Shown here in pieces: positions 1 through 64,000 of a stretch of DNA of 64,000 nt (the stretch's first letter is position 1; every line of letters begins with the position of its first letter). Both the position numbers and the translations under genes were made by a program. Below the pieces are notes generated by a model, which was given only the letters and a program-made list of their open reading frames with translations, was not told the DNA's origin and ran no database searches. This DNA comes from an uncultured Geobacteraceae bacterium (lineage in GTDB: Bacteria; Desulfobacterota; Desulfuromonadia; Geobacterales; Pseudopelobacteraceae). Where the stretch lies: the NCBI GenBank assembly GCA_903875605.1, contig CAIQWT010000082.1, positions 1 to 64,000 on the forward strand. Direction: 5' to 3'.

Positions 1-867
1 AAGGGTGGCCGTGGAGATTGCCAATGCTTTAGGCATGATGACCGTTACCGTGTTGGAGTACGCCGAGGTACCCTTACCGTTGGTCGCAGCAACACGGTAG
101 TAATAGGTAGTGCCGACTACTGCGGTAATATCACTGTAGCCGATAAGATCAGCAACACCTGTGACGGTCATAAGACCGGTGGTGAAGGCTGTTGTGGTTG
201 CACGCTGTATGGTGTAAGCGGTTTCGTTGGTAGCGTTATCAACCCAGGCAAGATTAACCGTGGTCATGCCGGATACTGTACCGGTCAGAAGCGTCGGAGC
301 GGCAGGCACCGCCTGATTGACCACGAGGCTCAGAGCTTTTATCACTGTTACGGCAGGGATGGAACTCTCTGTTACCGAAACACTCACGGCAAACGTTGCC
401 GAGACACCGGTCGGAACAGAGGCCGTTAAAGGAGTACCACTAATCACGCCGGTTGAGGCGTTGATGGCCAGTCCGGCCGGCAGGCCGGTTGCAGCCCAGC
501 TGTATGGTGCTATACCTCCCGTAGCCGCAGCAGTTGCGGTGTAGGCGGTATTTACCGTTGCGGCGGCGAGTGTGGCCGTAGATATTGCCAATACATTTGG
601 CATAATGACCGTTACAGCATTAGAGTAAGTGGAAGTACCAACGCCATTGATCGCGGCGACACGATAGTAATAAGTGGTACCGACTACAGCAGTGGTATCA
701 GTATAGGTTGCTGTGTTCGCGGTAGTTGCAAAGGAGACAAGCCCGGTGACAAAGGTAGCAGCAGTTGCACGCTGCACCGTAAAGCCGGTTTCGTTTATAG
801 AGTTGTCCGTCCAGGACAGGCTGACAGAAGTGGATGAAGTCGCTGTAGCGGCAAGTGTGGTCGGTGC
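1..867 (-). repeat. Tandem Fn3/Ig module repeat inside the multicopper oxidase
   Basis: Bases 1-300 and about 568-867 are two diverged copies of one Fn3-coding segment at an offset of 567 bases, exactly 189 codons. Shared stretches include GTTGCACGCTG at 197 and 764 and ATTGCCAAT at 17 and 584. The intervening Ig-like segments (about 317-560 and 880-1140) are more diverged copies. The repeat keeps frame, so it is a protein-domain duplication and not a mobile repeat. Confidence 0.8.
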
Positions 868-3678
868 TGCAGGGGCGGTTTCAATTACCGTCATGTTAAT
901 AGTGACGCTGGCGGTACCGGAAACATTATCCGTAACGGTAACAGCGATCGGAAATACTGTTGTCACAGAAACAACAGGAGCCCCTGATATAACACCGTCA
1001 ACACTAATTGACAGTCCGCTGGGAAGACCGGTGGCAACCCACTTGTACGGCGGGTTACCGTAGGAAGCAGAGAGTGAAGTATTGTAGGCAACATTAGCAG
1101 AACCTGTAGGTAGTACGGCTGTCGAAACGGCAACCGGAAGTTTTACTGAAACACCATTGGCAGCATTTTTCCAGGCACTGGTGGTGAAACCGGAGGCTGC
1201 GGGCGGAATAGCGCGCACCCTGTAGTAGAAGGTAGCTTCAGTGGCTTTTCCGCTGATATCAAACCTGGGAGCCGCACCGTTGAATACTGTAGTTGGCGCA
1301 GCAAAAGTATTTTCCGTGGCTTCCTGAAGTTCATAAACAACCCCGGCAATGGCCGTACCAACCCAGCTAATGGTATAACCAGCTGCGGCGGCTACGGGCG
1401 GAACAATAAGCTTAGCTGGTGCAGGCGCACTATTGGCCGCATCAGTGACGATAAAGTTGCGCATCATATCGTGCTCTTCATGACTCAGGATATGGCAGTG
1501 CCAGACATACTCGCCGATGAGATCAAATTTGGCCCAAACGCGGGTCACGTAACCGGGAGGAGAGGCTACTGTATCTTTCCAGCCGTCATCCCATGGATCT
1601 GGTGGGATCGGGAAACTGGAGGGATCAACCGTGTAGCTTGCCGGAGTAAACACCTGATTGATAATTCCATCCGTAGGCGGGGTGAAACTGGTGACCGTAC
1701 CATCGGCTGGATTCACCACCAGCGCCTGACGGTTGATGACCTTGAACGCCACCTGATGAAGATGCATCGGATGAGCATCAACAGTGGTATTAACGATATC
1801 CCACTGTTCTGTATCGTTCAGTTTGATTATTTCGGTTACTGGTATATCATCCGGCTTGAAACCGCGGGCATCAATGGTCGGCATGGTACGCCCGAAACCA
1901 TCCGTTATCTCCATCAGAGAGACAACACGCGGATTGTTTATGACAGGAACCGCACTAGCTGCCGGAACCGGTTCAATAAGAGGGCGCAGATTAATTGAAG
2001 CAGACGGCGCCAGAATTGTATCGACAGATTTTAATGCAACGACGTCAAACGCCATGATTTCAGGTATATTCACCGAAGGGGCTATGTTGCCCGCTACATA
2101 TTCAAAATAGCCCGCCCACGGATCGTCAGGGCCAAGGTTTTTCATCATGATTCGGGTACCGGGCGGGACTGCACTGAAGTCAACAAGGGCGTCAACGCGT
2201 TCACCAGGCATCAGATCGATCTCCGGGCGTTGTACTGGATTGTTCAGGAGACCCTGCTCTGTACCTATCTGCCAGAACGGCACAACCTGTTCCACACCTT
2301 TGGCATCAATGTACACAAGTCTCATAACCCAGGTGCGTGAGTCGGCACCACCTATAAAGCGCATACGGTAGACACGTGGTTCAACCTGATAGGTCCCGTA
2401 AACAACTCCGTTGACTACAGGAATATTGCCGAAGTACTCAAGAGTCGCACTGGTACCAGCAAAAGGTGCCCCGCTATTGATTGAGGCGGCCAGCCAGGCG
2501 TGACCAGCCACATAGGGGACAAGGTGCCCATCAACAGGGTCTTTCATCCATGGCACCATAGCACAGGTGTTGGGGTCGGCAAGGCCATTGAAATCAAGTG
2601 TACAACCTAGGGAATTCAGGTCATAGATCGGATAGTCCGGCATAACCATCTGACCGGAGATATTGAAATGGCGGTCCTGCAGAGCAAATCCGAGCTCGTA
2701 GGCGCCTGCGGGAAGAATTTTGTTAACAACAAGACTCTGTTCATTGGCATCAGTTATCGGGAAGAATCCGGCCATACCCATATTAGTGTTGTTATGAGTT
2801 GTACCCATTGCGTGGTCATGATACCAGATGGTACCGGCCTCTTGATCCATGGGGTACAAGAAGGTCCCCTCCGGTCCGTGCTGACGCGTAGAGACAAAAT
2901 CCTCACCAAGTATGGAGAATCCGGATGTAAACCAGGCACTGGCCAGTCCATCGTTTTCAGGACCGGTGTGAGCACCATGGACATGAGTGGTGGTGCGGTT
3001 ATAAGGGAAGCAGGAAGGTGCGTTGGGACCGCAGTCCACCGAAGGGTCATGACCGGTGGGGGCTTCGTTAGGGAGATCGTTCAACCATTGCACACGAATC
3101 GGACGTCCCTTGACCCCCTTGATTGACGGGGCAGGGAAGTGCCAGATTCCAGCGTTGCTAAGCGTGCCGTCGGTAAAAGGCGCCGGGGCATTACCGGTTA
3201 CGGGTGTACCGGCAATGACACCAGGCTTGGTTGTGTCATAATAAGGAAGAACCCAGCCGGTGCCACCAGAGCCGTATCCCCATGCGTTAGTCTGAAGTGG
3301 AGTAACCCCGTCAAGACCAACAAGGCCTGGGCCACCACCAAAAATGCCCGGCAGAGCCAACTGCTGAGTAAAGCTCCTTGCACTGATAGTGTAGCAATCA
3401 TCTTTACTGCCCGAATCACCCTTTGCAAGGTTACCGCAGGTTGCCGGAAAACCAAGCTTGACGGCGTCAGCTGTAGTGTACGGCACATAAGTGAAATAAT
3501 CCGCCAGCGCGTTCGGGATTATGTTGGACCACATAACACCTGCCTGGGACTCACCGGTCAGAACTTCTGCGCTGATATTGGGGATTTTTTCTGTTGGAGC
3601 GGCCATACCTACGGTGCTCCAGATACAGGTCAGCGTCACAGCAAGGATGAATTGCATGGCTGTAAAGATGAGTCTCAT
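1..3678 (-). CDS. Secreted multicopper oxidase with Fn3 and Ig-like repeats (3' end outside window)
   Basis: The frame is open from the start at 3678 to base 1, giving at least 1226 residues without a stop. A GAGGAG ribosome site lies nine bases before ATG. Residues 1-27 look like a signal peptide. Cupredoxin copper motifs appear in order: HVHGAH near 232, WYHDHAMG near 285, HPMHLHQ near 637, and HCHILSHEEHDMM near 726, the last holding the type-1 Cys and Met. All four copper-binding regions of the family are therefore present. From about residue 750 the chain continues as putative Ig-like (He_PIG, with GLPxGLxI...GVISGTP) and fibronectin type III modules, repeated at least twice. Large multicopper oxidases of this kind in Geobacter (OmpB/OmpC type) are exported and needed for metal oxide reduction; the match to those is inferred from architecture. 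The C-terminal anchor, if any, is not visible. Confidence 0.9.
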   Translation of the reverse strand, partial: MRLIFTAMQFILAVTLTCIWSTVGMAAPTEKIPNISAEVLTGESQAGVMWSNIIPNALADYFTYVPYTTADAVKLGFPATCGNLAKGDSGSKDDCYTISARSFTQQLALPGIFGGGPGLVGLDGVTPLQTNAWGYGSGGTGWVLPYYDTTKPGVIAGTPVTGNAPAPFTDGTLSNAGIWHFPAPSIKGVKGRPIRVQWLNDLPNEAPTGHDPSVDCGPNAPSCFPYNRTTTHVHGAHTGPENDGLASAWFTSGFSILGEDFVSTRQHGPEGTFLYPMDQEAGTIWYHDHAMGTTHNNTNMGMAGFFPITDANEQSLVVNKILPAGAYELGFALQDRHFNISGQMVMPDYPIYDLNSLGCTLDFNGLADPNTCAMVPWMKDPVDGHLVPYVAGHAWLAASINSGAPFAGTSATLEYFGNIPVVNGVVYGTYQVEPRVYRMRFIGGADSRTWVMRLVYIDAKGVEQVVPFWQIGTEQGLLNNPVQRPEIDLMPGERVDALVDFSAVPPGTRIMMKNLGPDDPWAGYFEYVAGNIAPSVNIPEIMAFDVVALKSVDTILAPSASINLRPLIEPVPAASAVPVINNPRVVSLMEITDGFGRTMPTIDARGFKPDDIPVTEIIKLNDTEQWDIVNTTVDAHPMHLHQVAFKVINRQALVVNPADGTVTSFTPPTDGIINQVFTPASYTVDPSSFPIPPDPWDDGWKDTVASPPGYVTRVWAKFDLIGEYVWHCHILSHEEHDMMRNFIVTDAANSAPAPAKLIVPPVAAAAGYTISWVGTAIAGVVYELQEATENTFAAPTTVFNGAAPRFDISGKATEATFYYRVRAIPPAASGFTTSAWKNAANGVSVKLPVAVSTAVLPTGSANVAYNTSLSASYGNPPYKWVATGLPSGLSISVDGVISGAPVVSVTTVFPIAVTVTDNVSGTASVTINMTVIETAPAAPTTLAATATSSTSVSLSWTDNSINETGFTVQRATAATFVTGLVSFATTANTATYTDTTAVVGTTYYYRVAAINGVGTSTYSNAVTVIMPNVLAISTATLAAATVNTAYTATAAATGGIAPYSWAATGLPAGLAINASTGVISGTPLTASVPTGVSATFAVSVSVTESSIPAVTVIKALSLVVNQAVPAAPTLLTGTVSGMTTVNLAWVDNATNETAYTIQRATTTAFTTGLMTVTGVADLIGYSDITAVVGTTYYYRVAATNGKGTSAYSNTVTVIMPKALAISTATL

Positions 3679-3729
3679 AACTTTTTTCTCCTCATAGATG
3701 TCGGCAGTCTTAAAACTTGATTTAAGTAG

Positions 3730-3981
3730 TTATTTACCAGGCGTTGTTGCTTGCTTATCCGGAGCAGCGGCTTGCTTATTACTGTCTATATTTGCTTTAA
3801 GAGCCTTTGCCGCAGCATTTCGCTTTGACAATGATCTCTGTTTCTTTTGAGCCGTGGCAGCAGGAGAGACTGTTTTTTTGGCAGCAGGCTGTTCTGAAGC
3901 ATCAGCAGCAAAACAGGCACCCGCAGTGAGAACTAGAGAAAACGTGATCACAGTAATAATGGATGTAATAATTCTTTTCAT
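3730..3981 (-). CDS. Small exported Ala/Lys/Gln-rich protein, function unknown
   Basis: The product has 83 residues. ATG at 3981 is chosen over an upstream ATG at 4044 because GCGAGG lies just before it and the chain then opens with a clear signal peptide (MKRIITS..., hydrophobic core, cleavage near AGACFA/ADA). The mature part is low complexity: Ala, Lys, Gln, Pro and Thr, with QAAAPDKQATTPGK at the end and no Cys or haem motif. It lies about 50 bases upstream of the multicopper oxidase on the same strand and could share its transcript. I do not recognise a family. Similar low-complexity exported peptides are common in this group of bacteria, so the role remains open. Confidence 0.6.
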   Translation of the reverse strand: MKRIITSIITVITFSLVLTAGACFAADASEQPAAKKTVSPAATAQKKQRSLSKRNAAAKALKANIDSNKQAAAPDKQATTPGK

Positions 3982-4116
3982 TGATATACCTCGCTTTTTT
4001 GGATACTGATATTTTGATAAATTATTTATAAATTGTATCAACAAACCAAAAAGATGAATTTAATCTCTTTAGAAATAATTTTGCATATTTTTCAAGAAAA
4101 TGTAAATCGGACAATC

Positions 4117-4144
4117 GGTATATTTTCGTATACCTTTAGGTATA
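4117..4144. promoter_or_regulatory. Three alternating GGTATA/TATACC half-sites
   Basis: GGTATA (4117-4122), TATACC (4129-4134) and GGTATA (4139-4144) form two overlapping inverted repeats with spacers of six and four bases. They lie about 135 bases upstream of the small exported protein (minus strand) and about 200 bases upstream of the rpsB promoter. Operator function is inferred from symmetry only. Confidence 0.45.
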
Positions 4145-4349
4145 GATTAGGCTAGGCCAAAGCCCACTATCAATGCATCGATCTGATATACTAGACATAT
4201 TTCAAAAGGCAAGCGAAGGTCCAAGCAAAAAATATCTCGTATTCCAGATAAGCGCAGCTGCAAAAGACTTGACCGCTTAAACACCCACCTATTAATTGCA
4301 ATGCGAGTAGATCCACACCAGACCTTGTTTCTGCGCACAAAATTTCCAC

Positions 4350-4379
4350 TTGCCTTCTACAAAATGCCTGTGATATAAA
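4350..4379 (+). promoter_or_regulatory. Probable sigma-70 promoter of rpsB-tsf
   Basis: TTGCCT (4350-4355) and TATAAA (4374-4379) are separated by 18 bases. Transcription would begin near 4386 and leave a leader of about 95 bases before rpsB. The leader is G-rich in its second half and could fold, but no known ribosomal-protein leader motif was recognised. An alternative -35 (TTGACC, 4269-4274) lies further upstream with a poor -10. Confidence 0.5.
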
Positions 4380-4480
4380 ATTCCGCTATTCAATTCACAC
4401 GCCTCGCAAGATCCGGTGGTGTCCCTATTATGAGATGACGGGGATTCGATGGGGCGGAGGAAAAACCAAAGGAGTATCAC

Positions 4481-5245
4481 ATGTCAAGTATCAGCATGAA
4501 GGAACTGTTGGAAGCTGGCGTCCATTTCGGTCATCAGACTAAACGTTGGAACCCAAAGATGAAGCCTTACATTTTCGGGGCGCGTAACGGGATCTACATT
4601 ATCGATCTGCAGAAAACCGTTCGCTACTTTAAAACTGCTTACAGCTTTGTCAAAGAATCAGCTCAGGATGGCTGTACTGTTCTATTTGTCGGCACAAAAA
4701 AGCAGGCTCAGGATTCAGTTGCCGAAGAAGCCGCACGTTGCGGTATGCATTACGTCAATCAGCGCTGGTTGGGTGGCATGCTGACTAACTTTGCCACCGT
4801 TAAGCAGAGTATTGATCGTCTCAAAAAAATTGATGCAATGTTCGAAGACGGCACTATCGACGCATACACAAAAAAAGAAGCACTGCAGTTCACTCGTGAC
4901 CGCGAAAAACTGCAAAAAACCCTCGGCGGAATCAAGACCATGAGCAAACTCCCAGGAGTTATGTTTGTAATCGATCCAAAGAATGAAGAAATTGCTGTTC
5001 AGGAAGCAAACAAATTAGGCATTCCTGTTGTAGCTGTCGTTGATACCAATTGCGACCCTGACCCAATTGACTATGTCATTCCGGGTAATGACGACGCAAT
5101 TCGCGCTATCCGTCTTCTTTCTGCAAAAATGGCCGATGCGGTCCTTGAAGGAATTCAGGCACGCAAGAACGCTCTGCAGACTGACAAAGAAGGCGCAGTA
5201 GAATACGCCCCTGAAGATGAAGCAGCAGAAGTAGCCGTCGCATAA
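4481..5245 (+). CDS. rpsB: 30S ribosomal protein S2
   Basis: The 254-residue product has the S2 hallmarks: [20 protein letters not shown] at the start, the [11 protein letters not shown] segment, [21 protein letters not shown] and the [19 protein letters not shown] region near the end. Length is normal for the family. S2 joins late in assembly of the small ribosomal subunit and helps to hold S1. The start has a clear AAAGGAG site. It is followed after 47 bases by tsf, the usual bacterial pair, and both appear to be read from the promoter near 4350. The acidic C-terminal tail is ordinary for S2. Confidence 0.98.
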
Positions 5246-5292
5246 ATACAAATTTAGATACGTCCTGTTTTTAAACAGGATAGGAGGATAGA

Positions 5293-6228
5293 ATGGCTGT
5301 AACAGCTGCACAGATATCTGAATTAAGAAAATCAACCGGCGCAGGCATGCTGGATTGTAAAAAAGCACTTGAACAGACTGACGGCAATTTTGATCAGGCA
5401 GTTGATTTTCTGCGCACGAAAGGTCTTGCCGCCGCTTCCAAAAAAGCCGGACGCGCCGCAACAGAAGGTATGGTTGCCGCCGCAGTAGCTGCAAATGGTG
5501 ATAAAGGCATTTTGCTTGAGATCAACAGCGAAACAGACTTTGTTGCTAAAAACGAAAAATTCCAGGGCTTTGTAAAAAACATTGCTAACCATATCATGCA
5601 GACCAATCCTGCCTCTGTCGAAGAACTTTTCGCGCAACCATATTGTGACGACAGCAGCAAAACAATTCAGATCATGCTGAATGAGGCAATTTCCGTTATT
5701 GGCGAAAATATGCAGATCCGCCGTTTCAGCAGCTACGTTGTTCCTGGCGCCGGTGCAATCGGATCCTATATTCATGCCGGCGGGAAAATCGGTGTTATCG
5801 TTGAGGCAACCTGTGACAATGCAGCAGCAGCGAAAGATCCTGCTTTTGCCGTTTTCGTCAAAGATGTCGCAATGCATGCCGCTGCAGCTTCTCCTCTGTA
5901 CGTTCAACGCAGTGAAGTGGATGCTGACGTGCTCGAACGCGAGAAAGACATCTACCGCGCCAAGGCTCGTGAAACCGGAAAGCCAGAAAATATTATTGAA
6001 AAGATAATTGATGGGCAGGTAAACAAGTTTTACGCCGACATCTGCCTCGTTGAACAGCAGTTTGTCAAGGATACCGACAAGACCATTCAGCAGTTAGCCG
6101 CTGAAACCGGAAAAGCACTCGGCACAACAATCACTATCAGCCGATTTACAAAGTATGCTCTTGGTGAGGGTCTTGAAAAGAAGGAATGCGACTTCGCCGC
6201 CGAGGTTGCGGCAGCTGCCGGCCTCTAA
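5293..6228 (+). CDS. tsf: Elongation factor Ts, long form
   Basis: EF-Ts is the guanine-nucleotide exchange factor for EF-Tu. The N-terminal UBA-like domain and core are unmistakable ([18 protein letters not shown], then [14 protein letters not shown] near residue 80). At 311 residues it is the long, two-subdomain form, comparable with or a little longer than the E. coli protein, whereas some relatives in this lineage carry a form of just over 200 residues (recalled, not checked). The C-terminal part holds a further EF-Ts core copy and a helical module. AGGAGG lies before the ATG, and a strong terminator follows the stop, closing the rpsB-tsf unit. Confidence 0.97.
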
Positions 6229-6240
6229 TTTTTACAACGA

Positions 6241-6269
6241 AGCCGGCCTGAAATGGCCGGCTTTTTTTT
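6241..6269 (+). terminator. Rho-independent terminator after tsf
   Basis: A perfect 8-bp stem (AGCCGGCC/GGCCGGCT) with a six-base loop is followed by a run of T, 12 bases after the tsf stop. It separates rpsB-tsf from the pyrH operon. Confidence 0.92.
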
Positions 6270-6342
6270 ATTCTTTTCCTGAGGCACCTTAGCAATTATA
6301 ATAACCAGTAGAGACTTATAAACAAAATTCCGGAGGCGCACT

Positions 6343-7062
6343 ATGGGTAGAAGATCATACACCCGGGTACTTTTAAAGCTTTCAGGTGAATCATTAGCAG
6401 GGGCTCTTGGCTATGGTATTGACCCACAGATACTAAGCACAATTGCCTGTGAGATTAAGGAAGTCGTCAGCAGCGGAGTGCAATTGGCTCTCGTTATCGG
6501 CGGAGGCAATATTTTCCGGGGCCTGACGGCCTCATCAAAGGGAATGGATCGTTCAAGTGCCGATCACATGGGGATGCTGGCAACGGTCATCAACTCTCTG
6601 GCTATGCAGGATGCGCTCGAAAAACTGGGAGTTTCAACCCGTGTTCAGACGGCTATTGCAATGCAGGAGGTAGCTGAACCGTATATCCGGCGACGAGCAA
6701 TGAGACATCTTGAAAAAGGAAGGGTTGTTATTTTCGGCGCCGGGACCGGAAATCCTTACTTTACAACTGACACTGCTGCCAGTCTCCGGGCTATGGAAAT
6801 CAACGCACAGGTTATCCTCAAGGGGACAAAGGTCGACGGCATCTATACAGCTGATCCCAAAAAAGACCCCTCAGCAACAAAAATCTCAAAACTGTCCTAC
6901 ATTGATGTCCTTAAAAAAGGATTGCAGGTTATGGATGCTACAGCTATATCGCTATGCATGGATAACAATCTGCCAATTATCGTTTTTGACCTGACAACTG
7001 AAGGAAATATCAAAAAAGTTATATTAGGTGAAGAGATCGGCACCATCGTACAAGGAGAATAG
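6343..7062 (+). CDS. pyrH: UMP kinase
   Basis: PyrH phosphorylates UMP to UDP with ATP, at the head of pyrimidine nucleotide supply. The 239-residue chain is of the amino-acid-kinase fold and shows [12 protein letters not shown] near the start, [10 protein letters not shown] near residue 48, the [16 protein letters not shown] segment and [16 protein letters not shown] in the middle. Length is normal. GGAGG precedes the ATG. It is the first gene of a tight run of eight (pyrH to tsaB), and the two-base gap to frr implies translational coupling. The order pyrH-frr-uppS-cdsA-dxr-rseP is a well known bacterial arrangement. Confidence 0.97.
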
Positions 7063-7064
7063 CC

Positions 7065-7622
7065 ATGCCAAAGAACGTGCTTGATGACATGAAGATCCAT
7101 ATGGAAAAAACACTGGGAGTCCTGAAAAACGAATTTCAGAAGATTCGTACCGGACGAGCCACTACCGGCATCCTTGACTCCATAACTGTTGATTATTACG
7201 GCAATACCTCCTCACTGAGTCAAGTCGCTACCCTGGCTGTTCCTGAAGCGCGTACCATCACGATCACTCCATGGGAGGCCAAGATAATACCGACCATCGA
7301 GAAGGCCATCATGAATGCCAACATCGGCCTGACACCTTCAAACGATGGTAAGTCCATTCGCCTGAATCTTCCTCCGCTTACCGAAGAGCGCCGCAAAGAC
7401 ATTGTAAAAGGGCTTAAAAAGAGGTCTGAGGAAGATAAAATCGCCATCAGAAATATCCGTCGTGATGCGATAGATAAGCTTAAGAAGTTGGAAAAAGACA
7501 AGGCTATAACCGAAGACGAACTGAAAAAATACGAAAAAGATGTTCAGGATGCGACCAAAAGTTTTGAATTAAAAATGGACGAGACTGTTGCCCATAAAGA
7601 GAAAGAGGTACTGGAAGTCTGA
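7065..7622 (+). CDS. frr: Ribosome recycling factor
   Basis: RRF splits the post-termination ribosome together with EF-G. The 185-residue length is exactly typical. Characteristic segments are visible: the opening helix with FQKIRTGRAT, then VDYYGNTSSLSQVATLAVPE, ITPWE, and the long helical return RRDAIDKLKKLEKDK. Its stop overlaps the start of uppS by one base, and it follows pyrH by two bases, so all three are probably co-translated. Confidence 0.98.
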   Translation: MPKNVLDDMKIHMEKTLGVLKNEFQKIRTGRATTGILDSITVDYYGNTSSLSQVATLAVPEARTITITPWEAKIIPTIEKAIMNANIGLTPSNDGKSIRLNLPPLTEERRKDIVKGLKKRSEEDKIAIRNIRRDAIDKLKKLEKDKAITEDELKKYEKDVQDATKSFELKMDETVAHKEKEVLEV

Positions 7623-8377
7623 TGATGCCGCTTGACCCTCATAAACTTCCGGTTCACCTGGCTGTTATCATGGATGGCAATGGCCGCTGGGCGCAGCAGC
7701 GTATGCTCAAACGTATTATCGGGCATCAGCGCGGTGCTGAAACGGTAAAGATGGTTGTTGAGCAGGCTTCATTGCTCGGCATCAAATACCTTACCCTCTT
7801 TGCCTTTTCTTCTGAAAACTGGTCACGACCTGCTTTGGAAGTGCGCGCCTTGATGACTCTGCTCAAAAAGTATATCCGTCAGGAAACAGCCCGCATGATG
7901 CGGAAGAATATCCGCTACAACGTAATCGGCAATCGCAGCGATCTACCATCAGACGTTAATGACACGCTGGATGAGGCGATTCGTAAGACCGCTGCAAACA
8001 CCGGAATGGTATTAACACTCGCACTTTCTTATGGTGGCCGACAGGAATTATGTAGGGCCGCTGCCAGACTTGCTCAAGAGGCTGTTGCCGGCAAATTGTC
8101 CACTGAAGAGATTACCACAGAATTGTTTGAAAGCTACCTGGATACCGGTGGACTGCCTGACCCGGATTTTTTGATCCGCACCAGTGGAGAAATGCGTATC
8201 AGCAATTTCCTGCTCTGGCAGCTTGCTTATACCGAGCTCTATTTTACCGAGACAAACTGGCCTGATTTCACCATTAATGAACTTCACAAAGCACTGGCCG
8301 ACTTTCAGTCCAGAGAGCGACGCTTCGGAATGACCGGCGATCAGATTACACAAAGGGGCGACTTATCAAACGCCTGA
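7622..8377 (+). CDS. uppS: Isoprenyl (undecaprenyl) diphosphate synthase
   Basis: This cis-prenyltransferase builds the C55 lipid carrier used for peptidoglycan. Visible motifs are AVIMDGNGRWAQQR (catalytic Asp near residue 18), GHQRGAE, FAFSSENWSRP, LSYGGRQEL and DFLIRTSGEMRISNFLLWQL, with the length (251) usual for the family. Start is at the TGATGATG overlap with frr; the second ATG three bases on is equally possible. The 3' end overlaps the reading frame of cdsA. Confidence 0.97.
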   Translation: MMPLDPHKLPVHLAVIMDGNGRWAQQRMLKRIIGHQRGAETVKMVVEQASLLGIKYLTLFAFSSENWSRPALEVRALMTLLKKYIRQETARMMRKNIRYNVIGNRSDLPSDVNDTLDEAIRKTAANTGMVLTLALSYGGRQELCRAAARLAQEAVAGKLSTEEITTELFESYLDTGGLPDPDFLIRTSGEMRISNFLLWQLAYTELYFTETNWPDFTINELHKALADFQSRERRFGMTGDQITQRGDLSNA

Positions 8378-9159
8378 TCTCCGCGATCATCCTGTTGCCA
8401 ATCGTTATCCTGACCGTCCTTAAGGGTGGAGCACTTTTACTTGCCTGCCTGATTGCCCTCCTTTCCGCCATCGGTGTTACCGAATTCTACCGCATGGCTC
8501 TGCCGGAACGAAAGGTGGAACAGTGGCTTGCTGCCATAGCCGGCTCAATGTTGATATTTGTTCCTTTTACCGGCAATGACAAACTCAGCATTGCCGGAAT
8601 CGGACTGCTTTTTATTATATTTTCACTAATATTCCTTTTCCGGGTTCGAACTATTGACAATGCCGCCCGTGAAGTTGCCTTTGCCCTGCTTGCGTTTCTT
8701 TATATCCCCTTCCTGCTGATGCACCTGGTTTTGCTCCGTCAGACTCCATTCGGCGTCCAATGGCTCTTTGTCATCATGCTGATAGTTATGACTAATGACT
8801 CAACAGCCTATTACACAGGAAGTGCCTTTGGTAAACACCGCCTGTACCCGCTGGTCAGCCCGAAAAAAAGCATTGAAGGGGCAATAGGTGGTCTAATCGG
8901 CAGCCTTTGCGGCACCCTACTGGCTAAATTCACCTTTTTCCCTCAGCTGTCTTTCTTTGATGTTGTTGTCACTGCCCTTGTTGTCGGAATTGTCGGTCAG
9001 TCGGGAGATCTCTTTGAATCACTTTTAAAACGTAGCTTTGGTGTCAAGGACTCCGGCTCAATAATTCCCGGGCATGGTGGCGTACTCGACCGCCTGGACA
9101 GTATCCTGTTCGCCGCCCCCGTCACATACTATTATGTTCTCTTCTTTTTCAAAGGCTAA
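8365..9159 (+). CDS. cdsA: Phosphatidate cytidylyltransferase, start codon unusual or uncertain
   Basis: CdsA makes CDP-diacylglycerol from phosphatidate and CTP in the inner membrane. The chain is a series of hydrophobic helices and has the family signature near its end: GGVLDRLDSILFAAP, with SPKKSIEGAIGG before it. The usual N-terminal motif (K-R-L-I-S-A-I-I-L-L-P) is present from 8368 on, but no ATG, GTG or TTG lies at or before it in frame. AGGGG at 8354-8358 sits a few bases before ATC at 8365, so initiation on ATC, on CTG at 8374, or by coupling to uppS is suggested. The first conventional start is TTG at 8395, which would remove ten of these residues. The frame overlaps the 3' end of uppS. 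Confidence 0.9.
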   Translation: MKRLISAIILLPIVILTVLKGGALLLACLIALLSAIGVTEFYRMALPERKVEQWLAAIAGSMLIFVPFTGNDKLSIAGIGLLFIIFSLIFLFRVRTIDNAAREVAFALLAFLYIPFLLMHLVLLRQTPFGVQWLFVIMLIVMTNDSTAYYTGSAFGKHRLYPLVSPKKSIEGAIGGLIGSLCGTLLAKFTFFPQLSFFDVVVTALVVGIVGQSGDLFESLLKRSFGVKDSGSIIPGHGGVLDRLDSILFAAPVTYYYVLFFFKG

Positions 9160-9162
9160 CCA

Positions 9163-10323
9163 ATGAAAAACATCAGCATTCTTGGATCTACTGGATCAAT
9201 AGGGATCAGTACCCTCGAAATCATCAGATCTCACCCGGACAGATTCCGCGTTATTGCCATGACAGCCGGTAAAAACCTCGAACTGCTTGCTCAACAGGTT
9301 AAACAATTCGCTCCAAGGATTGCCGTCGTTGCATCTCCAGAAGATGTACCGCGCATGAAGGAGCTCTGCTGCGGCCTGGATGTTACAGTTTTGGGTGGAG
9401 TTGAAGGATTAATCGCCGCCGCCACTGCTGATGAGACTGAAATGGTTGTTGCTGCAATTGTCGGCGCCGCCGGACTGATCCCAACAGCGGCTGCAATACG
9501 GGCCCGCAAGGATATTGCTCTGGCAAACAAGGAGACCCTGGTTACAGCTGGTCATCTCTTTATGGAACTTGTCGCAGAGTTCGGGGTCAGGCTCTTTCCT
9601 GTTGACTCTGAACATAGTGCAATATTCCAGTCTATAGAAGGTCATCGCAGCGAAGACATTCAAAAAATCATACTGACCGCATCAGGCGGTCCATTTTTGA
9701 ATACTCCAGCTTCACAGCTACCCACAGTCACCGTGCGTGATGCCCTGAACCACCCGAACTGGAGCATGGGTAAAAAGATTACTATTGATTCCGCCACAAT
9801 GATGAACAAGGGATTGGAAGTTATTGAGGCTCGCTGGCTGTTTAATACAACTGTTGATAAAATTCAGGTCAATATCCACCCTCAGAGTATTATTCACTCT
9901 ATGGTCGAGTACGTGGACGGCTGTGTTATTGCCCAGCTCGGCACACCGGATATGAAAGCGCCTATAGCTTACGCACTCGCCTATCCGGAACGCATTGCCA
10001 CAGGTGTTAAACCTTTGGATTTGACAACCTTCTCGGGTCTAACTTTTTCAAATCCCGACAATGACAAATTCCCCTGCCTTGGCCTTGCCTACCGTGCTAT
10101 CACCGCAGGGGAAAGTATGCCGGCTGTTATGAATGCCGCCAATGAAATTGCGGTAGAAAAATTTCTGGGAGGGCATATCGCTTTTACCCAAATTGCCATG
10201 ACAATTGAGCGCACGATGACTGCCCACACTGCACATAATCTGTGTTCCATCGAAGAAGTACTGCAGGCCGACATTTGGGGCAGAGATTTGGCCCGTGAAA
10301 TTTGCAAGGAAATAGGACACTGA
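9163..10323 (+). CDS. dxr: 1-deoxy-D-xylulose 5-phosphate reductoisomerase
   Basis: Dxr (IspC) carries out the first committed step of the MEP isoprenoid pathway, NADPH-dependent conversion of DXP to MEP. The 386 residues show the nucleotide-binding GSTGSIG near residue 8, [12 protein letters not shown], the metal-binding [11 protein letters not shown], and the substrate-loop segments [25 protein letters not shown] and KGLEVIEA. Length is normal. It sits three bases after cdsA and one base before rseP, so the isoprenoid, phospholipid and envelope-protease genes are a single unit. Confidence 0.98.
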
Positions 10324-10324
10324 T

Positions 10325-11467
10325 ATGACTGTTGTTTACGCAATTATAGTTTTAGGTATTTTGATTTTTGTTCACGAGTTAGGACACTTCCTGCTGGCCA
10401 AGCTCATGGGAGTGAGCGTTGAAAAATTTTCTCTCGGCTTTGGTCCGAAACTGATCGGTAAAAAAATCGGCGAAACGGAATATCTTCTTTCGGCTTTCCC
10501 GCTCGGTGGTTATGTGAAGATGTTCGGTGAAGGCGGATTTATTGAGGGGGGGGAGCAGGACCCCCGTCCCGTTGATGAAAACGCGCTTCCTGAAGAAAAT
10601 GCAGATCCGGTGCTGCGCGAACTCACCGAAGATGAGAAAGCACGCTCTTTCGCTCACAAACCTGTTTTAGCGCGAATAGCTATTGTTATGGCTGGACCCG
10701 TTTTCAACCTGCTTTTTGCCTGGCTTATTTTCATTATCCTGTGCATGCTGGGCATCCCGACTGTGACAACAAAGATCGGCGAAGCCTTAAAAGATAAGCC
10801 CGCGGCAAAAGCCGGCATACAAAAAGGTGATGTTATTATCTCCATGAATAGCAAACCTATTTCCCGCTGGGAACAGATTGCCGAAGGGGTCACAGCCAGT
10901 AAAGGTCAGGCTATTTCTATTACTGTAAAGCGTGAATCAAGTGACATTGCATTCGCGATAACACCCGAACCTAGGGTTTCAAAAAATCTGTTTGGTGAAA
11001 AGATCAGCGGCTATGCGATTGGTGTCGCTTCTGCGGGTGAAGTCGTCACAGAACACTTCAATCCATATCAGGCGGTTATTAAAGGAACAGAGCAGACTTG
11101 TAAAGTCATAGACCTGACATTCATGTCGCTGGTTAAAATGGTGCAGCGGGTTGTGCCGATGGATAGCGTTGGCGGGCCGATCATGATTGCCAAAATGGCA
11201 GGAGAGCAGGCTTCTGCCGGCATTGCACCGTTTCTGGCATTCATGGCACTGCTCTCGGTAAACCTTGGAGTGCTCAACCTGCTACCGGTACCGGTGCTTG
11301 ATGGCGGACACCTGCTGTTCTATTTCATGGAGTTCATCTTCCGCCGACCGGTACCGCAAAAAGTTCGCGAATATGCCCAGCAGATCGGCATGGTGCTGTT
11401 GTTAGGCTTGATGGTTCTTGCTTTCTACAACGACATCATTCGCTACTTCGTTAACCGTCAGGGATAG
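10325..11467 (+). CDS. rseP: Site-2 intramembrane zinc metalloprotease RseP
   Basis: This inner-membrane protease cuts membrane-anchored anti-sigma factors and remnant signal peptides. The zinc motif HELGH (residues 17-21) is in the first membrane helix. A single PDZ domain (about 150-205) follows, and NLLPVPVLDGGH near 318 supplies the third metal ligand. Total length 380 is on the short side compared with two-PDZ RseP and fits the single-PDZ type. An acidic insert (about 75-105) precedes the second membrane helix. The anti-sigma substrate is not in this window. Confidence 0.95.
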   Translation: MTVVYAIIVLGILIFVHELGHFLLAKLMGVSVEKFSLGFGPKLIGKKIGETEYLLSAFPLGGYVKMFGEGGFIEGGEQDPRPVDENALPEENADPVLRELTEDEKARSFAHKPVLARIAIVMAGPVFNLLFAWLIFIILCMLGIPTVTTKIGEALKDKPAAKAGIQKGDVIISMNSKPISRWEQIAEGVTASKGQAISITVKRESSDIAFAITPEPRVSKNLFGEKISGYAIGVASAGEVVTEHFNPYQAVIKGTEQTCKVIDLTFMSLVKMVQRVVPMDSVGGPIMIAKMAGEQASAGIAPFLAFMALLSVNLGVLNLLPVPVLDGGHLLFYFMEFIFRRPVPQKVREYAQQIGMVLLLGLMVLAFYNDIIRYFVNRQG

Positions 11468-11496
11468 CTTTGCTGCCGGAGGCAAAGGAACGTACT

Positions 11497-12543
11497 ATGA
11501 AAGCAGAATCAATTCAAAATGCAATAACACCTCATGATACCCGCTATCTGTTTGTCCTTCCGTTTTCCACAGATCCTTCTCTTGCGAGAAGGTTTCTGGC
11601 GCGGGACAGCGAAATTGTCGGTAATATTCGTTTCGGCAAAATACTGGAAACGCTGGACAAAGTTGCCGAAAATACCGCTCTTGCTTACGTCCATCGTTTT
11701 TATCCTGGTGCACGGGTTGTAACTGCTGCCGTAGACAGCATAGTCCTGAGAAATCCTGCTGATACTAAACACGATCTGGTTTTCTCTGCCCAGATCAACC
11801 ACGTCGGTAAATCATCGGTGGAGGTTGGTATCCGCATCGAGTGCCTCGGTGCTGGTTCAAACCATCTGGCAAGCTGTTATTTTACAATGGTGGCACGCTC
11901 TACTGACTGCGGAGAAGCAAAAAGCCTCTCCCTGCCACCGTTGCAGTATCAGGAGGAAATTGACAGACGTCGTTATCAAAAGGCAGAGCAACGGCGCTTG
12001 GCATACCGGGAAGGCCTGGCAAAGGCAGATGAAATGCCGTCTCTAGATGAATACCTGTTCCTTAAACAACGACACGAAGAGCAGGAACACTCCAATTTTG
12101 ACGGCGTACGCGCCGGCCAGTTGGTACTTGAATCCACCTGCAGGGCTTATCCGGAGCAGGAAAACGTACCAACTACTATTTTTGGTGGATTCCTTATCAG
12201 AAAAGCATACGAACTGGCTGCTTTAGCTGCAGAAATGGTAGCACCAGACAGAGCAGTACCCTGCCAGGTGAACCGCATCAATTTCAACCAACCGGTGCTG
12301 TTGGGCGATCAGCTTAAATTCACTGCCAGAGTTGTCTACACCGGAAAGACTACCATTGCCGTACAGACCGACATAGAGCGCTTCAGCCGTTCTGACAGCA
12401 ACAAATCCCTTTCCAATTCCTGTCTTTTCACCTTCCGCAACGTCGGAAGCGACATGAGCCCATGCCCGGTTCCATTCATCTATCCGGTTACTTATGCCGA
12501 GGATGCAAGACTACTTAACGCATACCGCCAACGCATCGATTGA
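11497..12543 (+). CDS. Acyl-CoA thioesterase with two hotdog domains
   Basis: The 348-residue product carries two related hotdog segments, one around residues 35-130 (FGKILETLDKVAENTA, then HVGKSSVEVGIRIE) and one around 220-320 (FGGFLIRKAYELAALAAE, then YTGKTTIAVQTDIE). This two-domain layout is that of the ACOT9-like acyl-CoA hydrolases, which release free fatty acids from CoA esters. ATG at 11497 is preferred over TTG at 11470 because AAAGGAA lies just before it. It lies between rseP and tsaB in the same run, an unusual neighbour for this operon, and may have been recruited to lipid turnover. Substrate chain length cannot be told. Confidence 0.85.
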   Translation: MKAESIQNAITPHDTRYLFVLPFSTDPSLARRFLARDSEIVGNIRFGKILETLDKVAENTALAYVHRFYPGARVVTAAVDSIVLRNPADTKHDLVFSAQINHVGKSSVEVGIRIECLGAGSNHLASCYFTMVARSTDCGEAKSLSLPPLQYQEEIDRRRYQKAEQRRLAYREGLAKADEMPSLDEYLFLKQRHEEQEHSNFDGVRAGQLVLESTCRAYPEQENVPTTIFGGFLIRKAYELAALAAEMVAPDRAVPCQVNRINFNQPVLLGDQLKFTARVVYTGKTTIAVQTDIERFSRSDSNKSLSNSCLFTFRNVGSDMSPCPVPFIYPVTYAEDARLLNAYRQRID

Positions 12544-12549
12544 GCTCCA

Positions 12550-13257
12550 ATGAATATCCTCGCTATAGACACATCAACATCATTCGCCAGTATTGCAATC
12601 GGAGTTAACGATCAGATTGTTGCCGAATCTCTTGTCAATACCAACCGTACACTTTCTGCCCGCCTTGTACCTGAAATAGAGAGGCTTCTTACATCCGCAG
12701 ACCTGTCTATTACCGACATTGACATCTTTGCATCATCTACCGGACCTGGTTCATTCACCGGCGTCCGTGGCGGTGTCGCCACAATACAGGGCTTAGCACT
12801 GGCAACCGGTAAGCCTTGTATCGGGTTTTCTTCACTTGCTCTGCTGGCAATGAATTTTTCTCTCTCCTCCACATGGATCTGTACACTTCTTGACGCCCGC
12901 AAAAGCGAGGTGTATGCAGCACTTTACGACTGTTCCTCCCCTATTCCTTCACCTCTAATACCAGATTGCGTTCTTCCCATTGCCGCCGTTCTGGAAGAGA
13001 TCACCGCACTGATCGAGCAGCCGGTTATCTTTGTCGGTGACGGAGCGGTACGCTATCACGACCAAATTGTCGATCAAATCGGCACGCGGGCGGTGTTCGC
13101 CCCTTTCCAGCTTAACTCTCACCATGCCGCCAACGGAATAATGCTGACCACTCAAGCTGTCTTACGTGGTGAGTTGCTAGAACCGAGGCAATTGCTACCG
13201 GTTTATCTGCGCGCCTCGGATGCCGAAATGCTAAAATCAAAGGCGGTCGCCGTTTAA
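12550..13257 (+). CDS. tsaB: tRNA threonylcarbamoyladenosine (t6A37) factor TsaB
   Basis: TsaB is the inactive ASKHA-fold partner of TsaD in making t6A on tRNAs that read ANN codons. Seen are NILAIDTSTSFASIAI at the N-terminus, the STGPGSFTGVRGGVATIQGL segment near residue 70, and the usual length of 235. Residues for catalysis are expected to be in TsaD, which is not in the window. It ends the pyrH operon: about 240 bases of non-coding DNA and a promoter follow. Confidence 0.95.
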   Translation: MNILAIDTSTSFASIAIGVNDQIVAESLVNTNRTLSARLVPEIERLLTSADLSITDIDIFASSTGPGSFTGVRGGVATIQGLALATGKPCIGFSSLALLAMNFSLSSTWICTLLDARKSEVYAALYDCSSPIPSPLIPDCVLPIAAVLEEITALIEQPVIFVGDGAVRYHDQIVDQIGTRAVFAPFQLNSHHAANGIMLTTQAVLRGELLEPRQLLPVYLRASDAEMLKSKAVAV

Positions 13258-13434
13258 ACTTCATAGTTCTACAAGCAGCCTCAACGCAAACTCCCCCTTA
13301 ATATAAAAGACCAAAAAATGAATCGTTTGAAATCAACTAACCCAGTTGGCAAGCAACAATTCGGGAACATGCGTTTTCGGTATTTAGTTGTGGCGAGTAC
13401 CTATCATTATCTTGTGACATCTTCACCCCTCCGC

Positions 13435-13464
13435 TTGACACTGCATCGAGCCATGAGGCATAAT
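13435..13464 (+). promoter_or_regulatory. Probable sigma-70 promoter of the dnaE operon
   Basis: A consensus TTGACA (13435-13440) and CATAAT (13459-13464) stand 18 bases apart, about 35 bases before the dnaE start. A good GGAGG site lies at 13484-13488. The rest of the 240-base gap after tsaB holds nothing recognised. Confidence 0.7.
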
Positions 13465-13498
13465 CCAACGTCATTGATTCGCCTGGAGGCAGTATCCC

Positions 13499-16400
13499 AT
13501 GGAAACACCTGTCAGCACCGGAAACACTCACCCTTCCCCCTTCGTCCATCTTCATTTACATACCCAGTATTCGCTGCTTGACGGTGCTATTCGCTTTGAT
13601 GACCTGATCGCCAAAGCTAAGGAGCATAACGCACCGGCAGTAGCGATTACTGACCATGGCAATATGTTCGGGGCGGCGGAGTTTTATCTCAAATGCAAAA
13701 AAGCCGGAGTAAAGCCGATCATCGGCTGCGAGCTTTATCTGGCGCCCGGATCACGCTTTGCACGCGACGCCAAGGGAATTTCTGATGCAGCGTATCACTT
13801 GATACTGCTCTGTGAAAACATGGAGGGGTACAAGAACCTTTCCTACCTGACCTCAGCCGGCTACAAGGAGGGCTTCTACTACCGTCCCCGTATCGACCGC
13901 GAACTGCTATCAGGACGTTCCGGTGGCCTTATTGCCATGTCTGCCTGCCTTAAAGGTGAGGTTGCCATGCAGTGCGGTCGCGGCAGAATGGAAGAGGCGC
14001 TGGAAACCGCCCGCTGGTACAGTGAACTGTTCCCCGACCGCTACTATATTGAACTGCAGGAGAACACAATACCGGAGCAGGATGTAGTCAACAAGCGCTT
14101 GATGGATGTGGCATCCGAGCTAAAACTGCCACTGGTAGCGACCAACGACTGCCACTATCTTAATCGTGAAGATGCCCGTGCCCATGAGGTGTTGCTCTGT
14201 ATCCAGACCGGCAAAACAATGGACGATCCGACGCACATGAAGTTTTCGGTAGATGAATTTTACGTCAAGTCACCGGAAGAGATGTCACGTGCCTTTTCCT
14301 ACGCTCCGGAGGCCATCAGCAACACAATTAACATTGCTGAGCAATGCAATCTTGATCTGGCAGTGGACGGCAAAACCTATTATTTCCCGCACTTTGACCC
14401 ACCCGCCGGCCAAAACCATGACGACATGCTGCGGGACCTGGCGACCGAAGGCCTTAAAGAGCGGATGATAACCATCCTCGCAAAATATCCCGACATGACG
14501 CTGGAGCAGCAGCAGGGCTACTTTGACCGCCTGGAAATAGAGCTTGATTGTATCCGCGATATGAAATTCCCGGCCTATTTCCTGATCGTTTCCGATTTTA
14601 TCCGCTGGGCCAAAAACCGCGGCATCCCGGTCGGCCCGGGCAGAGGTTCGGCCGCCGGATCGCTGGTGGCGTACTCCATCAAGATCACCGATCTCGACCC
14701 GCTCCCATACAATCTGCTGTTCGAGCGTTTCCTCAATCCTGAACGTATATCCATGCCGGATATCGATGTTGACTTCTGCCAGGATCGTCGTAGTGAAGTA
14801 ATACAGTACATGGTAGAAAAATATGGTCGAGATCGCGTCTGTCAGATTATCACCTTCGGAACCATGGGCGCCAAAGCGGCCATCAGGGATGTCGGAAGGG
14901 CGCTGAACATGACGTACGGCGATGTTGACCGGATTGCCAAACTGATTCCAGATGATTTAAAAATGACTCTGAGCAAAGCCCTGCAGCAGGAACCTCAGCT
15001 TAAGGAAATGTGTGCGACGGATCCGCAGGTAAAGGACCTCCTGGACACCGCACTCTGCCTGGAGGGGCTTACCCGACATGCCTCAACTCATGCCGCAGCT
15101 GTAGTGGTGGCACCAGAGCCGCTGGAAGAGTTCCTGCCGATATACAAAGACCAGAAAACCGGATCAATCAATACCCAGTATTCAATGAAATATGTAGAGC
15201 TGGTCGGGCTAGTTAAATTCGATTTTCTTGGACTCAAAAACCTGACCGTAATTGAGAACGCCGTTAAACTGGTACGAGTCGGCAAAGACCCTTTATTTGA
15301 CATTACAACGCTGCGGGACGACGATCAGGCCAGCTATGACCTGATTACAGCCGGCAACACCACCGGGGTTTTCCAGCTCGAATCAAGCGGCATGAAGGAA
15401 ATGCTTGTTAAGTTGAAACCTTCCTGTTTTGAAGACGTCATCGCTGCCTGTGCCCTGTATCGTCCAGGCCCTTTAGGTTCAGGAATGGTGGATGACTTCA
15501 TCGATCGCAAACATGGCCGTAAAGAGGTTATCTACGACCTGCCACAACTCGAGCCGATCTTGAAGGACACCTACGGGGTTATTGTCTACCAGGAACAGGT
15601 TATGCAGATTTCCCGCTCTCTTGCCGGCTATTCTTTGGGTCAGGCAGACTTGCTTCGCCGTGCCATGGGTAAAAAAGATGATAAGGAGATGTCTCGGCAG
15701 AAAAGCCTCTTCCTGGATGGTGCCAAGGAAAACAAGCTTGACCCCAAAAAGGCTGAGGCGATTTTTGACCTGATGCACAAATTTGCCGAGTACGGTTTCA
15801 ACAAATCCCACTCGGCCGCCTACGCCCTTATCGCTTATCAAACTGCTTATCTGAAGGCCCATTATCCTGTCGAGTTCATGGCTGCTCTGCTCACCTGTGA
15901 CATGGACAGCACCGACAAGGTTGTCAAGAACATCAGTGACTGCCGTGAACAAGGGATCGAAGTCCTGCCCCCTGACATCAACACCTCAGGGCTTTCGTTT
16001 ACGGTTGTCGGCACATCGATGCGCTTTGGCCTTGGAGCGGTCAAGAATGTCGGCGCGGGCGCTATTGAAGCTATTCTGGAGTCGCGTGTAGAGGGCCCCT
16101 TTAAGAGCCTCTACGATTTCTGCGAACGGGTTGATCTACGCAGGGTAAACAAGCGGGTGATAGAATCCTTGATTAAGTGCGGTGCATTTGACTCCACTGG
16201 TGCCTTCAGATCTGCGCAACTTGAGGGCCTGGAAACTGCAACTAATTATGGCCAGAAGATTCAGGAAGAAAAGGCCAGCGCCCAGGTTTCACTGTTCGGC
16301 ACAGAAGAAGTCTCACGGGGCAATGCCAGTGGCGGCATGAAACTGCCCAACACGCCCGAATGGCACGACAAGGAAAAACTGGCGTATGAGAAAGAAGCGC

Positions 16401-17056
16401 TCGGCTTCCTGATTACCGGTCACCCCCTGGATCGCTACATCGATGATATCAAACGCCTAACTAACACTGACATTGCTTCAATGGTGGAAATGCCTGAAGG
16501 GAGCGAAGTGCGAATCTGCGGCATAGTTTCCGCCTTCAAAGAAATCACGACAAAAAAAGGTGACCGGATGGGTTTTGTAACTATTGAAGACCTGACTGGC
16601 ACTGTTGAAATAACTGTATTTTCAGACATCTACGCAATTGCCTCTCCACTGTTGAAGTCTGATGACCCGCTGCTGGTTGTCGGCAAGCTGGAAAAAGGCG
16701 AAAAAGGATGCAAGGTACTTATAATGAAGGGGGGCGAAGAAAATAACGGCAAACGATTCCAGCGCGATCGCGGTCCGGCGGGCGATATAAAGCTGCTTTC
16801 CGAGGCAAGAGCCCAGACAACAAAAAAAGTATCATTCATCCTACGGGCAGAGGAAACCGCACCTGAACAGATTACGCTGCTCAAAGAGGTCATAGAAAGG
16901 CATCCCGGCAGTGTACCGGCTTATATCCATTTTGTGATCCCTGCACGCAGCCGTTCAGTCATGCCACTGGCAAGCGTGATGAACGTAGCGGCAAGTGATG
17001 ATTTAAGGCTGGAAGTAGAGCGACTGTTAGGGTATAATGCCGCCACTTTTGAGTAA
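13499..17056 (+). CDS. dnaE: DNA polymerase III subunit alpha
   Basis: This is the replicative polymerase of the DnaE1 type. In order: PHP domain (HLHLHTQYSLLDG near residue 17, VAITDHGNMFG near 47), palm with the catalytic aspartates in MPDIDVDFCQDRR near 420, the third Asp in KFDFLGLK near 577, fingers, helix-hairpin-helix region, and an OB-fold near residue 1003 (VRICGIVSAF...). Length 1185 is normal. The PHP metal ligands look intact, so residual PHP activity is possible. It is the first gene of a second operon ending in prfB. The start is taken at 13499, 11 bases after GGAGG. Confidence 0.98.
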   Translation: METPVSTGNTHPSPFVHLHLHTQYSLLDGAIRFDDLIAKAKEHNAPAVAITDHGNMFGAAEFYLKCKKAGVKPIIGCELYLAPGSRFARDAKGISDAAYHLILLCENMEGYKNLSYLTSAGYKEGFYYRPRIDRELLSGRSGGLIAMSACLKGEVAMQCGRGRMEEALETARWYSELFPDRYYIELQENTIPEQDVVNKRLMDVASELKLPLVATNDCHYLNREDARAHEVLLCIQTGKTMDDPTHMKFSVDEFYVKSPEEMSRAFSYAPEAISNTINIAEQCNLDLAVDGKTYYFPHFDPPAGQNHDDMLRDLATEGLKERMITILAKYPDMTLEQQQGYFDRLEIELDCIRDMKFPAYFLIVSDFIRWAKNRGIPVGPGRGSAAGSLVAYSIKITDLDPLPYNLLFERFLNPERISMPDIDVDFCQDRRSEVIQYMVEKYGRDRVCQIITFGTMGAKAAIRDVGRALNMTYGDVDRIAKLIPDDLKMTLSKALQQEPQLKEMCATDPQVKDLLDTALCLEGLTRHASTHAAAVVVAPEPLEEFLPIYKDQKTGSINTQYSMKYVELVGLVKFDFLGLKNLTVIENAVKLVRVGKDPLFDITTLRDDDQASYDLITAGNTTGVFQLESSGMKEMLVKLKPSCFEDVIAACALYRPGPLGSGMVDDFIDRKHGRKEVIYDLPQLEPILKDTYGVIVYQEQVMQISRSLAGYSLGQADLLRRAMGKKDDKEMSRQKSLFLDGAKENKLDPKKAEAIFDLMHKFAEYGFNKSHSAAYALIAYQTAYLKAHYPVEFMAALLTCDMDSTDKVVKNISDCREQGIEVLPPDINTSGLSFTVVGTSMRFGLGAVKNVGAGAIEAILESRVEGPFKSLYDFCERVDLRRVNKRVIESLIKCGAFDSTGAFRSAQLEGLETATNYGQKIQEEKASAQVSLFGTEEVSRGNASGGMKLPNTPEWHDKEKLAYEKEALGFLITGHPLDRYIDDIKRLTNTDIASMVEMPEGSEVRICGIVSAFKEITTKKGDRMGFVTIEDLTGTVEITVFSDIYAIASPLLKSDDPLLVVGKLEKGEKGCKVLIMKGGEENNGKRFQRDRGPAGDIKLLSEARAQTTKKVSFILRAEETAPEQITLLKEVIERHPGSVPAYIHFVIPARSRSVMPLASVMNVAASDDLRLEVERLLGYNAATFE

Positions 17057-17074
17057 ATATATGAGGTGATGAAT

Positions 17075-18031
17075 ATGGCTACTCCGTTTTATCTTGAATT
17101 TGAAAAGCCGATTGTTGAACTGGAAAAGAAGATTGAGGAGTTGAACGCCTTGGCAGGCAATGGCCTTGATATCGCTTCTGACGTGACTGCTCTTGAGGGT
17201 CGTGTTGAGGAAATGCGGGCAGATATTTTTGCCAACCTTTCCAGATGGCAGACAGCACAGGTTGCTCGTCACATTAACCGTCCATTTACTCAGGACTATA
17301 TCAATCACATGTTCACCGAATTTATCGAACTGCATGGCGACCGTAATTACGGCGATGATCACGCCATTGTAGGTGGTCTGGCACGATTTAACGACCAACC
17401 GGTAATGGTTATCGGCCACCAGAAAGGACGCGATACCAAAGAGAAGGTCTACCGCAATTTCGGCATGCCTAATCCGGAAGGATACCGCAAGGCACTGCGC
17501 CTGATGCAGATGGCTGAGCAGTTCAAACTGCCGGTAATAACTTTCGTAGACACCCCAGGAGCATATCCCGGTATCGGCGCTGAAGAGCGCGGTCAGGCCG
17601 AGGCTATTGCCCGCAACCTGCGTGAAATGGCAAGCCTGCGCACTCCGGTTATCGTCTGCATTACCGGCGAAGGTGGCTCTGGCGGAGCACTGGCTATCGC
17701 AGTCGGCGATCGTATATTGATGCTGGAGCATTCCGTTTATGCCGTAATCTCACCAGAGGGATGCGCAGCAATTCTTTGGTCGGACGGCACAAAGGGCGCC
17801 CAGGCTGCAGAAGCACTTAAGCCGACTGCTCAGGACATCATTAAACTGGGCGTAATTGACGAAATCATCAAAGAGCCTGTTGGCGGTGCCCACCGCGACC
17901 ATGAGGCTACAGCCAGAAACATGAAAGAGGCCATCGCCCGCAATCTGACTGAACTGAACAAACTTTCCGGTGACGAACTGGTGGAAGGTCGCTACAGTAA
18001 ATTCAGAGCCATGACACGGCTGGCAGAATAA
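17075..18031 (+). CDS. accA: Acetyl-CoA carboxylase carboxyltransferase subunit alpha
   Basis: AccA and AccD together transfer the carboxyl group from biotin to acetyl-CoA, the first step of fatty acid synthesis. The 318-residue product starts [12 protein letters not shown], has the coiled N-terminal region, then [22 protein letters not shown] and the crotonase-fold oxyanion segment [18 protein letters not shown] and [12 protein letters not shown]. Three starts (GTG 17066, ATG 17069, ATG 17075) lie in a row; ATG 17075 is chosen for its spacing to GAGGTGAT. It follows dnaE by 18 bases, the frequent dnaE-accA pair. Confidence 0.97.
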
Positions 18032-18045
18032 GAATGTTACTTAGT

Positions 18046-18071
18046 GGGCGGATTAACCGCCCCTCTTTTTT
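18046..18071 (+). terminator. Terminator or attenuator between accA and the pseudouridine synthase gene
   Basis: GGGCGG/CCGCCC with a five-base loop is followed by CTCTTTTTT, 14 bases after the accA stop and 12 bases before the next start. As the downstream genes have little space for another promoter, partial read-through seems likely. Confidence 0.75.
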
Positions 18072-18082
18072 AAGGAATTTAC

Positions 18083-18910
18083 ATGTTAGAACGTCTGCAA
18101 AAAATAATATCCGCTGCAGGGATTACATCAAGAAGAGCATCTGAAGCACTGATAACTAACGGTCAGGTTTCCGTCAACGGCGTCGTTGTTACTGAATTGG
18201 GAAGCAAGGCCGACCCTTCAAAAGACACCATTACCGTGGATGGAAAATCACTGAAAGTCAGCGAACAGCGCCTCTATATTCTGCTTAACAAGCCGCCGGG
18301 ATATATCACCGCTTTAAAAGACGGCCAGGGCCGTCCCCTGGTTACCGATCTGCTCAAAGATGTGTCTGACCGTGTCTATCCGGTAGGACGCCTGGATTAT
18401 AACACTGAAGGGTTGTTGCTTTTGACCAATGACGGTGATTGGGCCAATCGCCTGATGCATCCTCGCAATGAAATTGAAAAAGAATATCATGTCCGAGTGC
18501 GGGGAAAGGTAATAGATCAACAGCTGAAACGCATGGCTGACGGAGTGGAACTGGAAGACGGCAAGACAGCTCCGGCTGTGGTGAACCTCGTGAAAAGCGG
18601 TGAGCAGAACGACTGGATCTCGGTTGCGATCCATGAAGGGCGTAATCGCCAGGTGCGCAGAATGTGCGAAGCAGTGAGCCTTTCAGTCGTACGTCTCAAG
18701 CGAATCCGCTATGGAACTCTTGCGCTTGGCACTCTCAGGGCTGGTCAGTTCCGTTACCTTTCAGACACCGAGGTGCGTGAATTATCAGGTGAACCAAACA
18801 AAAAAATTCCTGCCGAACTACCACAGCGGGAAGTACGTCAAAAAGTTACCCGCCCGCAACGCTCGGCACGGCCAGAACGATCAGGAGGAAAAAGCAGTGG
18901 AAGAAGGTAG
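18083..18910 (+). CDS. 23S rRNA pseudouridine synthase, RsuA/RluB family
   Basis: An S4 RNA-binding domain (residues 1-60, ERLQKIISAAGITSRRASE) is followed by the RsuA/RluB catalytic domain with GRLDYNTEGLLLLTNDGD near residue 110, whose Asp is the catalytic nucleophile, and HEGRNRQVRRMCEA near 190. The basic tail (about 245-275, rich in Arg, Ser and Pro) is typical of RluB. RluB, acting on U2605 in E. coli, is the best guess, but RluE/RluF-type targets cannot be excluded. The 3' end overlaps the next gene by 14 bases. Confidence 0.9.
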   Translation: MLERLQKIISAAGITSRRASEALITNGQVSVNGVVVTELGSKADPSKDTITVDGKSLKVSEQRLYILLNKPPGYITALKDGQGRPLVTDLLKDVSDRVYPVGRLDYNTEGLLLLTNDGDWANRLMHPRNEIEKEYHVRVRGKVIDQQLKRMADGVELEDGKTAPAVVNLVKSGEQNDWISVAIHEGRNRQVRRMCEAVSLSVVRLKRIRYGTLALGTLRAGQFRYLSDTEVRELSGEPNKKIPAELPQREVRQKVTRPQRSARPERSGGKSSGRR

Positions 18911-19754
18911 TAGTAGAAGGTCCGGTTTTATTGAACGCGTCAGTCGCTTTGTAACCGGACGTAAGAGGACAACCGAGCAGGATATAAACGATTTCATCGA
19001 AGCATCAGAAGAAGAGGGTCTGGTTAACGAAGAAGAGTGCGAAATGATCCGCTCTATTTTTTCGCTCGGCTCAACCATCGTACGGGAAGTCATGGTAACC
19101 CGCACTGAAATGGCCTGTGTCACGGTAGATGCTACAGTGCGTGAAACGCTTGACACTATCATTGCCTGCGGCCATTCCCGCATTCCGGTTTACGAGGACT
19201 CTATCGACAACGTCATCGGGCTGCTCTATGCCAAAGACCTTCTAAAGCAGTGGGGTACCGACGAGAACAGCCTTTCTGTCCGCGAAATTATGCGACCGCC
19301 TTACTTTATCCCCGAATCAAAAAATCTCGAGCAGCTACTGCAGGAATTTAAGCGTAAACGCATCCACCTGGCAATAGTCATTGACGAATACGGTGGCACT
19401 TCCGGCCTGATAACGATTGAAGACCTGCTGGAACATATAGTCGGTGATATACAGGACGAATACGACCGCGAAGAGTCACTGCTGACAATTAATCCGGACG
19501 GCAGTATCACCGCCGACGGCCGTCTGCCGGTTGAAGAGATTGAAGAACATTTCGATATTCAAATCGAGCGGGACAAGTTTGACTCCGTTGGTGGACTCGT
19601 CTTTCATCTGACCGGGAAAATTCCGGCTATAGGTGACAGCATAGAGGGTGCCGGCCTAAGCCTTAAAATCCTTGACGCCGATCTCCGTAGAGTAAAAAAA
19701 ATTGCCATCAACCTTATCAGCGGAACTCATGCAGCAGATCAGGGGCGTGAGTGA
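18897..19754 (+). CDS. CorC/HlyC-family CBS-domain protein
   Basis: The 285-residue product has two CBS motifs (about 70-190) and a C-terminal CorC_HlyC transporter-associated domain (about 200-280, [20 protein letters not shown]). There is no membrane domain, so it is the soluble short form related to CorC/YbeX. These proteins are linked to magnesium/cobalt efflux and, in E. coli, to ribosome maturation beside ybeY and lnt. GTG at 18897 is chosen over an ATG at 18711 because AGGAGGAA lies before it and the earlier codons are antisense-free overlap of the preceding gene. It overlaps lnt by four bases (GTGA). Confidence 0.88.
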
Positions 19755-21328
19755 ATATACAGATTTTATTTTCGTCAATCAAACAGCTGCTTGACCGTCG
19801 GGGAGGATTAGCAATTGTCAGCGGCATCCTGATTGCCCTCTCCTTTCCTGATCCCGGAATCTCTTTTCTGGCATGGATCGCACTAATCCCTTTACTGATT
19901 GCACTGGAAGACAGTACTCCACGGGTCGCTTTCCGCATTGGACTGACATGCGGAGTAACCTCGTACGCATTCATTCTTTACTGGCTCAACATTGTCTTTG
20001 TCCGTTACGGTCACCTGCCGTGGTCCGTCAGCATACCAATATATCTGTTGCTGGTTCTATGGCTTGCAATGTTCTACGGCTTAAGTGCCTGTATTGCGAG
20101 AATAGGGGAACGTATCGGCATCAAGGCTGCCTTCACCCTACCGGTTGCATGGGTAGCCCTGGATTTCATCCGTTCATTTCTGTTTTCCGGTTTTGCCTGG
20201 GCCATGTTGGGACACTCCCAGTTCCGCACGCTGCCACTTATCCAAATTGCCGATATTGCCGGAGTCTACGGCATTACCCTGCTGATCGTCCTCGCTAACA
20301 TAGTCCTGTACCGCGCACTGCGTGCCGTTTCCGGCGCTGGCATCCCCTACCCGGTAAAAAGTGCGGCACTGCTCCTGCTTCTACTTATCGGGACGCTATT
20401 CTACGGATTTAACCGCTTGTATGAACCGGAAGCCCCACAATCAAAGCCGCTCCGGGTCGCCTTAATTCAGGGGAATATCCCCCAGGATGTCAAATGGAGT
20501 CCGGAGTTTCGCCAGCATACTGTGGACACCTACGAGCGGTTAACCCGGACAGCATCCAAAGAAGGAGTAGACCTGATTGTCTGGCCTGAAAGTGCCGTGC
20601 CGTTTTTCTTTCAGGATGAACCGCTCCAGGCGGAACGTCTCAGGAACCTTGCACGGGAGACGAAAGCATGCCTGCTTTTCGGAAGTCCGGCACATGAACT
20701 TCGTAATGGTCGCAGTACTTTTCTAAACAGCGCTTTCATGCTGTCACCAAAAGGTGAGACGGTTGGTCGTGCCGACAAAATGCATCTGGTTCCGCTTGGT
20801 GAATATATACCGCTGGGAAATATCCTGACCTTCATTAACAAACTAGTTGTTGGAATCGGTGATTTTTCCCCTGGTGAGAAAGCGGTGACTCTGGATACGG
20901 GGAGCACTAAACTCGGAGTTCAGGTTTGTTATGAAATTATATTCCCCGAATTGGCCCGTCAATATGTACAGTCTGGCGCCCGCGTTCTGGTGGCCATTAC
21001 GAATGATGCCTGGTTTGGCCGCTCATCGGCACCTTATCAGCATCTGGCTATTTCGATATTCCGTGCAATTGAAACACGTACTCCACTGATTCGCGCCGCT
21101 AACACCGGAGTAACCGCAATTGTAGACCAGAACGGCCATATCCGTACCATGACCGGTCTGTTTACTGAAGCGTATCGCACCGGCGAAATTCAACCCGGCA
21201 GTGGTCAATCACTCTACCTGACAATCGGAGATGCTCCGGCATGGCTCTGTGTACTGCTGACCGCAGGAATCGTCCTGTTAGCATGGAGAAAACGAAAAGT
21301 CACAAATTCAAACTCAGCTAAGGAGTAA
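19751..21328 (+). CDS. lnt: Apolipoprotein N-acyltransferase
   Basis: Lnt adds the third acyl chain to lipoproteins in the inner membrane, which is needed for their sorting to the outer membrane. About six hydrophobic helices fill residues 15-225, followed by a nitrilase-like domain with the complete catalytic triad: Glu280 (VWPESAVP), Lys343 (DKMHLVPLGEYIPL) and Cys393 (GVQVCYEIIFPEL). Length 525 is normal. Start GTG overlaps the CorC-like gene by four bases. It would be needed for the lipoproteins encoded further down this window. Confidence 0.97.
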   Translation: MNIQILFSSIKQLLDRRGGLAIVSGILIALSFPDPGISFLAWIALIPLLIALEDSTPRVAFRIGLTCGVTSYAFILYWLNIVFVRYGHLPWSVSIPIYLLLVLWLAMFYGLSACIARIGERIGIKAAFTLPVAWVALDFIRSFLFSGFAWAMLGHSQFRTLPLIQIADIAGVYGITLLIVLANIVLYRALRAVSGAGIPYPVKSAALLLLLLIGTLFYGFNRLYEPEAPQSKPLRVALIQGNIPQDVKWSPEFRQHTVDTYERLTRTASKEGVDLIVWPESAVPFFFQDEPLQAERLRNLARETKACLLFGSPAHELRNGRSTFLNSAFMLSPKGETVGRADKMHLVPLGEYIPLGNILTFINKLVVGIGDFSPGEKAVTLDTGSTKLGVQVCYEIIFPELARQYVQSGARVLVAITNDAWFGRSSAPYQHLAISIFRAIETRTPLIRAANTGVTAIVDQNGHIRTMTGLFTEAYRTGEIQPGSGQSLYLTIGDAPAWLCVLLTAGIVLLAWRKRKVTNSNSAKE

Positions 21329-21333
21329 TAATA

Positions 21334-22453
21334 ATGTATCGTGAAGAGATTGCAAAAATGAAGGACAGTGAAGAACGGATCGCCAAGCTTCGGGGGGCTC
21401 TTTGACGTAGATGTCAAACGTGAATCGATCATGGAGATCGAATCGATAATGACCGTGCCCGGATTCTGGGACGACACCAAAAAATCCCAGGAAATTATCA
21501 AGAAGCGCACCACGCTGGAAAAGATAGTACAGTTGTGGGATGGACTTGTGCGCCAGACGGAAGATGTCAAGGTGATGATTGAGCTCGGAGAAGAGGCTCA
21601 GGATAGCGAAACTTTAGCGGAAGTCGCTGTAATGACTACTCGCTTGATTCAGGAGCTTGAAGCTGCCGAGTTCCAGCGCATGCTCTCCGGCCCCCATGAC
21701 CGCAACTCCTGCTTTATCACCATAAATCCTGGAGCAGGAGGAACTGAGTCTCAAGACTGGGCTGAGATGATATTGCGCATGTACCTCCGATACTGCGAAA
21801 AAAAGGGTTGGAAGACTGTTATTACAGAATACCAGGCTGGAGATGAAGCCGGTCTTAAATCAGCCACATTCAATGTCAGCGGTGAATACGCGTACGGTTA
21901 TTTGAGGGCGGAAGCTGGTATTCACAGGCTTGTGCGCATATCCCCCTTTGACAGCAATGCCCGTCGCCACACATCTTTTGCATCAATGTACGCTTTCCCG
22001 GAAATTGAAGAGGAAGATATTGAAATAAAAATCAGCGATACCGACCTGAAGGTTGATACTTTCCGGTCAGGAGGCGCCGGTGGTCAGCATGTTAACACCA
22101 CTGACTCGGCCGTCCGTATAACGCATATCCCCTCCGGCATCATAGTTGCCTGCCAGTCTGAGCGGAGTCAGATCTCAAACAGGGGCACTGCGATGAAGGT
22201 GTTGCGCGCTAAACTGTATGAGCGTGAGGTAGAAGAACGCAAGGACAAAGCGTCCGAAATAGCTGCCGAAAAGAAGGAAATAGGCTGGGGAAGTCAGATT
22301 CGTTCCTATGTGCTGCATCCTTACAAAATGGTTAAAGACCTTCGTACCGGAGTTGAATCAGGTAATCCTGACGCTGTACTTGACGGCAATCTTGAGGATT
22401 TTGTGGTGGCATATCTGATGGGAGTCAGGCGCAATGTAGGGGAACTGGATTAG
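21334..22453 (+). CDS. prfB: Peptide chain release factor 2, with programmed +1 frameshift
   Basis: The gene is in two frames. ATG at 21334 opens 23 codons ending ...CTT TGA (21400-21405). The sequence CGGGGGGCTCTTTGAC supplies the internal Shine-Dalgarno-like stretch and the CTT-TGA-C slip site of bacterial prfB, and the +1 frame continues from GAC at 21404 to 22453. The joined product has 372 residues. RF2 signatures are present: the stop-codon tripeptide SPF (VRISPFDSN) and the catalytic GGQ (SGGAGGQHVN). Frameshifting makes RF2 synthesis autoregulated, because poor termination at TGA raises output. It is the last gene of the dnaE run. Confidence 0.98.
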
Positions 22454-22494
22454 ACTGTAATTTTGTGATTGGCATTAGCTTGAAAGCGGTCCGT

Positions 22495-22713
22495 TTACTT
22501 TTTCTCAAGTGGGGCGGAAAAGCAGACATTGTGTGGCAGATTAGACTTTGCTCCACACTTCGAGCACGACACAGTTGGCGTACAGCTGATATGGTAGACC
22601 TCGTTTAACATACCCATATGGGTCAGCCAGCAGATATGCCCTTTGTGCATCTCACCGCAGCTGCATTCTGTTTCTAAAGCTTCCTCGTTACCTTGATCAT
22701 CAACAGCAGTCAC
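22495..22713 (-). CDS. Small cysteine-rich protein, probable metal binder
   Basis: The 72-residue product has Cys and His clusters: CSCGEMHKGHIC near residue 17 and CSKCGAKSNLPHNVC near residue 50, a pattern that could hold one or two zinc or iron-sulfur sites. Start is GTG at 22713 with AGGAGAGG nine bases before. No signal peptide. It lies downstream of the dienelactone hydrolase on the same strand, with a stem-loop between. The family is not recognised; the pattern resembles zinc ribbons but the spacing is unusual. Confidence 0.6.
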   Translation of the reverse strand: MTAVDDQGNEEALETECSCGEMHKGHICWLTHMGMLNEVYHISCTPTVSCSKCGAKSNLPHNVCFSAPLEKK

Positions 22714-22729
22714 TTCCTCTCCTTTATTC

Positions 22730-22762
22730 GCTTACGACAGTGGTTTGGCCACTATCGTAAGC
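22730..22762 (-). other. Stem-loop between dienelactone hydrolase and Cys-rich gene
   Basis: GCTTACGA and TCGTAAGC pair around AGTGG/CCACT with single mismatches and a five-base loop. No T-run follows on the minus strand, so it is a processing or stability element more than a terminator. Confidence 0.55.
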
Positions 22763-22797
22763 ATATCGATGAACAACTTTTATTTTTCTTTCAAAAA

Positions 22798-23574
22798 TCA
22801 TTTAAAAATTTCTGCAAAAAAACTCTTCATTGCATCCCAGGAACGCCTGTCCGCTTTTTCATTATAAGCGGCGCCTTTGCTGTTGTCATTACCAGCCGCT
22901 TTATTTGTGAAGCTGTGAACAGCATTGCTGTAGCTGATAAACTGCCAGTCAACTCCGCCGTTTCTCATCTCTTCCTGAAACGCTGCTACCTCATCAGCTT
23001 TTACAAAAGGATCGTCTGCACCATGCAGTGCTAACACTTTACCTTTAATGTTTGCAGCATCACCTGGAGTGGGTGTCGAAAGACCTCCGTGAAAACTGAC
23101 AACACCCCGGATATCCGCGGCATCACGGGCAAGTTCAAGCACAGTTGTACCTCCGAAGCAGTACCCTATGGCGGCAATGCGTTGCGGATCAACGTGCTTC
23201 TGCTTCCTCAGTTCCTCCAGTCCAGCCCTTACTCTAGCCCGCATCAGTGGGCGATCATTCTTGTAGATACCGGCTGTTTTGGCCGCTTCAGATTGAGCAG
23301 AGGGGCGGATTCCCTTGCCGTAAATATCAGCAGCAAAAGCAACATAACCGAGCTTTGCCAGCATTTCAGCCCGTTGCTTCATATGCTCGTTAAGGCCTGT
23401 CCATTCATGCACTATCAAGACGCCCGGACGGGTCACCTTTGTGGCGTCATCCCACGCAAGATACCCTTGAAGAGTAGTATCACCCTGTTTGTATTCAACA
23501 TTTACTGTTTTAATAGACGCTTCTGCATTGACGGACAACAAAAGCATCGCAAATATAATCAGAAGTTTTTTCAT
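22798..23574 (-). CDS. Exported dienelactone hydrolase-family protein
   Basis: The 258-residue product starts with a signal peptide (MKKLLIIFAMLLLSVNAEA) and has the alpha/beta-hydrolase fold of dienelactone hydrolases. The nucleophile is Cys in IGYCFGGTT near residue 140, with Asp in HGADDPF near 194 and His in NAVHSF near 226 completing the triad. Dienelactone hydrolases open lactones in chloroaromatic breakdown, but exported homologues with a Cys nucleophile are widespread and mostly uncharacterised, so the substrate is unknown. A normal AAGGAG site precedes the ATG. Confidence 0.88.
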   Translation of the reverse strand: MKKLLIIFAMLLLSVNAEASIKTVNVEYKQGDTTLQGYLAWDDATKVTRPGVLIVHEWTGLNEHMKQRAEMLAKLGYVAFAADIYGKGIRPSAQSEAAKTAGIYKNDRPLMRARVRAGLEELRKQKHVDPQRIAAIGYCFGGTTVLELARDAADIRGVVSFHGGLSTPTPGDAANIKGKVLALHGADDPFVKADEVAAFQEEMRNGGVDWQFISYSNAVHSFTNKAAGNDNSKGAAYNEKADRRSWDAMKSFFAEIFK

Positions 23575-23709
23575 AGCAGAACTCCTTATTTAGTGTAATT
23601 CAGATGTCTGTATTATAAGCCGATTAATTGAAATGGGTAACCATTTTCTTGACCATGCATGTCGACTATGGAGACCGCTTGCATCATCTCAAAAGAGGAC
23701 CAGTGCCTA

Positions 23710-23892
23710 TCATGCCTTCTTGACACATTCCGACTGCAGCTGCATCTCACCGACACCGTCAATCCTGCAGTCAATGTCGTGATCGCCCTGTATGATACGT
23801 ATGTTTTCACCTTGGTTCCAACTGACCTTAACGACCAATGATGAGCCCTTGACCTTTAGATCCTTAATAACTGCATGCGAATAACCATATAT
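23710..23892 (-). pseudogene. Open frame of 60 codons without a usual start, possible remnant
   Basis: From the stop at 23710-23712 the frame is open back to a TGA at 23893. Its C-terminal part reads like a real protein, with regular alternation (VVKVSWNQGENIRIIQG, then CRIDGVGEMQLQSECVKKA), but no ATG or GTG lies in frame, and TTG only part-way. It may be the 3' end of a decayed gene or depend on a rare start such as ATT. It is the only sign of coding in the 485-base gap upstream of the dienelactone hydrolase gene. No family is recognised. Confidence 0.35.
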
Positions 23893-23968
23893 TCAGTTCA
23901 TTCCTGAATATATATCGCGCGACTTTTCTTGTTACAACTATATTCAATGGCTTACAGCTTTAAGCCAT
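23887..23968. promoter_or_regulatory. Two perfect inverted repeats upstream of the aldo/keto reductase
   Basis: ATATATTCAG/CTGAATATAT (arms 23887-23896 and 23904-23913, seven-base spacer) and ATGGCTTA/TAAGCCAT (arms 23947-23954 and 23961-23968, six-base spacer) lie 95-175 bases before the ATG at 24061. They look like operators for dimeric regulators; no regulator gene is adjacent. Confidence 0.5.
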
Positions 23969-24060
23969 AAATCGACAGGATCTTCTATCTGTCCTTGAGA
24001 TTTCAGGAGTATGATACGATAATCAAAGAGGAAGTAATGATCCCGTGAAAGGAGAAATAA

Positions 24061-25065
<1,005 letters not shown>

Positions 25066-25118
25066 CCCACTGCATCTAATAATCAACACTAAAACAATAC
25101 CAACAGGGGGATTCATCC

Positions 25119-26180
25119 ATGTACAAGGTAAAAGCCTATTCCGCAGCCAGCGCAACATCGCAGTTTGCGTCCGACACAATACCGAGACGTGAAACAACAG
25201 AGCACGACGTACAGATAGAAATCCTTTTCTGCGGCATCTGCCACTCTGACCTGCACACAGTCCGTGACGAATGGAGCAGCATTATGCCCACCACGTACCC
25301 ATGTATTCCCGGCCATGAAATCGTCGGTCGGGTTACCAAGGTTGGCGGCGAAGTAACACAGTTTAAAACAGGTGATCTGGTAGGGGTCGGCTGCATGGTC
25401 GATTCTGATCACATCTGCCCCACATGTCAGGATCATCAGGAGCAGTTCTGCCATAATGGGACCTTCACCTACAACTCTCCGGACAAGCATGGGACCGCCC
25501 CGGTTACCTACGGCGGTTACTCCGAAAGCATTGTTGTCGACGAACGCTTCGTGCTGAGCGTGCCCGGCAATCTTAATCTGGCCGGAGTGGCACCGTTACT
25601 TTGTGCCGGAATTACCACCTATTCGCCCATACGACGCTGGGGTGACATCAAAGGAAAAAAAGTTGGCATTGTGGGTCTTGGCGGTTTGGGGCACATGGGT
25701 GTCAAGTTCGCAAAAGCTTTCGGCGCTCACGTAGTTGTCTTTACTACCTCTCCAGGCAAGAAAGAGGATGCACTCCGTCTTGGTGCCCATGAGGTTATAA
25801 TCTCAACCAATGGCGATGAGATGAAGAAGCACGTCGGAACTTTCAACTTCATCCTAGACACTATAGCTGCTGATCACGACATCAACGCCTACATCAATAT
25901 GCTCGGCCGTGACGGCAACATCACTCTTGTTGGCGCCCCTGAGACACCGCTCCAGGTGTCAGCATTTGCACTGTTGTTCGGGCGTAAAAGCCTTTCCGGA
26001 TCACTCATCGGCGGTATCGCCGAAACTCAGGAGATGCTCGACTTCTGCGGTCAGCACAACATTATCTCGGATGTCGAAATCATCCCGATTCAGCAGCTCA
26101 ACGAAGCCTACGAGCGACTGATCAAGTCGGATGTTAAGTACCGCTTCTCTATAGATATGGCATCGCTCAAGGGCGAGTGA
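25119..26180 (+). CDS. Zinc-dependent alcohol dehydrogenase, CAD/YahK-like
   Basis: The 353-residue product is a medium-chain dehydrogenase. The catalytic zinc ligands are in FCGICHSDLH near residue 40 and PGHEIVG near 65, and the structural zinc is held by CPTCQDHQEQFC near 101. The Rossmann turn is GLGGLGHMG near 184. This set is typical of the cinnamyl-alcohol dehydrogenase subfamily, which reduces aldehydes to alcohols with NADPH. GGGGG precedes the ATG. It is very likely co-transcribed with the aldo/keto reductase upstream. Confidence 0.93.
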   Translation: MYKVKAYSAASATSQFASDTIPRRETTEHDVQIEILFCGICHSDLHTVRDEWSSIMPTTYPCIPGHEIVGRVTKVGGEVTQFKTGDLVGVGCMVDSDHICPTCQDHQEQFCHNGTFTYNSPDKHGTAPVTYGGYSESIVVDERFVLSVPGNLNLAGVAPLLCAGITTYSPIRRWGDIKGKKVGIVGLGGLGHMGVKFAKAFGAHVVVFTTSPGKKEDALRLGAHEVIISTNGDEMKKHVGTFNFILDTIAADHDINAYINMLGRDGNITLVGAPETPLQVSAFALLFGRKSLSGSLIGGIAETQEMLDFCGQHNIISDVEIIPIQQLNEAYERLIKSDVKYRFSIDMASLKGE

Positions 26181-26246
26181 AGACGAACCAAAGGCTTGTT
26201 GCTTTGGATTGCGTACTGCGGCACACCGCAAAGCGGGTACAACGAA

Positions 26247-27374
26247 ATGAAACGAATCCTTTTCTCTATGGTAATGTTCGGAGTCTTTTTTGTTATGGTA
26301 TCTACACTTCTCGATAATAGCAGCAGCTCTGCCCAGACACGGTCGTCTCTATCACTTGAAAGTGATCAGAGATTCCCACTAAAGGTGACTAAAGGCGGAT
26401 CGTTTGAACAGGTTCGCATCATGTGGGATTTCTTGTTCAACAAACCTGCTGATACCCGCCCATCAGTTGAGATCCCAGTACAGACGTTGACAAAACAGGA
26501 GTTACTGACTGCCCCGAACAATACGGTATATCGCCTTGGGCACTCAACAGTGCTTATGAAGTTACATGATACATTTTGGATCACTGATCCGATGTTCTCC
26601 GACCGTGCTTCGCCAGTCCAGTGGGCAGGCCCGCAACGTTTTCACAGGCCACCAATAACTATTGACGATTTGCCGCCAATCAAGGCGGTCATAATTTCTC
26701 ACGATCATTACGACCACCTGGATCATGACTCCATCGTCAAGTTAGCCGTAAAAACGGAGTATTTTCTGACGCCACTTGGGGTGGGAGCCATTCTTGTTGG
26801 CTGGGGGGTGCCATCATTAAAAGTTAAGCAACTGGACTGGTGGCAGGAGATAGCGATTGGTGGATTACAACTTGTTGCCACACCGGCAAGGCACTTTTCC
26901 GGTCGCGGTATGTTCAATAAGAATCAAACCCAGTGGGCGTCGTGGGTTTTCCTGACTGACGACCAGCGTGTGTTCTTCAGTGGAGATTCCGGCTATTTTG
27001 ACGGGTTCAAAAGGATCGGTGATAAATACGGTCCCTTTGACATAACCTTACTGGAAACCGGCGCCTACAATGCAAATTGGCCGGAAGTCCATATGCATCC
27101 AGAAGAGACCATCCAGGCGCATATCGACCTGAAAGGCAGGAATCTATTTCCTATCCACAACGGAACTTTTGATTTGTCAATGCACTCCTGGCACGATCCG
27201 CTTGACAGGATAGTTGCACTTGGCAATGCGCTAGGTATCCCGGTAGTTACTCCCGCAGTTGGTAAACCGGCGCGCATGGTTGAAGCTGCAGGTGGGCGGC
27301 GATGGTGGGAAAATCTGGATAGCCTAAAAAGCTCAGGATGTGTGAGCCGGATTTCTGATTTAAACCATATTTAG
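26247..27374 (+). CDS. Membrane-anchored metallo-beta-lactamase-fold hydrolase (NAPE-PLD/UlaG-like)
   Basis: The 375-residue chain begins with a hydrophobic helix (about 5-23), then LGHSTVLMKL and the metal motif SHDHYDHLDHDS near residue 155, a second His in TPARHFSGRG near 215, Asp in FFSGDSGYFDG, and His in HNGTFDLSMH near 310. The order matches the NAPE-PLD-like branch of the fold, which acts on phosphodiesters or lactones. ATG 26247 is taken because the chain then opens at the hydrophobic segment; 17 codons upstream of it are also open. The substrate is not known. Confidence 0.82.
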   Translation: MKRILFSMVMFGVFFVMVSTLLDNSSSSAQTRSSLSLESDQRFPLKVTKGGSFEQVRIMWDFLFNKPADTRPSVEIPVQTLTKQELLTAPNNTVYRLGHSTVLMKLHDTFWITDPMFSDRASPVQWAGPQRFHRPPITIDDLPPIKAVIISHDHYDHLDHDSIVKLAVKTEYFLTPLGVGAILVGWGVPSLKVKQLDWWQEIAIGGLQLVATPARHFSGRGMFNKNQTQWASWVFLTDDQRVFFSGDSGYFDGFKRIGDKYGPFDITLLETGAYNANWPEVHMHPEETIQAHIDLKGRNLFPIHNGTFDLSMHSWHDPLDRIVALGNALGIPVVTPAVGKPARMVEAAGGRRWWENLDSLKSSGCVSRISDLNHI

Positions 27375-27383
27375 GCGGGGGTT

Positions 27384-27686
27384 ATGACCATCGGCAACGG
27401 GCTAGATTATTCACGCATAGCTTACAAACTAACAGCAGTAACTGAATTAATCGGCTCACCAGAAGAGGCGCGTGAGTTAACACGGGACACATACAGCGGC
27501 ATTCGTATCTTGCTAGAGGAATCGGCAGAGATGCTGCTGAGTGATGATAACCGGCAGGGTTACAAACTCCTGACGGTTGCCGCCTTGATGGGTAATCCTG
27601 AAGAGTGTGAGCAGATCAGCAATGACACATGGAGCGGGGCAAGGCTGATTGTTGAGGATGTTACGGGATGTCTGCTGAACGCCTGA
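27384..27686 (+). CDS. Internally duplicated 100-residue protein, function unknown
   Basis: The product has two matching halves: YKLTAVTELIGSPEEARELT (from residue 14) and YKLLTVAALMGNPEECEQIS (from 60), each followed by a similar D-T-(Y/W)-S-G-(I/A)-R segment and an acidic helix. The halves are about 46 residues apart and about half identical. It has no signal peptide or Cys cluster. A GGGGG site precedes the ATG and the gene follows the MBL-fold gene by nine bases, so it is probably co-transcribed. No known family is recognised. Confidence 0.7.
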   Translation: MTIGNGLDYSRIAYKLTAVTELIGSPEEARELTRDTYSGIRILLEESAEMLLSDDNRQGYKLLTVAALMGNPEECEQISNDTWSGARLIVEDVTGCLLNA

Positions 27687-27940
27687 CAATGACAACATAT
27701 CACCGGCACTCAGGCCGCTCTTGGAAACGGGTGCGGCTTTGCTGTCTCCCCTGCCCTTGTATGCTGTAGTTCCTTCAGCGACTTGTGAGGCGTACGGGTA
27801 GTCAAGGATTGATTCAATATCGCGGGGGTTAAGGTCGGTAAGTAGTTGAATAGCAGGGGCAGCAAAAAGATTTATTACACCACCAGCTACACCACTACAA
27901 AAAAAGCAGCTACAACCGAAATTGTAACTGCCTGTTTTCA

Positions 27941-28015
27941 TGGAGCCGTTGGTCGGAATCGAACCGACGACCTGCTCATTACGAGTGAGCTGCTCTACCC
28001 CTGAGCCACAACGGC
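27941..28015 (-). tRNA. tRNA-Thr (anticodon CGT)
   Basis: The minus strand folds as a cloverleaf: acceptor GCCGTTG/CAACGGC, D arm with GCTC...GAGC, anticodon stem GCTCA/TGAGC with loop CTCGTAA (anticodon CGT, reading ACG), T arm GTCGG/CCGAC with loop TTCGATT, discriminator T and an encoded CCA. Length is 75 with CCA. It lies tail to tail with the duplicated protein. Confidence 0.97.
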
Positions 28016-28123
28016 ATTATGCTTGATATGTAACCTGCTGACATTACGGCTGTTAATTAAAAGTAATTTCACCATCTAAAAGCATCGTATCTTGCTGGCC
28101 TTTTTAGACCTTTACATCAAAAC

Positions 28124-28160
28124 GCATCATTACGAGTGCCGCACTCTACTAGGTAAGCCA
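28124..28160 (-). pseudogene. Degenerate tRNA-Thr-like fragment
   Basis: About 110 bases upstream (in transcription sense) of the tRNA-Thr, the minus strand again carries a D-arm and anticodon-arm pattern: GGCTTA, four bases, GTAGAG, four bases, CACTCGTAATG, the last being identical to the real tRNA. The anticodon CGT is kept, but stem pairing is broken and no matching T arm or 3' acceptor strand follows. It looks like a decayed duplicate or the residue of a recombination at the tRNA. The rest of 28016-28341 shows nothing recognised. Confidence 0.5.
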
Positions 28161-28341
28161 GGGTGGCGCAGAAACGCCCAAGCTTTTCTGAGCCTTGGAA
28201 GGGTGTGAAATTACCTCATAAGTATAGGCACTGTCAATGGCATAAGGCGCATTACTGTTAAATTTATGCTTTACCACCGCTCCGTTTACAGCTAGTATCG
28301 ATCACTGGTTAGGTTTGCACTTTTTTCTGAAACGGCACCCC

Positions 28342-29169
28342 ATGATTTTTCGTACACAACTGACAATAATACTTCTGTTTATCTCTGTTCTGGCTGTTCA
28401 TGCAGCTCAATCTACCGGAATTACCCGACTTGGGTATGCCATCCAGATGGGTGCTTTTGCCGACGTCAAGAACGCTGAGCGCTTTACGGCTAAACTGCAG
28501 GCCAAAGGGATCGAAGCATTCTATTTCCGTAAGGATAACGGTGTGTACGCCGTGCGCTTCGGCGACTTTCCCAACAAAGAGAAGGCCCGCAATTCGGCAA
28601 AAAAGCTGGTTGCCGAGCGCCTGATTGACAGTTATTACATCGCCACCCCTAACGAAGTAGTTTTTAGCACTCCCAAGGGACCTGGACTGCAAAAGTCTCC
28701 ACCTAATGAGATCCACAAACCCCACACTCCCCTTGAACCGGTTATCCCGAAAGAGGGCGTTGAAAAGCCTCAGCCTAAACCTGGCAAAGATAGTAAGGAT
28801 ATGGGGGGCATTGCCGCTCGTACTGCTGAGCGTTTTGTCGGTATCCCATACCGCTGGGGTGGTGACAATGTGGTTGAAGGGATGGATTGCAGTGGTTTTG
28901 TCAGGGCGGTATACAATCTCTGCGGACTCAGCATCCCAAGAACATCGCGCGACCAGTTTAAAGCCGGAGACCTTGTCACTAAGGATGATTTAAAAGATGG
29001 CGACCTGGTGTTCTTCGGTGCATCTGCTGATAAAATTAATCACGTAGGTATTTATGTCGGGGGCGGCAAGTTCGTTCACGCACCGAAACGTGGTGAAGAA
29101 ATTCGTGTAACTGCGGTCAGCGAGAGTTATTTTGAGAAGCGTTTTGTCGGTGCACGAAGGTACTTTTAG
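28342..29169 (+). CDS. Exported NlpC/P60 peptidase with SPOR domain
   Basis: The product (about 275 residues) has a signal peptide, a SPOR-like domain (about 35-105, YAIQMGAFADVKNAERF and VRFGDFPNKEKAR), a Pro/Lys-rich linker and an NlpC/P60 domain with the catalytic Cys in GMDCSGFVRAVY near residue 181, His in INHVGIYVGGG near 233 and a third polar residue in FVHAPKRG. Such enzymes cut peptidoglycan stem peptides; SPOR domains bind denuded glycan at the septum. ATG 28342 is chosen because it gives a clean signal peptide; a TTG at 28315 is the alternative, and neither has a strong ribosome site. Confidence 0.9.
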   Translation: MIFRTQLTIILLFISVLAVHAAQSTGITRLGYAIQMGAFADVKNAERFTAKLQAKGIEAFYFRKDNGVYAVRFGDFPNKEKARNSAKKLVAERLIDSYYIATPNEVVFSTPKGPGLQKSPPNEIHKPHTPLEPVIPKEGVEKPQPKPGKDSKDMGGIAARTAERFVGIPYRWGGDNVVEGMDCSGFVRAVYNLCGLSIPRTSRDQFKAGDLVTKDDLKDGDLVFFGASADKINHVGIYVGGGKFVHAPKRGEEIRVTAVSESYFEKRFVGARRYF

Positions 29170-29221
29170 TAAAGGTAATTACGCCCAGTTTCAAGGCTAA
29201 CAGCTTACGGAGATTACATAA

Positions 29222-30463
29222 ATGGCAGTCATAAAACCATTCCGGGCACTGCGCCCACCTAAAGATCTGGTCGAGAAAGTTTCAGCTCTTCCCTACGACG
29301 TTATGAATGTTGAGGAAGCATGTGCCATGGCGGCCGGAAACCCCAACAGTTTTTTGCATATATCCCGCCCTGAAATTGACCTTCCCGCAGAGTTTGACCC
29401 GCATGACGAATCCGTTTATCTGCGGGGAAAACAAAACCTGTGCGAATTCATCAAGCGCGGAGTGTTAACGCAGGACAACCACGAATGCTTCTATGTGTAT
29501 CGCCAACGCATGGGCACCATTAATCAGACCGGACTGGTTGTCTGTGCCAGTGTTGACGATTACCAGTCCGGGGTCATTAAAAAACACGAGCATACCCGGG
29601 CTGATAAGGAAGAAGATCGTGTGAAACATATAGACTACCTGGACGCCAATGATGAGCCGGTATTCTACCTTTCCCGCTCCTGTGCTGAAGTTGAGGGTAT
29701 TATTGAAGGGGTTACCAACGGCCCACCTGAATATGATTTTACATCGGATGACGGAGTCGGGCATACCGCCTGGATTATCGCCGACCAGCATCTCATTGAC
29801 CGCCTGATTGTCCTGTTTGCGGCTATTCCAAAGCTGTACGTCGCTGATGGGCACCATCGCAGCGCTGCTGCAGGGCGCGTACGCGAACTTCGACGCGACA
29901 GCAACCCCGATCATAATGGGAATGAAGAGTATAATTCATTTTTGACTGTCGTATTCCCTGAAAACCAGCTCAATATCATGCCGTATAACCGGGTCGTCAA
30001 AGATCTTAACGGCCACACCGTTGCCGAATTCATAACCAGGGTAGAAAGCAGCTTTAAAATGTGTACCTCCACCTCCCCTGTTATTCCGTCAGAGCGCCAC
30101 CACTTCGGCATGTATCTTGACGGCTGCTGGTATCATCTTTATGCGCTTCCGGCAGTTATAAACGAGAAGGACACCGTCAGCAGACTGGATGTTTCGATTT
30201 TACAGAACTCGCTTTTGTCACCGCTGCTCGGCATACACAACCCCCGGACCGACCAGAGAATCCATTTTGTCGGTGGCATACGCGGCAACGATGAACTGGT
30301 CAAGCTTGTCGACTCCGGCGAATACGCCGTAGCATTTGCCCTTCATCCGACATCCATTCGCGAGTTAATTGAGCTGGCTGATCAGGACCAGATAATGCCC
30401 CCCAAATCAACCTGGTTTGAACCAAAATTGCGCAGCGGGCTGCTCGTTCACCTGCTTTCCTGA
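29222..30463 (+). CDS. DUF1015 family protein
   Basis: The 413-residue product matches the DUF1015 pattern: IKPFRALRPPKDL at the start, ALPYDVMNVEEA near residue 23, RQRMG and KKHEHTRADKEEDR in the middle, and YVADGHHRSAAA near 208. The family is widespread in anaerobes; its activity is not settled, though the conserved His-rich ADGHHR loop suggests an enzyme. It often lies near serine-pathway genes, which is not the case here. It ends at a terminator shared with thiC on the opposite strand. Confidence 0.88.
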   Translation: MAVIKPFRALRPPKDLVEKVSALPYDVMNVEEACAMAAGNPNSFLHISRPEIDLPAEFDPHDESVYLRGKQNLCEFIKRGVLTQDNHECFYVYRQRMGTINQTGLVVCASVDDYQSGVIKKHEHTRADKEEDRVKHIDYLDANDEPVFYLSRSCAEVEGIIEGVTNGPPEYDFTSDDGVGHTAWIIADQHLIDRLIVLFAAIPKLYVADGHHRSAAAGRVRELRRDSNPDHNGNEEYNSFLTVVFPENQLNIMPYNRVVKDLNGHTVAEFITRVESSFKMCTSTSPVIPSERHHFGMYLDGCWYHLYALPAVINEKDTVSRLDVSILQNSLLSPLLGIHNPRTDQRIHFVGGIRGNDELVKLVDSGEYAVAFALHPTSIRELIELADQDQIMPPKSTWFEPKLRSGLLVHLLS

Positions 30464-30490
30464 CGTCAACATTACGCTGCTGACAATAAA

Positions 30491-30527
30491 AAAGACCTCC
30501 CGGACTTAGAACATACGGGAGGTCTTT
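30491..30527. terminator. Bidirectional terminator between DUF1015 gene and thiC
   Basis: AAAGACCTCCCG and CGGGAGGTCTTT form a perfect 12-bp stem with a 13-base loop, flanked by A-run and T-run, between two convergent genes. It can serve both strands. Confidence 0.92.
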
Positions 30528-30552
30528 TTAGTTTCACAATGTGGCAAAGGCA

Positions 30553-31839
30553 CTATCTCTTCATCGCGTCATCCATCAATTTATAAGCACAGAATTCACC
30601 ACACATCGTACAGGCACCGTGGTCTGACACCGGTGAGTTGGCTCGATATTCACGCGCTTTATCAGGGTCCATTGCCAGAGCAAACTGCCCTTCCCAATCC
30701 AGTTTTTTCCGGCATTTGGCCATAGCAATATCTTTAGCCATTGCCCCTCTGACGCCCTTAGCAATATCAGCGGCATGGGCGGCAATACGGGTAGCAATGA
30801 CACCATCACGGACATCCTGCGCATTCGGCAGACAGAGGTGTTCAGACGGAGTAACGTAACAAAGGAAGTCGGCTCCGGCAGCGGCTGCAATAGCTCCGCC
30901 GATGGCACAGGTTATGTGGTCATAACCTGGTGCGATATCAGTAACAAGTGGCCCCAGGACGTAGAACGGAGCACCATGGCAGAGACGTTTCTGCAGCTGG
31001 ATATTGGTTTGTATCTGGTTGAGCGGCACATGGCCGGGTCCTTCAATCATGACCTGTACGCCTGCTTCCTGAGCTCGCTGGGTTAATTCGCCAAGCAGGA
31101 TTAGTTCATGGATCTGAGCCCGGTCAGTCGCATCGGCCAGACACCCGGGACGAAAGCCATCACCAAGCGAAAGCGTCATGTCGTACTCTTTTGTTATCTC
31201 CAGCAGCTTGTCAAAATGTTCAAAGAGCGGATTTTCTTTATTGTTGTAACTCATCCACTCAATGGTGAAGGCTCCGCCACGCGAGACCACGTCCATGATA
31301 CGCCCTTCGTTCTTCATTCGCTCAACAGTGCCGCGTGTCACACCGCAATGAACAGTAATGAAATCGACACCATCCTCCGCATGCTTGATTATACCGGCAA
31401 AGATATCGTCTACCGTCATATCGACGATGGCTTTGTTTTTAACCCGCACCGCATCTAGAGCTGCCTGATATAACGGGACACTACCGATGCAGGCACCGGT
31501 TTCGGCGATGATCGCTTTCCTGATTTCGTCCACCGGCCCACCAGTTGAAAGGTCCATAATAGCATCAGCGCCGTACTTCACAGCAATACGGGCCTTTTCC
31601 AGCTCTTTGGCAATATCAGTATCGTCAGATGAAGAGCCGATATTAGCATTAACCTTGGTACGCAGACCGGCACCCACCGGCAGCGGCGTGCCATTAGTAT
31701 GCTTGATATTGTGGCAGATTACGATAGTTCCTGCGGCAATACCGTCACGGATAAATTCGGGAGGGACATCCTCTGATGCTGCGGCTATCCTCATTTTTTC
31801 GGTGATAACGCCTCGACGGGCGTATTCAAGCTGAGTCAT
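30553..31839 (-). CDS. thiC: Phosphomethylpyrimidine synthase (ThiC, short form)
   Basis: ThiC is a radical-SAM enzyme that rearranges aminoimidazole ribotide to HMP phosphate for thiamin. The 428-residue length is that of the short form without the extra N-terminal domain. Seen are KVNANIGSSSDD near residue 63, the metal and substrate segments with EGPGHVPLNQI near 265, and the C-terminal cluster motif CTMCGEFCAYK, here with spacing CX2CX3C. Close paralogues (BzaF) in this lineage make hydroxybenzimidazole for cobamides from the same substrate. A TPP riboswitch and the adjoining thiED gene favour the thiamin role. It follows thiED by four bases. Confidence 0.9.
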   Translation of the reverse strand: MTQLEYARRGVITEKMRIAAASEDVPPEFIRDGIAAGTIVICHNIKHTNGTPLPVGAGLRTKVNANIGSSSDDTDIAKELEKARIAVKYGADAIMDLSTGGPVDEIRKAIIAETGACIGSVPLYQAALDAVRVKNKAIVDMTVDDIFAGIIKHAEDGVDFITVHCGVTRGTVERMKNEGRIMDVVSRGGAFTIEWMSYNNKENPLFEHFDKLLEITKEYDMTLSLGDGFRPGCLADATDRAQIHELILLGELTQRAQEAGVQVMIEGPGHVPLNQIQTNIQLQKRLCHGAPFYVLGPLVTDIAPGYDHITCAIGGAIAAAAGADFLCYVTPSEHLCLPNAQDVRDGVIATRIAAHAADIAKGVRGAMAKDIAMAKCRKKLDWEGQFALAMDPDKAREYRANSPVSDHGACTMCGEFCAYKLMDDAMKR

Positions 31840-31843
31840 GTAA

Positions 31844-33337
31844 TCAATCCTTTAATAGTGGTGATGTAGAATGCAGAAGTTCTTGTGCTGCCTGAAAGTG
31901 GTTTACCGGGCTGTGCCCTTTTCCCAACGAACGGGCAGTGCGGATAGCTGTACTGATAAATATTTTTGATCGTTCAACTGCCTTCAGTAATGGTTCACCC
32001 TGTGCGAGCAGCGCCGCAATGGCCGACGCATAACTGCAGCCGGTACCGTGTGTATTGCTGGTAAAAATACGTGCTGAGCTGAAATTGTGGCACTGCTTGC
32101 CATCAAAGAGGACGTCTGTGGAGAAACGTCCGGACAGATGGCCACCTTTAATGAGGACATTGGCAGCACCTATAGCGTGTAGCTCCCTGGCTGCCTGCTC
32201 CATATCCGACTCATTCTTTATCGATCTTCCCAGAAGCCGCTCTGCTTCGGGAACATTTGGTGTAAGTAGATAAGCCATTGGCAGCAGCAGATCACAAAAG
32301 ACCTGAACAGCGTCGCGCTCAAGCAGTGCGGCACCCCCCTTAGCAATCATAACCGGGTCAACTACCATCGGAATGAGCACCTTGCGCTCACCGAGGCGTT
32401 CCGCTACCGCCGAAATTATCGCCGGCGTATGTAGCATGCCAGTCTTGATGACATCAATCGGAATATCGGAAAGTACAGCGCCAAGCTGATCGCATACAAA
32501 GCTGGGCGGAAGTCCGTGGATTGAAGAGACTCCTCTGGTATTCTGGGCAGTCAGAGCGGTAATTACGCTGGCAGCGTACCCGCCAAGCAGCGTCACTGTT
32601 TTTATATCAGCCTGAATACCGGCTCCACCGCCGGAATCACTGCCGGCTATGCTTAACACTGCACCGCGCGGAAATGATAGAATACGGTTAAACAACAGTA
32701 ATAGCTCCGCCGCCGCAATGTCCGGCCTGGGACTCGAAAGAACCGACGAAATTACGGCAATGGAATCCGCACCTGCCTCAATTACCCGGCAGGCGTTGTC
32801 GGCCGTTAATCCGCCTATCGCTACTATCGGGATTTTTATTCTGTCTCGAATCGACTTCAGCCCATCGACACCAGGTAGATGCGCAATAACTTTGCTCCCG
32901 GTCGGATACATCGCTCCGAAACCGATATAATCGGCGCCTTCCTGTTCTGCCCGCAATGCTTCTTCCAGATTATGCGTGGACGCTCCGATAACCTTATCCG
33001 GCCCCAGTTGCACCCTTGCATCTGCTATATCACCGTCTTCCTGTCCAAGATGCACACCATCAGCGTTCAGCTCTTTTGCAAGTTGAACGTCATCGTTAAC
33101 AATAAATGTTACTCCATAGCGGGCACAGAGCCGTTTCAGCTCATTCCCAGTTGCCAGTCGATCGCCATATAGCGCACCTTTGGCACGGTACTGCAACACC
33201 GAAACTCCGCCTCTAAGCGCTTGACCAACTCTGTTCAAAAGGTCTGGGCCCTGATCGGTAATCAGATAGACACCTGAAATATCGGGCAGATGTGAGGCTT
33301 TGTTGACGACAAGTCGAAAAGGTTTGGTATCACTCAC
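31844..33337 (-). CDS. thiED: Fused thiamin phosphate synthase / HMP-phosphate kinase (ThiE-ThiD)
   Basis: The 497-residue protein joins two enzymes. Residues about 15-220 are ThiE (GVYLITDQ, VLQYRAKGA, FIVNDDVQLA, GVHLGQED, DYIGFGAMYPTGSK), which couples HMP-PP with thiazole phosphate. Residues about 230-490 are ThiD (LSIAGSDSGGGAGIQADIKT, VDPVMIAKGGAALL, NTHGTGCSYASAIAALLAQG), which phosphorylates HMP-P. The ThiD product can thus pass directly to ThiE. The transcript leader is a TPP riboswitch, so the pair thiED-thiC is under thiamin control. The reverse domain order (ThiD-ThiE) is also known in other bacteria. Confidence 0.95.
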   Translation of the reverse strand: MSDTKPFRLVVNKASHLPDISGVYLITDQGPDLLNRVGQALRGGVSVLQYRAKGALYGDRLATGNELKRLCARYGVTFIVNDDVQLAKELNADGVHLGQEDGDIADARVQLGPDKVIGASTHNLEEALRAEQEGADYIGFGAMYPTGSKVIAHLPGVDGLKSIRDRIKIPIVAIGGLTADNACRVIEAGADSIAVISSVLSSPRPDIAAAELLLLFNRILSFPRGAVLSIAGSDSGGGAGIQADIKTVTLLGGYAASVITALTAQNTRGVSSIHGLPPSFVCDQLGAVLSDIPIDVIKTGMLHTPAIISAVAERLGERKVLIPMVVDPVMIAKGGAALLERDAVQVFCDLLLPMAYLLTPNVPEAERLLGRSIKNESDMEQAARELHAIGAANVLIKGGHLSGRFSTDVLFDGKQCHNFSSARIFTSNTHGTGCSYASAIAALLAQGEPLLKAVERSKIFISTAIRTARSLGKGHSPVNHFQAAQELLHSTSPLLKD

Positions 33338-33377
33338 TAGTGTTCCTCGACCCTGATAAACAGGTTGGGTTCAAAAC

Positions 33378-33411
33378 AAAAAAAACCGCACTGACATACA
33401 ACATCAGGCGG
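33378..33411 (-). terminator. Riboswitch-controlled terminator upstream of thiED
   Basis: On the minus strand CCGCCTGA...TCAGTGCGG forms a stem with a bulged T and is followed by eight T. Just before it, GCGGCT pairs with AGCCGC (33410-33442), overlapping the left arm, so this could be the competing antiterminator. Confidence 0.75.
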
Positions 33412-33440
33412 CTGGATAAAGTACACATCCTGCAAGCCGC

Positions 33441-33545
33441 TTTCCTGCACCGGAATTACCCGGTTCAGGTGCAAAGGGTTCCCGCTGTCCTGAACGATTA
33501 AAGTTCGGAGCAGGCGGATCTCAGTTCTAATGAACTCCCCCAGGG
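33441..33545 (-). promoter_or_regulatory. TPP (thiamin pyrophosphate) riboswitch
   Basis: The minus strand carries the conserved THI-element parts in order: GGGGGAGTTC, ACTGAGATC, then ACCCTTTGCACCTGAAC, CCGGGTAATTCCGG and TGCAGGAA. It stands about 100 bases before thiED and is followed by a stem-loop with eight T, so ligand binding would end transcription early. An ORF read across this stretch is not a gene. Confidence 0.95.
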
Positions 33546-33615
33546 CCTTGTCAGTTTGGTACACTACTGCAATGGGACAAAAATGTCAATCTGTACTACA
33601 GGTTCGCACAATGGA

Positions 33616-34377
33616 TCAGAACTCAAAAAAAACAGTGGCACCAACACCAAAATCAGGACTTCCGTTACTCAATCCCCTTAGTGCATACACTTCGGTGTAG
33701 GTTCGCTCCGCAAAACGCCACACGGTTTTAAGCCTTACTTCGAGAGGCGCTGACATATCATTAAAAGGTGGCGATCCGAAACGGGCATACATTGATGTCA
33801 TAAGATGTTCGTTCATACTAAAGGCAATACCGGTGTCAACTGTCAGAAAATTTTCTGCCCCGCTCACAGCATGCGAACCACCCTGAACAACATAGCGAAC
33901 CTCTGTAAATGGCTGCCAGTTGCCAAACCACTTGGAAACAGCCAACCCGGCGCCGAAGTCTAATTCTCCAGTACTGAATTCCTTACTTTCAGCGGCAGTG
34001 GGAAATTTCAAGTAGAGAGTCGGGCGCAAATGCGGGGTGGCAGGACTATCCCGCAGCAGAGAATAACCACTTGTAAGAGTTATATCTCCCAGGCCATAGT
34101 CGCCGCCAAGCACTCCCCCGCCTCCCCTGCCTGTACTACTAGTCCGTTGGTACAGAAGCGGAATAGTCAGTTCCAGATCAAGACGGTCGTTTGGAAACCA
34201 ATCGACTATTAGTGGGGCGGTCACATAGGTACTGATGGTTCTACTGCCGTAAGTTCCGCTGGAAACATCCAGGCCGATACCAAGGGCATATTTGGGGGCT
34301 GGCGATTCTGCAAAGGAAGGAATGGTATTAAACACAACAGTTATGATCGTAAAAATTGAGAGGAGCAATATTCGCAT
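33616..34377 (-). CDS. Outer-membrane beta-barrel protein (transporter-like)
   Basis: The 253-residue product has a signal peptide (cleavage after SFA, near residue 23) and alternating strands typical of a small beta-barrel, ending in VGATVFFEF with the terminal Phe used for outer-membrane assembly. The body resembles the MetA-pathway-of-phenol/transporter-like family (ITLTSGYSLL, LDFGAGLAVSKWFG). It is the last of three exported-protein genes behind a possible sigma-54 promoter. Substrate unknown. Confidence 0.72.
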   Translation of the reverse strand: MRILLLSIFTIITVVFNTIPSFAESPAPKYALGIGLDVSSGTYGSRTISTYVTAPLIVDWFPNDRLDLELTIPLLYQRTSSTGRGGGGVLGGDYGLGDITLTSGYSLLRDSPATPHLRPTLYLKFPTAAESKEFSTGELDFGAGLAVSKWFGNWQPFTEVRYVVQGGSHAVSGAENFLTVDTGIAFSMNEHLMTSMYARFGSPPFNDMSAPLEVRLKTVWRFAERTYTEVYALRGLSNGSPDFGVGATVFFEF

Positions 34378-34398
34378 GAGTTATCCCTGTTTTCAACT

Positions 34399-34926
34399 CT
34401 ACCGCCCCATTCTGCCGCCGCCGGCTCTTCCGGGCGATTGCTGACGCATCTGGGCAGGTCTGTTATTCAGCTGGCCGGCTCCATTTCCCATTCCGCCGCC
34501 AGTCCAGTCCGGTCGACCTGACTCGCTGCGCATGGAAACAGAAGCATCTTGAGTAGTATCAGTAATTTTTTGCGCCAGGATATAAACAATACCGTCGGTG
34601 CCCTGCGCCTTTGAACCGCGCACTGTGACGCTATCGCCAGTTTTTAATGTGATGCCTTTTTCAGCCCAGAAACGCTGCGGCCCCAAAATAACTTTAACGT
34701 TAGAACCGTTGCTTTCAACTTCCAACTGGGCATTACGGCGATCGTCACCGATTTGCACCGATTTAATACGCCCGGTTATAGTTGTGACGGTGTTGGCATC
34801 GTAGCCATTCTCGAGATTAAGCCCGCTCTGTTTGCCGGAGTCTTCTCCCCAGAAAGCTTGCACCGCTACTGGCGGAGAAACGAATAACACAGAGAGAAGG
34901 CATAATATTACTTTTGTCTTTTGCAT
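34399..34926 (-). CDS. Exported OB-fold-like protein with Gly/Arg-rich tail
   Basis: The 175-residue product has a signal peptide (cleavage near VQA/FWG). Residues about 45-118 form a small beta domain (ITGRIKSVQIGDDRRNAQLE, LKTGDSVTVRGSKAQG) that resembles OB-fold, DUF5666-like modules. The C-terminus (about 130-175) is low complexity, rich in Gly, Gln, Arg and Met. It lies 21 bases before the beta-barrel gene and is probably co-transcribed. Function unknown. Confidence 0.65.
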   Translation of the reverse strand: MQKTKVILCLLSVLFVSPPVAVQAFWGEDSGKQSGLNLENGYDANTVTTITGRIKSVQIGDDRRNAQLEVESNGSNVKVILGPQRFWAEKGITLKTGDSVTVRGSKAQGTDGIVYILAQKITDTTQDASVSMRSESGRPDWTGGGMGNGAGQLNNRPAQMRQQSPGRAGGGRMGR

Positions 34927-34989
34927 GGTGATTCTCCAAAGACAAGGGGGCGCGTCCGCCCCCTTCCACAGGTACTGAATTGTTCTGGA

Positions 34990-35304
34990 TTAAGGTGCAA
35001 CGACTGTTACCACCGGTGCCACAGCGGGGGTAGTCAAGTGGCTCCCATCCTGCAGACCATTGCCATTACTCGGGCGAGTAGTTCCGCCATTAGCAGTGGT
35101 ACCTGTTGTCAAAAAAGTACCGTCACGGCGTTGCGATCCAGCCGGACTGGCTGATGTTCCTGCTGCTCCTGTTTGCGTACAGACACCTGTATTAGTTCCC
35201 TGGCCCTTTGAACCGCTTTTACCACCGCGAGCTGATGCTTCACCTGCAAGAGCTATCACGCAGAGTGCTGCCAATCCCATTACCATCATCTGTTTCGTTT
35301 TCAT
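34990..35304 (-). CDS. Exported Gly/Thr-rich protein, function unknown
   Basis: ATG at 35304 has a strong GAGGAGG site and opens a signal peptide (MKTKQMMVMGLAALCVIALA, then GEASARGGK), so 36 codons of open frame upstream are left out. The 104-residue chain is low complexity: Gly, Thr, Ser and Asn, with one Cys in NTGVCTQTG. A short related motif recurs (DGTFLTTGT and DGSHLTTPA). It is the first gene after a sigma-54-like element and beside a sigma-54 activator. Confidence 0.6.
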   Translation of the reverse strand: MKTKQMMVMGLAALCVIALAGEASARGGKSGSKGQGTNTGVCTQTGAAGTSASPAGSQRRDGTFLTTGTTANGGTTRPSNGNGLQDGSHLTTPAVAPVVTVVAP

Positions 35305-35349
35305 TGTTGTATCCTCCTCGTGGGTTTTTAACTTCTTGACTTTAGATAA

Positions 35350-35365
35350 TCCACGAGTCGTGCCA
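35350..35365 (-). promoter_or_regulatory. Possible sigma-54 promoter for the exported-protein genes
   Basis: The minus strand reads TGGCACGACTCGTGGA, an exact -24 element (TGGCACG) with a -12 element GTGGA in place of TTGCA, about 45 bases before the ATG at 35304. The invariant GC at -12 is GG here, so the match is incomplete. Confidence 0.4.
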
Positions 35366-35486
35366 ATCCTTATACAAACTATAACCACCTGTAATTGATA
35401 AGCTTTTTTCACATGCCGTCCGCCCTACTGTTGGAAACCGGTGCAAATTATGCACCTGAATAAGTTAGTTTGCACCTGTTTAATTA

Positions 35487-36836
35487 TTACGCTTCGTCAT
35501 CGCCCATAATCCCGTACTCCTTCAAACGGTACTGCAGAGTGCGGCGAGAGATTCCCAGTCGGTCAGCAGCCAGGCGACGATTACCGGCAGTTCCCTTAAG
35601 GGCTGCGGCAATAGCATCGCGCTCAACCTCTTTAAGCATCCCGACTTCAGCACCATTCTGTGTCGAGCGAATGATATCCGGCAGCTCTGAGATAGTTACT
35701 TCCCCACGTGCCAGAATTACGGCCCGCTCAATTACGTTCTGCAATTCTCGGATATTACCCGGCCAACCGTAGGAACAGAGCGCTTTCATAGCAACCGTGT
35801 TAATACCTGACAGCTTTTTGCCCATATTGCGAGCGTGCAGACGGACAAAGAAAGTTGCCAGATCATCCACTGCATCGCGGCGATCACGCAGCGGAGGAAG
35901 TGTAATCGGAAAAACATTCAAGCGGTAGTAAAGATCTTCACGGAAGCGCCCTGCATCAGCCTCTTTACCAAGATCACGATTGGATGCTGCCAGCACCCTC
36001 ACATTGGCGCGCATCTCTTTATTCCCGCCCACCCGCTCAAAACTTCGCTCCTGTAGAACACGCAACAACTTGGCCTGCATTGCCAGAGGCATTTCACCGA
36101 TTTCATCCAGCATAATTGTTCCACCGGCAGCCATTTCGAATTTCCCCTGCCTGGCAGTAGAAGCTCCGGTGAAAGCACCCCGTTCGTGACCGAACAGCTC
36201 ACTTTCGAGTAAATTTTCCGGAATAGCAGCACAATTTACGGCGATAAAAGGGCCGGCTTTACGGGCGCTGGTAAGATGGATATACCTTGCCATCAGCTCT
36301 TTACCGGTACCACTCTCTCCGCCTATCAGTACTGTCGCTTCCGTGGCAGCGACTTCACCGGCCAGGCGACGCACCTCATGCATTGCCTGACCGGCAAAGA
36401 CAATTTCAAGTGGAGGCAAACCGGCCAGATCGGCCGCATCAAGCGCCACCATCCTCCGTTCTCTGCGATGCAGTTCCAGTAAACGTTGTACCAGCATCCG
36501 CAGGGCCTCAGGATCTTTGAGTGGTTTGGTGAGGAAATCACTGACACCCTCTTTTATAGCAGTCACAGCTTCTTCGACCGTACCAAAAGCGGTAATAAGG
36601 ACAAAAGGCGGGGCGGCAGAATCCGATCTGCTGGCACGAAAAAACTCTATGCCACCCATATTCGGCATTTTTAGATCGGTCAGTACCAGGTCAAAGGATT
36701 CACGCCTCAGCGTGGCCAGACCTTCAACACCATCACCGACCTGCCTCACCTCATGACCGACATCTTCAAGAATCGCCGCCATTAGTCCGCGAAAGGTCGG
36801 GTCATCTTCAACTATTAATATTCGTCCTGTCAGCAT
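35487..36836 (-). CDS. Sigma-54-dependent response regulator, NtrC/ZraR type
   Basis: The 449-residue protein has a receiver domain with phospho-acceptor Asp54 (VLTDLKMPN), a AAA+ domain with GGESGTGKE (Walker A) near residue 173, GAFTGA, which contacts sigma-54, near 217, and the Walker-B-like GTIMLDEIGEM, then a Fis-type helix-turn-helix at the end (RRLAADRLGISRRTLQYRLK). It overlaps the histidine kinase gene by seven bases. A likely target is the exported-protein unit directly downstream, where a TGGCACG element lies. The signal is unknown. Confidence 0.94.
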   Translation of the reverse strand: MLTGRILIVEDDPTFRGLMAAILEDVGHEVRQVGDGVEGLATLRRESFDLVLTDLKMPNMGGIEFFRASRSDSAAPPFVLITAFGTVEEAVTAIKEGVSDFLTKPLKDPEALRMLVQRLLELHRRERRMVALDAADLAGLPPLEIVFAGQAMHEVRRLAGEVAATEATVLIGGESGTGKELMARYIHLTSARKAGPFIAVNCAAIPENLLESELFGHERGAFTGASTARQGKFEMAAGGTIMLDEIGEMPLAMQAKLLRVLQERSFERVGGNKEMRANVRVLAASNRDLGKEADAGRFREDLYYRLNVFPITLPPLRDRRDAVDDLATFFVRLHARNMGKKLSGINTVAMKALCSYGWPGNIRELQNVIERAVILARGEVTISELPDIIRSTQNGAEVGMLKEVERDAIAAALKGTAGNRRLAADRLGISRRTLQYRLKEYGIMGDDEA

Positions 36837-38083
36837 ACATCTCCATCCTTTTCCGCCAGTGGCAATCTGACCGTAAAGATCGCCCCGCCACCAGACACCT
36901 CGCCGACTGAAATATCCCCGCCGCAGGAATCAATTATTTTTTTACAAACAGCCAGCCCCAATCCGGCACCACGGGCCTTACTTGTACGAAATGGTTCAAA
37001 CAGTAATGGAAGCATTGCGGCAGAAATGCCTGAGCCGTTGTCCGCTATACTGAGTTTCGACCACGTACCATCCTGCACTCCGGAGATAGTGATCTGACTG
37101 TCACCTGGAGCAGCCTGTAGAGCATTGGTAATCAAGTTAAGCAGAATACGCCTGGCACCATCTTCCGGACAGAGTACCGTAATGTCGGCCTGAACCGTAC
37201 AGGTTATTCTCACTCTTGATTCTGCTGCCTGCGGAGCCAGTAATTCAATTACGGAGGCCGCAACTTCGGCCAGGCGGCATACTGCAACCGGCATCGGCTC
37301 AGAACGCGTATACAGCAGGATATCACTAACAAGGGTTTCCATACGCCTTGTTTCTTCGACAATCAAACGCGCATAATTTCGTTCTCTGCCTTCCGGAAGA
37401 CGTTCCTCCAGAAGCTGCCCGTATCCTTTAATTCCGGCTAAAGGGTTGCGTACCTCATGGGCCAACACCGCACCGACTTCACCCAGACGCGCAAGTTCAT
37501 TCTGCCGAGCAAGCTGTTTTTCATGAACATCCTGACGCTGCAGCAACCAGAAGACAGATCCACCCAGCAGCCAGCCTAGTGTCAGCAATGAAAATATCAT
37601 GGCTATAGCAAAACGTGCCCTGCGCATAACTGCTTCGGAGCGCCAGGTATGAAGCGCTATACGCAGCACGAAGGTCTTCCCTGACAGATGGAAAGGTGCC
37701 TGGAATTCATATATCTGCTCGCCTGTACCGAGGCGAATCCGATTTTCTGCATAGTTTCCGGTTGTCACTACATTTAGATAGCGGATATCACCTACGTCAT
37801 TGCCTGTCAAATCAGGATTGCTGTGATAAAAGATCTTGCCGGATGATTCGATGAGCATGGCGTAGGCAATTTCGTTGGTGTGAAATGATGCCAGTGATTT
37901 TAAGGAAGTATCGCGACCGGCCATTCCTTCCATTGCCGATGCAATAGTCAACGCAAGTCCGCGTAGATTATCGTCGGCAACAGGCGCAGCGGTAAGATAG
38001 TTCCGTACGGCAACAAAGGAGAGCACGATAGTAAGAATTATCGCTATGATCAAAGTCAATAGGGCAATACTACGTCGCGGCAT
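36830..38083 (-). CDS. Membrane sensor histidine kinase, partner of the sigma-54 regulator
   Basis: The 417-residue protein has two membrane helices (about 8-28 and 163-187) enclosing a periplasmic sensing domain, then a dimerisation domain with the phospho-acceptor His in VLAHEVRNPLAGIKGYG near residue 210, and an HATPase domain with the N box LLNLITNAL, DNGSGIS and GAGLGLAVCKKI. The layout is that of ZraS and related NtrB-type kinases. It follows the octahaem cytochrome by about 80 bases on the same strand, so the sensor may answer to an electron acceptor or to metals. Confidence 0.93.
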   Translation of the reverse strand: MPRRSIALLTLIIAIILTIVLSFVAVRNYLTAAPVADDNLRGLALTIASAMEGMAGRDTSLKSLASFHTNEIAYAMLIESSGKIFYHSNPDLTGNDVGDIRYLNVVTTGNYAENRIRLGTGEQIYEFQAPFHLSGKTFVLRIALHTWRSEAVMRRARFAIAMIFSLLTLGWLLGGSVFWLLQRQDVHEKQLARQNELARLGEVGAVLAHEVRNPLAGIKGYGQLLEERLPEGRERNYARLIVEETRRMETLVSDILLYTRSEPMPVAVCRLAEVAASVIELLAPQAAESRVRITCTVQADITVLCPEDGARRILLNLITNALQAAPGDSQITISGVQDGTWSKLSIADNGSGISAAMLPLLFEPFRTSKARGAGLGLAVCKKIIDSCGGDISVGEVSGGGAIFTVRLPLAEKDGDVC

Positions 38084-38164
38084 TAGTGTTATTTTCCCTT
38101 TATAACCTTATCAAATAAGATTTACTGCAACCAGGTTTGACAGGACGGACCATTAATCACCTGT

Positions 38165-39619
38165 TTATCTGGATTTTTTATCCGCCTTGGAAAACCTACC
38201 GCCTGCAGTCATCGGATCGCCTTTGTAGCCAAGTGCCTTCCAATCCATACGCGTTCCCCCAGCATGGCACTCTCCGCATTGAAGTGCCTCTTCTTTTGGG
38301 GCGACCTCATGACTTAGAGAAAAATAGGAGGCCGTTTTTACAAATTGATATTTCCCGCTGTATGGGAGTCCTGATCCATCCGCCCCCCCTAAAAGTGCTT
38401 TTTCCCAGTTATAGTCAACCCAGAACGACTTGTAGTGTTGAAATATACTCAGATATTTGTAGGTTGAATCCATCGGGAGATCACCCTGAAACAGTTTATA
38501 CGGATATATTCTGGCGGAGGTATCTTGGATGCCTCCCACAGGTTTGGTAATAACAACCGGCTTGGATGGGTCCTTGATGACCTGTCCTTTCATGTAATGA
38601 TCAATAGTGCCATTATACCAGGCATACACAGGCTTTTCATTCATTCCCCACACAAAACGCCCCATCTTTTTAACGTAAACTTCTTTGTCAAACTGCTCTT
38701 CCATCTTGAGATCCTTGCCGGCATCAGACCAGTACCATTCCATCTTTGTTGCCTGTGAACGGGCAAAATAAGGGATGTGACAGGTCTGGCAGGCGACAGA
38801 ACCTGCATGTTTCGCAATAATGGCACTGTTCTTCGATTTTAGATGTGGGGCTTTGGCACCACTATGGCAATTTTCACAATTGACTCGTTCGTCATAATGA
38901 GCAGTCATGCTGGAAGCACCTGCAATTTTGTGATTCTTTGTTGTATGGCAGGCCTGACAGGCCATATCCTCACCGCCGCTCGATTTGGCGCCCATATGAA
39001 CGTCAAATTTGCGATCCTTTTTCTCCAGAGTTGATTCAATTCCTGGAATTTTAACAGAATCGGCACCGCCACCATAATAATGGCATGAACCGCAGTTGTT
39101 GCGCGTGGGGACACCAACACTTTGGGCTGCCAGCTCAAGATTTAAAGTACCTTTTTCAATGGCTTTCTTGTCGACATTCCCGCCGATACCTTTTGCATAA
39201 TTTCCCTTCAGGGCATGGCAGACGAGGCAATCGACCTTTCCTGTATCACTGAAGTCAAATTTAGTGCCAGTCCAGCCATATCCGGCGTGACATTTTGAGC
39301 ATTGCTCATGCACAACTCCGTCTTTACCACCTTCTATTGAGGTACAGACAGCATTAAGCATATTTGCCTTACCGTATTCTTCAGTGCTATTCTCTTTACC
39401 CTTCAGATGATTGGGGCTGCCTTTCCACTTCCAATGGGCTGTCTTGATAAAATCTCCGGCCTGCTTTGCATGGCATTGCAGGCAAACCCTGGTGACCTCT
39501 TCACCGGTTTTAAATGGCCCCTTAACAAGTGGCGAGTGATCGGTAGCAGCAAATGCTGAAAAATTGCCAAACAGACAGAGCAGCACAGATGTCATTACTA
39601 TTGAACAAGCCGGTCTCAT
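38165..39619 (-). CDS. Octahaem c-type cytochrome, OTR (tetrathionate reductase) family
   Basis: The 484-residue product has a signal peptide (cleavage near SAFA/ATD) and eight CXXCH motifs: CLQCH, CSKCH, CLVCH, CGSCH, CQACH, CENCH, CQTCH and CGECH. The opening (VKGPFKTGEEVTRVCLQCH, then TAHWKWKGSP) matches the octahaem tetrathionate reductase family known from Shewanella. Purified OTR reduces tetrathionate, nitrite and hydroxylamine in vitro; the natural role is unsettled. It is a periplasmic enzyme. The two-component genes lie directly downstream. Confidence 0.9.
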   Translation of the reverse strand: MRPACSIVMTSVLLCLFGNFSAFAATDHSPLVKGPFKTGEEVTRVCLQCHAKQAGDFIKTAHWKWKGSPNHLKGKENSTEEYGKANMLNAVCTSIEGGKDGVVHEQCSKCHAGYGWTGTKFDFSDTGKVDCLVCHALKGNYAKGIGGNVDKKAIEKGTLNLELAAQSVGVPTRNNCGSCHYYGGGADSVKIPGIESTLEKKDRKFDVHMGAKSSGGEDMACQACHTTKNHKIAGASSMTAHYDERVNCENCHSGAKAPHLKSKNSAIIAKHAGSVACQTCHIPYFARSQATKMEWYWSDAGKDLKMEEQFDKEVYVKKMGRFVWGMNEKPVYAWYNGTIDHYMKGQVIKDPSKPVVITKPVGGIQDTSARIYPYKLFQGDLPMDSTYKYLSIFQHYKSFWVDYNWEKALLGGADGSGLPYSGKYQFVKTASYFSLSHEVAPKEEALQCGECHAGGTRMDWKALGYKGDPMTAGGRFSKADKKSR

Positions 39620-39688
39620 ATATTTCCTTTTTTTGAGGTTGAGTTAATCAGATCTACATCTATTTTGGGTTATTTAATAATCACTTAA

Positions 39689-40447
39689 TCACTTAGTATC
39701 AATTTCACTGGTAATATATTCCAGAGGCAGTTCGCACTCTGTGGGTATTTGAAATGGGATGGGATAGCGTATTCCAGCCTTATGGGTAGCTGCAAGTCCT
39801 TCAGCAGTTCGTTCCAGCCACGCTGAGGGAATCCCTATGATCATTTCGTGGTCTTGAGCCATGGCAAAGCGCCGGTCACCCACACAGGGGATTTCAATTG
39901 TGGGCGCTGCAGTCAGAAAAACCTGAGCAACAGCTCGGGAGCAGACACCTGCATCTCCCGATGATTTCATGACAAACTCTCCGCCTTGATGGTAAAGAAA
40001 AGCCTGTACAAACCGCATAGCCTGGGCAGAATTGACATACAGCACGACTAAGTCAGGAGTAATTCCATTAAAAGAGCGTACCAGCGGGTATGTCAACACG
40101 CCGGCAACACCCGGTTCAACACGAGGCATCATCATCTGCATTGCAGCCGCTGCTTCCTTGGTCTCCTGGTATATACCGGCATTTACAGTACCATCCATAA
40201 CACGTTGAGGAGCGGCAATCATACCGGTACAGGCTGCCCCAAGTGCGCAGTGACTGGTTTCAGAGTCTGTCCAGGTTGACCATGAATACATTCGGCTATA
40301 GGCAATCTGCTGGCATATTGTCAATCGTTTGCCACGCACCCTGATTTTCAGCCCCTCAACAGAAGCAATGTCCCGCACCAGATTTACTCCGACAGGCTGG
40401 GTAGACGGGTTAATTGTCTCCTTTACTACCGACAGAAAATGTTCCAT
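39689..40447 (-). CDS. DUF169 family protein
   Basis: The 252-residue product has the features of DUF169: PVGVNLVRD near residue 18, the Cys-containing TICQQIAYSRMY and SETSHCALGAACTGM segments, and KSSGDAGVCSRAVA near 158 with CVGDRRFAMA near 190. Conserved Cys residues suggest a metal or iron-sulfur site. The family is common in anaerobes and methanogens and its function is not known. It lies 70 bases before the octahaem cytochrome in the same direction, so the two may be read together. Confidence 0.82.
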   Translation of the reverse strand: MEHFLSVVKETINPSTQPVGVNLVRDIASVEGLKIRVRGKRLTICQQIAYSRMYSWSTWTDSETSHCALGAACTGMIAAPQRVMDGTVNAGIYQETKEAAAAMQMMMPRVEPGVAGVLTYPLVRSFNGITPDLVVLYVNSAQAMRFVQAFLYHQGGEFVMKSSGDAGVCSRAVAQVFLTAAPTIEIPCVGDRRFAMAQDHEMIIGIPSAWLERTAEGLAATHKAGIRYPIPFQIPTECELPLEYITSEIDTK

Positions 40448-40503
40448 AAAAACCTCCGGGGAAAGTTATTTTCATATCCAAGCCACACCTAGTGTTGCAT
40501 CTT

Positions 40504-40659
40504 TTAAAATATGAACCTTTTGCCGACATAACGATCTTTAATACCCGCCAGATACTTACCAATTCCCATATGCCTGGCGAGGAGATCAAAGCCATAATTG
40601 AAATAGGTATGAGTATAGGGGGATCGGTTGCTCTGTAGCGCGTGAACTACCATTTTCAT
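40504..40659 (-). CDS. Small 51-residue protein, function unknown
   Basis: A short gene fills the gap between the DUF134 and DUF169 genes. ATG at 40659 has GGAAGGA at proper distance. The product is rich in Tyr, His and Arg (MKMVVHALQSNRSPYTHTYF at the start, RYVGKRFIF at the end) and has no signal peptide or Cys. Its sequence is not low complexity, which supports coding. I do not recognise a family; a link with the NifX-like/DUF134 pair upstream is inferred from direction only. Confidence 0.55.
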   Translation of the reverse strand: MKMVVHALQSNRSPYTHTYFNYGFDLLARHMGIGKYLAGIKDRYVGKRFIF

Positions 40660-40683
40660 AGAATGTCCTTCCGTGCATTCATA

Positions 40684-41022
40684 CTATACTTCTATGTTCT
40701 GTTCTCCCGAGACAATGCCTACTTCTTTTTCCTTCCCGCCACCGGAAACGGCCAGTGCCTTCTGACCGACCAGCGCCTGAGCCACCTTGCAGCGGGCACT
40801 GGCCAGGAGACGTTGAACTGTGCCGCGAGACACTCCCATAGAAAGGCCAGCTTCAATCTGGCTTTTTCCCTTTCCGTCGCACTGATGCAGCGCTTCCAGC
40901 TCTTCATGACCAAGATGAATGACTTCCATATCCTTAAGCGGCGTTCCGGCCGGCTTATAAACGGCTGAATATCCGGCACGGTGAGGGCAGGAACAATTTA
41001 TCTGTTTACGCGGCCTAGCCAT
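40684..41022 (-). CDS. DUF134 (UPF0251) predicted DNA-binding protein
   Basis: The 112-residue product starts MARPRK, then holds CSCPH and a Tyr-rich strand, and a helix-turn-helix of sigma-70 region 4 type near residues 45-85 (GLSMGVSRGTVQRLLASAR). Members of this family lie beside NifX/NifB-domain genes in many anaerobes. ATG 41022 is chosen for MARPRK; five more codons are open upstream. It begins directly after the stop of the NifX-like gene, so the two are coupled. Confidence 0.85.
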   Translation of the reverse strand: MARPRKQINCSCPHRAGYSAVYKPAGTPLKDMEVIHLGHEELEALHQCDGKGKSQIEAGLSMGVSRGTVQRLLASARCKVAQALVGQKALAVSGGGKEKEVGIVSGEQNIEV

Positions 41023-41024
41023 GA

Positions 41025-41405
41025 TTAGTGTGAACAACCATGATCATTGCCGTGCCCACCGCAAGTATGCCCAGGCTGGTATTCCGGAAGCGTTCCGAGC
41101 TTTAAAAAGTCTATATTTACAGCTATTGAACCGACTTGAGCCTTAAACACCCTTATACCAGAACGATTAAGTTTTTGCAGAGCACCACCCCCAATACCAC
41201 CGACTACAATCGCATCTACAGCATGTCCGCCAAGTCCTGCTATCGGGTTGCAGGCTCCATGCTCGTGAATCTGGTCGCTATTTTTAATCGATGTAACCTC
41301 GCTGGTAATCATATCCACGACAACGAACCCTGGTGCAGAACCAAAATGTCCAAACACCGCACTCTCCATCCCATGATTCTCGGCAACCGGAAAACAAACT
41401 TTCAT
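41025..41405 (-). CDS. NifX/NifB-domain protein (dinitrogenase iron-molybdenum cofactor-like)
   Basis: The 126-residue product is a single Nitro_FeMo-Co domain of the MTH1175 type: VFGHFGSAPGFVVVD near residue 17, HGACNPIAGLGGHAVDAIVVGGIG in its middle (split motif), and a His/Gly/Cys tail TCGGHGNDHGCSH that could bind metal. Free-standing members occur far from nif genes and are thought to carry iron-sulfur or iron-molybdenum clusters. The promoter shares a motif with that of the thioredoxin-like gene nearby. Confidence 0.88.
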   Translation of the reverse strand: MKVCFPVAENHGMESAVFGHFGSAPGFVVVDMITSEVTSIKNSDQIHEHGACNPIAGLGGHAVDAIVVGGIGGGALQKLNRSGIRVFKAQVGSIAVNIDFLKLGTLPEYQPGHTCGGHGNDHGCSH

Positions 41406-41448
41406 TGTTAACCCCCCTCATTATTTTGTGTCTATGCACAGAATATAA

Positions 41449-41472
41449 TCCTTTTATATGAATGTCAATATG
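41449..41472 (-). promoter_or_regulatory. Promoter/operator of the NifX-like gene, shared motif
   Basis: On the minus strand TATTGACATTCATATA is followed by AAGGATTATATTC, giving a TTGACA -35 and an inverted repeat ATATAA/TTATAT with a five-base spacer. The same TATTGAC(A/T)T(C/T)CATATA pattern precedes the thioredoxin-like gene at 43063-43077. Such A/T-rich repeats at a -35 are typical of ArsR-type control; no regulator is seen nearby. Confidence 0.5.
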
Positions 41473-41529
41473 TTTGACTGGAAATGAAATCAAACCTGAT
41501 TACGAACATAATTATGATTGACGGAACGA

Positions 41530-41569
41530 AAAAAGCCATCTTCCTCAAGAGGATAGATAGCTTTTTTCG
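41530..41569 (-). terminator. Terminator of the 44-residue peptide gene
   Basis: The minus strand folds AAAAAAGCTATCTATCCTC with its near-complement GAGGAAGATGGCTTTTTT around TTGA, then runs into T. It lies 17 bases after the stop at 41586. Confidence 0.75.
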
Positions 41570-41585
41570 TTTGCTGTTTGCAAGA

Positions 41586-41720
41586 CTACTTTACACAGGT
41601 ACCGGATTTGATCTGGGTGCGGATGCCGGACTTGCTCTGGGTTTGGGTGGCCGCGAAGGCGGTCATGCTGAGGGATAAAACAACGAGAGCGGCGGTTGCT
41701 ACGATAACAAGCTTTTTCAT
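41586..41720 (-). CDS. 44-residue exported peptide
   Basis: A short gene with its own promoter and terminator. The product is MKKLVIVATAALVVLSLSMT followed by AFAATQ, a clear signal peptide, and a mature part of about 20 residues with two copies of a short motif (KSGIRTQ and KSGTCVK) and a single Cys three from the end. GGAG lies before the ATG. The single Cys could dimerise or hold metal. Function unknown; similar tiny exported peptides under sigma-54 control are seen in Geobacter. Confidence 0.65.
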   Translation of the reverse strand: MKKLVIVATAALVVLSLSMTAFAATQTQSKSGIRTQIKSGTCVK

Positions 41721-41765
41721 GGTGAGACTCCTTCTTGTGGTTAGATAGTCAATCTGGCATTATAA

Positions 41766-41783
41766 GAGCAGAAGGCGTGCCGG
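41766..41783 (-). promoter_or_regulatory. Sigma-54 promoter of the 44-residue peptide gene
   Basis: The minus strand reads CCGGCACGCCTTCTGCTC: GG and GC are exactly ten bases apart, with CGGCACG at -24 and CTGCT at -12. Transcription would start near 41756, leaving a leader of about 36 bases. A sigma-54 activator is encoded at 35487-36836. Confidence 0.65.
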
Positions 41784-41895
41784 GTTTATAACTAACTGAA
41801 TTAGCTCACCATTAGAGCGAATATCACAATATCACGACTCATATTTAGTGCATAATTTGCACCTGATCTGCGATTATTGCACACCATTGTGAAAC

Positions 41896-42537
41896 TCAAA
41901 ACGCCATATTTCCGGCTATGATAGTATATAGTCCAAAAGCTACCAGCGTGCCGCCGGATGCATAGCGCAGAATTTTTTCGTGTTTAAGCATACCTTTGAT
42001 TTTGTTCTGCAGCAGTTGCGATGAATAACCAACAATCAACATGGGTATCGCCAAACCAAGAGAATAAAAACCGAGAAGTATTATCCCAGTGGACAATTGT
42101 CCGCTGGTACCGACCATGGTTAAAGTTGAAGAGAGAAACGGTCCGACACATGGAACCCAGATGACACCGAGTGACATGCCGAGGATCAGCCCGCCGATGC
42201 GTCCCTCTCCTTTAACATGGATGTTGGATAGTTTGTAGAAACGCTTAAAAATACTCAGATCAAAGATCACCATCAAACCCATTATAACAATAACAATAGA
42301 ACCGGCAATTTCGATATAACGTGTTTTGCCGATCATCATCATCCCAAAGAGTGACGAAATGGCCCCCATCGCCATGAAGGACAGTGCAAGTCCGGTAACG
42401 ACAATTATCGGGCGGAGACGATCGTTACGCTCCGCACCAGCCATGACTATCGGTATAACCGGCAGAACGCATGGCGAGAGCACACTGGCCAACCCCGCTC
42501 CAATTGCCATCATGACATTGATAATGCTGAATTCCAT
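41896..42537 (-). CDS. ccdA: CcdA-type cytochrome c biogenesis / DsbD-like membrane protein
   Basis: The 213-residue product has about six membrane helices and two Cys motifs on opposite halves: LSPCVLPVIPIV near residue 20 and IWVPCVGPFLS near 128. CcdA carries reducing equivalents across the membrane to periplasmic thioredoxin-like proteins for haem attachment or thiol repair. Its start overlaps the stop of the thioredoxin-like gene by one base, which points to a dedicated partner. The many multihaem cytochromes in this window would need such a pathway. Confidence 0.9.
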   Translation of the reverse strand: MEFSIINVMMAIGAGLASVLSPCVLPVIPIVMAGAERNDRLRPIIVVTGLALSFMAMGAISSLFGMMMIGKTRYIEIAGSIVIVIMGLMVIFDLSIFKRFYKLSNIHVKGEGRIGGLILGMSLGVIWVPCVGPFLSSTLTMVGTSGQLSTGIILLGFYSLGLAIPMLIVGYSSQLLQNKIKGMLKHEKILRYASGGTLVAFGLYTIIAGNMAF

Positions 42538-42938
42538 TATTTAAGGCCATCCAGAGCAGAAGAAATGGCTTCGATATTCTGGATTCCAGGTGAGAAAACC
42601 CTGCTAATTTTGCCGGCACTATCAACCAGCACCAGAGACGGCAGGCTTCTAACTCCGTAATCGTTGAAAGCCTTCTGGTCATTCTGGTTCATGGCATTAA
42701 CGCTGGCAATATTGAAGCTGCCCTTACGCTGTTCCGTCAATTTATCCAGTATCGATTTCTGGGATTTACATGGCCCGCCGTATGGATTCTGAAAAAAAAC
42801 CAGCGTAGGCTTTCCGTTCGAACTGATTGTTTTCTTTAACTCTGGCGTACTTAAAGGGGCGAGCGGATTTGCTGCAATGGCTATTGTAGCCGCTGTGAGC
42901 AGGGATGCTGTGATTAATACAATTATGCGGTTTTTCAT
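42537..42938 (-). CDS. Exported thioredoxin-fold protein with a single active-site Cys
   Basis: The 133-residue product has a signal peptide (from ATG 42938, preferred over 42977 because AAAGGAG lies before it) and a thioredoxin fold: VFFQNPYGGPCKSQ near residue 50, cis-Pro in SLPSLVLVD near 98. The usual WCGPC is YGGPC, so the first Cys is missing and only one remains. It is coupled to ccdA. It may act as a monothiol carrier or as a chaperone-like partner of CcdA. Confidence 0.82.
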   Translation of the reverse strand: MKNRIIVLITASLLTAATIAIAANPLAPLSTPELKKTISSNGKPTLVFFQNPYGGPCKSQKSILDKLTEQRKGSFNIASVNAMNQNDQKAFNDYGVRSLPSLVLVDSAGKISRVFSPGIQNIEAISSALDGLK

Positions 42939-43041
42939 GGTGATGCTCCTTTGACAAAATCTGGAATTTGAAAACACAAAATGGAGGTATGAAGCAAAAC
43001 AGTCGATGTTTAATAGATAGTTACAGCGGGTTCAATCAACC

Positions 43042-43077
43042 AAGCATATTATGCTTACCATATATATGGAAGTCAAT
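43042..43077 (-). promoter_or_regulatory. Palindromes and shared promoter motif upstream of the thioredoxin-like gene
   Basis: AAGCATA-T-TATGCTT (43042-43056) and CCATATATATGG (43058-43069) lie next to TATTGACTTCCATATA on the minus strand, about 110 bases before ATG 42938. The last string matches the NifX-like promoter at 41455-41470. A common repressor is inferred. Confidence 0.5.
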
Positions 43078-43118
43078 ACTTTTTAACTTCCTAATCGGCT
43101 TAATCCGTCGTGTTTAAA

Positions 43119-43430
43119 TTATTTTTTCTCTCTCTGTCCGTGGCCGCCACCCCAGAGAGAGCTGTCCATAAACTGCCTCCGCAGATTTTCTTCCGGATTC
43201 TGTTCGTAGAATTCATCTTCGGCAAATGAAAAGCGATACTCAGCAATATAGTTAAGCAGCACTTGATAAGCAGCGTTCACGTCTCTGATTTTCTCATCGT
43301 CTCCACCATCGCCACTGTCAGGATGATACCGTTTAACCAACTCCCGGTGACGGCTTTTGATTTCTCCGATGGTAGACCTTTCACGCAGGCCCAAAACCAC
43401 AAGTGATTCCTGTAATTCTTCATAGGTCAT
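43119..43430 (-). CDS. DnaJ-domain protein
   Basis: The 103-residue product is essentially a single J domain: LGLRERSTIGEIKSRHRELVK, then the HPD tripeptide (RYHPDSGDGG near residue 37) and AYQVLLNYIAEY. No Gly/Phe region or zinc fingers follow, so it is a type-III J protein that would direct a DnaK to a special client. It overlaps the methyltransferase gene by four bases. Confidence 0.85.
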   Translation of the reverse strand: MTYEELQESLVVLGLRERSTIGEIKSRHRELVKRYHPDSGDGGDDEKIRDVNAAYQVLLNYIAEYRFSFAEDEFYEQNPEENLRRQFMDSSLWGGGHGQREKK

Positions 43431-44017
43431 CGCTTTATACCCATTACCTGAACTACAGATGCCAGGCCGGTATGTCCACTGCCTTCACGGACATTTCTTT
43501 CTATTTGCACGGCATGAACAAACTCCAGGCCGGCAAGCTCACGCTGCAGTTCCTCCAGAGACATCAGCATATCAATAGATTGCGGGCCGCCTGTGCCGTA
43601 AGCAAGTTGCTCTTTGCTGAACGCCTCCAGCACAAAAACACCACCTGGCTTTAGTCCACTCACCACCCGCTGATAAAGTGGAATACGTATTGCTGAAGGA
43701 AGATGACAATAACAGGAGATAATGCCGTCCCAGCTCTCCGTTTTGATCTCGAACAGGCTCAAATCTTCATGAATAGTCGAAATAACTACACCACGTTCCT
43801 TTGCCAGCTCCTCCGCTTTACGCAGACCGACGTCCGACCCGTCAACTCCGGTCACCTGACACCCTAAAGATGCAAGGTAGACGGCGTTTCTTCCCTCACC
43901 CTCGGCAAGAGACAAGATCTTACCAAGCGGAATTTCTGCTGCAACCGAGACAAGAAAATCATTGGGGGCTGTCCCGTAGGCAAATCCAGGTTCACTGTAT
44001 CGTTCATTCCAGTCCAT
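43427..44017 (-). CDS. Class I SAM-dependent methyltransferase
   Basis: The 196-residue product has the SAM-binding motif I LSLAEGEGRNAVYLASLG near residue 35, acidic motif II VTGVDGSD near 55, and IISCYCHLPS (motif IV region) near 95. The N-terminus (WNERYSEPGFAYGTAPNDFL) is that of the TehB/thiopurine-methyltransferase-like group. Such enzymes methylate tellurite, selenite or small thiols. It overlaps the ABC ATPase gene by 14 bases, so it may be tied to export of a methylated or toxic compound. Confidence 0.85.
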   Translation of the reverse strand: MDWNERYSEPGFAYGTAPNDFLVSVAAEIPLGKILSLAEGEGRNAVYLASLGCQVTGVDGSDVGLRKAEELAKERGVVISTIHEDLSLFEIKTESWDGIISCYCHLPSAIRIPLYQRVVSGLKPGGVFVLEAFSKEQLAYGTGGPQSIDMLMSLEELQRELAGLEFVHAVQIERNVREGSGHTGLASVVQVMGIKR

Positions 44018-44726
44018 CTACTCCTCCAACTTTCAGATTGTTTTTTTCTCCGATAATGCGACCATCACTGACTTCCAGGATTTTATCGAAGTTTTCCACC
44101 ATGCGGTGATCGTGAGTAACTACCATAATGGCGGAATTATTTTCCACCGCCAGTTTTTTTAATAGATCCATGACATTTTTTCCATTTTCCGTATCGAGCG
44201 CCGCGGTCGGTTCATCGGCCAGAATCACCTTCGGTTTATTGGCCAGCGCCCTGGCAATGGCAACACGCTGAGATTCACCTCCGGAAAGTGCGCTGGGGTA
44301 ATTGTTGACACGGTGTCCTAGGTTTAGTGCATTAAGCAATTCAACGGAGCGCTTTTTTGCAGCATTCCGCGTCAGGCCATTTATCTCCAGTGCCACCATC
44401 ACATTTTCCTGGGCAGTCAAAAACGGTATCAGGTTATGAGCCTGAAAAATAAAACCAAGCTTTTCCCGCCGCAGCCGTTTCAGATCGATGCCGCTGTGCC
44501 AACCGCTATTGGCAACCGTAATACCGTCGATAACAACCGTGCCATGCGTCGGCTCATTAATCAGTCCGATACAGGTAAGCAGCGTAGTTTTTCCTGAACC
44601 TGAGGGGCCAAGAATGGCGACAAGTTCTCCAGGTCTAACTTTGAAACTTGCTTCTTGCAGTGCAGTTACGACTGTTTCGCCTTTTCCGTAGATTTTAGTC
44701 AAATTATCCACTTCTATCGCATACAT
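44004..44726 (-). CDS. ABC transporter ATP-binding protein, MacB/LolD type
   Basis: The 240-residue ATPase has Walker A LGPSGSGKTTLL near residue 40, signature LSGGESQRVAIARAL near 145, Walker B VILADEPTAALD and the H loop VVTHDHRM near 205. The sequence is of the MacB/LolD/DevA group that powers FtsX-like permeases. Together with the next two genes it makes a complete mechanotransmission-type exporter. Confidence 0.94.
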   Translation of the reverse strand: MYAIEVDNLTKIYGKGETVVTALQEASFKVRPGELVAILGPSGSGKTTLLTCIGLINEPTHGTVVIDGITVANSGWHSGIDLKRLRREKLGFIFQAHNLIPFLTAQENVMVALEINGLTRNAAKKRSVELLNALNLGHRVNNYPSALSGGESQRVAIARALANKPKVILADEPTAALDTENGKNVMDLLKKLAVENNSAIMVVTHDHRMVENFDKILEVSDGRIIGEKNNLKVGGVDGLE

Positions 44727-44730
44727 TCCA

Positions 44731-45933
44731 TCACCCTCCTAACGCTTCGGCAGGCTCTACCTTAAGTGCTTTTCGTATGCCCACAAAGCTGGAAATAATG
44801 CAGATTGCCATAACAATAACAAAAAGTATTTGCAGATCCAACGCTTCCAAAACGATCCTACGGGGAAATTTTTCGTACGTCAGCAAAATCACTACATAAC
44901 CGATACCGTAGGCAAGCACCCCCATTAGCAGCGATTGTTGCAGTATCATACCGATAATCACCCGATTCTGCGCACCGATTAATTTCAGCGTGGCAATTAC
45001 CCTGATTTTGTCGAGTGTCGAGGTATAAATAATCAATGAGATGATGACCCCGGATATTATCAACAGGATAACTCTAAACAAACCCAACTGCATTCTCGCC
45101 TTTTCAATCATTCCCTTGGCTAGTATATCAGTTTGCTCTGCGTCAGATATCGCTCGCAGGTGGTTCCAACGCTGAATTCTTTCCTGTACCGCCTTAAGAT
45201 CCACACCGGAAGCCAGTTTCACCATAACCGTATTGACAGTGTGGGTGGATTCCGTCGCAGCGATGAGTTTCTGCTTGAGAAGCTCCGCCTGCTGGGCCGT
45301 TATTGATTTATTTGCGTCAACGCCGGCCCCTGTCTGTGAGCGTTCATTCCTAATCGCGCTGTTGCTTTTTTTGAATTGAATCACCTGAGCATCGGCAAGG
45401 GTTACATACGCAACCGGGTCGCCACCTGAAGAAACTATATTTTCCGATATGCCGACAACTGTGTACTCATTCTGACCCAATCTGATTTTCTCACCAAGGT
45501 CTATCTTCATAGACTTGGCAACTACCATTTCGTAATGTTTCTGCTGGATATTCCTACCGAAAAGAATCTTTGACGGGCCACCGAAACTGTCCAGTCGATA
45601 ACCGATAAGGAAAAAACGGAACGGTTTTCCGCTGCGTTCGATCTGAATAGTTTGAAAGGCGAGTGGAGAAACGGCTGCGACGCCGGGAATCACAGCTATC
45701 CGGTAGCTGCTTTCTTCAGGAATACGTGAACTTTCAGCAAAAGGACCGTTTGTCTCCTGCTGAACAACCCAAATATCAGCCCCGTTTGCTCGCAATATCG
45801 CCAAAGCATCGGCTATCAGCCCACGATAGATACCACCCATACTGATAACAACCCCAAGAAGGAGCCCGAGTCCTATCGATGTCAGCACAAACCTGCCACG
45901 GTGATAGCGAATATCCCTGATGGCTAGATTCAT
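44731..45933 (-). CDS. ABC transporter permease, FtsX/DevC-like
   Basis: The 400-residue protein has one membrane helix near the N-terminus (about 15-38), a large extracytoplasmic domain, and three helices after residue 280. This is the FtsX/DevC layout. It opens with NLAIRDIRYHRGRFVLTSIG. The start overlaps the membrane-fusion gene by four bases and the stop is five bases before the ATPase gene. In DevBCA systems such permeases work with an adaptor and TolC to export glycolipids or toxic molecules; no TolC gene is seen here. Confidence 0.9.
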   Translation of the reverse strand: MNLAIRDIRYHRGRFVLTSIGLGLLLGVVISMGGIYRGLIADALAILRANGADIWVVQQETNGPFAESSRIPEESSYRIAVIPGVAAVSPLAFQTIQIERSGKPFRFFLIGYRLDSFGGPSKILFGRNIQQKHYEMVVAKSMKIDLGEKIRLGQNEYTVVGISENIVSSGGDPVAYVTLADAQVIQFKKSNSAIRNERSQTGAGVDANKSITAQQAELLKQKLIAATESTHTVNTVMVKLASGVDLKAVQERIQRWNHLRAISDAEQTDILAKGMIEKARMQLGLFRVILLIISGVIISLIIYTSTLDKIRVIATLKLIGAQNRVIIGMILQQSLLMGVLAYGIGYVVILLTYEKFPRRIVLEALDLQILFVIVMAICIISSFVGIRKALKVEPAEALGG

Positions 45934-47081
45934 TTTACTCTAACCTTCATACCGTCATGAAATTTTACCATTAGCGACGGAGCGGCAACGGCAACCTTCT
46001 CGCTACCGTCAAGTCCTCCGGTAATCTCGGTAAAACTGTTCCTATCTATGAGCCCGATGGTAACCTTCTTATATTTGAGCGCACCGTTTTCGACAATCCA
46101 CACGCCTTGATTTTTGTCGTTAGTGACCAGTGCTGAAGAGGGGAGGGAAAGGACAGACTTTTTTGCTTCGGTCGTAATGTAAACCTCAGACTGTTCTCCA
46201 AGGCGGAAGTTTTTTAACGGTGGCATGAAAGCCACGTCAACCTGAAGCTCTTCGGTAACGCGATCGCTCTGACTGCCGACACGGGCCACCTGACCGGCCC
46301 ACTGTTCACCAGGTGAGGAGCGTAACAAGATGACGGCTTTCTTGCCAGCTGTTACTCCTTTCACCCGAGATTCGTCCACATTGGCCTTAACCCAGACAGT
46401 TCGAGGATCGGCCAGAGTAAAAATAATCTGGCCAGGCGTTGCTGTAGCTCCGTTTTCAAGATCACGGGTAATAATAACTCCATCATACGGAGCATACAGA
46501 CGGGTATCAGCAACCTTGCTGCGGGCAAATCCAAGAAGTGCCCGATTGGCAGCCTGTTCCATCTGAACCGCTTCCATTGCAGCAGAACTGCGTGCAACAT
46601 CTTCTCTGGCGACCTGAAATATGTTCTCGTACTGTTCTGCCTCCTGCTTGGAAACCATGCCGTCATCCAGAAGTGATTTAAAACGCCGGGTATTGTTCTC
46701 CGCCAGGATCAGATTGGCCCTGGCTTTCTGCAGATTGGCCTTTTCAACGTTCAGATTTGCACCCGACTTGCTGACACCTGCTTCAGATTGCTGCTGCTGT
46801 TGCAGCAGGTCATCACTTTCCAGTGTGGCTAGCAGTTGGCCGCGAGTGACATGATCACCCTGATCAGCATACAACGCCACTATCCGGCCGGTAATTTTAC
46901 TGGAAACACCAACCACGACCTTGGCCTCAACAGTTCCGTTGCCGTAAACTTGTGCAGACAGGTCACGTTTCTCAACAGTTAATAACGAAATTTTTGGCGA
47001 GGCAAGAAGCGTAAATTTGAAGGAGACTGTTACAGCCACAACTATGAAGATCCCGATCAGAAATTTTTTATTAGTTAACAT
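45930..47081 (-). CDS. Membrane-fusion (HlyD/MacA-like) efflux protein
   Basis: The 383-residue product has one N-terminal membrane helix, a lipoyl/biotinyl half motif (SSKITGRIVALYADQGDHVT near residue 62), a coiled coil (about 90-165, Gln- and Ala-rich), a second lipoyl half (LYAPYDGVIITRDLENGA) and a beta-barrel domain. It is the periplasmic adaptor of the exporter encoded by the next two genes, expected to dock on a TolC-type channel. It lies under the TetR regulator encoded just upstream. Confidence 0.92.
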   Translation of the reverse strand: MLTNKKFLIGIFIVVAVTVSFKFTLLASPKISLLTVEKRDLSAQVYGNGTVEAKVVVGVSSKITGRIVALYADQGDHVTRGQLLATLESDDLLQQQQQSEAGVSKSGANLNVEKANLQKARANLILAENNTRRFKSLLDDGMVSKQEAEQYENIFQVAREDVARSSAAMEAVQMEQAANRALLGFARSKVADTRLYAPYDGVIITRDLENGATATPGQIIFTLADPRTVWVKANVDESRVKGVTAGKKAVILLRSSPGEQWAGQVARVGSQSDRVTEELQVDVAFMPPLKNFRLGEQSEVYITTEAKKSVLSLPSSALVTNDKNQGVWIVENGALKYKKVTIGLIDRNSFTEITGGLDGSEKVAVAAPSLMVKFHDGMKVRVK

Positions 47082-47204
47082 ACTCAGTAGCTCCCATGTG
47101 TCAATTCCGTTTTCATTCTTGCTAATCCTGGTCAGTCAGATAAAGCAATAAAGGGACAGGCGGGGTAATATGTGATGATACGTTCACATCGATAGTAAAA
47201 AAAA

Positions 47205-47786
47205 TCAACGCACCATATTCAGAAAATTCAACCAAAGCTTCTTAGCCTCGCCTGTCATATCGCAATTTAATGCTGTGCAGCGAAGGGCTGTAAACTGGAT
47301 CATACCCAGCAGAGTCAGGGCAGTTTCCCTTGGTGAAATCTGCTGCCTCAGATCGCCCTCCTTTATGCCTGCAGCGAGCACACCGGTAATCGTTTCTACA
47401 TAAGCGCTGATTCGCTCTGTCATTACCTTGGCCAATACAGGATGCCCTAGCTGTATATCGTCTGAAAAAGCAAAGCGTGGGACTCCCGGGTACTCCGCAA
47501 TGAATTTAATGTGTGAAAAAAAGATCGTCTCCAACTTGTCCAGCGGTGTCCGACTGCCTGCTGCGGTCGTAGCAGCTGCGCCCATAACGGAACTGCCGAC
47601 AAAATCTGCAAGAGCCAGTAAAATAGCGTCCTTGCCATCGAAATGCCGATAGATATTAGCCTCACTCATGCCGGCTGAATCGGCAATTGAGCAGATCGTA
47701 AGGGCACGGACGCCTTTTTTGCCAACGACATCAAGGGCCGCCTGGATTATCTCCTCCTTACGGACTCGCGTACTTTTTTTTTCCAT
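47205..47786 (-). CDS. TetR/AcrR family regulator
   Basis: The 193-residue product has an N-terminal helix-turn-helix (KEEIIQAALDVVGKKGVRAL, then SIADSAGMSEANIYRHFDGK) and an all-helical ligand domain. ATG 47786 has AAGGTGG eight bases before it; GTG 47795 is the alternative. It sits directly before the exporter genes in the same direction and has a perfect palindrome in front of it, so it probably represses itself and the pump until an unknown ligand binds. Confidence 0.92.
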   Translation of the reverse strand: MEKKSTRVRKEEIIQAALDVVGKKGVRALTICSIADSAGMSEANIYRHFDGKDAILLALADFVGSSVMGAAATTAAGSRTPLDKLETIFFSHIKFIAEYPGVPRFAFSDDIQLGHPVLAKVMTERISAYVETITGVLAAGIKEGDLRQQISPRETALTLLGMIQFTALRCTALNCDMTGEAKKLWLNFLNMVR

Positions 47787-47802
47787 TAATGCCACCTTGT
47801 GT

Positions 47803-47814
47803 GAATACTTATTC
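47803..47814. promoter_or_regulatory. TetR operator candidate
   Basis: GAATA-CT-TATTC is a perfect palindrome 17 bases before the tetR start. It is the kind of short symmetrical site bound by TetR-family dimers. Confidence 0.55.
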
Positions 47815-47880
47815 GCATAATATTCAGGTTTACATATACAGTCAAGTGATTATTTGATGCAGTGATATTTAGCAGATATC

Positions 47881-47902
47881 AAAAAAGTTGCCGTAGCAAC
47901 CT
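47881..47902 (-). terminator. Terminator after the OmpR-type two-component genes
   Basis: Minus strand AAGGTTGC-TACG-GCAACTTT forms an eight-pair stem with one wobble and a tetraloop, followed by a T-run. It lies 33 bases beyond the kinase stop. Confidence 0.75.
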
Positions 47903-47934
47903 TCATAAATATTCACCCATAGCAACAAATCCAC

Positions 47935-49278
47935 TCACTCCAACAGCAAACGGAACGAAGTCCCTACCTCGGCCGAACTCCTTACGGAAACCGTGCCGCC
48001 ATGAGCCGTGACAAGCTCCTGCACAATTGCCAACCCCAAACCCAGACCCCCGTTTTTCCCTTTGTAGAAGCGCTCAAAAACATGTGGCAGTTCATTTTCC
48101 GGAATGCCACAACCGTTATCGGTAATTTCCAGACAGACGCGTTCACCTTCGGCAGATGCGATGATCACAACCCTGCCACAAGCAGCAATTGCCCTGATAC
48201 TGTTACTGACCAGATTGATAATAATCTGGCTGAGTCTATCTGGGTCGGCATTAAGACAAAGTGATTCAGGGCAATCAAGCAACATCACACCGTGCTTATC
48301 AGCAATAATTCGATCAAAACGCCCGATAATAGTTGCAAGATATGGTTTCAGTAAAAAGGTCTCCTTGTGCAGGCTCAAAGTGCTTGCCTCTGCCCGGGAC
48401 AATTCGTCAACACCATCCATAATTGCGGTCAGGCGACGCGCCTCATCATGCAGTGACTGGAGAGCACTCCGATCGGTCGGCAATACACTATCCAGCATTC
48501 CTTCAAGCTCACCGGAAATTATCGCCAATGGAGTGCGAAGTTCGTGTGCGGCGTTGGACAGCAGGTTACGACGCAGCTTTTCCTGAGCTTCCAGACGTAT
48601 AGCCATGCTGTTAAAACTCTGCGACAAACGGCCGATCTCATCATCTCCGGCGGTTTTGACGCGGCGGGACATTTCCCCCCTGGCGATGTCATCTGAAGCA
48701 TCAACAAGTTCGAGAATCGGGCGGGTGAGCCTCCTGGAAGCTATAATTCCAGCGAAGATCGAGATCAGCCCCAAAATTGTGACAGAAATAAGCAGCACCT
48801 TGTTAGAAGAATGGATAAAATAATCCTCTTTGATCTGATCGAGTATTCGTGCATCGAGGTGTCCGATTTCTTCCCCACGCAGATAAAGAGGATATTGAAC
48901 CGAGATACCATGTATAGATCCGGAATCGTATCCGGTTGCCTCCAGAACACGCTTGCGCATCAGCGGAGTCATCGCCGCTATAGCCTGCTCCGAATCGATC
49001 ACCGGATGGCCGGCACCATCAAACAGGCGCACCTCAACGCCAAGCTGAAGAGCCCATCCAAGATCCGTGGCAAGCGCATTGCGTTGCCACCCGGAATTAA
49101 CGTCATAACCTCCCTCAAGAAGCGCTACCACACGCTGAACCCGATCCTGCGATTCACCGTCCAGATATTTGGCAAAGTCACGCATTATGAGTTCGCGCAG
49201 CACAATTGCAGAGGAAAGGGCTATGGCAGAAATCAGAACAAACAGCAGTAGAAATTTGCAGCGCAGACTACAGCGCAT
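47935..49278 (-). CDS. Sensor histidine kinase with HAMP domain
   Basis: The 447-residue product starts at ATG 49278, overlapping the response regulator stop by 11 bases; 83 open codons further upstream lie within that gene and are not used. Two membrane helices (about 9-28 and 155-178) flank a periplasmic domain, then HAMP, a dimerisation domain with His in SNAAHELRTPLAIISGELEG near residue 245, and an HATPase domain (IINLVSNSIRA, DNGCGIPE, GLGLGLAIVQEL). This is the partner of the OmpR-type regulator. Its neighbours suggest it senses envelope or metal stress. Confidence 0.94.
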   Translation of the reverse strand: MRCSLRCKFLLLFVLISAIALSSAIVLRELIMRDFAKYLDGESQDRVQRVVALLEGGYDVNSGWQRNALATDLGWALQLGVEVRLFDGAGHPVIDSEQAIAAMTPLMRKRVLEATGYDSGSIHGISVQYPLYLRGEEIGHLDARILDQIKEDYFIHSSNKVLLISVTILGLISIFAGIIASRRLTRPILELVDASDDIARGEMSRRVKTAGDDEIGRLSQSFNSMAIRLEAQEKLRRNLLSNAAHELRTPLAIISGELEGMLDSVLPTDRSALQSLHDEARRLTAIMDGVDELSRAEASTLSLHKETFLLKPYLATIIGRFDRIIADKHGVMLLDCPESLCLNADPDRLSQIIINLVSNSIRAIAACGRVVIIASAEGERVCLEITDNGCGIPENELPHVFERFYKGKNGGLGLGLAIVQELVTAHGGTVSVRSSAEVGTSFRLLLE

Positions 49279-49972
49279 CGCGTTCTCCCGCAAACAGGTA
49301 ACCAACGCCATATACAGTTTTAAGGTACTTTGGATTGCGGGGATCTTTTTCAATTTTCTGGCGGAGATTTTTGATGTGGGCGTCAATACTGCGATCATAA
49401 CCGTCAAATTGATATCCGAGAGCACGGGATACCAGTTCATCACGGGTAAAAGTTCTGCCGGGAAATGAAGCGAGAGTGAGGAGAAGCTTAAACTCGGTCG
49501 GAGTAACCGAAATAACGTGACTTTCAATGGCTATCTGGTGGCGAAGACTATCTAGAACCAGTGCGCCTCCATTGCAAGACAAAAGACTATCAGGTGCTGA
49601 GGTATTACGCTCATAGCGTTTCAACACGGCTCTCAGGCGGCACACCAGCTCACGCGGGCTGGCCGGTTTGACCATGTAATCGTCGGCTCCGAGAGCAAAA
49701 CCAGCAATACGTTCTTCTTCAGATGATTTTGCTGTCAGCATGATAACGGGGAAATCACCAAGCTCTTTTAAACTCTGGCACAACTCTTCGCCACTGCCAT
49801 CCGGAAGGCCAAGATCAAGAATCACGGCCAGCGGAAGTTCTGCTTCGGCTTTTTGCAGAGCCTCACTGACAGTAGTTGCAAGGGTCGTTCTATAGTCAGC
49901 CCCTTCCAGATAGGCCTTCACAATCCTGGCGAGCTTGGTATCATCTTCAACAATCAGGACAGGAGGGAGCAC
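49268..49972 (-). CDS. OmpR-family response regulator
   Basis: The 234-residue product has a receiver domain (VLIVEDDTKLARIV, phospho-acceptor Asp53 in VILDLGLPDGSG, conserved Lys in YMVKPASPRELVCRL) and a C-terminal winged helix (LRHQIAIESHVISVTPTEFKLL, then DAHIKNLRQKIEKDPRNPKY). It follows the small exported-protein gene by seven bases and is coupled to the kinase gene, so the ZraP-like protein, the 139-residue protein and the two-component pair form one operon. Autoregulation is likely. Confidence 0.95.
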   Translation of the reverse strand: MLPPVLIVEDDTKLARIVKAYLEGADYRTTLATTVSEALQKAEAELPLAVILDLGLPDGSGEELCQSLKELGDFPVIMLTAKSSEEERIAGFALGADDYMVKPASPRELVCRLRAVLKRYERNTSAPDSLLSCNGGALVLDSLRHQIAIESHVISVTPTEFKLLLTLASFPGRTFTRDELVSRALGYQFDGYDRSIDAHIKNLRQKIEKDPRNPKYLKTVYGVGYLFAGERDAL

Positions 49973-49979
49973 TTGAACC

Positions 49980-50399
49980 TCAATCCAGTGAGCGGATGCG
50001 ACCGGAGCGTTTGTCGATCATGACCCGATCAATGATTTTGCCGTCTTTATCGAGAATTTCAGCTCTGAAACCCCATTTCTTTTCGATGACCCCGGAAACG
50101 CTAAATTCCTGGCCGGTGAAATGACTCAGGAGAAGAGTGCGAGCCTCCAAAGCTGTCGCCACAGGCTGGCTGGCACCGTACCAGTCGCCGCGACGTTTGC
50201 CACAACGACCCCTCATCTCCGGCCTGCATGCCCCTTCCCCTCCCCTGCACCACGATGGACCGCTGTCGCAGTCTTTTTTCCCAACGTGCTGCCGACAGTT
50301 CTTTCCTTCACCTGCACCAATCTCAGTTTGAGTGGCTGCGACAGGTTGTGCCGCCAGCAAAAGCACAAACAGCAGTGATGAAAAAAGGAACTGTTTCAT
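49980..50399 (-). CDS. Exported Cys-containing protein with PepSY-like C-terminus
   Basis: The 139-residue product has a signal peptide (MKQFLFSSLLFVLLLAAQPV, then AAT), a mid part rich in Cys, Gly and Arg (NCRQHVGKKDCDSGPSWCRGG, five Cys in about 45 residues, given here in part), and a C-terminal beta motif (FRAEILDKDGKIIDRVMIDK) like the short PepSY repeats of metal-responsive envelope proteins. It lies between the ZraP-like gene and the regulator. Function unknown, probably linked with the same stress. Confidence 0.65.
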   Translation of the reverse strand: MKQFLFSSLLFVLLLAAQPVAATQTEIGAGEGKNCRQHVGKKDCDSGPSWCRGGEGACRPEMRGRCGKRRGDWYGASQPVATALEARTLLLSHFTGQEFSVSGVIEKKWGFRAEILDKDGKIIDRVMIDKRSGRIRSLD

Positions 50400-50418
50400 T
50401 TTCTAAACTCCATAAAAC

Positions 50419-50448
50419 AGTGCCCGTAACTTGAAGCTGCCGGGCACT
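50419..50448 (-). terminator. Stem-loop after the ZraP-like gene, probable attenuator
   Basis: AGTGCCCG and CGGGCACT pair perfectly over eight bases with a 14-base loop, eight bases beyond the zraP-like stop; GTTTTATGGAG follows on the minus strand. The weak T-run suggests partial termination or differential mRNA stability, lowering expression of the downstream regulator genes. Confidence 0.6.
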
Positions 50449-50455
50449 CTCCAGA

Positions 50456-50890
50456 TTACTGTTTACCGCAGGGACCACTGTTGCAGCCGCCGTTGCCTTT
50501 ACCACAGCCACCCATACCTTTTTTATCCACTCCGCCACCTCTCTGGCCGCACTCACCATCGCTCTTGCCAACAGGAAGACCACTCAGGGTACGGATGTCC
50601 TGAATTTTTGTCTGAATAATCCTGATTTCGGCTTGAAGAGCAGCGATTTTTGCCGTATCAGGAGTGGCCTTCAGGTTTTCACGCTGCGCTTCAAAACGTT
50701 TGGTCATCATTTCCTGGCGCATATCAATAGTGTCGGCCTGAAACTTACGAAACTGATCAGTAGGTACGGCAGCCTGCTGGGCACAATCACCACACCCTCC
50801 ACCCATACCGTTTTTAAAACTGGCATCTGCGCTGCTAAACATGGTAACCGCCAATACGAGAACTATTGCTGCTACGGACACTTTTTTCAT
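50456..50890 (-). CDS. ZraP/Spy-like periplasmic metal or stress protein
   Basis: The 144-residue product has a signal peptide (cleavage near SADA/SFK), a helical core (about 45-100, IDMRQEMMTKRFEAQRENLK and IAALQAEIRIIQTKIQDIRT) of the ZraP/CpxP/Spy type, and Cys/Gly clusters at both ends (GGGCGDCAQQ and GGCGKGNGGCNSGPCGKQ). ZraP is a zinc-binding periplasmic chaperone that tunes its own two-component system, which fits the regulator and kinase genes downstream. The Cys tails add metal-binding capacity beyond typical ZraP. A CCCCC-flanked GGGGGAAG site precedes the ATG. Confidence 0.8.
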   Translation of the reverse strand: MKKVSVAAIVLVLAVTMFSSADASFKNGMGGGCGDCAQQAAVPTDQFRKFQADTIDMRQEMMTKRFEAQRENLKATPDTAKIAALQAEIRIIQTKIQDIRTLSGLPVGKSDGECGQRGGGVDKKGMGGCGKGNGGCNSGPCGKQ

Positions 50891-50992
50891 TTTACTTCCC
50901 CCTTTAATGTGTAATTGATGGTTTCACTTTATACGAATGATTAGAAGATTGTATGAAGGAATTGTGAACAATTGTGAAGACACTTTTTTCCG

Positions 50993-51793
50993 TTACCTAC
51001 TTACATCTGCAGAAAGCAGAATAATGGATTCCAGTTCATTGGCCTCAGCGTCTGTAAGCGTTACAGGCAGCATCCTGGATCCCGGCCTTATCTCTCGAGG
51101 ATTTTTCAGCCAGTCTTTCAGGTTTTTAGCACTCCAGGCTTCATTATTACGAAAAGTCTTCGGATAATATTCAGAAAACAGTCCGGATAGATTTGGCCCG
51201 ATTTCACCGGTTCCAATTGCGCCGGACCGAAGACTCAGCAAACGGTGACAACTGCCGCATTTAGTTGAAAATACATCCGTGTTCTTTTTACCGGAATTAT
51301 TGAAATGCACCCTAACTGGTGCTGTTTCATCTGTGTTACGTCCCTGGGAACCGGCTAAAACAACATTTACAAGAGTGGTTACCCGCTCTTCATCAAGAGC
51401 GAAATTCGGCATATGTGCCACCGGGTGGCGGATCGATGTCGCAAGCTCCCCGGCGGTTTTTCTGGTTGCAGCAGCATCAAGGTTCACCGCAGTACGGTTC
51501 CCGCGTCCGGCACTGACATGACAGCGCCGGCAGGCGAGTTGATTCATCAGCTGCTCACCTTCTTTTATCTGCGCCGCATTACCGAGAGTAAAACGGGCAT
51601 ATTTCCCCGCGCGTAACCCGGCATGGGCAATGTTCTTGCGTTCTGACTCCGGATTGCCCCGATGGCAGTGACTGCAGCTGCCGAGTTCCACATAATGTGA
51701 AGGATGGCAGGGGAGGCAGAGCTGACGAGACGGCGCTCCCCACGCTGGCAGGGCCGAAACAAGCGTGATAACAATTAAAAGACCAGAGACCAA
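50993..51793 (-). CDS. Tetrahaem c-type cytochrome of the cytochrome bc-like complex
   Basis: The product (about 266 residues) opens with a hydrophobic segment and has four haem motifs: CLPCH and CSHCH close together near residues 30-45, then CRRCH near 85 and CGSCH near 185. The last two begin class-I cytochrome c domains, each with a possible Met ligand (HMPNF and SRMLPV). No ATG fits; TTG at 51793 with GGGGGG before it is the best start, overlapping the cytochrome b gene by 19 bases. It probably takes electrons from the Rieske/b module in the periplasm. Confidence 0.82.
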   Translation of the reverse strand: MVSGLLIVITLVSALPAWGAPSRQLCLPCHPSHYVELGSCSHCHRGNPESERKNIAHAGLRAGKYARFTLGNAAQIKEGEQLMNQLACRRCHVSAGRGNRTAVNLDAAATRKTAGELATSIRHPVAHMPNFALDEERVTTLVNVVLAGSQGRNTDETAPVRVHFNNSGKKNTDVFSTKCGSCHRLLSLRSGAIGTGEIGPNLSGLFSEYYPKTFRNNEAWSAKNLKDWLKNPREIRPGSRMLPVTLTDAEANELESIILLSADVSR

Positions 51794-52185
51794 TTGGCCC
51801 CCCTGAAAAACATTGCCACGAATGTCAAAGCTACAATAACGATAGCCAATATTATCGTAACCGTTGAAACTGTCTTCTGCTGGTGGGGAAACCAGTGCCC
51901 CCGCTGAATATGTGTGCCGGCAGGCAGCCATGGCAGCAGTAAAAACAGACAACCCAACAGCATGGCCGGATAGATCATCAAGCGCGACCAACTGACCAGC
52001 TCCTGAATCCAGAGCAGAAACCAGGCGGATTTTGCCGGGTTCGGGGTTACAGCGGGATTGGCCTGTTCTTGGAGCGGTACCGGAATTATTGCAGCCAGCA
52101 ACAGGAGTGACGCCAACATCGTGCCCATGGAACGGGTTATAAGTTTAAAAAAATGAGGGGAGCTTTTAACATATCCGCTTTTCAT
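51775..52185 (-). CDS. Cytochrome b C-terminal subunit (subunit IV-like)
   Basis: The 136-residue product has three membrane helices and the segment NPAVTPNPAKSAWFLLWIQE near residue 44, equivalent to the Pro-rich quinol-side loop before helix F of cytochrome b (PEWY region, here without an exact PEWY). It corresponds to subunit IV of the b6f complex. It overlaps the b6-like gene by four bases. Together the two genes make one split cytochrome b. Confidence 0.85.
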   Translation of the reverse strand: MKSGYVKSSPHFFKLITRSMGTMLASLLLLAAIIPVPLQEQANPAVTPNPAKSAWFLLWIQELVSWSRLMIYPAMLLGCLFLLLPWLPAGTHIQRGHWFPHQQKTVSTVTIILAIVIVALTFVAMFFRGANWSLVF

Positions 52186-52802
52186 AAATATGGCAGAACC
52201 CCCTTGTTTTTTCTAACTCGATAGAAGTGCAACAGCGAAAGTGCCATCACTCCCAGCGGGATAATAACAATATGGAGTGCATAAAAACGAAGCAGAGACA
52301 ACCCCTGCCCGACACCATCCGGCACAAGTAGAGAGCGGAAAAATGATCCGAACGGCAGCGTAGCCAGTAGTTCCATACCGGTCTGCGTAGCCCAGAAAGC
52401 CAACTGATCAAATGGGAGAAGGTAACCGGTATATGCTTCAAACAGCGCAAGAAACAGCAGCAGGCAGCCGATTACCCAATTAAGCTGCCTTGGGTGCTGG
52501 TAGGCCCCGGTCAGGATCACCCGCAGAGTGTGCAGCAGTATCAGCACCAGCAATGTGTGAGATGTCAGGCGGTGCAGGCCTCGTAGATACTTGCCACCCC
52601 AGACCGAAGACTCCAGGAACAGCACCGAACTGAATGCCCTTTCCGGTGTAGGCTGATAGTAAATAAGCAGCAGCATACCACTGGCAAGCATCATCAAAAA
52701 GGCGGCGAAAGCGAGTCCTCCCAGGCAGAAAGTATATCCGAAGCGAAGGTTACGCTCCAGAACCACACGGGGAAAGAGATGTTTGAGAAAATCAGTGATC
52801 AT
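52182..52802 (-). CDS. Cytochrome b6-like N-terminal cytochrome b subunit
   Basis: The 206-residue product has four membrane helices and both haem-b His pairs: HRLTSHTLLVLILLH (13 residues between) near residue 76 and HIVIIPLGVMALSLLH (14 residues between) near 177. The spacing 13 and 14 is that of cytochrome b6. The loop TGAYQHPRQLNW after the first pair also fits. It would oxidise menaquinol in the inner membrane, with subunit IV (next gene), the Rieske protein and the tetrahaem cytochrome. Confidence 0.92.
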   Translation of the reverse strand: MITDFLKHLFPRVVLERNLRFGYTFCLGGLAFAAFLMMLASGMLLLIYYQPTPERAFSSVLFLESSVWGGKYLRGLHRLTSHTLLVLILLHTLRVILTGAYQHPRQLNWVIGCLLLFLALFEAYTGYLLPFDQLAFWATQTGMELLATLPFGSFFRSLLVPDGVGQGLSLLRFYALHIVIIPLGVMALSLLHFYRVRKNKGVLPYL

Positions 52803-53056
52803 GGCTGATTATATATCACAGTTATCAGGAGATTGGTACGATTGAGCGCCTGAAATCGGTTCATGAAACAGAGGGGCACATAAACATCGATAAAACACCG
52901 ACATTATGGGTATATACCCTCATGCTGCCTGAAGGATCACAGTATTTTAAGATTTTCTCTGTGTCTCCCTGTTGAACTGTTTTTTTCAAGGTGTATTATT
53001 TGGAAACTGCCTGTGCTATTCTCCCGCCCGACATCAAACCTGAAGAGGAGAGCGGT

Positions 53057-53977
53057 ATGACCTCCATTACTGATGCACTCATTCCCGTACTGGCACTGAT
53101 CCTGGCCGGCTTTGTTATACAGCGCACCAACTTCCTCCCGCCATCGTTCTGGCCATCGGCCGAAAAGCTGACTTATTTCCTGCTCATGCCGGCAACCCTG
53201 ATCCACAACATGGCAGGCAAACAGATCGGCACCCTGCCGTGGCTTAAAATTCTGCTGACTGTGGAGGGTGCAGTACTTTCGAGTGCCTTGCTGGTAACTC
53301 TCTGGTGGTTTGCCAACCGGCGCATGGGAGGCCCGGCTTTTACATCCCTTTTTCAAGGTGGAGTACGTTTTAACACCTTCGTGGCACTGGCTCTGGCAGA
53401 AAACCTGTTTGGCAAAGACGGACTGTTTCTGGCGGCAATGGGGGCAGGCTTCATGATTATACTGATCAACGTGCTTTGCGTTTCGGCCTTTTCTCTGGCG
53501 GTTAATAACGGTACGGGTATGAGTTTTAAGCGACTTCTGACAGATCTGCTGCGCAATCCGCTAATTATCGGCTGTGTCATTGGAGTGGGACTGAACGCCT
53601 CAGGCTTAAAACTGCCGCTGGCGATTGACGGCATTCTGGCTTTGGGTGGAAAAGCGGCCTTTCCGGTGGGATTGATGGCTGTAGGTGCGGCCTATCGGGC
53701 CGACAACCTGATGCTGCATTGGCATCCACTGGTGGTAACCAGCACAGTGCAGTTTTTCTGCAAGCCCATTATCGCATGGGGGCTGGCAACATATCTTGGC
53801 CTGACCGGTGTAGCCTTAAGTGTAGCGGTGTTGCTGTTCAGCGTCCCGACAGCCCCCTCGGCCTATATACTCTCCAGACAGATGGGAGGCGACCACGACA
53901 GCATGGCCGCCATCATCACTGTACAGACCTGCCTGTCGTTTATCACCCTGCCGCTTACGATATGGCTGTTGCGCTGA
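53057..53977 (+). CDS. AEC-family (auxin efflux carrier-like) transporter
   Basis: The 306-residue product has about ten membrane helices in two inverted halves, with LIPVLALILAGFVIQRTNFLP at the start (given in part) and FSVPTAPSAYILSRQMGGD near residue 275. ATG 53057 has GAGGAGAG before it; 22 further codons are open upstream. AEC transporters move small carboxylates or amino acids. It is on the plus strand between the Rieske and cytochrome b genes and so splits the cytochrome set; nothing suggests it belongs to electron transfer. Confidence 0.88.
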   Translation: MTSITDALIPVLALILAGFVIQRTNFLPPSFWPSAEKLTYFLLMPATLIHNMAGKQIGTLPWLKILLTVEGAVLSSALLVTLWWFANRRMGGPAFTSLFQGGVRFNTFVALALAENLFGKDGLFLAAMGAGFMIILINVLCVSAFSLAVNNGTGMSFKRLLTDLLRNPLIIGCVIGVGLNASGLKLPLAIDGILALGGKAAFPVGLMAVGAAYRADNLMLHWHPLVVTSTVQFFCKPIIAWGLATYLGLTGVALSVAVLLFSVPTAPSAYILSRQMGGDHDSMAAIITVQTCLSFITLPLTIWLLR

Positions 53978-54011
53978 CCTGTGGCTCCTTGGTCAGCTGA
54001 AACAGTTGTCA

Positions 54012-54407
54012 TTACCCAACCACTTCAACCCGCCCTTCCCTGACTTCAACCTTCATTCTTACCAGCGCTCTATCCGCCGGACCTTTAAGCACCTTCCCAT
54101 GACGGTCAAAACGGCTACCGTGGCAGGGGCACGAAAGTGCATCCTCCGTGACGGTCACTGTACAGCCGAGATGAGTACAGATTAGACTTAATGCGTAATA
54201 ATTCGCATCGTCCCTGAACAGTGCCAGGCGCTCGTTGCGGAACAACAGCGCCCCTCCCGGCGGCACATCAGCTGCGGCAGCGCTTACCAGTACACGGCGC
54301 TTTCCGGTCGAACGCGGGATAAGATACCGTACCAGCACTACACCGGAGGCAAGCAGCAGGGTCAGGGTCGTGATGAATTTTCGACGCGTTTGAGGAATGT
54401 TTTCCAT
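54012..54407 (-). CDS. Rieske [2Fe-2S] protein
   Basis: The 131-residue product begins with a twin-arginine-like signal (TRRKFITTLTLLLASGVV), whose hydrophobic segment would stay as the membrane anchor. The cluster motifs are complete: CTHLGC near residue 77 and CPCHGSRFD near 93. It is short, as in b6f-type and free-standing Rieske proteins. It overlaps the nine-haem cytochrome gene by 46 bases. It is the natural partner of the split cytochrome b on the far side of the AEC gene. Confidence 0.94.
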   Translation of the reverse strand: MENIPQTRRKFITTLTLLLASGVVLVRYLIPRSTGKRRVLVSAAAADVPPGGALLFRNERLALFRDDANYYALSLICTHLGCTVTVTEDALSCPCHGSRFDRHGKVLKGPADRALVRMKVEVREGRVEVVG

Positions 54408-55561
54408 TTTTCGATGTACGCCTTTGTATAAGCCGGAGTTTTGGTGTTCATGCGCAGATAGCGTGCGGCGTCCATAAAACTTCCGTTACTGACCCGCTGC
54501 CCTTTCTGAAGCCAGAAAGATTCAAGCCCCATCCCGTCCTTTTCAAGATTGTAAATCCGTCGTGATTCCGGCTCCAGCATGAAGCGGGCAGGATTATCAT
54601 GACACCCTTCACAGGTAACAGTTCCACGCTGAACGGTGTGCGGAAAGTAGGCTCGCCATTCGGCTGCCAGCAGCGTGTTCTCCGGGCCGTTGTTTCTTGC
54701 GGTCATCACATCCGTATAATATGCGATAAACATCGGCCGGATCGGGCTCACCCTGCCACTGACGTTGATCCCGAGCGGGGGTGCATCCTGTTTTTTCAGG
54801 TAGGCACTGCGTAGATACTCTGCGCTTGCCCCCGGTGTAAGATCAAAATCATCTTTATCACGCCGATCACGGAAACGGAGGAAAAAAGTCCCGTATTCCT
54901 GAGGTGCCCAGGCCGAATGACAGGCATAACATTCAAGCCGCTGCAGATGTGCAGGAATACGATGTTCCAGAACCTTCAGGCTCGGCTTGTGACAGTCCTG
55001 ACAAACTTTGGATGTTTTTTTACCCTCTGCCAGACTGACCATAGAATGGCAGTCCCCGCAGGTCATACCGGCACTGTAATGTACATCCGGCAGCATTTTC
55101 AGAAAAGTAGCGCCGTTAACGGCAATTCCCCGCTGATAACGCATGTTATCCTCACGTGGAGCCCGCCCTGAATAATCCCATCCGGTAAAATAGCCGTTAT
55201 GGCAGCGCTGGCAGGTTGCCACCGACGGTTTTGCCAACCCCGGCCCATTGTGGCAGTCAAGACAACCCTTCAGATGACAGTCGTTGCAGTTTTTTGACCA
55301 GAAATCTGAATCAAACCGCCCGTAACTGCGCGCTACAAACTGCTTTTCGCCGCTGCGCTGTCCCATTGCATGATCAAAGATCCGCTCATGACCACGATGA
55401 CAGACTACACACCCTCCTGCACGGTTCAAGCGGGAGGCAGGATCGCTGGCAGCACCACCCTCACGGTGACACGCGATACAGGGCAGTCCTGTATGTGCGG
55501 CTGCTGCATCCTGATTAAGGACCAGACAGCAACCGACGATGCAGAGTATCATCCAACGCAC
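54362..55561 (-). CDS. Nine-haem periplasmic c-type cytochrome
   Basis: The 399-residue product has an N-terminal hydrophobic segment and nine CXXCH motifs: CIACH, CVVCH, CNDCH, CLDCH, CQRCH, CGDCH, CQDCH, CYACH and CEGCH. GTG 55561 has AAAGGAA at good distance; GTG 55594 and ATG 55552 are alternatives. It overlaps both neighbours (47 bases with the twelve-haem gene, 46 with the Rieske gene), so the three are translationally linked. A periplasmic electron carrier between the Rieske/b module and the outer membrane is inferred. Confidence 0.88.
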   Translation of the reverse strand: MRWMILCIVGCCLVLNQDAAAAHTGLPCIACHREGGAASDPASRLNRAGGCVVCHRGHERIFDHAMGQRSGEKQFVARSYGRFDSDFWSKNCNDCHLKGCLDCHNGPGLAKPSVATCQRCHNGYFTGWDYSGRAPREDNMRYQRGIAVNGATFLKMLPDVHYSAGMTCGDCHSMVSLAEGKKTSKVCQDCHKPSLKVLEHRIPAHLQRLECYACHSAWAPQEYGTFFLRFRDRRDKDDFDLTPGASAEYLRSAYLKKQDAPPLGINVSGRVSPIRPMFIAYYTDVMTARNNGPENTLLAAEWRAYFPHTVQRGTVTCEGCHDNPARFMLEPESRRIYNLEKDGMGLESFWLQKGQRVSNGSFMDAARYLRMNTKTPAYTKAYIEKWKTFLKRVENSSRP

Positions 55562-57377
55562 GATGGTTAATTCCTTTCCGGTAGATCGGGTCACTTGCTT
55601 TGTCGTGACAGGGGAGACAGAGATTCACTGAAAGAGTCCGTTTGACCTCTGCTCCGCTTAGTGGACGGGAGTTCTCACGGGTAATGGCCGAATAAGCATT
55701 GACCAGGCCGTTTTTCATCGTCAGAAAACCATCAAGGGGCTTACTGTCAGAACGCTCACAGATCAGCGTTCCCTTGATACTGGCCCCTTCGATGATATGC
55801 TGACCAAAACCGAGGAAAGCCGGATTTCCGTGACATTCAGCACAACCGAGAGTTTTTTTGCTGCTGTTATGAGAATAGAATGGCGCGAAACGAAGTTGCT
55901 GTGATCCCTTGAATTTTGAAACATATTCAGACTTTGAAAGTGAACCGTCCGCTTCGGCAACAGTTATAAATGTTTGACAGCCGGGTGTCACAGGAGAGAT
56001 GCGACCACGCTGATTGAGCGCCAGCGGAAACGGGTAGAGCATACGGTAATCCTCTGTTTCACTGAAGGAACCGGGCGTCTCCACCCGCTTAATGTAGTCC
56101 ATCCCTGTTTGCCCTTTGTCGTAGCGGGTGTGGCAGCCATAGCATTGAACTGAAGTGCGGGTGTGGCAGGCGTAACATTCCAGACGACCGTGGCCGACAA
56201 TAGTATGTTCCGGCGTGCCGGTTATTACTTTGCTGCGATGCAGCTTGCCGCTTCGTTTCCCCTGCAGCCAGACGATATTGTCTTTGTAGAATACGTTTGA
56301 ATAACTGCGCCCCTTAGCCGTCTGAATCATACGCATCCCGAAGGTAACAGGCTTTTTATAGGAGCGTGATTCGCGCATTGCTTCATCGTTTTCACGGGAG
56401 ATTTCACGGTAATGCGGCAACTCTGAAGCACCGCCGTGACAATCCTCGCAGGAAATTTCGGTTTGCAGATACATATTGCGATAAGCAAAACCGTCACCCA
56501 TAACATCACGCGACGTATGACAATCGATGCACTCCATACCGGCGGCAAAATGAACATCGGTGGTAATATGTGTCAGGTTGCGGGCACCACTGGCCATAAC
56601 CGGACCGGCTTCGCCCCCACTGGTCGGCACCAGGCCGTTGTTGCCGTCGTACAGACCTTGATAGGAAAAAACGATGCGGCCGCTGCGGTTGTGGCAGCGC
56701 GAGCAAACCTGTGCATCAGGGAGCGGGGTCATGGCGTGACTGGCGGAGTGACCAGCCCTCCCCTTCATGGTTTTATCGCCGCCCTCGTAGACTCCTTCAT
56801 TATTCCATGGAAAATGACAGGCGGCACAACCGGATGCGTGGCTGGTACTATAGACTCCTACAGTCTCAGCTCCTACATGGCAGCGAGCACATCCCTTTCG
56901 GTACAATTCCCCGGAAAGGTTATCCAGCTCAGCTACCGGCTTGGGTGAAAATGGTTTGCCATCAGCATCAAACTGTTTCTCGCCATGAGCCGTGTAGCTG
57001 CTACCATCCTCTCCTTCCCAGGTCAGTTGGATGTTACGGATCATTCCGGCGGCCGTGTACATCAGATTGCCCTTCATTCGCTCGAACTGATACCTGTGGC
57101 AGGGTGCGCAACCATTCTCCCAACGGCCGATATATTCCGGGTTGGCAATGCCGAAAACACCCTGATGCGCCTTTTCCTTAACCTCTTCATGCGGCTTGCC
57201 GCCATGACAGGAAACACAGTCACTATGGCTTTTGGAAACATGCTCAAGCCCTTTGTGACAGCGAACGCAGGAAGATTGCTGTATTCCCCGCTGACATCCG
57301 GAGAGGAATAGAGGAAGGGAAATCAGGAGCAGAAGAATGAAATGGATTTTGCCGTGCCTGGCGGTACTGATAAGCAT
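55515..57377 (-). CDS. Twelve-haem c-type cytochrome lipoprotein
   Basis: The 620-residue product, from ATG 57377, has a lipoprotein signal (LLLLISLPLFLSGCQRG, lipobox LSGC) and twelve CXXCH motifs, from CVRCH near residue 37 to CLPCH near 594. The lipid anchor points to a membrane-bound multihaem protein, most likely at the outer membrane. 35 open codons upstream of this ATG are left out, because the lipoprotein signal starts here. With the porin upstream it would form a porin-cytochrome conduit. Confidence 0.9.
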   Translation of the reverse strand: MLISTARHGKIHFILLLLISLPLFLSGCQRGIQQSSCVRCHKGLEHVSKSHSDCVSCHGGKPHEEVKEKAHQGVFGIANPEYIGRWENGCAPCHRYQFERMKGNLMYTAAGMIRNIQLTWEGEDGSSYTAHGEKQFDADGKPFSPKPVAELDNLSGELYRKGCARCHVGAETVGVYSTSHASGCAACHFPWNNEGVYEGGDKTMKGRAGHSASHAMTPLPDAQVCSRCHNRSGRIVFSYQGLYDGNNGLVPTSGGEAGPVMASGARNLTHITTDVHFAAGMECIDCHTSRDVMGDGFAYRNMYLQTEISCEDCHGGASELPHYREISRENDEAMRESRSYKKPVTFGMRMIQTAKGRSYSNVFYKDNIVWLQGKRSGKLHRSKVITGTPEHTIVGHGRLECYACHTRTSVQCYGCHTRYDKGQTGMDYIKRVETPGSFSETEDYRMLYPFPLALNQRGRISPVTPGCQTFITVAEADGSLSKSEYVSKFKGSQQLRFAPFYSHNSSKKTLGCAECHGNPAFLGFGQHIIEGASIKGTLICERSDSKPLDGFLTMKNGLVNAYSAITRENSRPLSGAEVKRTLSVNLCLPCHDKASDPIYRKGINHRALDDTLHRRLLSGP

Positions 57378-57440
57378 GTCCGGAGAAGACCTTTTGCTTT
57401 TTTGTAGTGGTCTACTATAACACGCCATTGCGAGTATCCT

Positions 57441-57480
57441 GAATAAAAAAGAGACCTGACAGGTTGTCGCCTGCCAGGTC
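57441..57480 (-). terminator. Terminator after the porin gene
   Basis: GACCTGGCAGG and CCTGTCAGGTC (minus strand) pair with one mismatch around CGACAA and are followed by TCTTTTTTATTC. It lies 31 bases after the porin stop, so the cytochrome genes are either read through it or have their own promoter (57400-57430). Confidence 0.85.
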
Positions 57481-57510
57481 ATTGTTACTGATAATTCCGA
57501 ATATGCCGGA

Positions 57511-58716
57511 TTAGAAAATCAGCTGTAACTGAGTAATAAATGTGCTGAAATCTTTTGTAGAGGCATTCCATTTATCAAATTCGGTTCTGCTGTACTCAGC
57601 TGTAAGCTTCAGATTCTGGTCACGGAAATAATAGTTTGCGCCGAATCCGTACCAATGGACAAGCTGATCATTAATGTTGTCTGCCGTGAGGCCGGCATTA
57701 TTAAGGTTAAGTGATGCAAACTGCCATTTTTCGTACCGGCCGAATAACTGCAACGGTATTGTGGGAAGCATATAAGCACCTTTTAAGTACCAACCGTTCT
57801 TCTCCCCGTTAAGCCCGACTGTTCCACTGTCAGGATTTAAACCTTTATAGGCACCGCCAAGATCAACGTTTTCGTATGCGCCGGAGAATGTAACCGTACC
57901 GATATCGGCAATTGGATACTCAAAGAAAAGGTCTGCCGTCCACCCCTTATAATCGACTGCTCCACTTTTAGCAGTGGTATCGCTGTAGGCAACCTTCGAC
58001 TCCGTCTGATATGCGCCGCCAATTGTCAGCACCTTTTTCTTACCAAGGTAAGTACCTTTGTAACCATAACCGGTTTCCGGATCAAGCAGTGAAACATGAG
58101 CGCGACCGGTGTAGCGCAAATTGGACTCTGGCGTAACCGTGCCGGTTGCAGTGCGGCCGTTCATGACATCCAGGCGATACTGGAAAATATCATTAAACAG
58201 ATTGCCCCATACGGCAACACCTTTATCGCGTGTTGCTACAAAAGGTGCGCGGATAAACAGAGAGCGGTCAAGAGTCAACGGTGCTTCGCACGCCTCCAGA
58301 TTCTCACGGGTCATATTGTACTTGAACTTGCCAACGTGAACATTGAACGCTTTATTGAATTCAAAGCGGATCTGTGCATCCAGAATAGTGAAGTCGGTAG
58401 CAGCATCGCCGTCAACCACTGTAAGCGGGGTAATATTCTGTTTTTCCAAAAACTCGGTCTGGACATACATACTCATTATTTCGCCATAGGAACCCATCAG
58501 CGCAAGCCGATTACGGCGAAAATTCAAGTCTGCGGAGCTGTCATCTTTTGAAGGTCCGCTACCGGTATCACGAGTCACAACCTGAAACTGCCCTTTATAA
58601 TCCAGCTGCAGAGAACCTTCATTATTCGGGCCAAAGGTCATCTGCGGCCCGGCAAAGGCTGTGCCGGCCAAAAGCATGCCACCCGCAAGTACCACACCAA
58701 ATATATTTATTTTCAT
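57511..58716 (-). CDS. Outer-membrane porin (OprO/P-like, ExtI-like)
   Basis: The 401-residue product has a signal peptide (cleavage near GTAFA/GPQ) and repeated amphipathic strands typical of a 16-22-strand beta-barrel, ending in LQLIF with terminal Phe. Features of phosphate-selective-porin-type proteins are seen (FRRNRLALMGSYGEIMSMYV near residue 66, FKYNMTRENLEACEAPLTLD near 131). It sits between a rhodanese lipoprotein gene and multihaem cytochrome genes, the layout I recall for extHIJKL in Geobacter sulfurreducens. It could host a cytochrome inside its barrel. Confidence 0.85.
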   Translation of the reverse strand: MKINIFGVVLAGGMLLAGTAFAGPQMTFGPNNEGSLQLDYKGQFQVVTRDTGSGPSKDDSSADLNFRRNRLALMGSYGEIMSMYVQTEFLEKQNITPLTVVDGDAATDFTILDAQIRFEFNKAFNVHVGKFKYNMTRENLEACEAPLTLDRSLFIRAPFVATRDKGVAVWGNLFNDIFQYRLDVMNGRTATGTVTPESNLRYTGRAHVSLLDPETGYGYKGTYLGKKKVLTIGGAYQTESKVAYSDTTAKSGAVDYKGWTADLFFEYPIADIGTVTFSGAYENVDLGGAYKGLNPDSGTVGLNGEKNGWYLKGAYMLPTIPLQLFGRYEKWQFASLNLNNAGLTADNINDQLVHWYGFGANYYFRDQNLKLTAEYSRTEFDKWNASTKDFSTFITQLQLIF

Positions 58717-58770
58717 CTGAGAACTCCTTTCGAATTGGTCAGCCCATAGTAGGTATTAAAATTATATACT

Positions 58771-60144
58771 TCAGCAGTGATTTCCTTCATCGACTCCTCC
58801 ACTTGTGGTGTTAGTAGCAGGTGCTGTAGTAGTAGTACCGCCGCTAGTAAAGTATGCTTTATCTTCATTAAGTATTTGGTTGGCACGCGGATCAGTAATG
58901 GAGGTGAACATTGCATTGGAAGTCGCATCCAATGTAACATAACTCCCCGGGACGATCGGTGTTACACCCGAGATATTAAAAGTACGACTGATGGTTGTCC
59001 CCGCAGTCAGTGCGTCTGTTTGCCAGACTGTCGCAACCTTGTTTGTTGTCGCGGTAGACACATACGATCCCCATTGTTGGGATGAACCGTCATATAGTGT
59101 TACCGGCCAATTAAGCATACCATCTAGTACAAAGAACGGCACTGATGCACGATGACCAGAGGCACAGTAAACATAGTTCATAGCTTTTGCAGAAGTAACA
59201 TTTTCTAAGTTTAGATAGCTAACTAGAGCAGCATTATCAAAGAATACTTGGGTCTTGGTTAAGGTCGTTGTTCCAGGTGAAAACGTGGAAGTCCAATATT
59301 TGGCATAATCGTCCATTATTGCATTTTGAATTTTAGTTGCATTGGTACCTCCACGTACGTCAATAATTGATACGCCGGAAGGAGCGGTTGCTGAAATAGT
59401 GCCTAGATTGACTTTGTCTACCAAAACCAGCATCTCGCCGATTGAATATCGAGTGCTAAAGTTGGCGGTACTGCCACTGTAAAGGTCGCGTACGCTGAAT
59501 GTTGTTGCTGTGACCGATGGAACTGTTGCCGTCAATACGTATGAAGAGCTCCAACTGCCTGCGATAGCGGCTTCTTTCCACGCATCATCCCCGCCATTCA
59601 GTATCTTCAGGCGTTCCTTGGGGAATCCCCAGTAGCGGAATGTATAATAGGCTCTTGTTGCATTCATCAAGCTTTGGGCATTACTTACCGTAAACACCAG
59701 AGTTGTGTTTTTTGTGATCCCAAAGCGCTGGACATAAGTATCCATAAGAGGGCCGGTCGGCACCTCAGCCGTGTTAGTGGCAACCCCCTCCATTCTGGTA
59801 ATGGCAAGCTCGGTAGAGGAATCGAGGAGTTGTGAGCCGGGAATGTGAAGTGCAGCGTAATTTTTTGCAGGAACAACATTTAAAATAATAACCTTGTCCG
59901 GATAAGCAGGATCGCTGTTATTTACCCTTCCTTCGTCCATCCATTGTTTTAGAGTAGCAGGTTCAATGAGTGCTGTTACTGTTTTTGTAGTTGTAACTGC
60001 CGCTTCCAAAGCTGCATTTCGTGCAGCGACGACATCATCATAGCCTTTCGTCCCGCAACCCCACAGGGTAAGCGCAGCAATCATTGCTGTCCCAAGCATT
60101 GCAGCAATCAGCGTTCTGCCCTTCTTCATAATCTTCTCCGACAT
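58771..60144 (-). CDS. Rhodanese-domain lipoprotein (ExtH-like)
   Basis: The 457-residue product has a lipoprotein signal (lipobox LWGC near residue 30) and two rhodanese-like domains, the second with an intact active-site loop YCASGHRAS near residue 329. The first (about 55-195) lacks an evident active Cys, as in two-domain sulfurtransferases. AGGAGGAG precedes the ATG. The C-terminus is a Thr/Gly-rich stretch ending in Cys. Rhodanese lipoproteins accompany porin-cytochrome conduits in Geobacter; a role in sulfur, selenium or conduit assembly is inferred. Confidence 0.85.
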   Translation of the reverse strand: MSEKIMKKGRTLIAAMLGTAMIAALTLWGCGTKGYDDVVAARNAALEAAVTTTKTVTALIEPATLKQWMDEGRVNNSDPAYPDKVIILNVVPAKNYAALHIPGSQLLDSSTELAITRMEGVATNTAEVPTGPLMDTYVQRFGITKNTTLVFTVSNAQSLMNATRAYYTFRYWGFPKERLKILNGGDDAWKEAAIAGSWSSSYVLTATVPSVTATTFSVRDLYSGSTANFSTRYSIGEMLVLVDKVNLGTISATAPSGVSIIDVRGGTNATKIQNAIMDDYAKYWTSTFSPGTTTLTKTQVFFDNAALVSYLNLENVTSAKAMNYVYCASGHRASVPFFVLDGMLNWPVTLYDGSSQQWGSYVSTATTNKVATVWQTDALTAGTTISRTFNISGVTPIVPGSYVTLDATSNAMFTSITDPRANQILNEDKAYFTSGGTTTTAPATNTTSGGVDEGNHC

Positions 60145-60254
60145 AACTCCTCCTCTTAAAAATGTGTGTGAATAAAGCTGTTACTGTTAGTGCAGCATCT
60201 CACAAAAGCTCTATTTCCTTTCACCTCCCTCGGAATTTTTTCTGCCGGTCTCTA

Positions 60255-60554
60255 CTACTGCCCGATTAGCGGATCTGCCCATTTAAACCTGACAGTAGGC
60301 TTAGACGGTACTTGCTTTTGAGATTGCTTTGTATCGTTCAGCGGTGTCTCTATTGCAGTGCGTGACGGTGGCTCAACAAGAACCTGACCATTTGAGGAAA
60401 GGTACTGCACAGCCGTAATTGATTTGACTGTAGAGTCAAGAGTTACAATTTGAGTTTTACCATCGGCATAACTTATAATTACGGAATCAGCTCGACTGAT
60501 CGAGTTGCAGAAAAGAGTGATAACGGCTGTCAGGATGATTATTAACTTGTTCAT
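60255..60554 (-). CDS. Small exported protein at the head of the conduit operon
   Basis: The 99-residue product begins at ATG 60554 with AAGGAG 10 bases before it and a signal peptide (MNKLIIILTAVITLFCNSIS, then RAD). The mature start has a beta-hairpin-like stretch (VIISYADGKTQIVTLDSTVK). It has no haem motif and no Cys in the mature part. It lies 110 bases before the rhodanese lipoprotein and is probably its first co-transcribed gene. The family is not recognised. Confidence 0.65.
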   Translation of the reverse strand: MNKLIIILTAVITLFCNSISRADSVIISYADGKTQIVTLDSTVKSITAVQYLSSNGQVLVEPPSRTAIETPLNDTKQSQKQVPSKPTVRFKWADPLIGQ

Positions 60555-60707
60555 TGGTATAACCACTCCTTGTTCTTCAAACCTTCTTGATGCATCCAAA
60601 AGAGCCCCGCTCTGTTTCAAATATTATTCAGCAAATTACGTAGAACCGGTCATCAAGCTATATTCGACATGCCACCCAGAAAAAAACACAACCGCATGAT
60701 TTAATGT

Positions 60708-60721
60708 ATACATCTTAGTAT
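60708..60721. promoter_or_regulatory. LysR-type operator candidate
   Basis: ATAC-N6-GTAT lies in the divergent intergenic region, 85 bases before lysR and about 155 bases before the small exported gene. It is close to the ATAC-N7-GTAT form of LysR sites (T-N11-A). A role in controlling both directions is inferred. Confidence 0.45.
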
Positions 60722-60805
60722 GATCATCTGTTATTATGAAAATGCTATATTCTCATGAGACTATGCGCTTTACGCAATAAAACAGGGGTTTACGGGAGGC
60801 TTTTA

Positions 60806-61765
60806 ATGAGATCTGAGTATTTGCGCACACTTGTGGAGACAATTGATACCGGTAGCTTCTCAAAGGCAGCCGATAATCTTTTTATTACCCAGTCCGCGGT
60901 ATCCCGTAGAATCAAGTTTTTAGAAGAACAGTACGGATATTCGCTTATTGATCGCAGTGGACCGGTGCTTACCGCAACCGATGCCGGGTTGATTGTGATT
61001 GAAAAAGCAGAAAAAATGCTACAACTTGAAGACGATCTACTGCAGGATCTTCGGGTGCTATCCCCAAGACCGGGAATTATTTTCTGCTGCACCCCATCCT
61101 TCGGCGTTGCCTATCTGCCGGCTATTTTAAAAGATTTTATGCTGTTAAAGCCGGATATGTCGGAATTGAAGTTCTTTTTTGAAATGCCGGATAAGGTGGT
61201 AGATGGCATGCGGAAGGGGCTGTATCAGGTGGGTGTGATTGAGCATAATGAAGCCTATGAGCTTACCGATTTTGACACATTTGAACTGCCGGGAGATGAC
61301 GTTCTCTTTATCAGTTCGCCAAAATTAGAACTTGAGGATGGCGAGATGTCCCTTGAACAGCTGACCTGCTTTGATCTTTACACCAGAAAAGAAGGTTGCT
61401 GCTCAAGCAAACTGCTTCATTACAATATGAAAAAAATGGGAAGGGAATGTGCTGAATTCAATAGAGTTATTTATTATGACGACCTTCACATGATCATCGG
61501 TTCGGTACTGGAGGGGAATGGCCTCGCGTTTATATCCAAGTCCGTCGTAGCAAAATTAGTGGATGACGGTTCCCTGCGTACCCATCGGGTCACCGGATTT
61601 GATCACGGCTACATGCGTACGCTTATCGTCAACAGCGCCACTACATCAACCGCGTCACTTGGTTTTTTTATTGAGGAGATCCGGGACGTCTTCAAAAAAG
61701 TGCCGACGCAAATAAACCTTTCCGAATGCGCCATCAACTTTATCGATCAGCCATTTGCGCCGTAA
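60806..61765 (+). CDS. LysR-family transcriptional regulator
   Basis: The 319-residue product has the N-terminal winged helix (YLRTLVETIDTGSFSKAADN, then ITQSAVSRRIKFLEEQYG) and a periplasmic-binding-like effector domain (about 90-300). ATG 60806 has GGGAGG before it, so 17 codons of open frame upstream are ignored. A CCSSK motif (RKEGCCSSKLLHYN near residue 198) in the effector domain could sense redox state or metal. It is divergent from the conduit operon, the usual layout for LysR and its target. Confidence 0.92.
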   Translation: MRSEYLRTLVETIDTGSFSKAADNLFITQSAVSRRIKFLEEQYGYSLIDRSGPVLTATDAGLIVIEKAEKMLQLEDDLLQDLRVLSPRPGIIFCCTPSFGVAYLPAILKDFMLLKPDMSELKFFFEMPDKVVDGMRKGLYQVGVIEHNEAYELTDFDTFELPGDDVLFISSPKLELEDGEMSLEQLTCFDLYTRKEGCCSSKLLHYNMKKMGRECAEFNRVIYYDDLHMIIGSVLEGNGLAFISKSVVAKLVDDGSLRTHRVTGFDHGYMRTLIVNSATTSTASLGFFIEEIRDVFKKVPTQINLSECAINFIDQPFAP

Positions 61766-61786
61766 AGGTAGATTCACAATGTAAAA

Positions 61787-61818
61787 AAGAGGCATAAACC
61801 AACCGGCTTATGCCTCTT
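61787..61818. terminator. Bidirectional terminator between lysR and the Lys-rich gene
   Basis: AAGAGGCATAA and TTATGCCTCTT form a perfect 11-bp stem with a ten-base loop; an A-run stands before it and TT follows. It serves two convergent genes. Confidence 0.85.
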
Positions 61819-61842
61819 AATATTCTAGATATAAAAGTTAAC

Positions 61843-62073
61843 TCAGCAGCCTGAAACTTCTTTTTTGCCCTTGGCAGCAGGTTTGGCTTCGTCTTTTTTC
61901 TTCTCTTCTTTCTTAACAGCCTTCTTCTCTTTTTTTACTTCTTTTTTAACTTCTTTCTTCTCAGCTTTTTCTGCAGCCGGTTTTTCGGCAGCTTTTTCAT
62001 CTGCTGCTACGGCTACCATCGAAAAACTCAAAGCCATCATTGCTGCTACGATCATTGCGACGATTTTTTTCAT
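61843..62073 (-). CDS. Exported Lys/Ala/Glu-rich protein with C-terminal Cys
   Basis: The 76-residue product has a signal peptide (MKKIVAMIVAAMMALSFSMV, then AVAADEK) and a mature part made almost wholly of Lys, Glu, Ala and Val (for example KKEVKKEVKKEKKAVKKEEK), ending in VSGC. Such highly charged exported proteins may bind polyanions or nucleic acid or act as a scaffold; that is inference. AAAGGAG precedes the ATG. It lies downstream of the NrfC-like gene on the same strand. Confidence 0.7.
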   Translation of the reverse strand: MKKIVAMIVAAMMALSFSMVAVAADEKAAEKPAAEKAEKKEVKKEVKKEKKAVKKEEKKKDEAKPAAKGKKEVSGC

Positions 62074-62160
62074 GTAAACTCTCCTTTAGGTATGTTTACC
62101 GGCGAACCGGATCAAGCATTGTAATATGTTTTAGCATGACTTTTAAATATGTCCAGCGCT

Positions 62161-62877
62161 TTAAATAATATAATATACCATCGGTTTGGTACCGAGCTCT
62201 TCCTTATATTTGATCACGTTTGACTTGGAGATCAGCTTGGTGATCAACGCCTTCGGGTCATTAATATCCCCGAAGTAAGTAGCGCTCGCCAGACAGGTTG
62301 TTGTGCAGCGTGTCAACTCCCCTTTTTCAACGCGGTGAATACAGAAATGACATTTACGGGCGTTGCCTATAGGTGAACGCCAGTGACTGGTTCTTTTAGA
62401 TGTTTTACCGTATTCTCCTGAATTTTCCACTTCATAGGTTTTGCCATGAAAATCACCGGTGAAATATTGCCCCACATCAGCCGAACGGGCACCATACGGG
62501 CAGGCGACCAGACAATAGCGACAACCGATACACTTTTCATAATCAATGACGACAAGACCGTCATCACGCTTGTAAGTTGCGGTAACAGGACAGACCTGGG
62601 TGCAGCTAGGCGCGTCGCACTGCATGCAGGGACGCGGTAAAAAACGCATTCCGGTATTAGGGAACTCACCAATTTCCTCTTCTTTGACTGGACGGTAATG
62701 AATATCCGGTGGCGTCAGGTTTTCTGACATACAGCCAGTTGTGCAGGCATGGCAACCGATACATTTCTTCAGATCAATCGCCATGGCCCAACGCCGCTCT
62801 TTACGGGGTTTTTTAAGGGCACGCTGAAGGTCAGCATGCATGATTTCCAGAATATCCTTATCTTCAATAGCGCTCAT
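62161..62877 (-). CDS. NrfC/PsrB-like 4x[4Fe-4S] electron-transfer protein
   Basis: The 238-residue product holds four Cys clusters typical of DmsB/PsrB/NrfC subunits: CIGCHACTTGC near residue 40, CMQCDAPSCTQVC near 84, CIGCRYCLVAC near 117 and CHFCIHRVEKGELTRC near 175. No signal peptide is seen. It would carry electrons between the membrane NrfD-like subunit and a catalytic partner; no molybdopterin or catalytic subunit is in the window. It is coupled to the NrfD-like gene (one base apart). Confidence 0.94.
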   Translation of the reverse strand: MSAIEDKDILEIMHADLQRALKKPRKERRWAMAIDLKKCIGCHACTTGCMSENLTPPDIHYRPVKEEEIGEFPNTGMRFLPRPCMQCDAPSCTQVCPVTATYKRDDGLVVIDYEKCIGCRYCLVACPYGARSADVGQYFTGDFHGKTYEVENSGEYGKTSKRTSHWRSPIGNARKCHFCIHRVEKGELTRCTTTCLASATYFGDINDPKALITKLISKSNVIKYKEELGTKPMVYYII

Positions 62878-62878
62878 G

Positions 62879-64000
62879 CTAATGGGTCTCCTTTCCAGCT
62901 ATTTCAAACAGCCCGGTCTTTTCGCAGACAATGTATATAAGAGCGACAAGCGATACAGACGCCAACACCACCAGCATCTCGAAAATAGAAGGGAAATAGT
63001 TGATTCGTTCCGGAATGTCATAGGCGCGGAAGACCGGAACCCTGAACCCCTCGACGACTAGATCAAGACGCGCCATGAACTGAGTGAACAGGACTATAAC
63101 ACTCGAAACAATGAGCCATCCGGTAGTCCGTTTGTTCATAAGAATCGCAAAAGGGACGACCAGGGCACACACTATTCCGAATATGACATTCTGAAAAAAC
63201 GTTTCACGGAACACTTCATACCCGCTCAGATTGCTGGCCAGACCGATAATGATACGGCAAAAAGTGAGCACTAATACCGAGGCGAGTGCAATTTTCTGCA
63301 GCCTCATAAACGGCTTGATAAGCTTCATATTGCCTGTAGCTTTAGCATGAAAAGCAGCAATAATTGCACAAAGGGCATTGCCGCTTAAAAAACCGCTAAA
63401 AAGAAAGTAGATCGGCAGCAGCGAGCTGTAATAGTATGGCATGGTACCGACAGCTCCAAAAAGGCTGCCAAGTGAGCAATAGGTGATAATGGGAATAACA
63501 AAAGAGGTATACAGGAGCGCCTTTGAGTGTACATGGCGCTGGATGTTCACATATTCCACCAACAGAATAGAGATATCTGCGGTATACCATACTGACATCC
63601 AGAACATCGGCGAAGTCGGGTTTGGTGATATCATAAACAGATACATCCGCTCGACATGGCCAAGCTCGGAAGCGAGGGAGGCAAACCCGGCGATGGCGGT
63701 GACCAGACCCATAAAGATTACCCGAGAGGCCAAATGCTTGTACTTTTCATGAAAAAACATATTGCCAATGAAATTGGTAAAAATACAGCCACCGCTCACC
63801 AGTGCAAAATAGACATAGGTGGATATCTGCAATCCCCAGGGAACCAGGCTTGATGTGTTGATAGTATGACCATGGCCGAGGATAAAAATGCTGCCGAAGC
63901 CAAAGCCGCCAAAAACGAGTCCGATAATTGCGAGATAAACAACCAACCCTCCCTTACCCTGCTTGAACAGGCTAAAGTAGTTTAACAGCCGCTCTTTCTC
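62879..64000 (-). CDS. NrfD/PsrC-like membrane quinone subunit (5' end outside window)
   Basis: The frame is open to the right edge, so the true start lies beyond 64000; the TTG at 63946 is internal. The visible 373 residues hold about ten membrane helices and the PsrC pattern: GGFGFGSIFILGHGHTINT (given in part), WGLQISTYVYFALVSGGC, ELGHVERMYLFMISPNPTSP, and FWMSVWYTADISILLVEY. The NrfD family exchanges electrons or protons with quinones in the membrane. With the NrfC-like protein it forms a quinone-linked module whose redox partner is not seen here. Confidence 0.92.
   Translation of the reverse strand, partial: EKERLLNYFSLFKQGKGGLVVYLAIIGLVFGGFGFGSIFILGHGHTINTSSLVPWGLQISTYVYFALVSGGCIFTNFIGNMFFHEKYKHLASRVIFMGLVTAIAGFASLASELGHVERMYLFMISPNPTSPMFWMSVWYTADISILLVEYVNIQRHVHSKALLYTSFVIPIITYCSLGSLFGAVGTMPYYYSSLLPIYFLFSGFLSGNALCAIIAAFHAKATGNMKLIKPFMRLQKIALASVLVLTFCRIIIGLASNLSGYEVFRETFFQNVIFGIVCALVVPFAILMNKRTTGWLIVSSVIVLFTQFMARLDLVVEGFRVPVFRAYDIPERINYFPSIFEMLVVLASVSLVALIYIVCEKTGLFEIAGKETH

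Follow-up and report, generated by a model that had tools for sequence, protein, structure and literature searches.

Since 2010, when a conserved bc-complex cluster was reported, the Rieske/cytochrome b cluster shared within Geobacter has been regarded as a candidate for quinol oxidation; the excerpted text of that report assigns no acceptor to it (PMC2825233). In Geobacter sulfurreducens, the cluster extHIJKLMNOPQS (GSU2940-2930) was reported in 2018 (PMC5877670), and the legend to figure 9 in the extract of PMC6148476 gives a LysR gene, upstream and on the opposite strand, as a feature of the ext cluster. According to the portion of PMC5877670 drawn on here, a ΔextI mutant converted less selenite and tellurite, was more sensitive to both, had altered haem proteins in its membranes, and showed no defect with Fe(III) citrate. 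Porins encoded near multihaem cytochromes are also known from the Mtr and Pcc outer-membrane conduits. For polysulfide respiration in Desulfurivibrio, the excerpted account proposes cooperation of a porin, a three-rhodanese transferase and Psr (PMC12142623).

Here we analyse a 64,000-nucleotide stretch (hereafter the window) of a contig from an uncultured Geobacteraceae bacterium. The locus it carries is nearly certainly a variant form of the known ext/Cbc cluster, which is common across Geobacter. What is unusual is that neither ExtJ nor the selenocysteine cytochrome ExtKL stands between the porin and ExtM, and that OTR-like and PsrABC-like genes lie upstream instead.

Gene content and order

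The features of the locus are as follows.

50456-50890, minus strand: ZraP-like periplasmic protein (weak match to NCBIfam ZraP: 31 bits, cut-off 200); a recurrent downstream neighbour, in the same place in relatives, e.g. loci L099-L103
50993-51991 (ORF limits), minus strand: ExtS, tetrahaem c-type cytochrome; 4 CXXCH; NCBIfam ExtS 320 bits, cut-off 100, residues 71-322; translation probably begins close to 51.8 kb
51775-52185, minus strand: ExtQ, membrane protein in the place of the cytochrome b C-terminal subunit; NCBIfam ExtQ 176 bits, cut-off 150
52182-52802, minus strand: ExtP, b6-like cytochrome b; Pfam Cytochrome_B/Cytochrom_B_N_2, E 1e-33; NCBIfam ExtP 224 bits, below the cut-off of 290
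52991-53977, plus strand: AEC-type permease, between ExtO and ExtP; Pfam Mem_trans, E 3e-14
54012-54407, minus strand: ExtO, Rieske protein; Pfam Rieske, E 1e-14
54362-55594, minus strand: ExtN, nonahaem c-type cytochrome; 9 CXXCH; NCBIfam NF040967 597 bits, NF040968 603 bits
55515-57482, minus strand: ExtM, dodecahaem c-type lipoprotein cytochrome; 12 CXXCH; NCBIfam ExtM 1014 bits, cut-off 800; translation probably begins downstream of the hairpin in the next line
57453-57480, minus strand: terminator-like hairpin between extI and extM
57511-58716, minus strand: ExtI, outer-membrane porin; NCBIfam ExtI 630 bits, cut-off 150; Pfam Porin_O_P
58771-60144, minus strand: ExtH, rhodanese-domain lipoprotein; NCBIfam ExtH 377 bits, cut-off 200
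60255-60554, minus strand: small secreted protein, a recurrent neighbour whose homologues adjoin extH/extI in relatives
60755-61765, plus strand: divergent LysR-type regulator; NCBIfam multiheme cytochrome-associated LysR 354 bits, cut-off 210
62161-62877, minus strand: PsrB-like Fe-S protein, the Fe-S subunit of the PsrABC-like set
62879-64000, continuing to about 64039 on the contig, minus strand: PsrC/NrfD-like membrane protein; Pfam NrfD, E 4e-21

Equivalog-level NCBIfam matches were obtained for ExtH, I, M, N, Q and S, and the genes follow the ext order (ExtH, ExtI, ExtM, ExtN, Rieske, cytochrome b, ExtQ, ExtS), interrupted by the permease. Compared with the G. sulfurreducens cluster as given in the extract of PMC5877670, the window shares the order of ExtH, ExtI, the 12-haem ExtM, ExtN, ExtO, ExtP, ExtQ and the 4-haem ExtS, as well as the divergent LysR gene, but lacks ExtJ and ExtKL, has nine rather than ten haem motifs in ExtN, and carries a permease between ExtO and ExtP and Psr/OTR-like genes upstream. 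With CbcMNOPQR of Geobacter metallireducens (Gmet_0533-0539; excerpts of PMC10989804 and PMC10470525) and the 'bc complex' cluster (PMC2825233, likewise in extract) it shares the ExtM-S half, a Rieske/b core with three multihaem cytochromes; the window version differs in being split by the permease and paired with Psr-like genes.

The two halves are thus extHI and extMNOPQS (CbcMNOPQR). A sequence-only reading of the same DNA had taken known conduits and Cbc complexes to be encoded separately as a rule, and the Rieske/b6f-like part to be less described. Neither point is supported in this case, and the idea that the joining is new was dropped, since the ext matches and the excerpted reports show the adjacency to be the published GSU2940-2930 cluster (PMC5877670, PMC2825233). 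The resemblance of the rhodanese-porin part to extHIJKL stands for ExtH and ExtI, which score over their cut-offs, and fails for ExtJ and ExtKL, which are absent. That reading also placed its genes on one strand within 50993-60554. The listed genes exist and all eight lie on the minus strand, but they are not one unbroken same-strand run, because the permease on the plus strand separates the Rieske and cytochrome b genes. The region moreover omits the LysR gene, the PsrB- and PsrC-like genes, and PsrA with part of the OTR-like gene, which lie beyond the window on the same contig.

The stated 25 CXXCH motifs are indeed present (4 + 9 + 12 in ExtS, ExtN and ExtM), against means of 0.008, 0.04 and 0.05 in shuffled versions of the three cytochromes; a comparison of ExtN with the PDB gave no match below E 0.5. 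ExtP is clearly a cytochrome b/b6 by Pfam despite falling short of its NCBIfam model, and it has the four histidines of a cytochrome b (77/91 and 177/192). These pairs are 14 and 15 residues apart, as they are in 70 of 72 ExtP proteins, which we take to be the b6-type spacing. ExtQ was expected to be subunit IV-like. Its position and the ExtQ model agree with this, but a Pfam search gave no match to the cytochrome b C-terminal domain. Subunit IV carries a PEWY-type Qo motif; at a like place ExtQ has a SAWF-type motif, with x(S/A)AWF found in all 68 ExtQ proteins checked. The Rieske motif CTHLGC...CPCHGS is present in the window ExtO, and the canonical two-part motif in 76 of 80 ExtO proteins checked. 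An AEC gene lies downstream of ExtM in 5 of 96 distinct ExtM loci.

Probable transcription units

The locus is laid out as a unit of the small gene, extH and extI, and a unit of extMNO...PQS, with the extI and extM ORFs 28 bases apart. A terminator-like hairpin precedes ExtM in 12 of 14 loci without KL and in 21 of 24 with KL, compared with 4 of 96 shuffled controls; extHI and extM-S are therefore probably not one operon. As 21 terminator-like sites were found where 13.7 were expected, a site was relied on only if it recurred in relatives, and a promoter scan (18 sites, 14.7 expected) was left out of the reasoning. The Psr and ext genes are not one transcript either, since the LysR gene on the opposite strand separates them in the window.

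Exchange of ExtKL and Psr-type enzymes

Related loci were taken from the best 80 of 203 relatives found in a named genome collection and from another 60 regions. After removal of 44 near-copies (>99.5% alike) from these 140 regions, 96 distinct ExtM loci were left, 24 of which were left out of the partner count because their upstream sequence was shorter than 4.5 kb. ExtKL was found in 25 and PsrA in 33 of the remaining 72, and both in none; Fisher values for this exclusion are inflated by kinship among the loci. Eight of the 72 lack all three of I, KL and PsrA. A tree of 73 ExtM proteins requires 14 or more changes of the partner label (KL 5, Psr 8), so the exchange happened repeatedly. The ExtM of the window falls in a starred set of 12 rows inside a starred set of 32, mostly Psr loci.

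The exclusion has an exception: genome G125 carries ExtKL as well as PsrA, within ~8 kb, in a cluster without ExtM, and is the one genome among 31 with strong ExtKL that is also among the 48 PsrA genomes (56 minus one fragment and seven at 524-568 bits). In one locus (L153) the order is I-J-PsrA-PsrB-PsrC-M-N-O-P-Q-S, with PsrABC in the place of ExtKL. In three others (L176, L177, L180) O-P-Q-S comes after a PsrA/PsrB pair, and the stretch contains no gene for M, N or an NrfD-type protein. L176 additionally has full-length ExtH and ExtI ahead of these genes; porin and rhodanese there accompany a molybdenum enzyme and the Rieske/b module, while the large cytochromes are missing. These arrangements hint that the final enzyme is exchangeable.

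The module itself is conserved. N, O, P, Q and S occur in every one of the 24 KL loci that include both flanks, and ExtHI and ExtM remain adjacent in families f1, f3 and f4 of the order. The halves do co-occur, with ExtM over cut-off in 53 of the 54 genomes that have ExtI over cut-off, yet 31 of 84 ExtM genomes are without ExtI over cut-off.

ExtK had no match at 1e-20 in the window genome. The upstream neighbour comprises Tat-type molybdopterin, Fe-S and NrfD subunits (PsrABC/Phs-type), with PsrA at 506 bits against the NCBIfam PhsA cut-off of 694 and OTR-like proteins at 156-158 bits against a cut-off of 375. The set resembles Thermus PsrABC (PDB 2vpw) in its PsrA-like molybdopterin, four-cluster Fe-S and NrfD-type subunits, whereas the three related loci described above lack the NrfD subunit and continue with O-P-Q-S. 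SelB was not found over cut-off in the window genome. The idea that loss of ExtKL follows loss of SelB found no support: G104 and other relatives without ExtKL have SelB over cut-off, and three ExtKL genomes (G049, G050 and G126; 84-85% completeness) show no SelB over cut-off.

The porin and the rhodanese

An AlphaFold2 model of ExtI has 16 long strands (mean pLDDT 65.5), and its best structural matches among those listed are OprB, OprO and OmpF-type porins (Z 23 to 18). ExtI is thus predicted, with modest confidence, to be a 16-strand diffusion-type porin. Mtr-type barrels were absent among 50 matches to the model listed by Foldseek or VIA-align, and the ExtI sequence profile hit only a chance immunoglobulin match among PDB chains (E 0.087). 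Unlike Mtr and Pcc conduits, the window would combine a predicted 16-strand barrel with no outer-surface multihaem cytochrome beside the porin among its genes; the sole gene in that place encodes the haemless rhodanese lipoprotein ExtH, whose active-loop cysteine is aligned in 37 of 37 ExtH proteins.

Possible functions of the cluster

The reading we favour, at a probability of roughly 0.5, is respiration of chalcogens (S, Se or Te), with an exchangeable periplasmic reductase fed by ExtOPQ and substrate handling by porin and rhodanese. ExtO-ExtP-ExtQ would oxidise menaquinol as a Rieske/b6-like complex, and ExtS, ExtN and ExtM would pass the electrons on through the periplasm in the direction of the outer membrane. 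Chalcogen species (S, Se or Te), entering through ExtI, may then be reduced by the terminal enzyme, putatively ExtKL elsewhere and PsrABC with an OTR-like cytochrome in the window locus, while ExtH would hold or hand over the chalcogen atom; electrons would end in the periplasm. The exchange between ExtKL and Psr-type partners points to chalcogen reduction as the task of the Rieske/b cluster, and among the acceptors suggested earlier (sulfur or selenium oxyanions, or metal oxides) sulfur and selenium compounds are the best supported. In favour of this reading are also the ΔextI phenotypes with selenite and tellurite but not Fe(III) citrate, the L176-type loci, the ExtI model, the constant ExtH cysteine, the Desulfurivibrio proposal, and the rhod3 and DUF3373 porin genes of the window genome. 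Against it weigh the scores of PsrA and the OTR-like proteins below their cut-offs, the G125 exception, the eight loci lacking I, KL and PsrA, the modest confidence of the ExtI model, and the LysR gene that separates Psr from ext.

The sequence-only reading had proposed a single pathway from menaquinol to the outside. The genes do suggest menaquinol oxidation feeding periplasmic cytochromes beside a porin, but given the seam hairpins, the changes of partner between genomes and the porin model, the single outward pathway is not supported. In such a pathway ExtHI and ExtM would form a true conduit: a cytochrome, periplasmic or a lipoprotein, would dock in or at ExtI and hand electrons to ExtH or straight to outside acceptors, making a continuous route with ExtOPQ. 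We consider this somewhat improbable. It would fit the partial reduction of Fe(III) citrate, Fe(III) oxide and Mn(IV) oxide with extHIJKL alone and the loss of Fe(III) citrate reduction on removal of all five clusters (both in the extract of PMC6148476), the changed membrane haem proteins of the ΔextI mutant, and the near-constant presence of ExtM with ExtI. The predicted diffusion-type barrel, the rhodanese in the place of an outer-surface cytochrome, the ExtM genomes without ExtI, and the occurrence of porin and rhodanese with O-P-Q-S and a molybdenum enzyme in a locus lacking M and N all tell against it. The locus cautions against taking each porin that neighbours multihaem cytochromes for an electron conduit.

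It is less probable still that the halves are independent neighbours under shared conditions, with ExtMNOPQS as a general menaquinol:cytochrome c oxidoreductase that supplies the shared pool of periplasmic cytochromes, and ExtHI (JKL) as a unit for handling chalcogens with a transcript of its own. The hairpins before ExtM, the varying or missing partners of ExtMNOPQS, and the high expression but dispensability of CbcMNOPQR in DIET or on Fe(III) oxide (excerpts of PMC10470525) would agree with this, whereas the kept adjacency and the constant N, O, P, Q and S of the KL loci would not, and the repeated pairing is with chalcogen-type reductases rather than random genes. Detoxification of selenite and tellurite, or selenium supply, in place of respiration appears very improbable: the sensitivity of the ΔextI mutant would be explained, but detoxification by way of a Rieske/b complex and 25 haems would be costly, and supply for selenoproteins is unlikely because no SelB reaches its cut-off in the window genome.

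A bolder form of the chalcogen reading, which we hold only tentatively and at well below even odds, sees in ExtOPQS a portable module that powers chalcogen reductases by oxidising quinol. The module would be plugged into ExtKL or Psr-type molybdenum enzymes, replacing the NrfD quinol subunit in loci of the L176 type, with interchangeable porin-rhodanese pairs (ExtI-ExtH, or a DUF3373 protein with a three-rhodanese cytochrome) bringing extracellular polysulfide, sulfur or Se/Te species to the periplasmic reductase. If so, the window genome would hold both pairs round one system. Its three-rhodanese (rhod3) and DUF3373 porin genes lie on contig C107 (AlphaFold2 models of the DUF3373 porin from related loci reached pLDDT 34, too low for use). 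The first part of the OTR-like gene lies at the end of C107 and contig C82 continues it, the two contig ends overlapping by 16 bases.

Cluster content and earlier knowledge

The porin, cytochrome and Rieske genes of the window form a real and already known cluster, ext; this genus has a variant of it in which partner genes are exchanged. The genes of the minus strand (50,993-60,554), listed 5' to 3' along that strand, encode a small secreted protein, a rhodanese lipoprotein, a porin, two cytochromes with 12 and 9 haems, a Rieske protein, a cytochrome b resembling b6, a small membrane protein and a cytochrome with 4 haems.

Features of the cluster (NCBIfam score; cut-off)
minus, ExtH, rhodanese lipoprotein (377 bits; 200)
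minus, ExtI, porin (630 bits; 150)
57,453-57,480, terminator-like hairpin after extI, before extM
minus, ExtM, 12-haem cytochrome (1014 bits; 800)
minus, ExtN, 9-haem cytochrome (597 bits; 200)
minus, ExtQ, small membrane protein (176 bits; 150)
minus, ExtS, 4-haem cytochrome (320 bits; 100)

ExtP, the b6-like cytochrome b, scored 224 bits, below its cut-off of 290. The 25 CXXCH motifs counted in the sequence-only reading were confirmed, far in excess of shuffled expectation. The genes that it placed on one strand are indeed all minus, but the Rieske gene is separated from the cytochrome b gene by a plus-strand gene for an AEC-type permease. The NCBIfam model NF040968 bears the name of the iron-sulfur subunit ExtO, yet the protein it matches is the 9-haem cytochrome (54362-55594, 603 bits) rather than the Rieske protein (54012-54407); the name seems misplaced. 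A sensor kinase/regulator pair lies at 47935-50399; relatives repeatedly have such a pair and a ZraP-like gene downstream of ExtS, which suggests metal or envelope stress control.

The joining of the Rieske/b and porin halves, at first taken as novel, had already been published as the ext/bc/Cbc cluster (PMC2825233, PMC5877670, PMC6148476). A 2010 paper presented GSU2937-2930 as a conserved cluster for a bc complex and a candidate for the place of quinol oxidation (PMC2825233), and the MNOPQ(R) half, also named CbcMNOPQR, is reported dispensable both in DIET and on Fe(III) oxide (PMC10989804, PMC10470525).

Exchange of partner genes

In the window extI directly adjoins extM, and ExtJ and the selenocysteine cytochrome ExtKL are absent from that place. 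ExtK had no match at 1e-20 in this genome (99.25% complete); at that threshold 33 of the 141 genomes of the order match, 31 strongly. SelB exceeded its cut-off in 121 of the 141, this genome not among them. Upstream, beyond a divergent LysR gene and on the strand of the ext genes, lie genes like PsrB, PsrC and PsrA of polysulfide reductase (Psr), followed at the contig end by the 3' part of an OTR-like octahaem cytochrome gene. The closest solved relative of PsrA is the Thermus polysulfide/thiosulfate reductase (677 bits). Contig C107 of the same genome terminates in the first part of this OTR-like gene, before which come a DUF3373 protein and a single-haem protein with three rhodanese domains. 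Because the ends of C107 and of the window's contig, C82, share 16 bases and the OTR parts abut, the order is very probably one stretch, DUF3373-rhodanese-OTR-PsrABC-LysR-ExtH-ExtI-ExtMNO-permease-ExtPQS. C107 also carries (29026-30399; L185, about 8922-10500) an ExtI relative that is more distant and has a LysR gene of its own; it adjoins genes of 454, 374 and 1072 residues, by size like an RND efflux set.

We gathered 140 regions around ExtM (60 from one genome set and the best 80 of 203 relatives in a named collection), representing 96 distinct loci, and counted partners wherever the upstream sequence reached 4.5 kb or more (72 loci). Psr alone occurred in 26, ExtKL with ExtI in 24, ExtI with Psr in seven, ExtI alone in six and ExtKL alone in one; eight had none of the three. 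ExtKL and PsrA never occurred together (0/72; Fisher p 1e-9, kinship of loci ignored); one PsrA counted, at L172, is weak and lies on the other strand. Genome G125, where ExtKL and a PsrA are separated by ~8 kb within a cluster that lacks ExtM, speaks against full exclusion. At locus L153, PsrA, PsrB and an NrfD-type gene occupy the very place, between ExtJ and ExtM, that ExtKL has in other loci. A quick tree of 73 ExtM sequences requires at least 14 changes of partner label, and its starred branches alone force at least four for ExtKL and at least six for Psr. Of 24 Psr loci with 9 kb of upstream sequence, 18 had a DUF3373 porin or three-rhodanese protein. The open-licence PubMed Central literature yielded no paper that describes the Psr/ext pairing, a weak indication that it is new.

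Chalcogen respiration with a periplasmic terminal reductase is the most likely reading (probability about 0.5). A true outer-membrane conduit comes next and is rather unlikely. The extHIJKL genes have been treated as a putative conduit, and a strain with them as sole cluster attained up to 50% of wild-type reduction with Fe(III) oxide, 75% with Mn(IV) oxide and 20% with Fe(III) citrate (PMC6148476).

Transcription units and modules

Of 14 loci that have ExtI but lack ExtKL, 12 show a terminator-like hairpin between extI and extM (misses, L121 and L153). Of 24 ExtKL loci, 21 have it between ExtKL and ExtM and just six after ExtI; shuffled controls gave 4/96. None occurred between PsrB and ExtM in five Psr loci without ExtI. 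Since the hairpin is kept at this seam, the porin and cytochrome/Rieske sides are probably separate transcription units; the permease of the window probably makes PQS a third.

N, O, P, Q and S were all present in 54 of 73 ExtM loci with at least 4 kb downstream. Where both flanks were available, the set was complete in 24/24 ExtKL, 18/22 Psr, 5/6 ExtI+Psr and 1/6 ExtI-alone loci, and in 3/6 without any partner. L035/L102 and L041/L103 have ExtH-ExtI-ExtM-ExtN and after these the permease and genes of ZraP-like and kinase type; ExtO, P, Q and S are absent at the site. A split form without ExtM (L189, G092:C34) comprises DUF3373 porin, rhodanese, N, O, permease, a 562-residue ABC1/UbiB-like protein, P, Q and S, and ExtH-ExtI-ExtM lie on a different contig of that genome (L043).

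At L176, L177 and L180, O-P-Q-S comes after genes for a related Mo enzyme and an Fe-S subunit, and the stretch has no M, N or NrfD-type gene. Full-length ExtH and ExtI are also present at L176, a more distant ExtI relative (170 bits) at L177 and an ExtI fragment only at L180. A fourth such locus, L178, has an ExtI relative and lacks O-P-Q-S; at L179, L181 and L188 the stretch is too short to judge. Gene order at such loci suggests that the Rieske/b module can pass electrons straight to a Mo reductase and that the large cytochromes are dispensable for the porin.

Protein features

The AlphaFold2 model of ExtI (29-row alignment, mean pLDDT 65.5, pTM 0.66) has 16 strands of at least nine residues and one short strand. 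Among the Foldseek matches listed, the closest solved folds were OprB (VIA-align Z 23.1 over 319 residues), OprO (Z 20.7), OprP and OmpF/OmpC-type porins. The active-loop Cys of ExtH is kept in 37/37 aligned sequences, and among 77 ExtN sequences 34 have nine haem motifs and 43 have ten.
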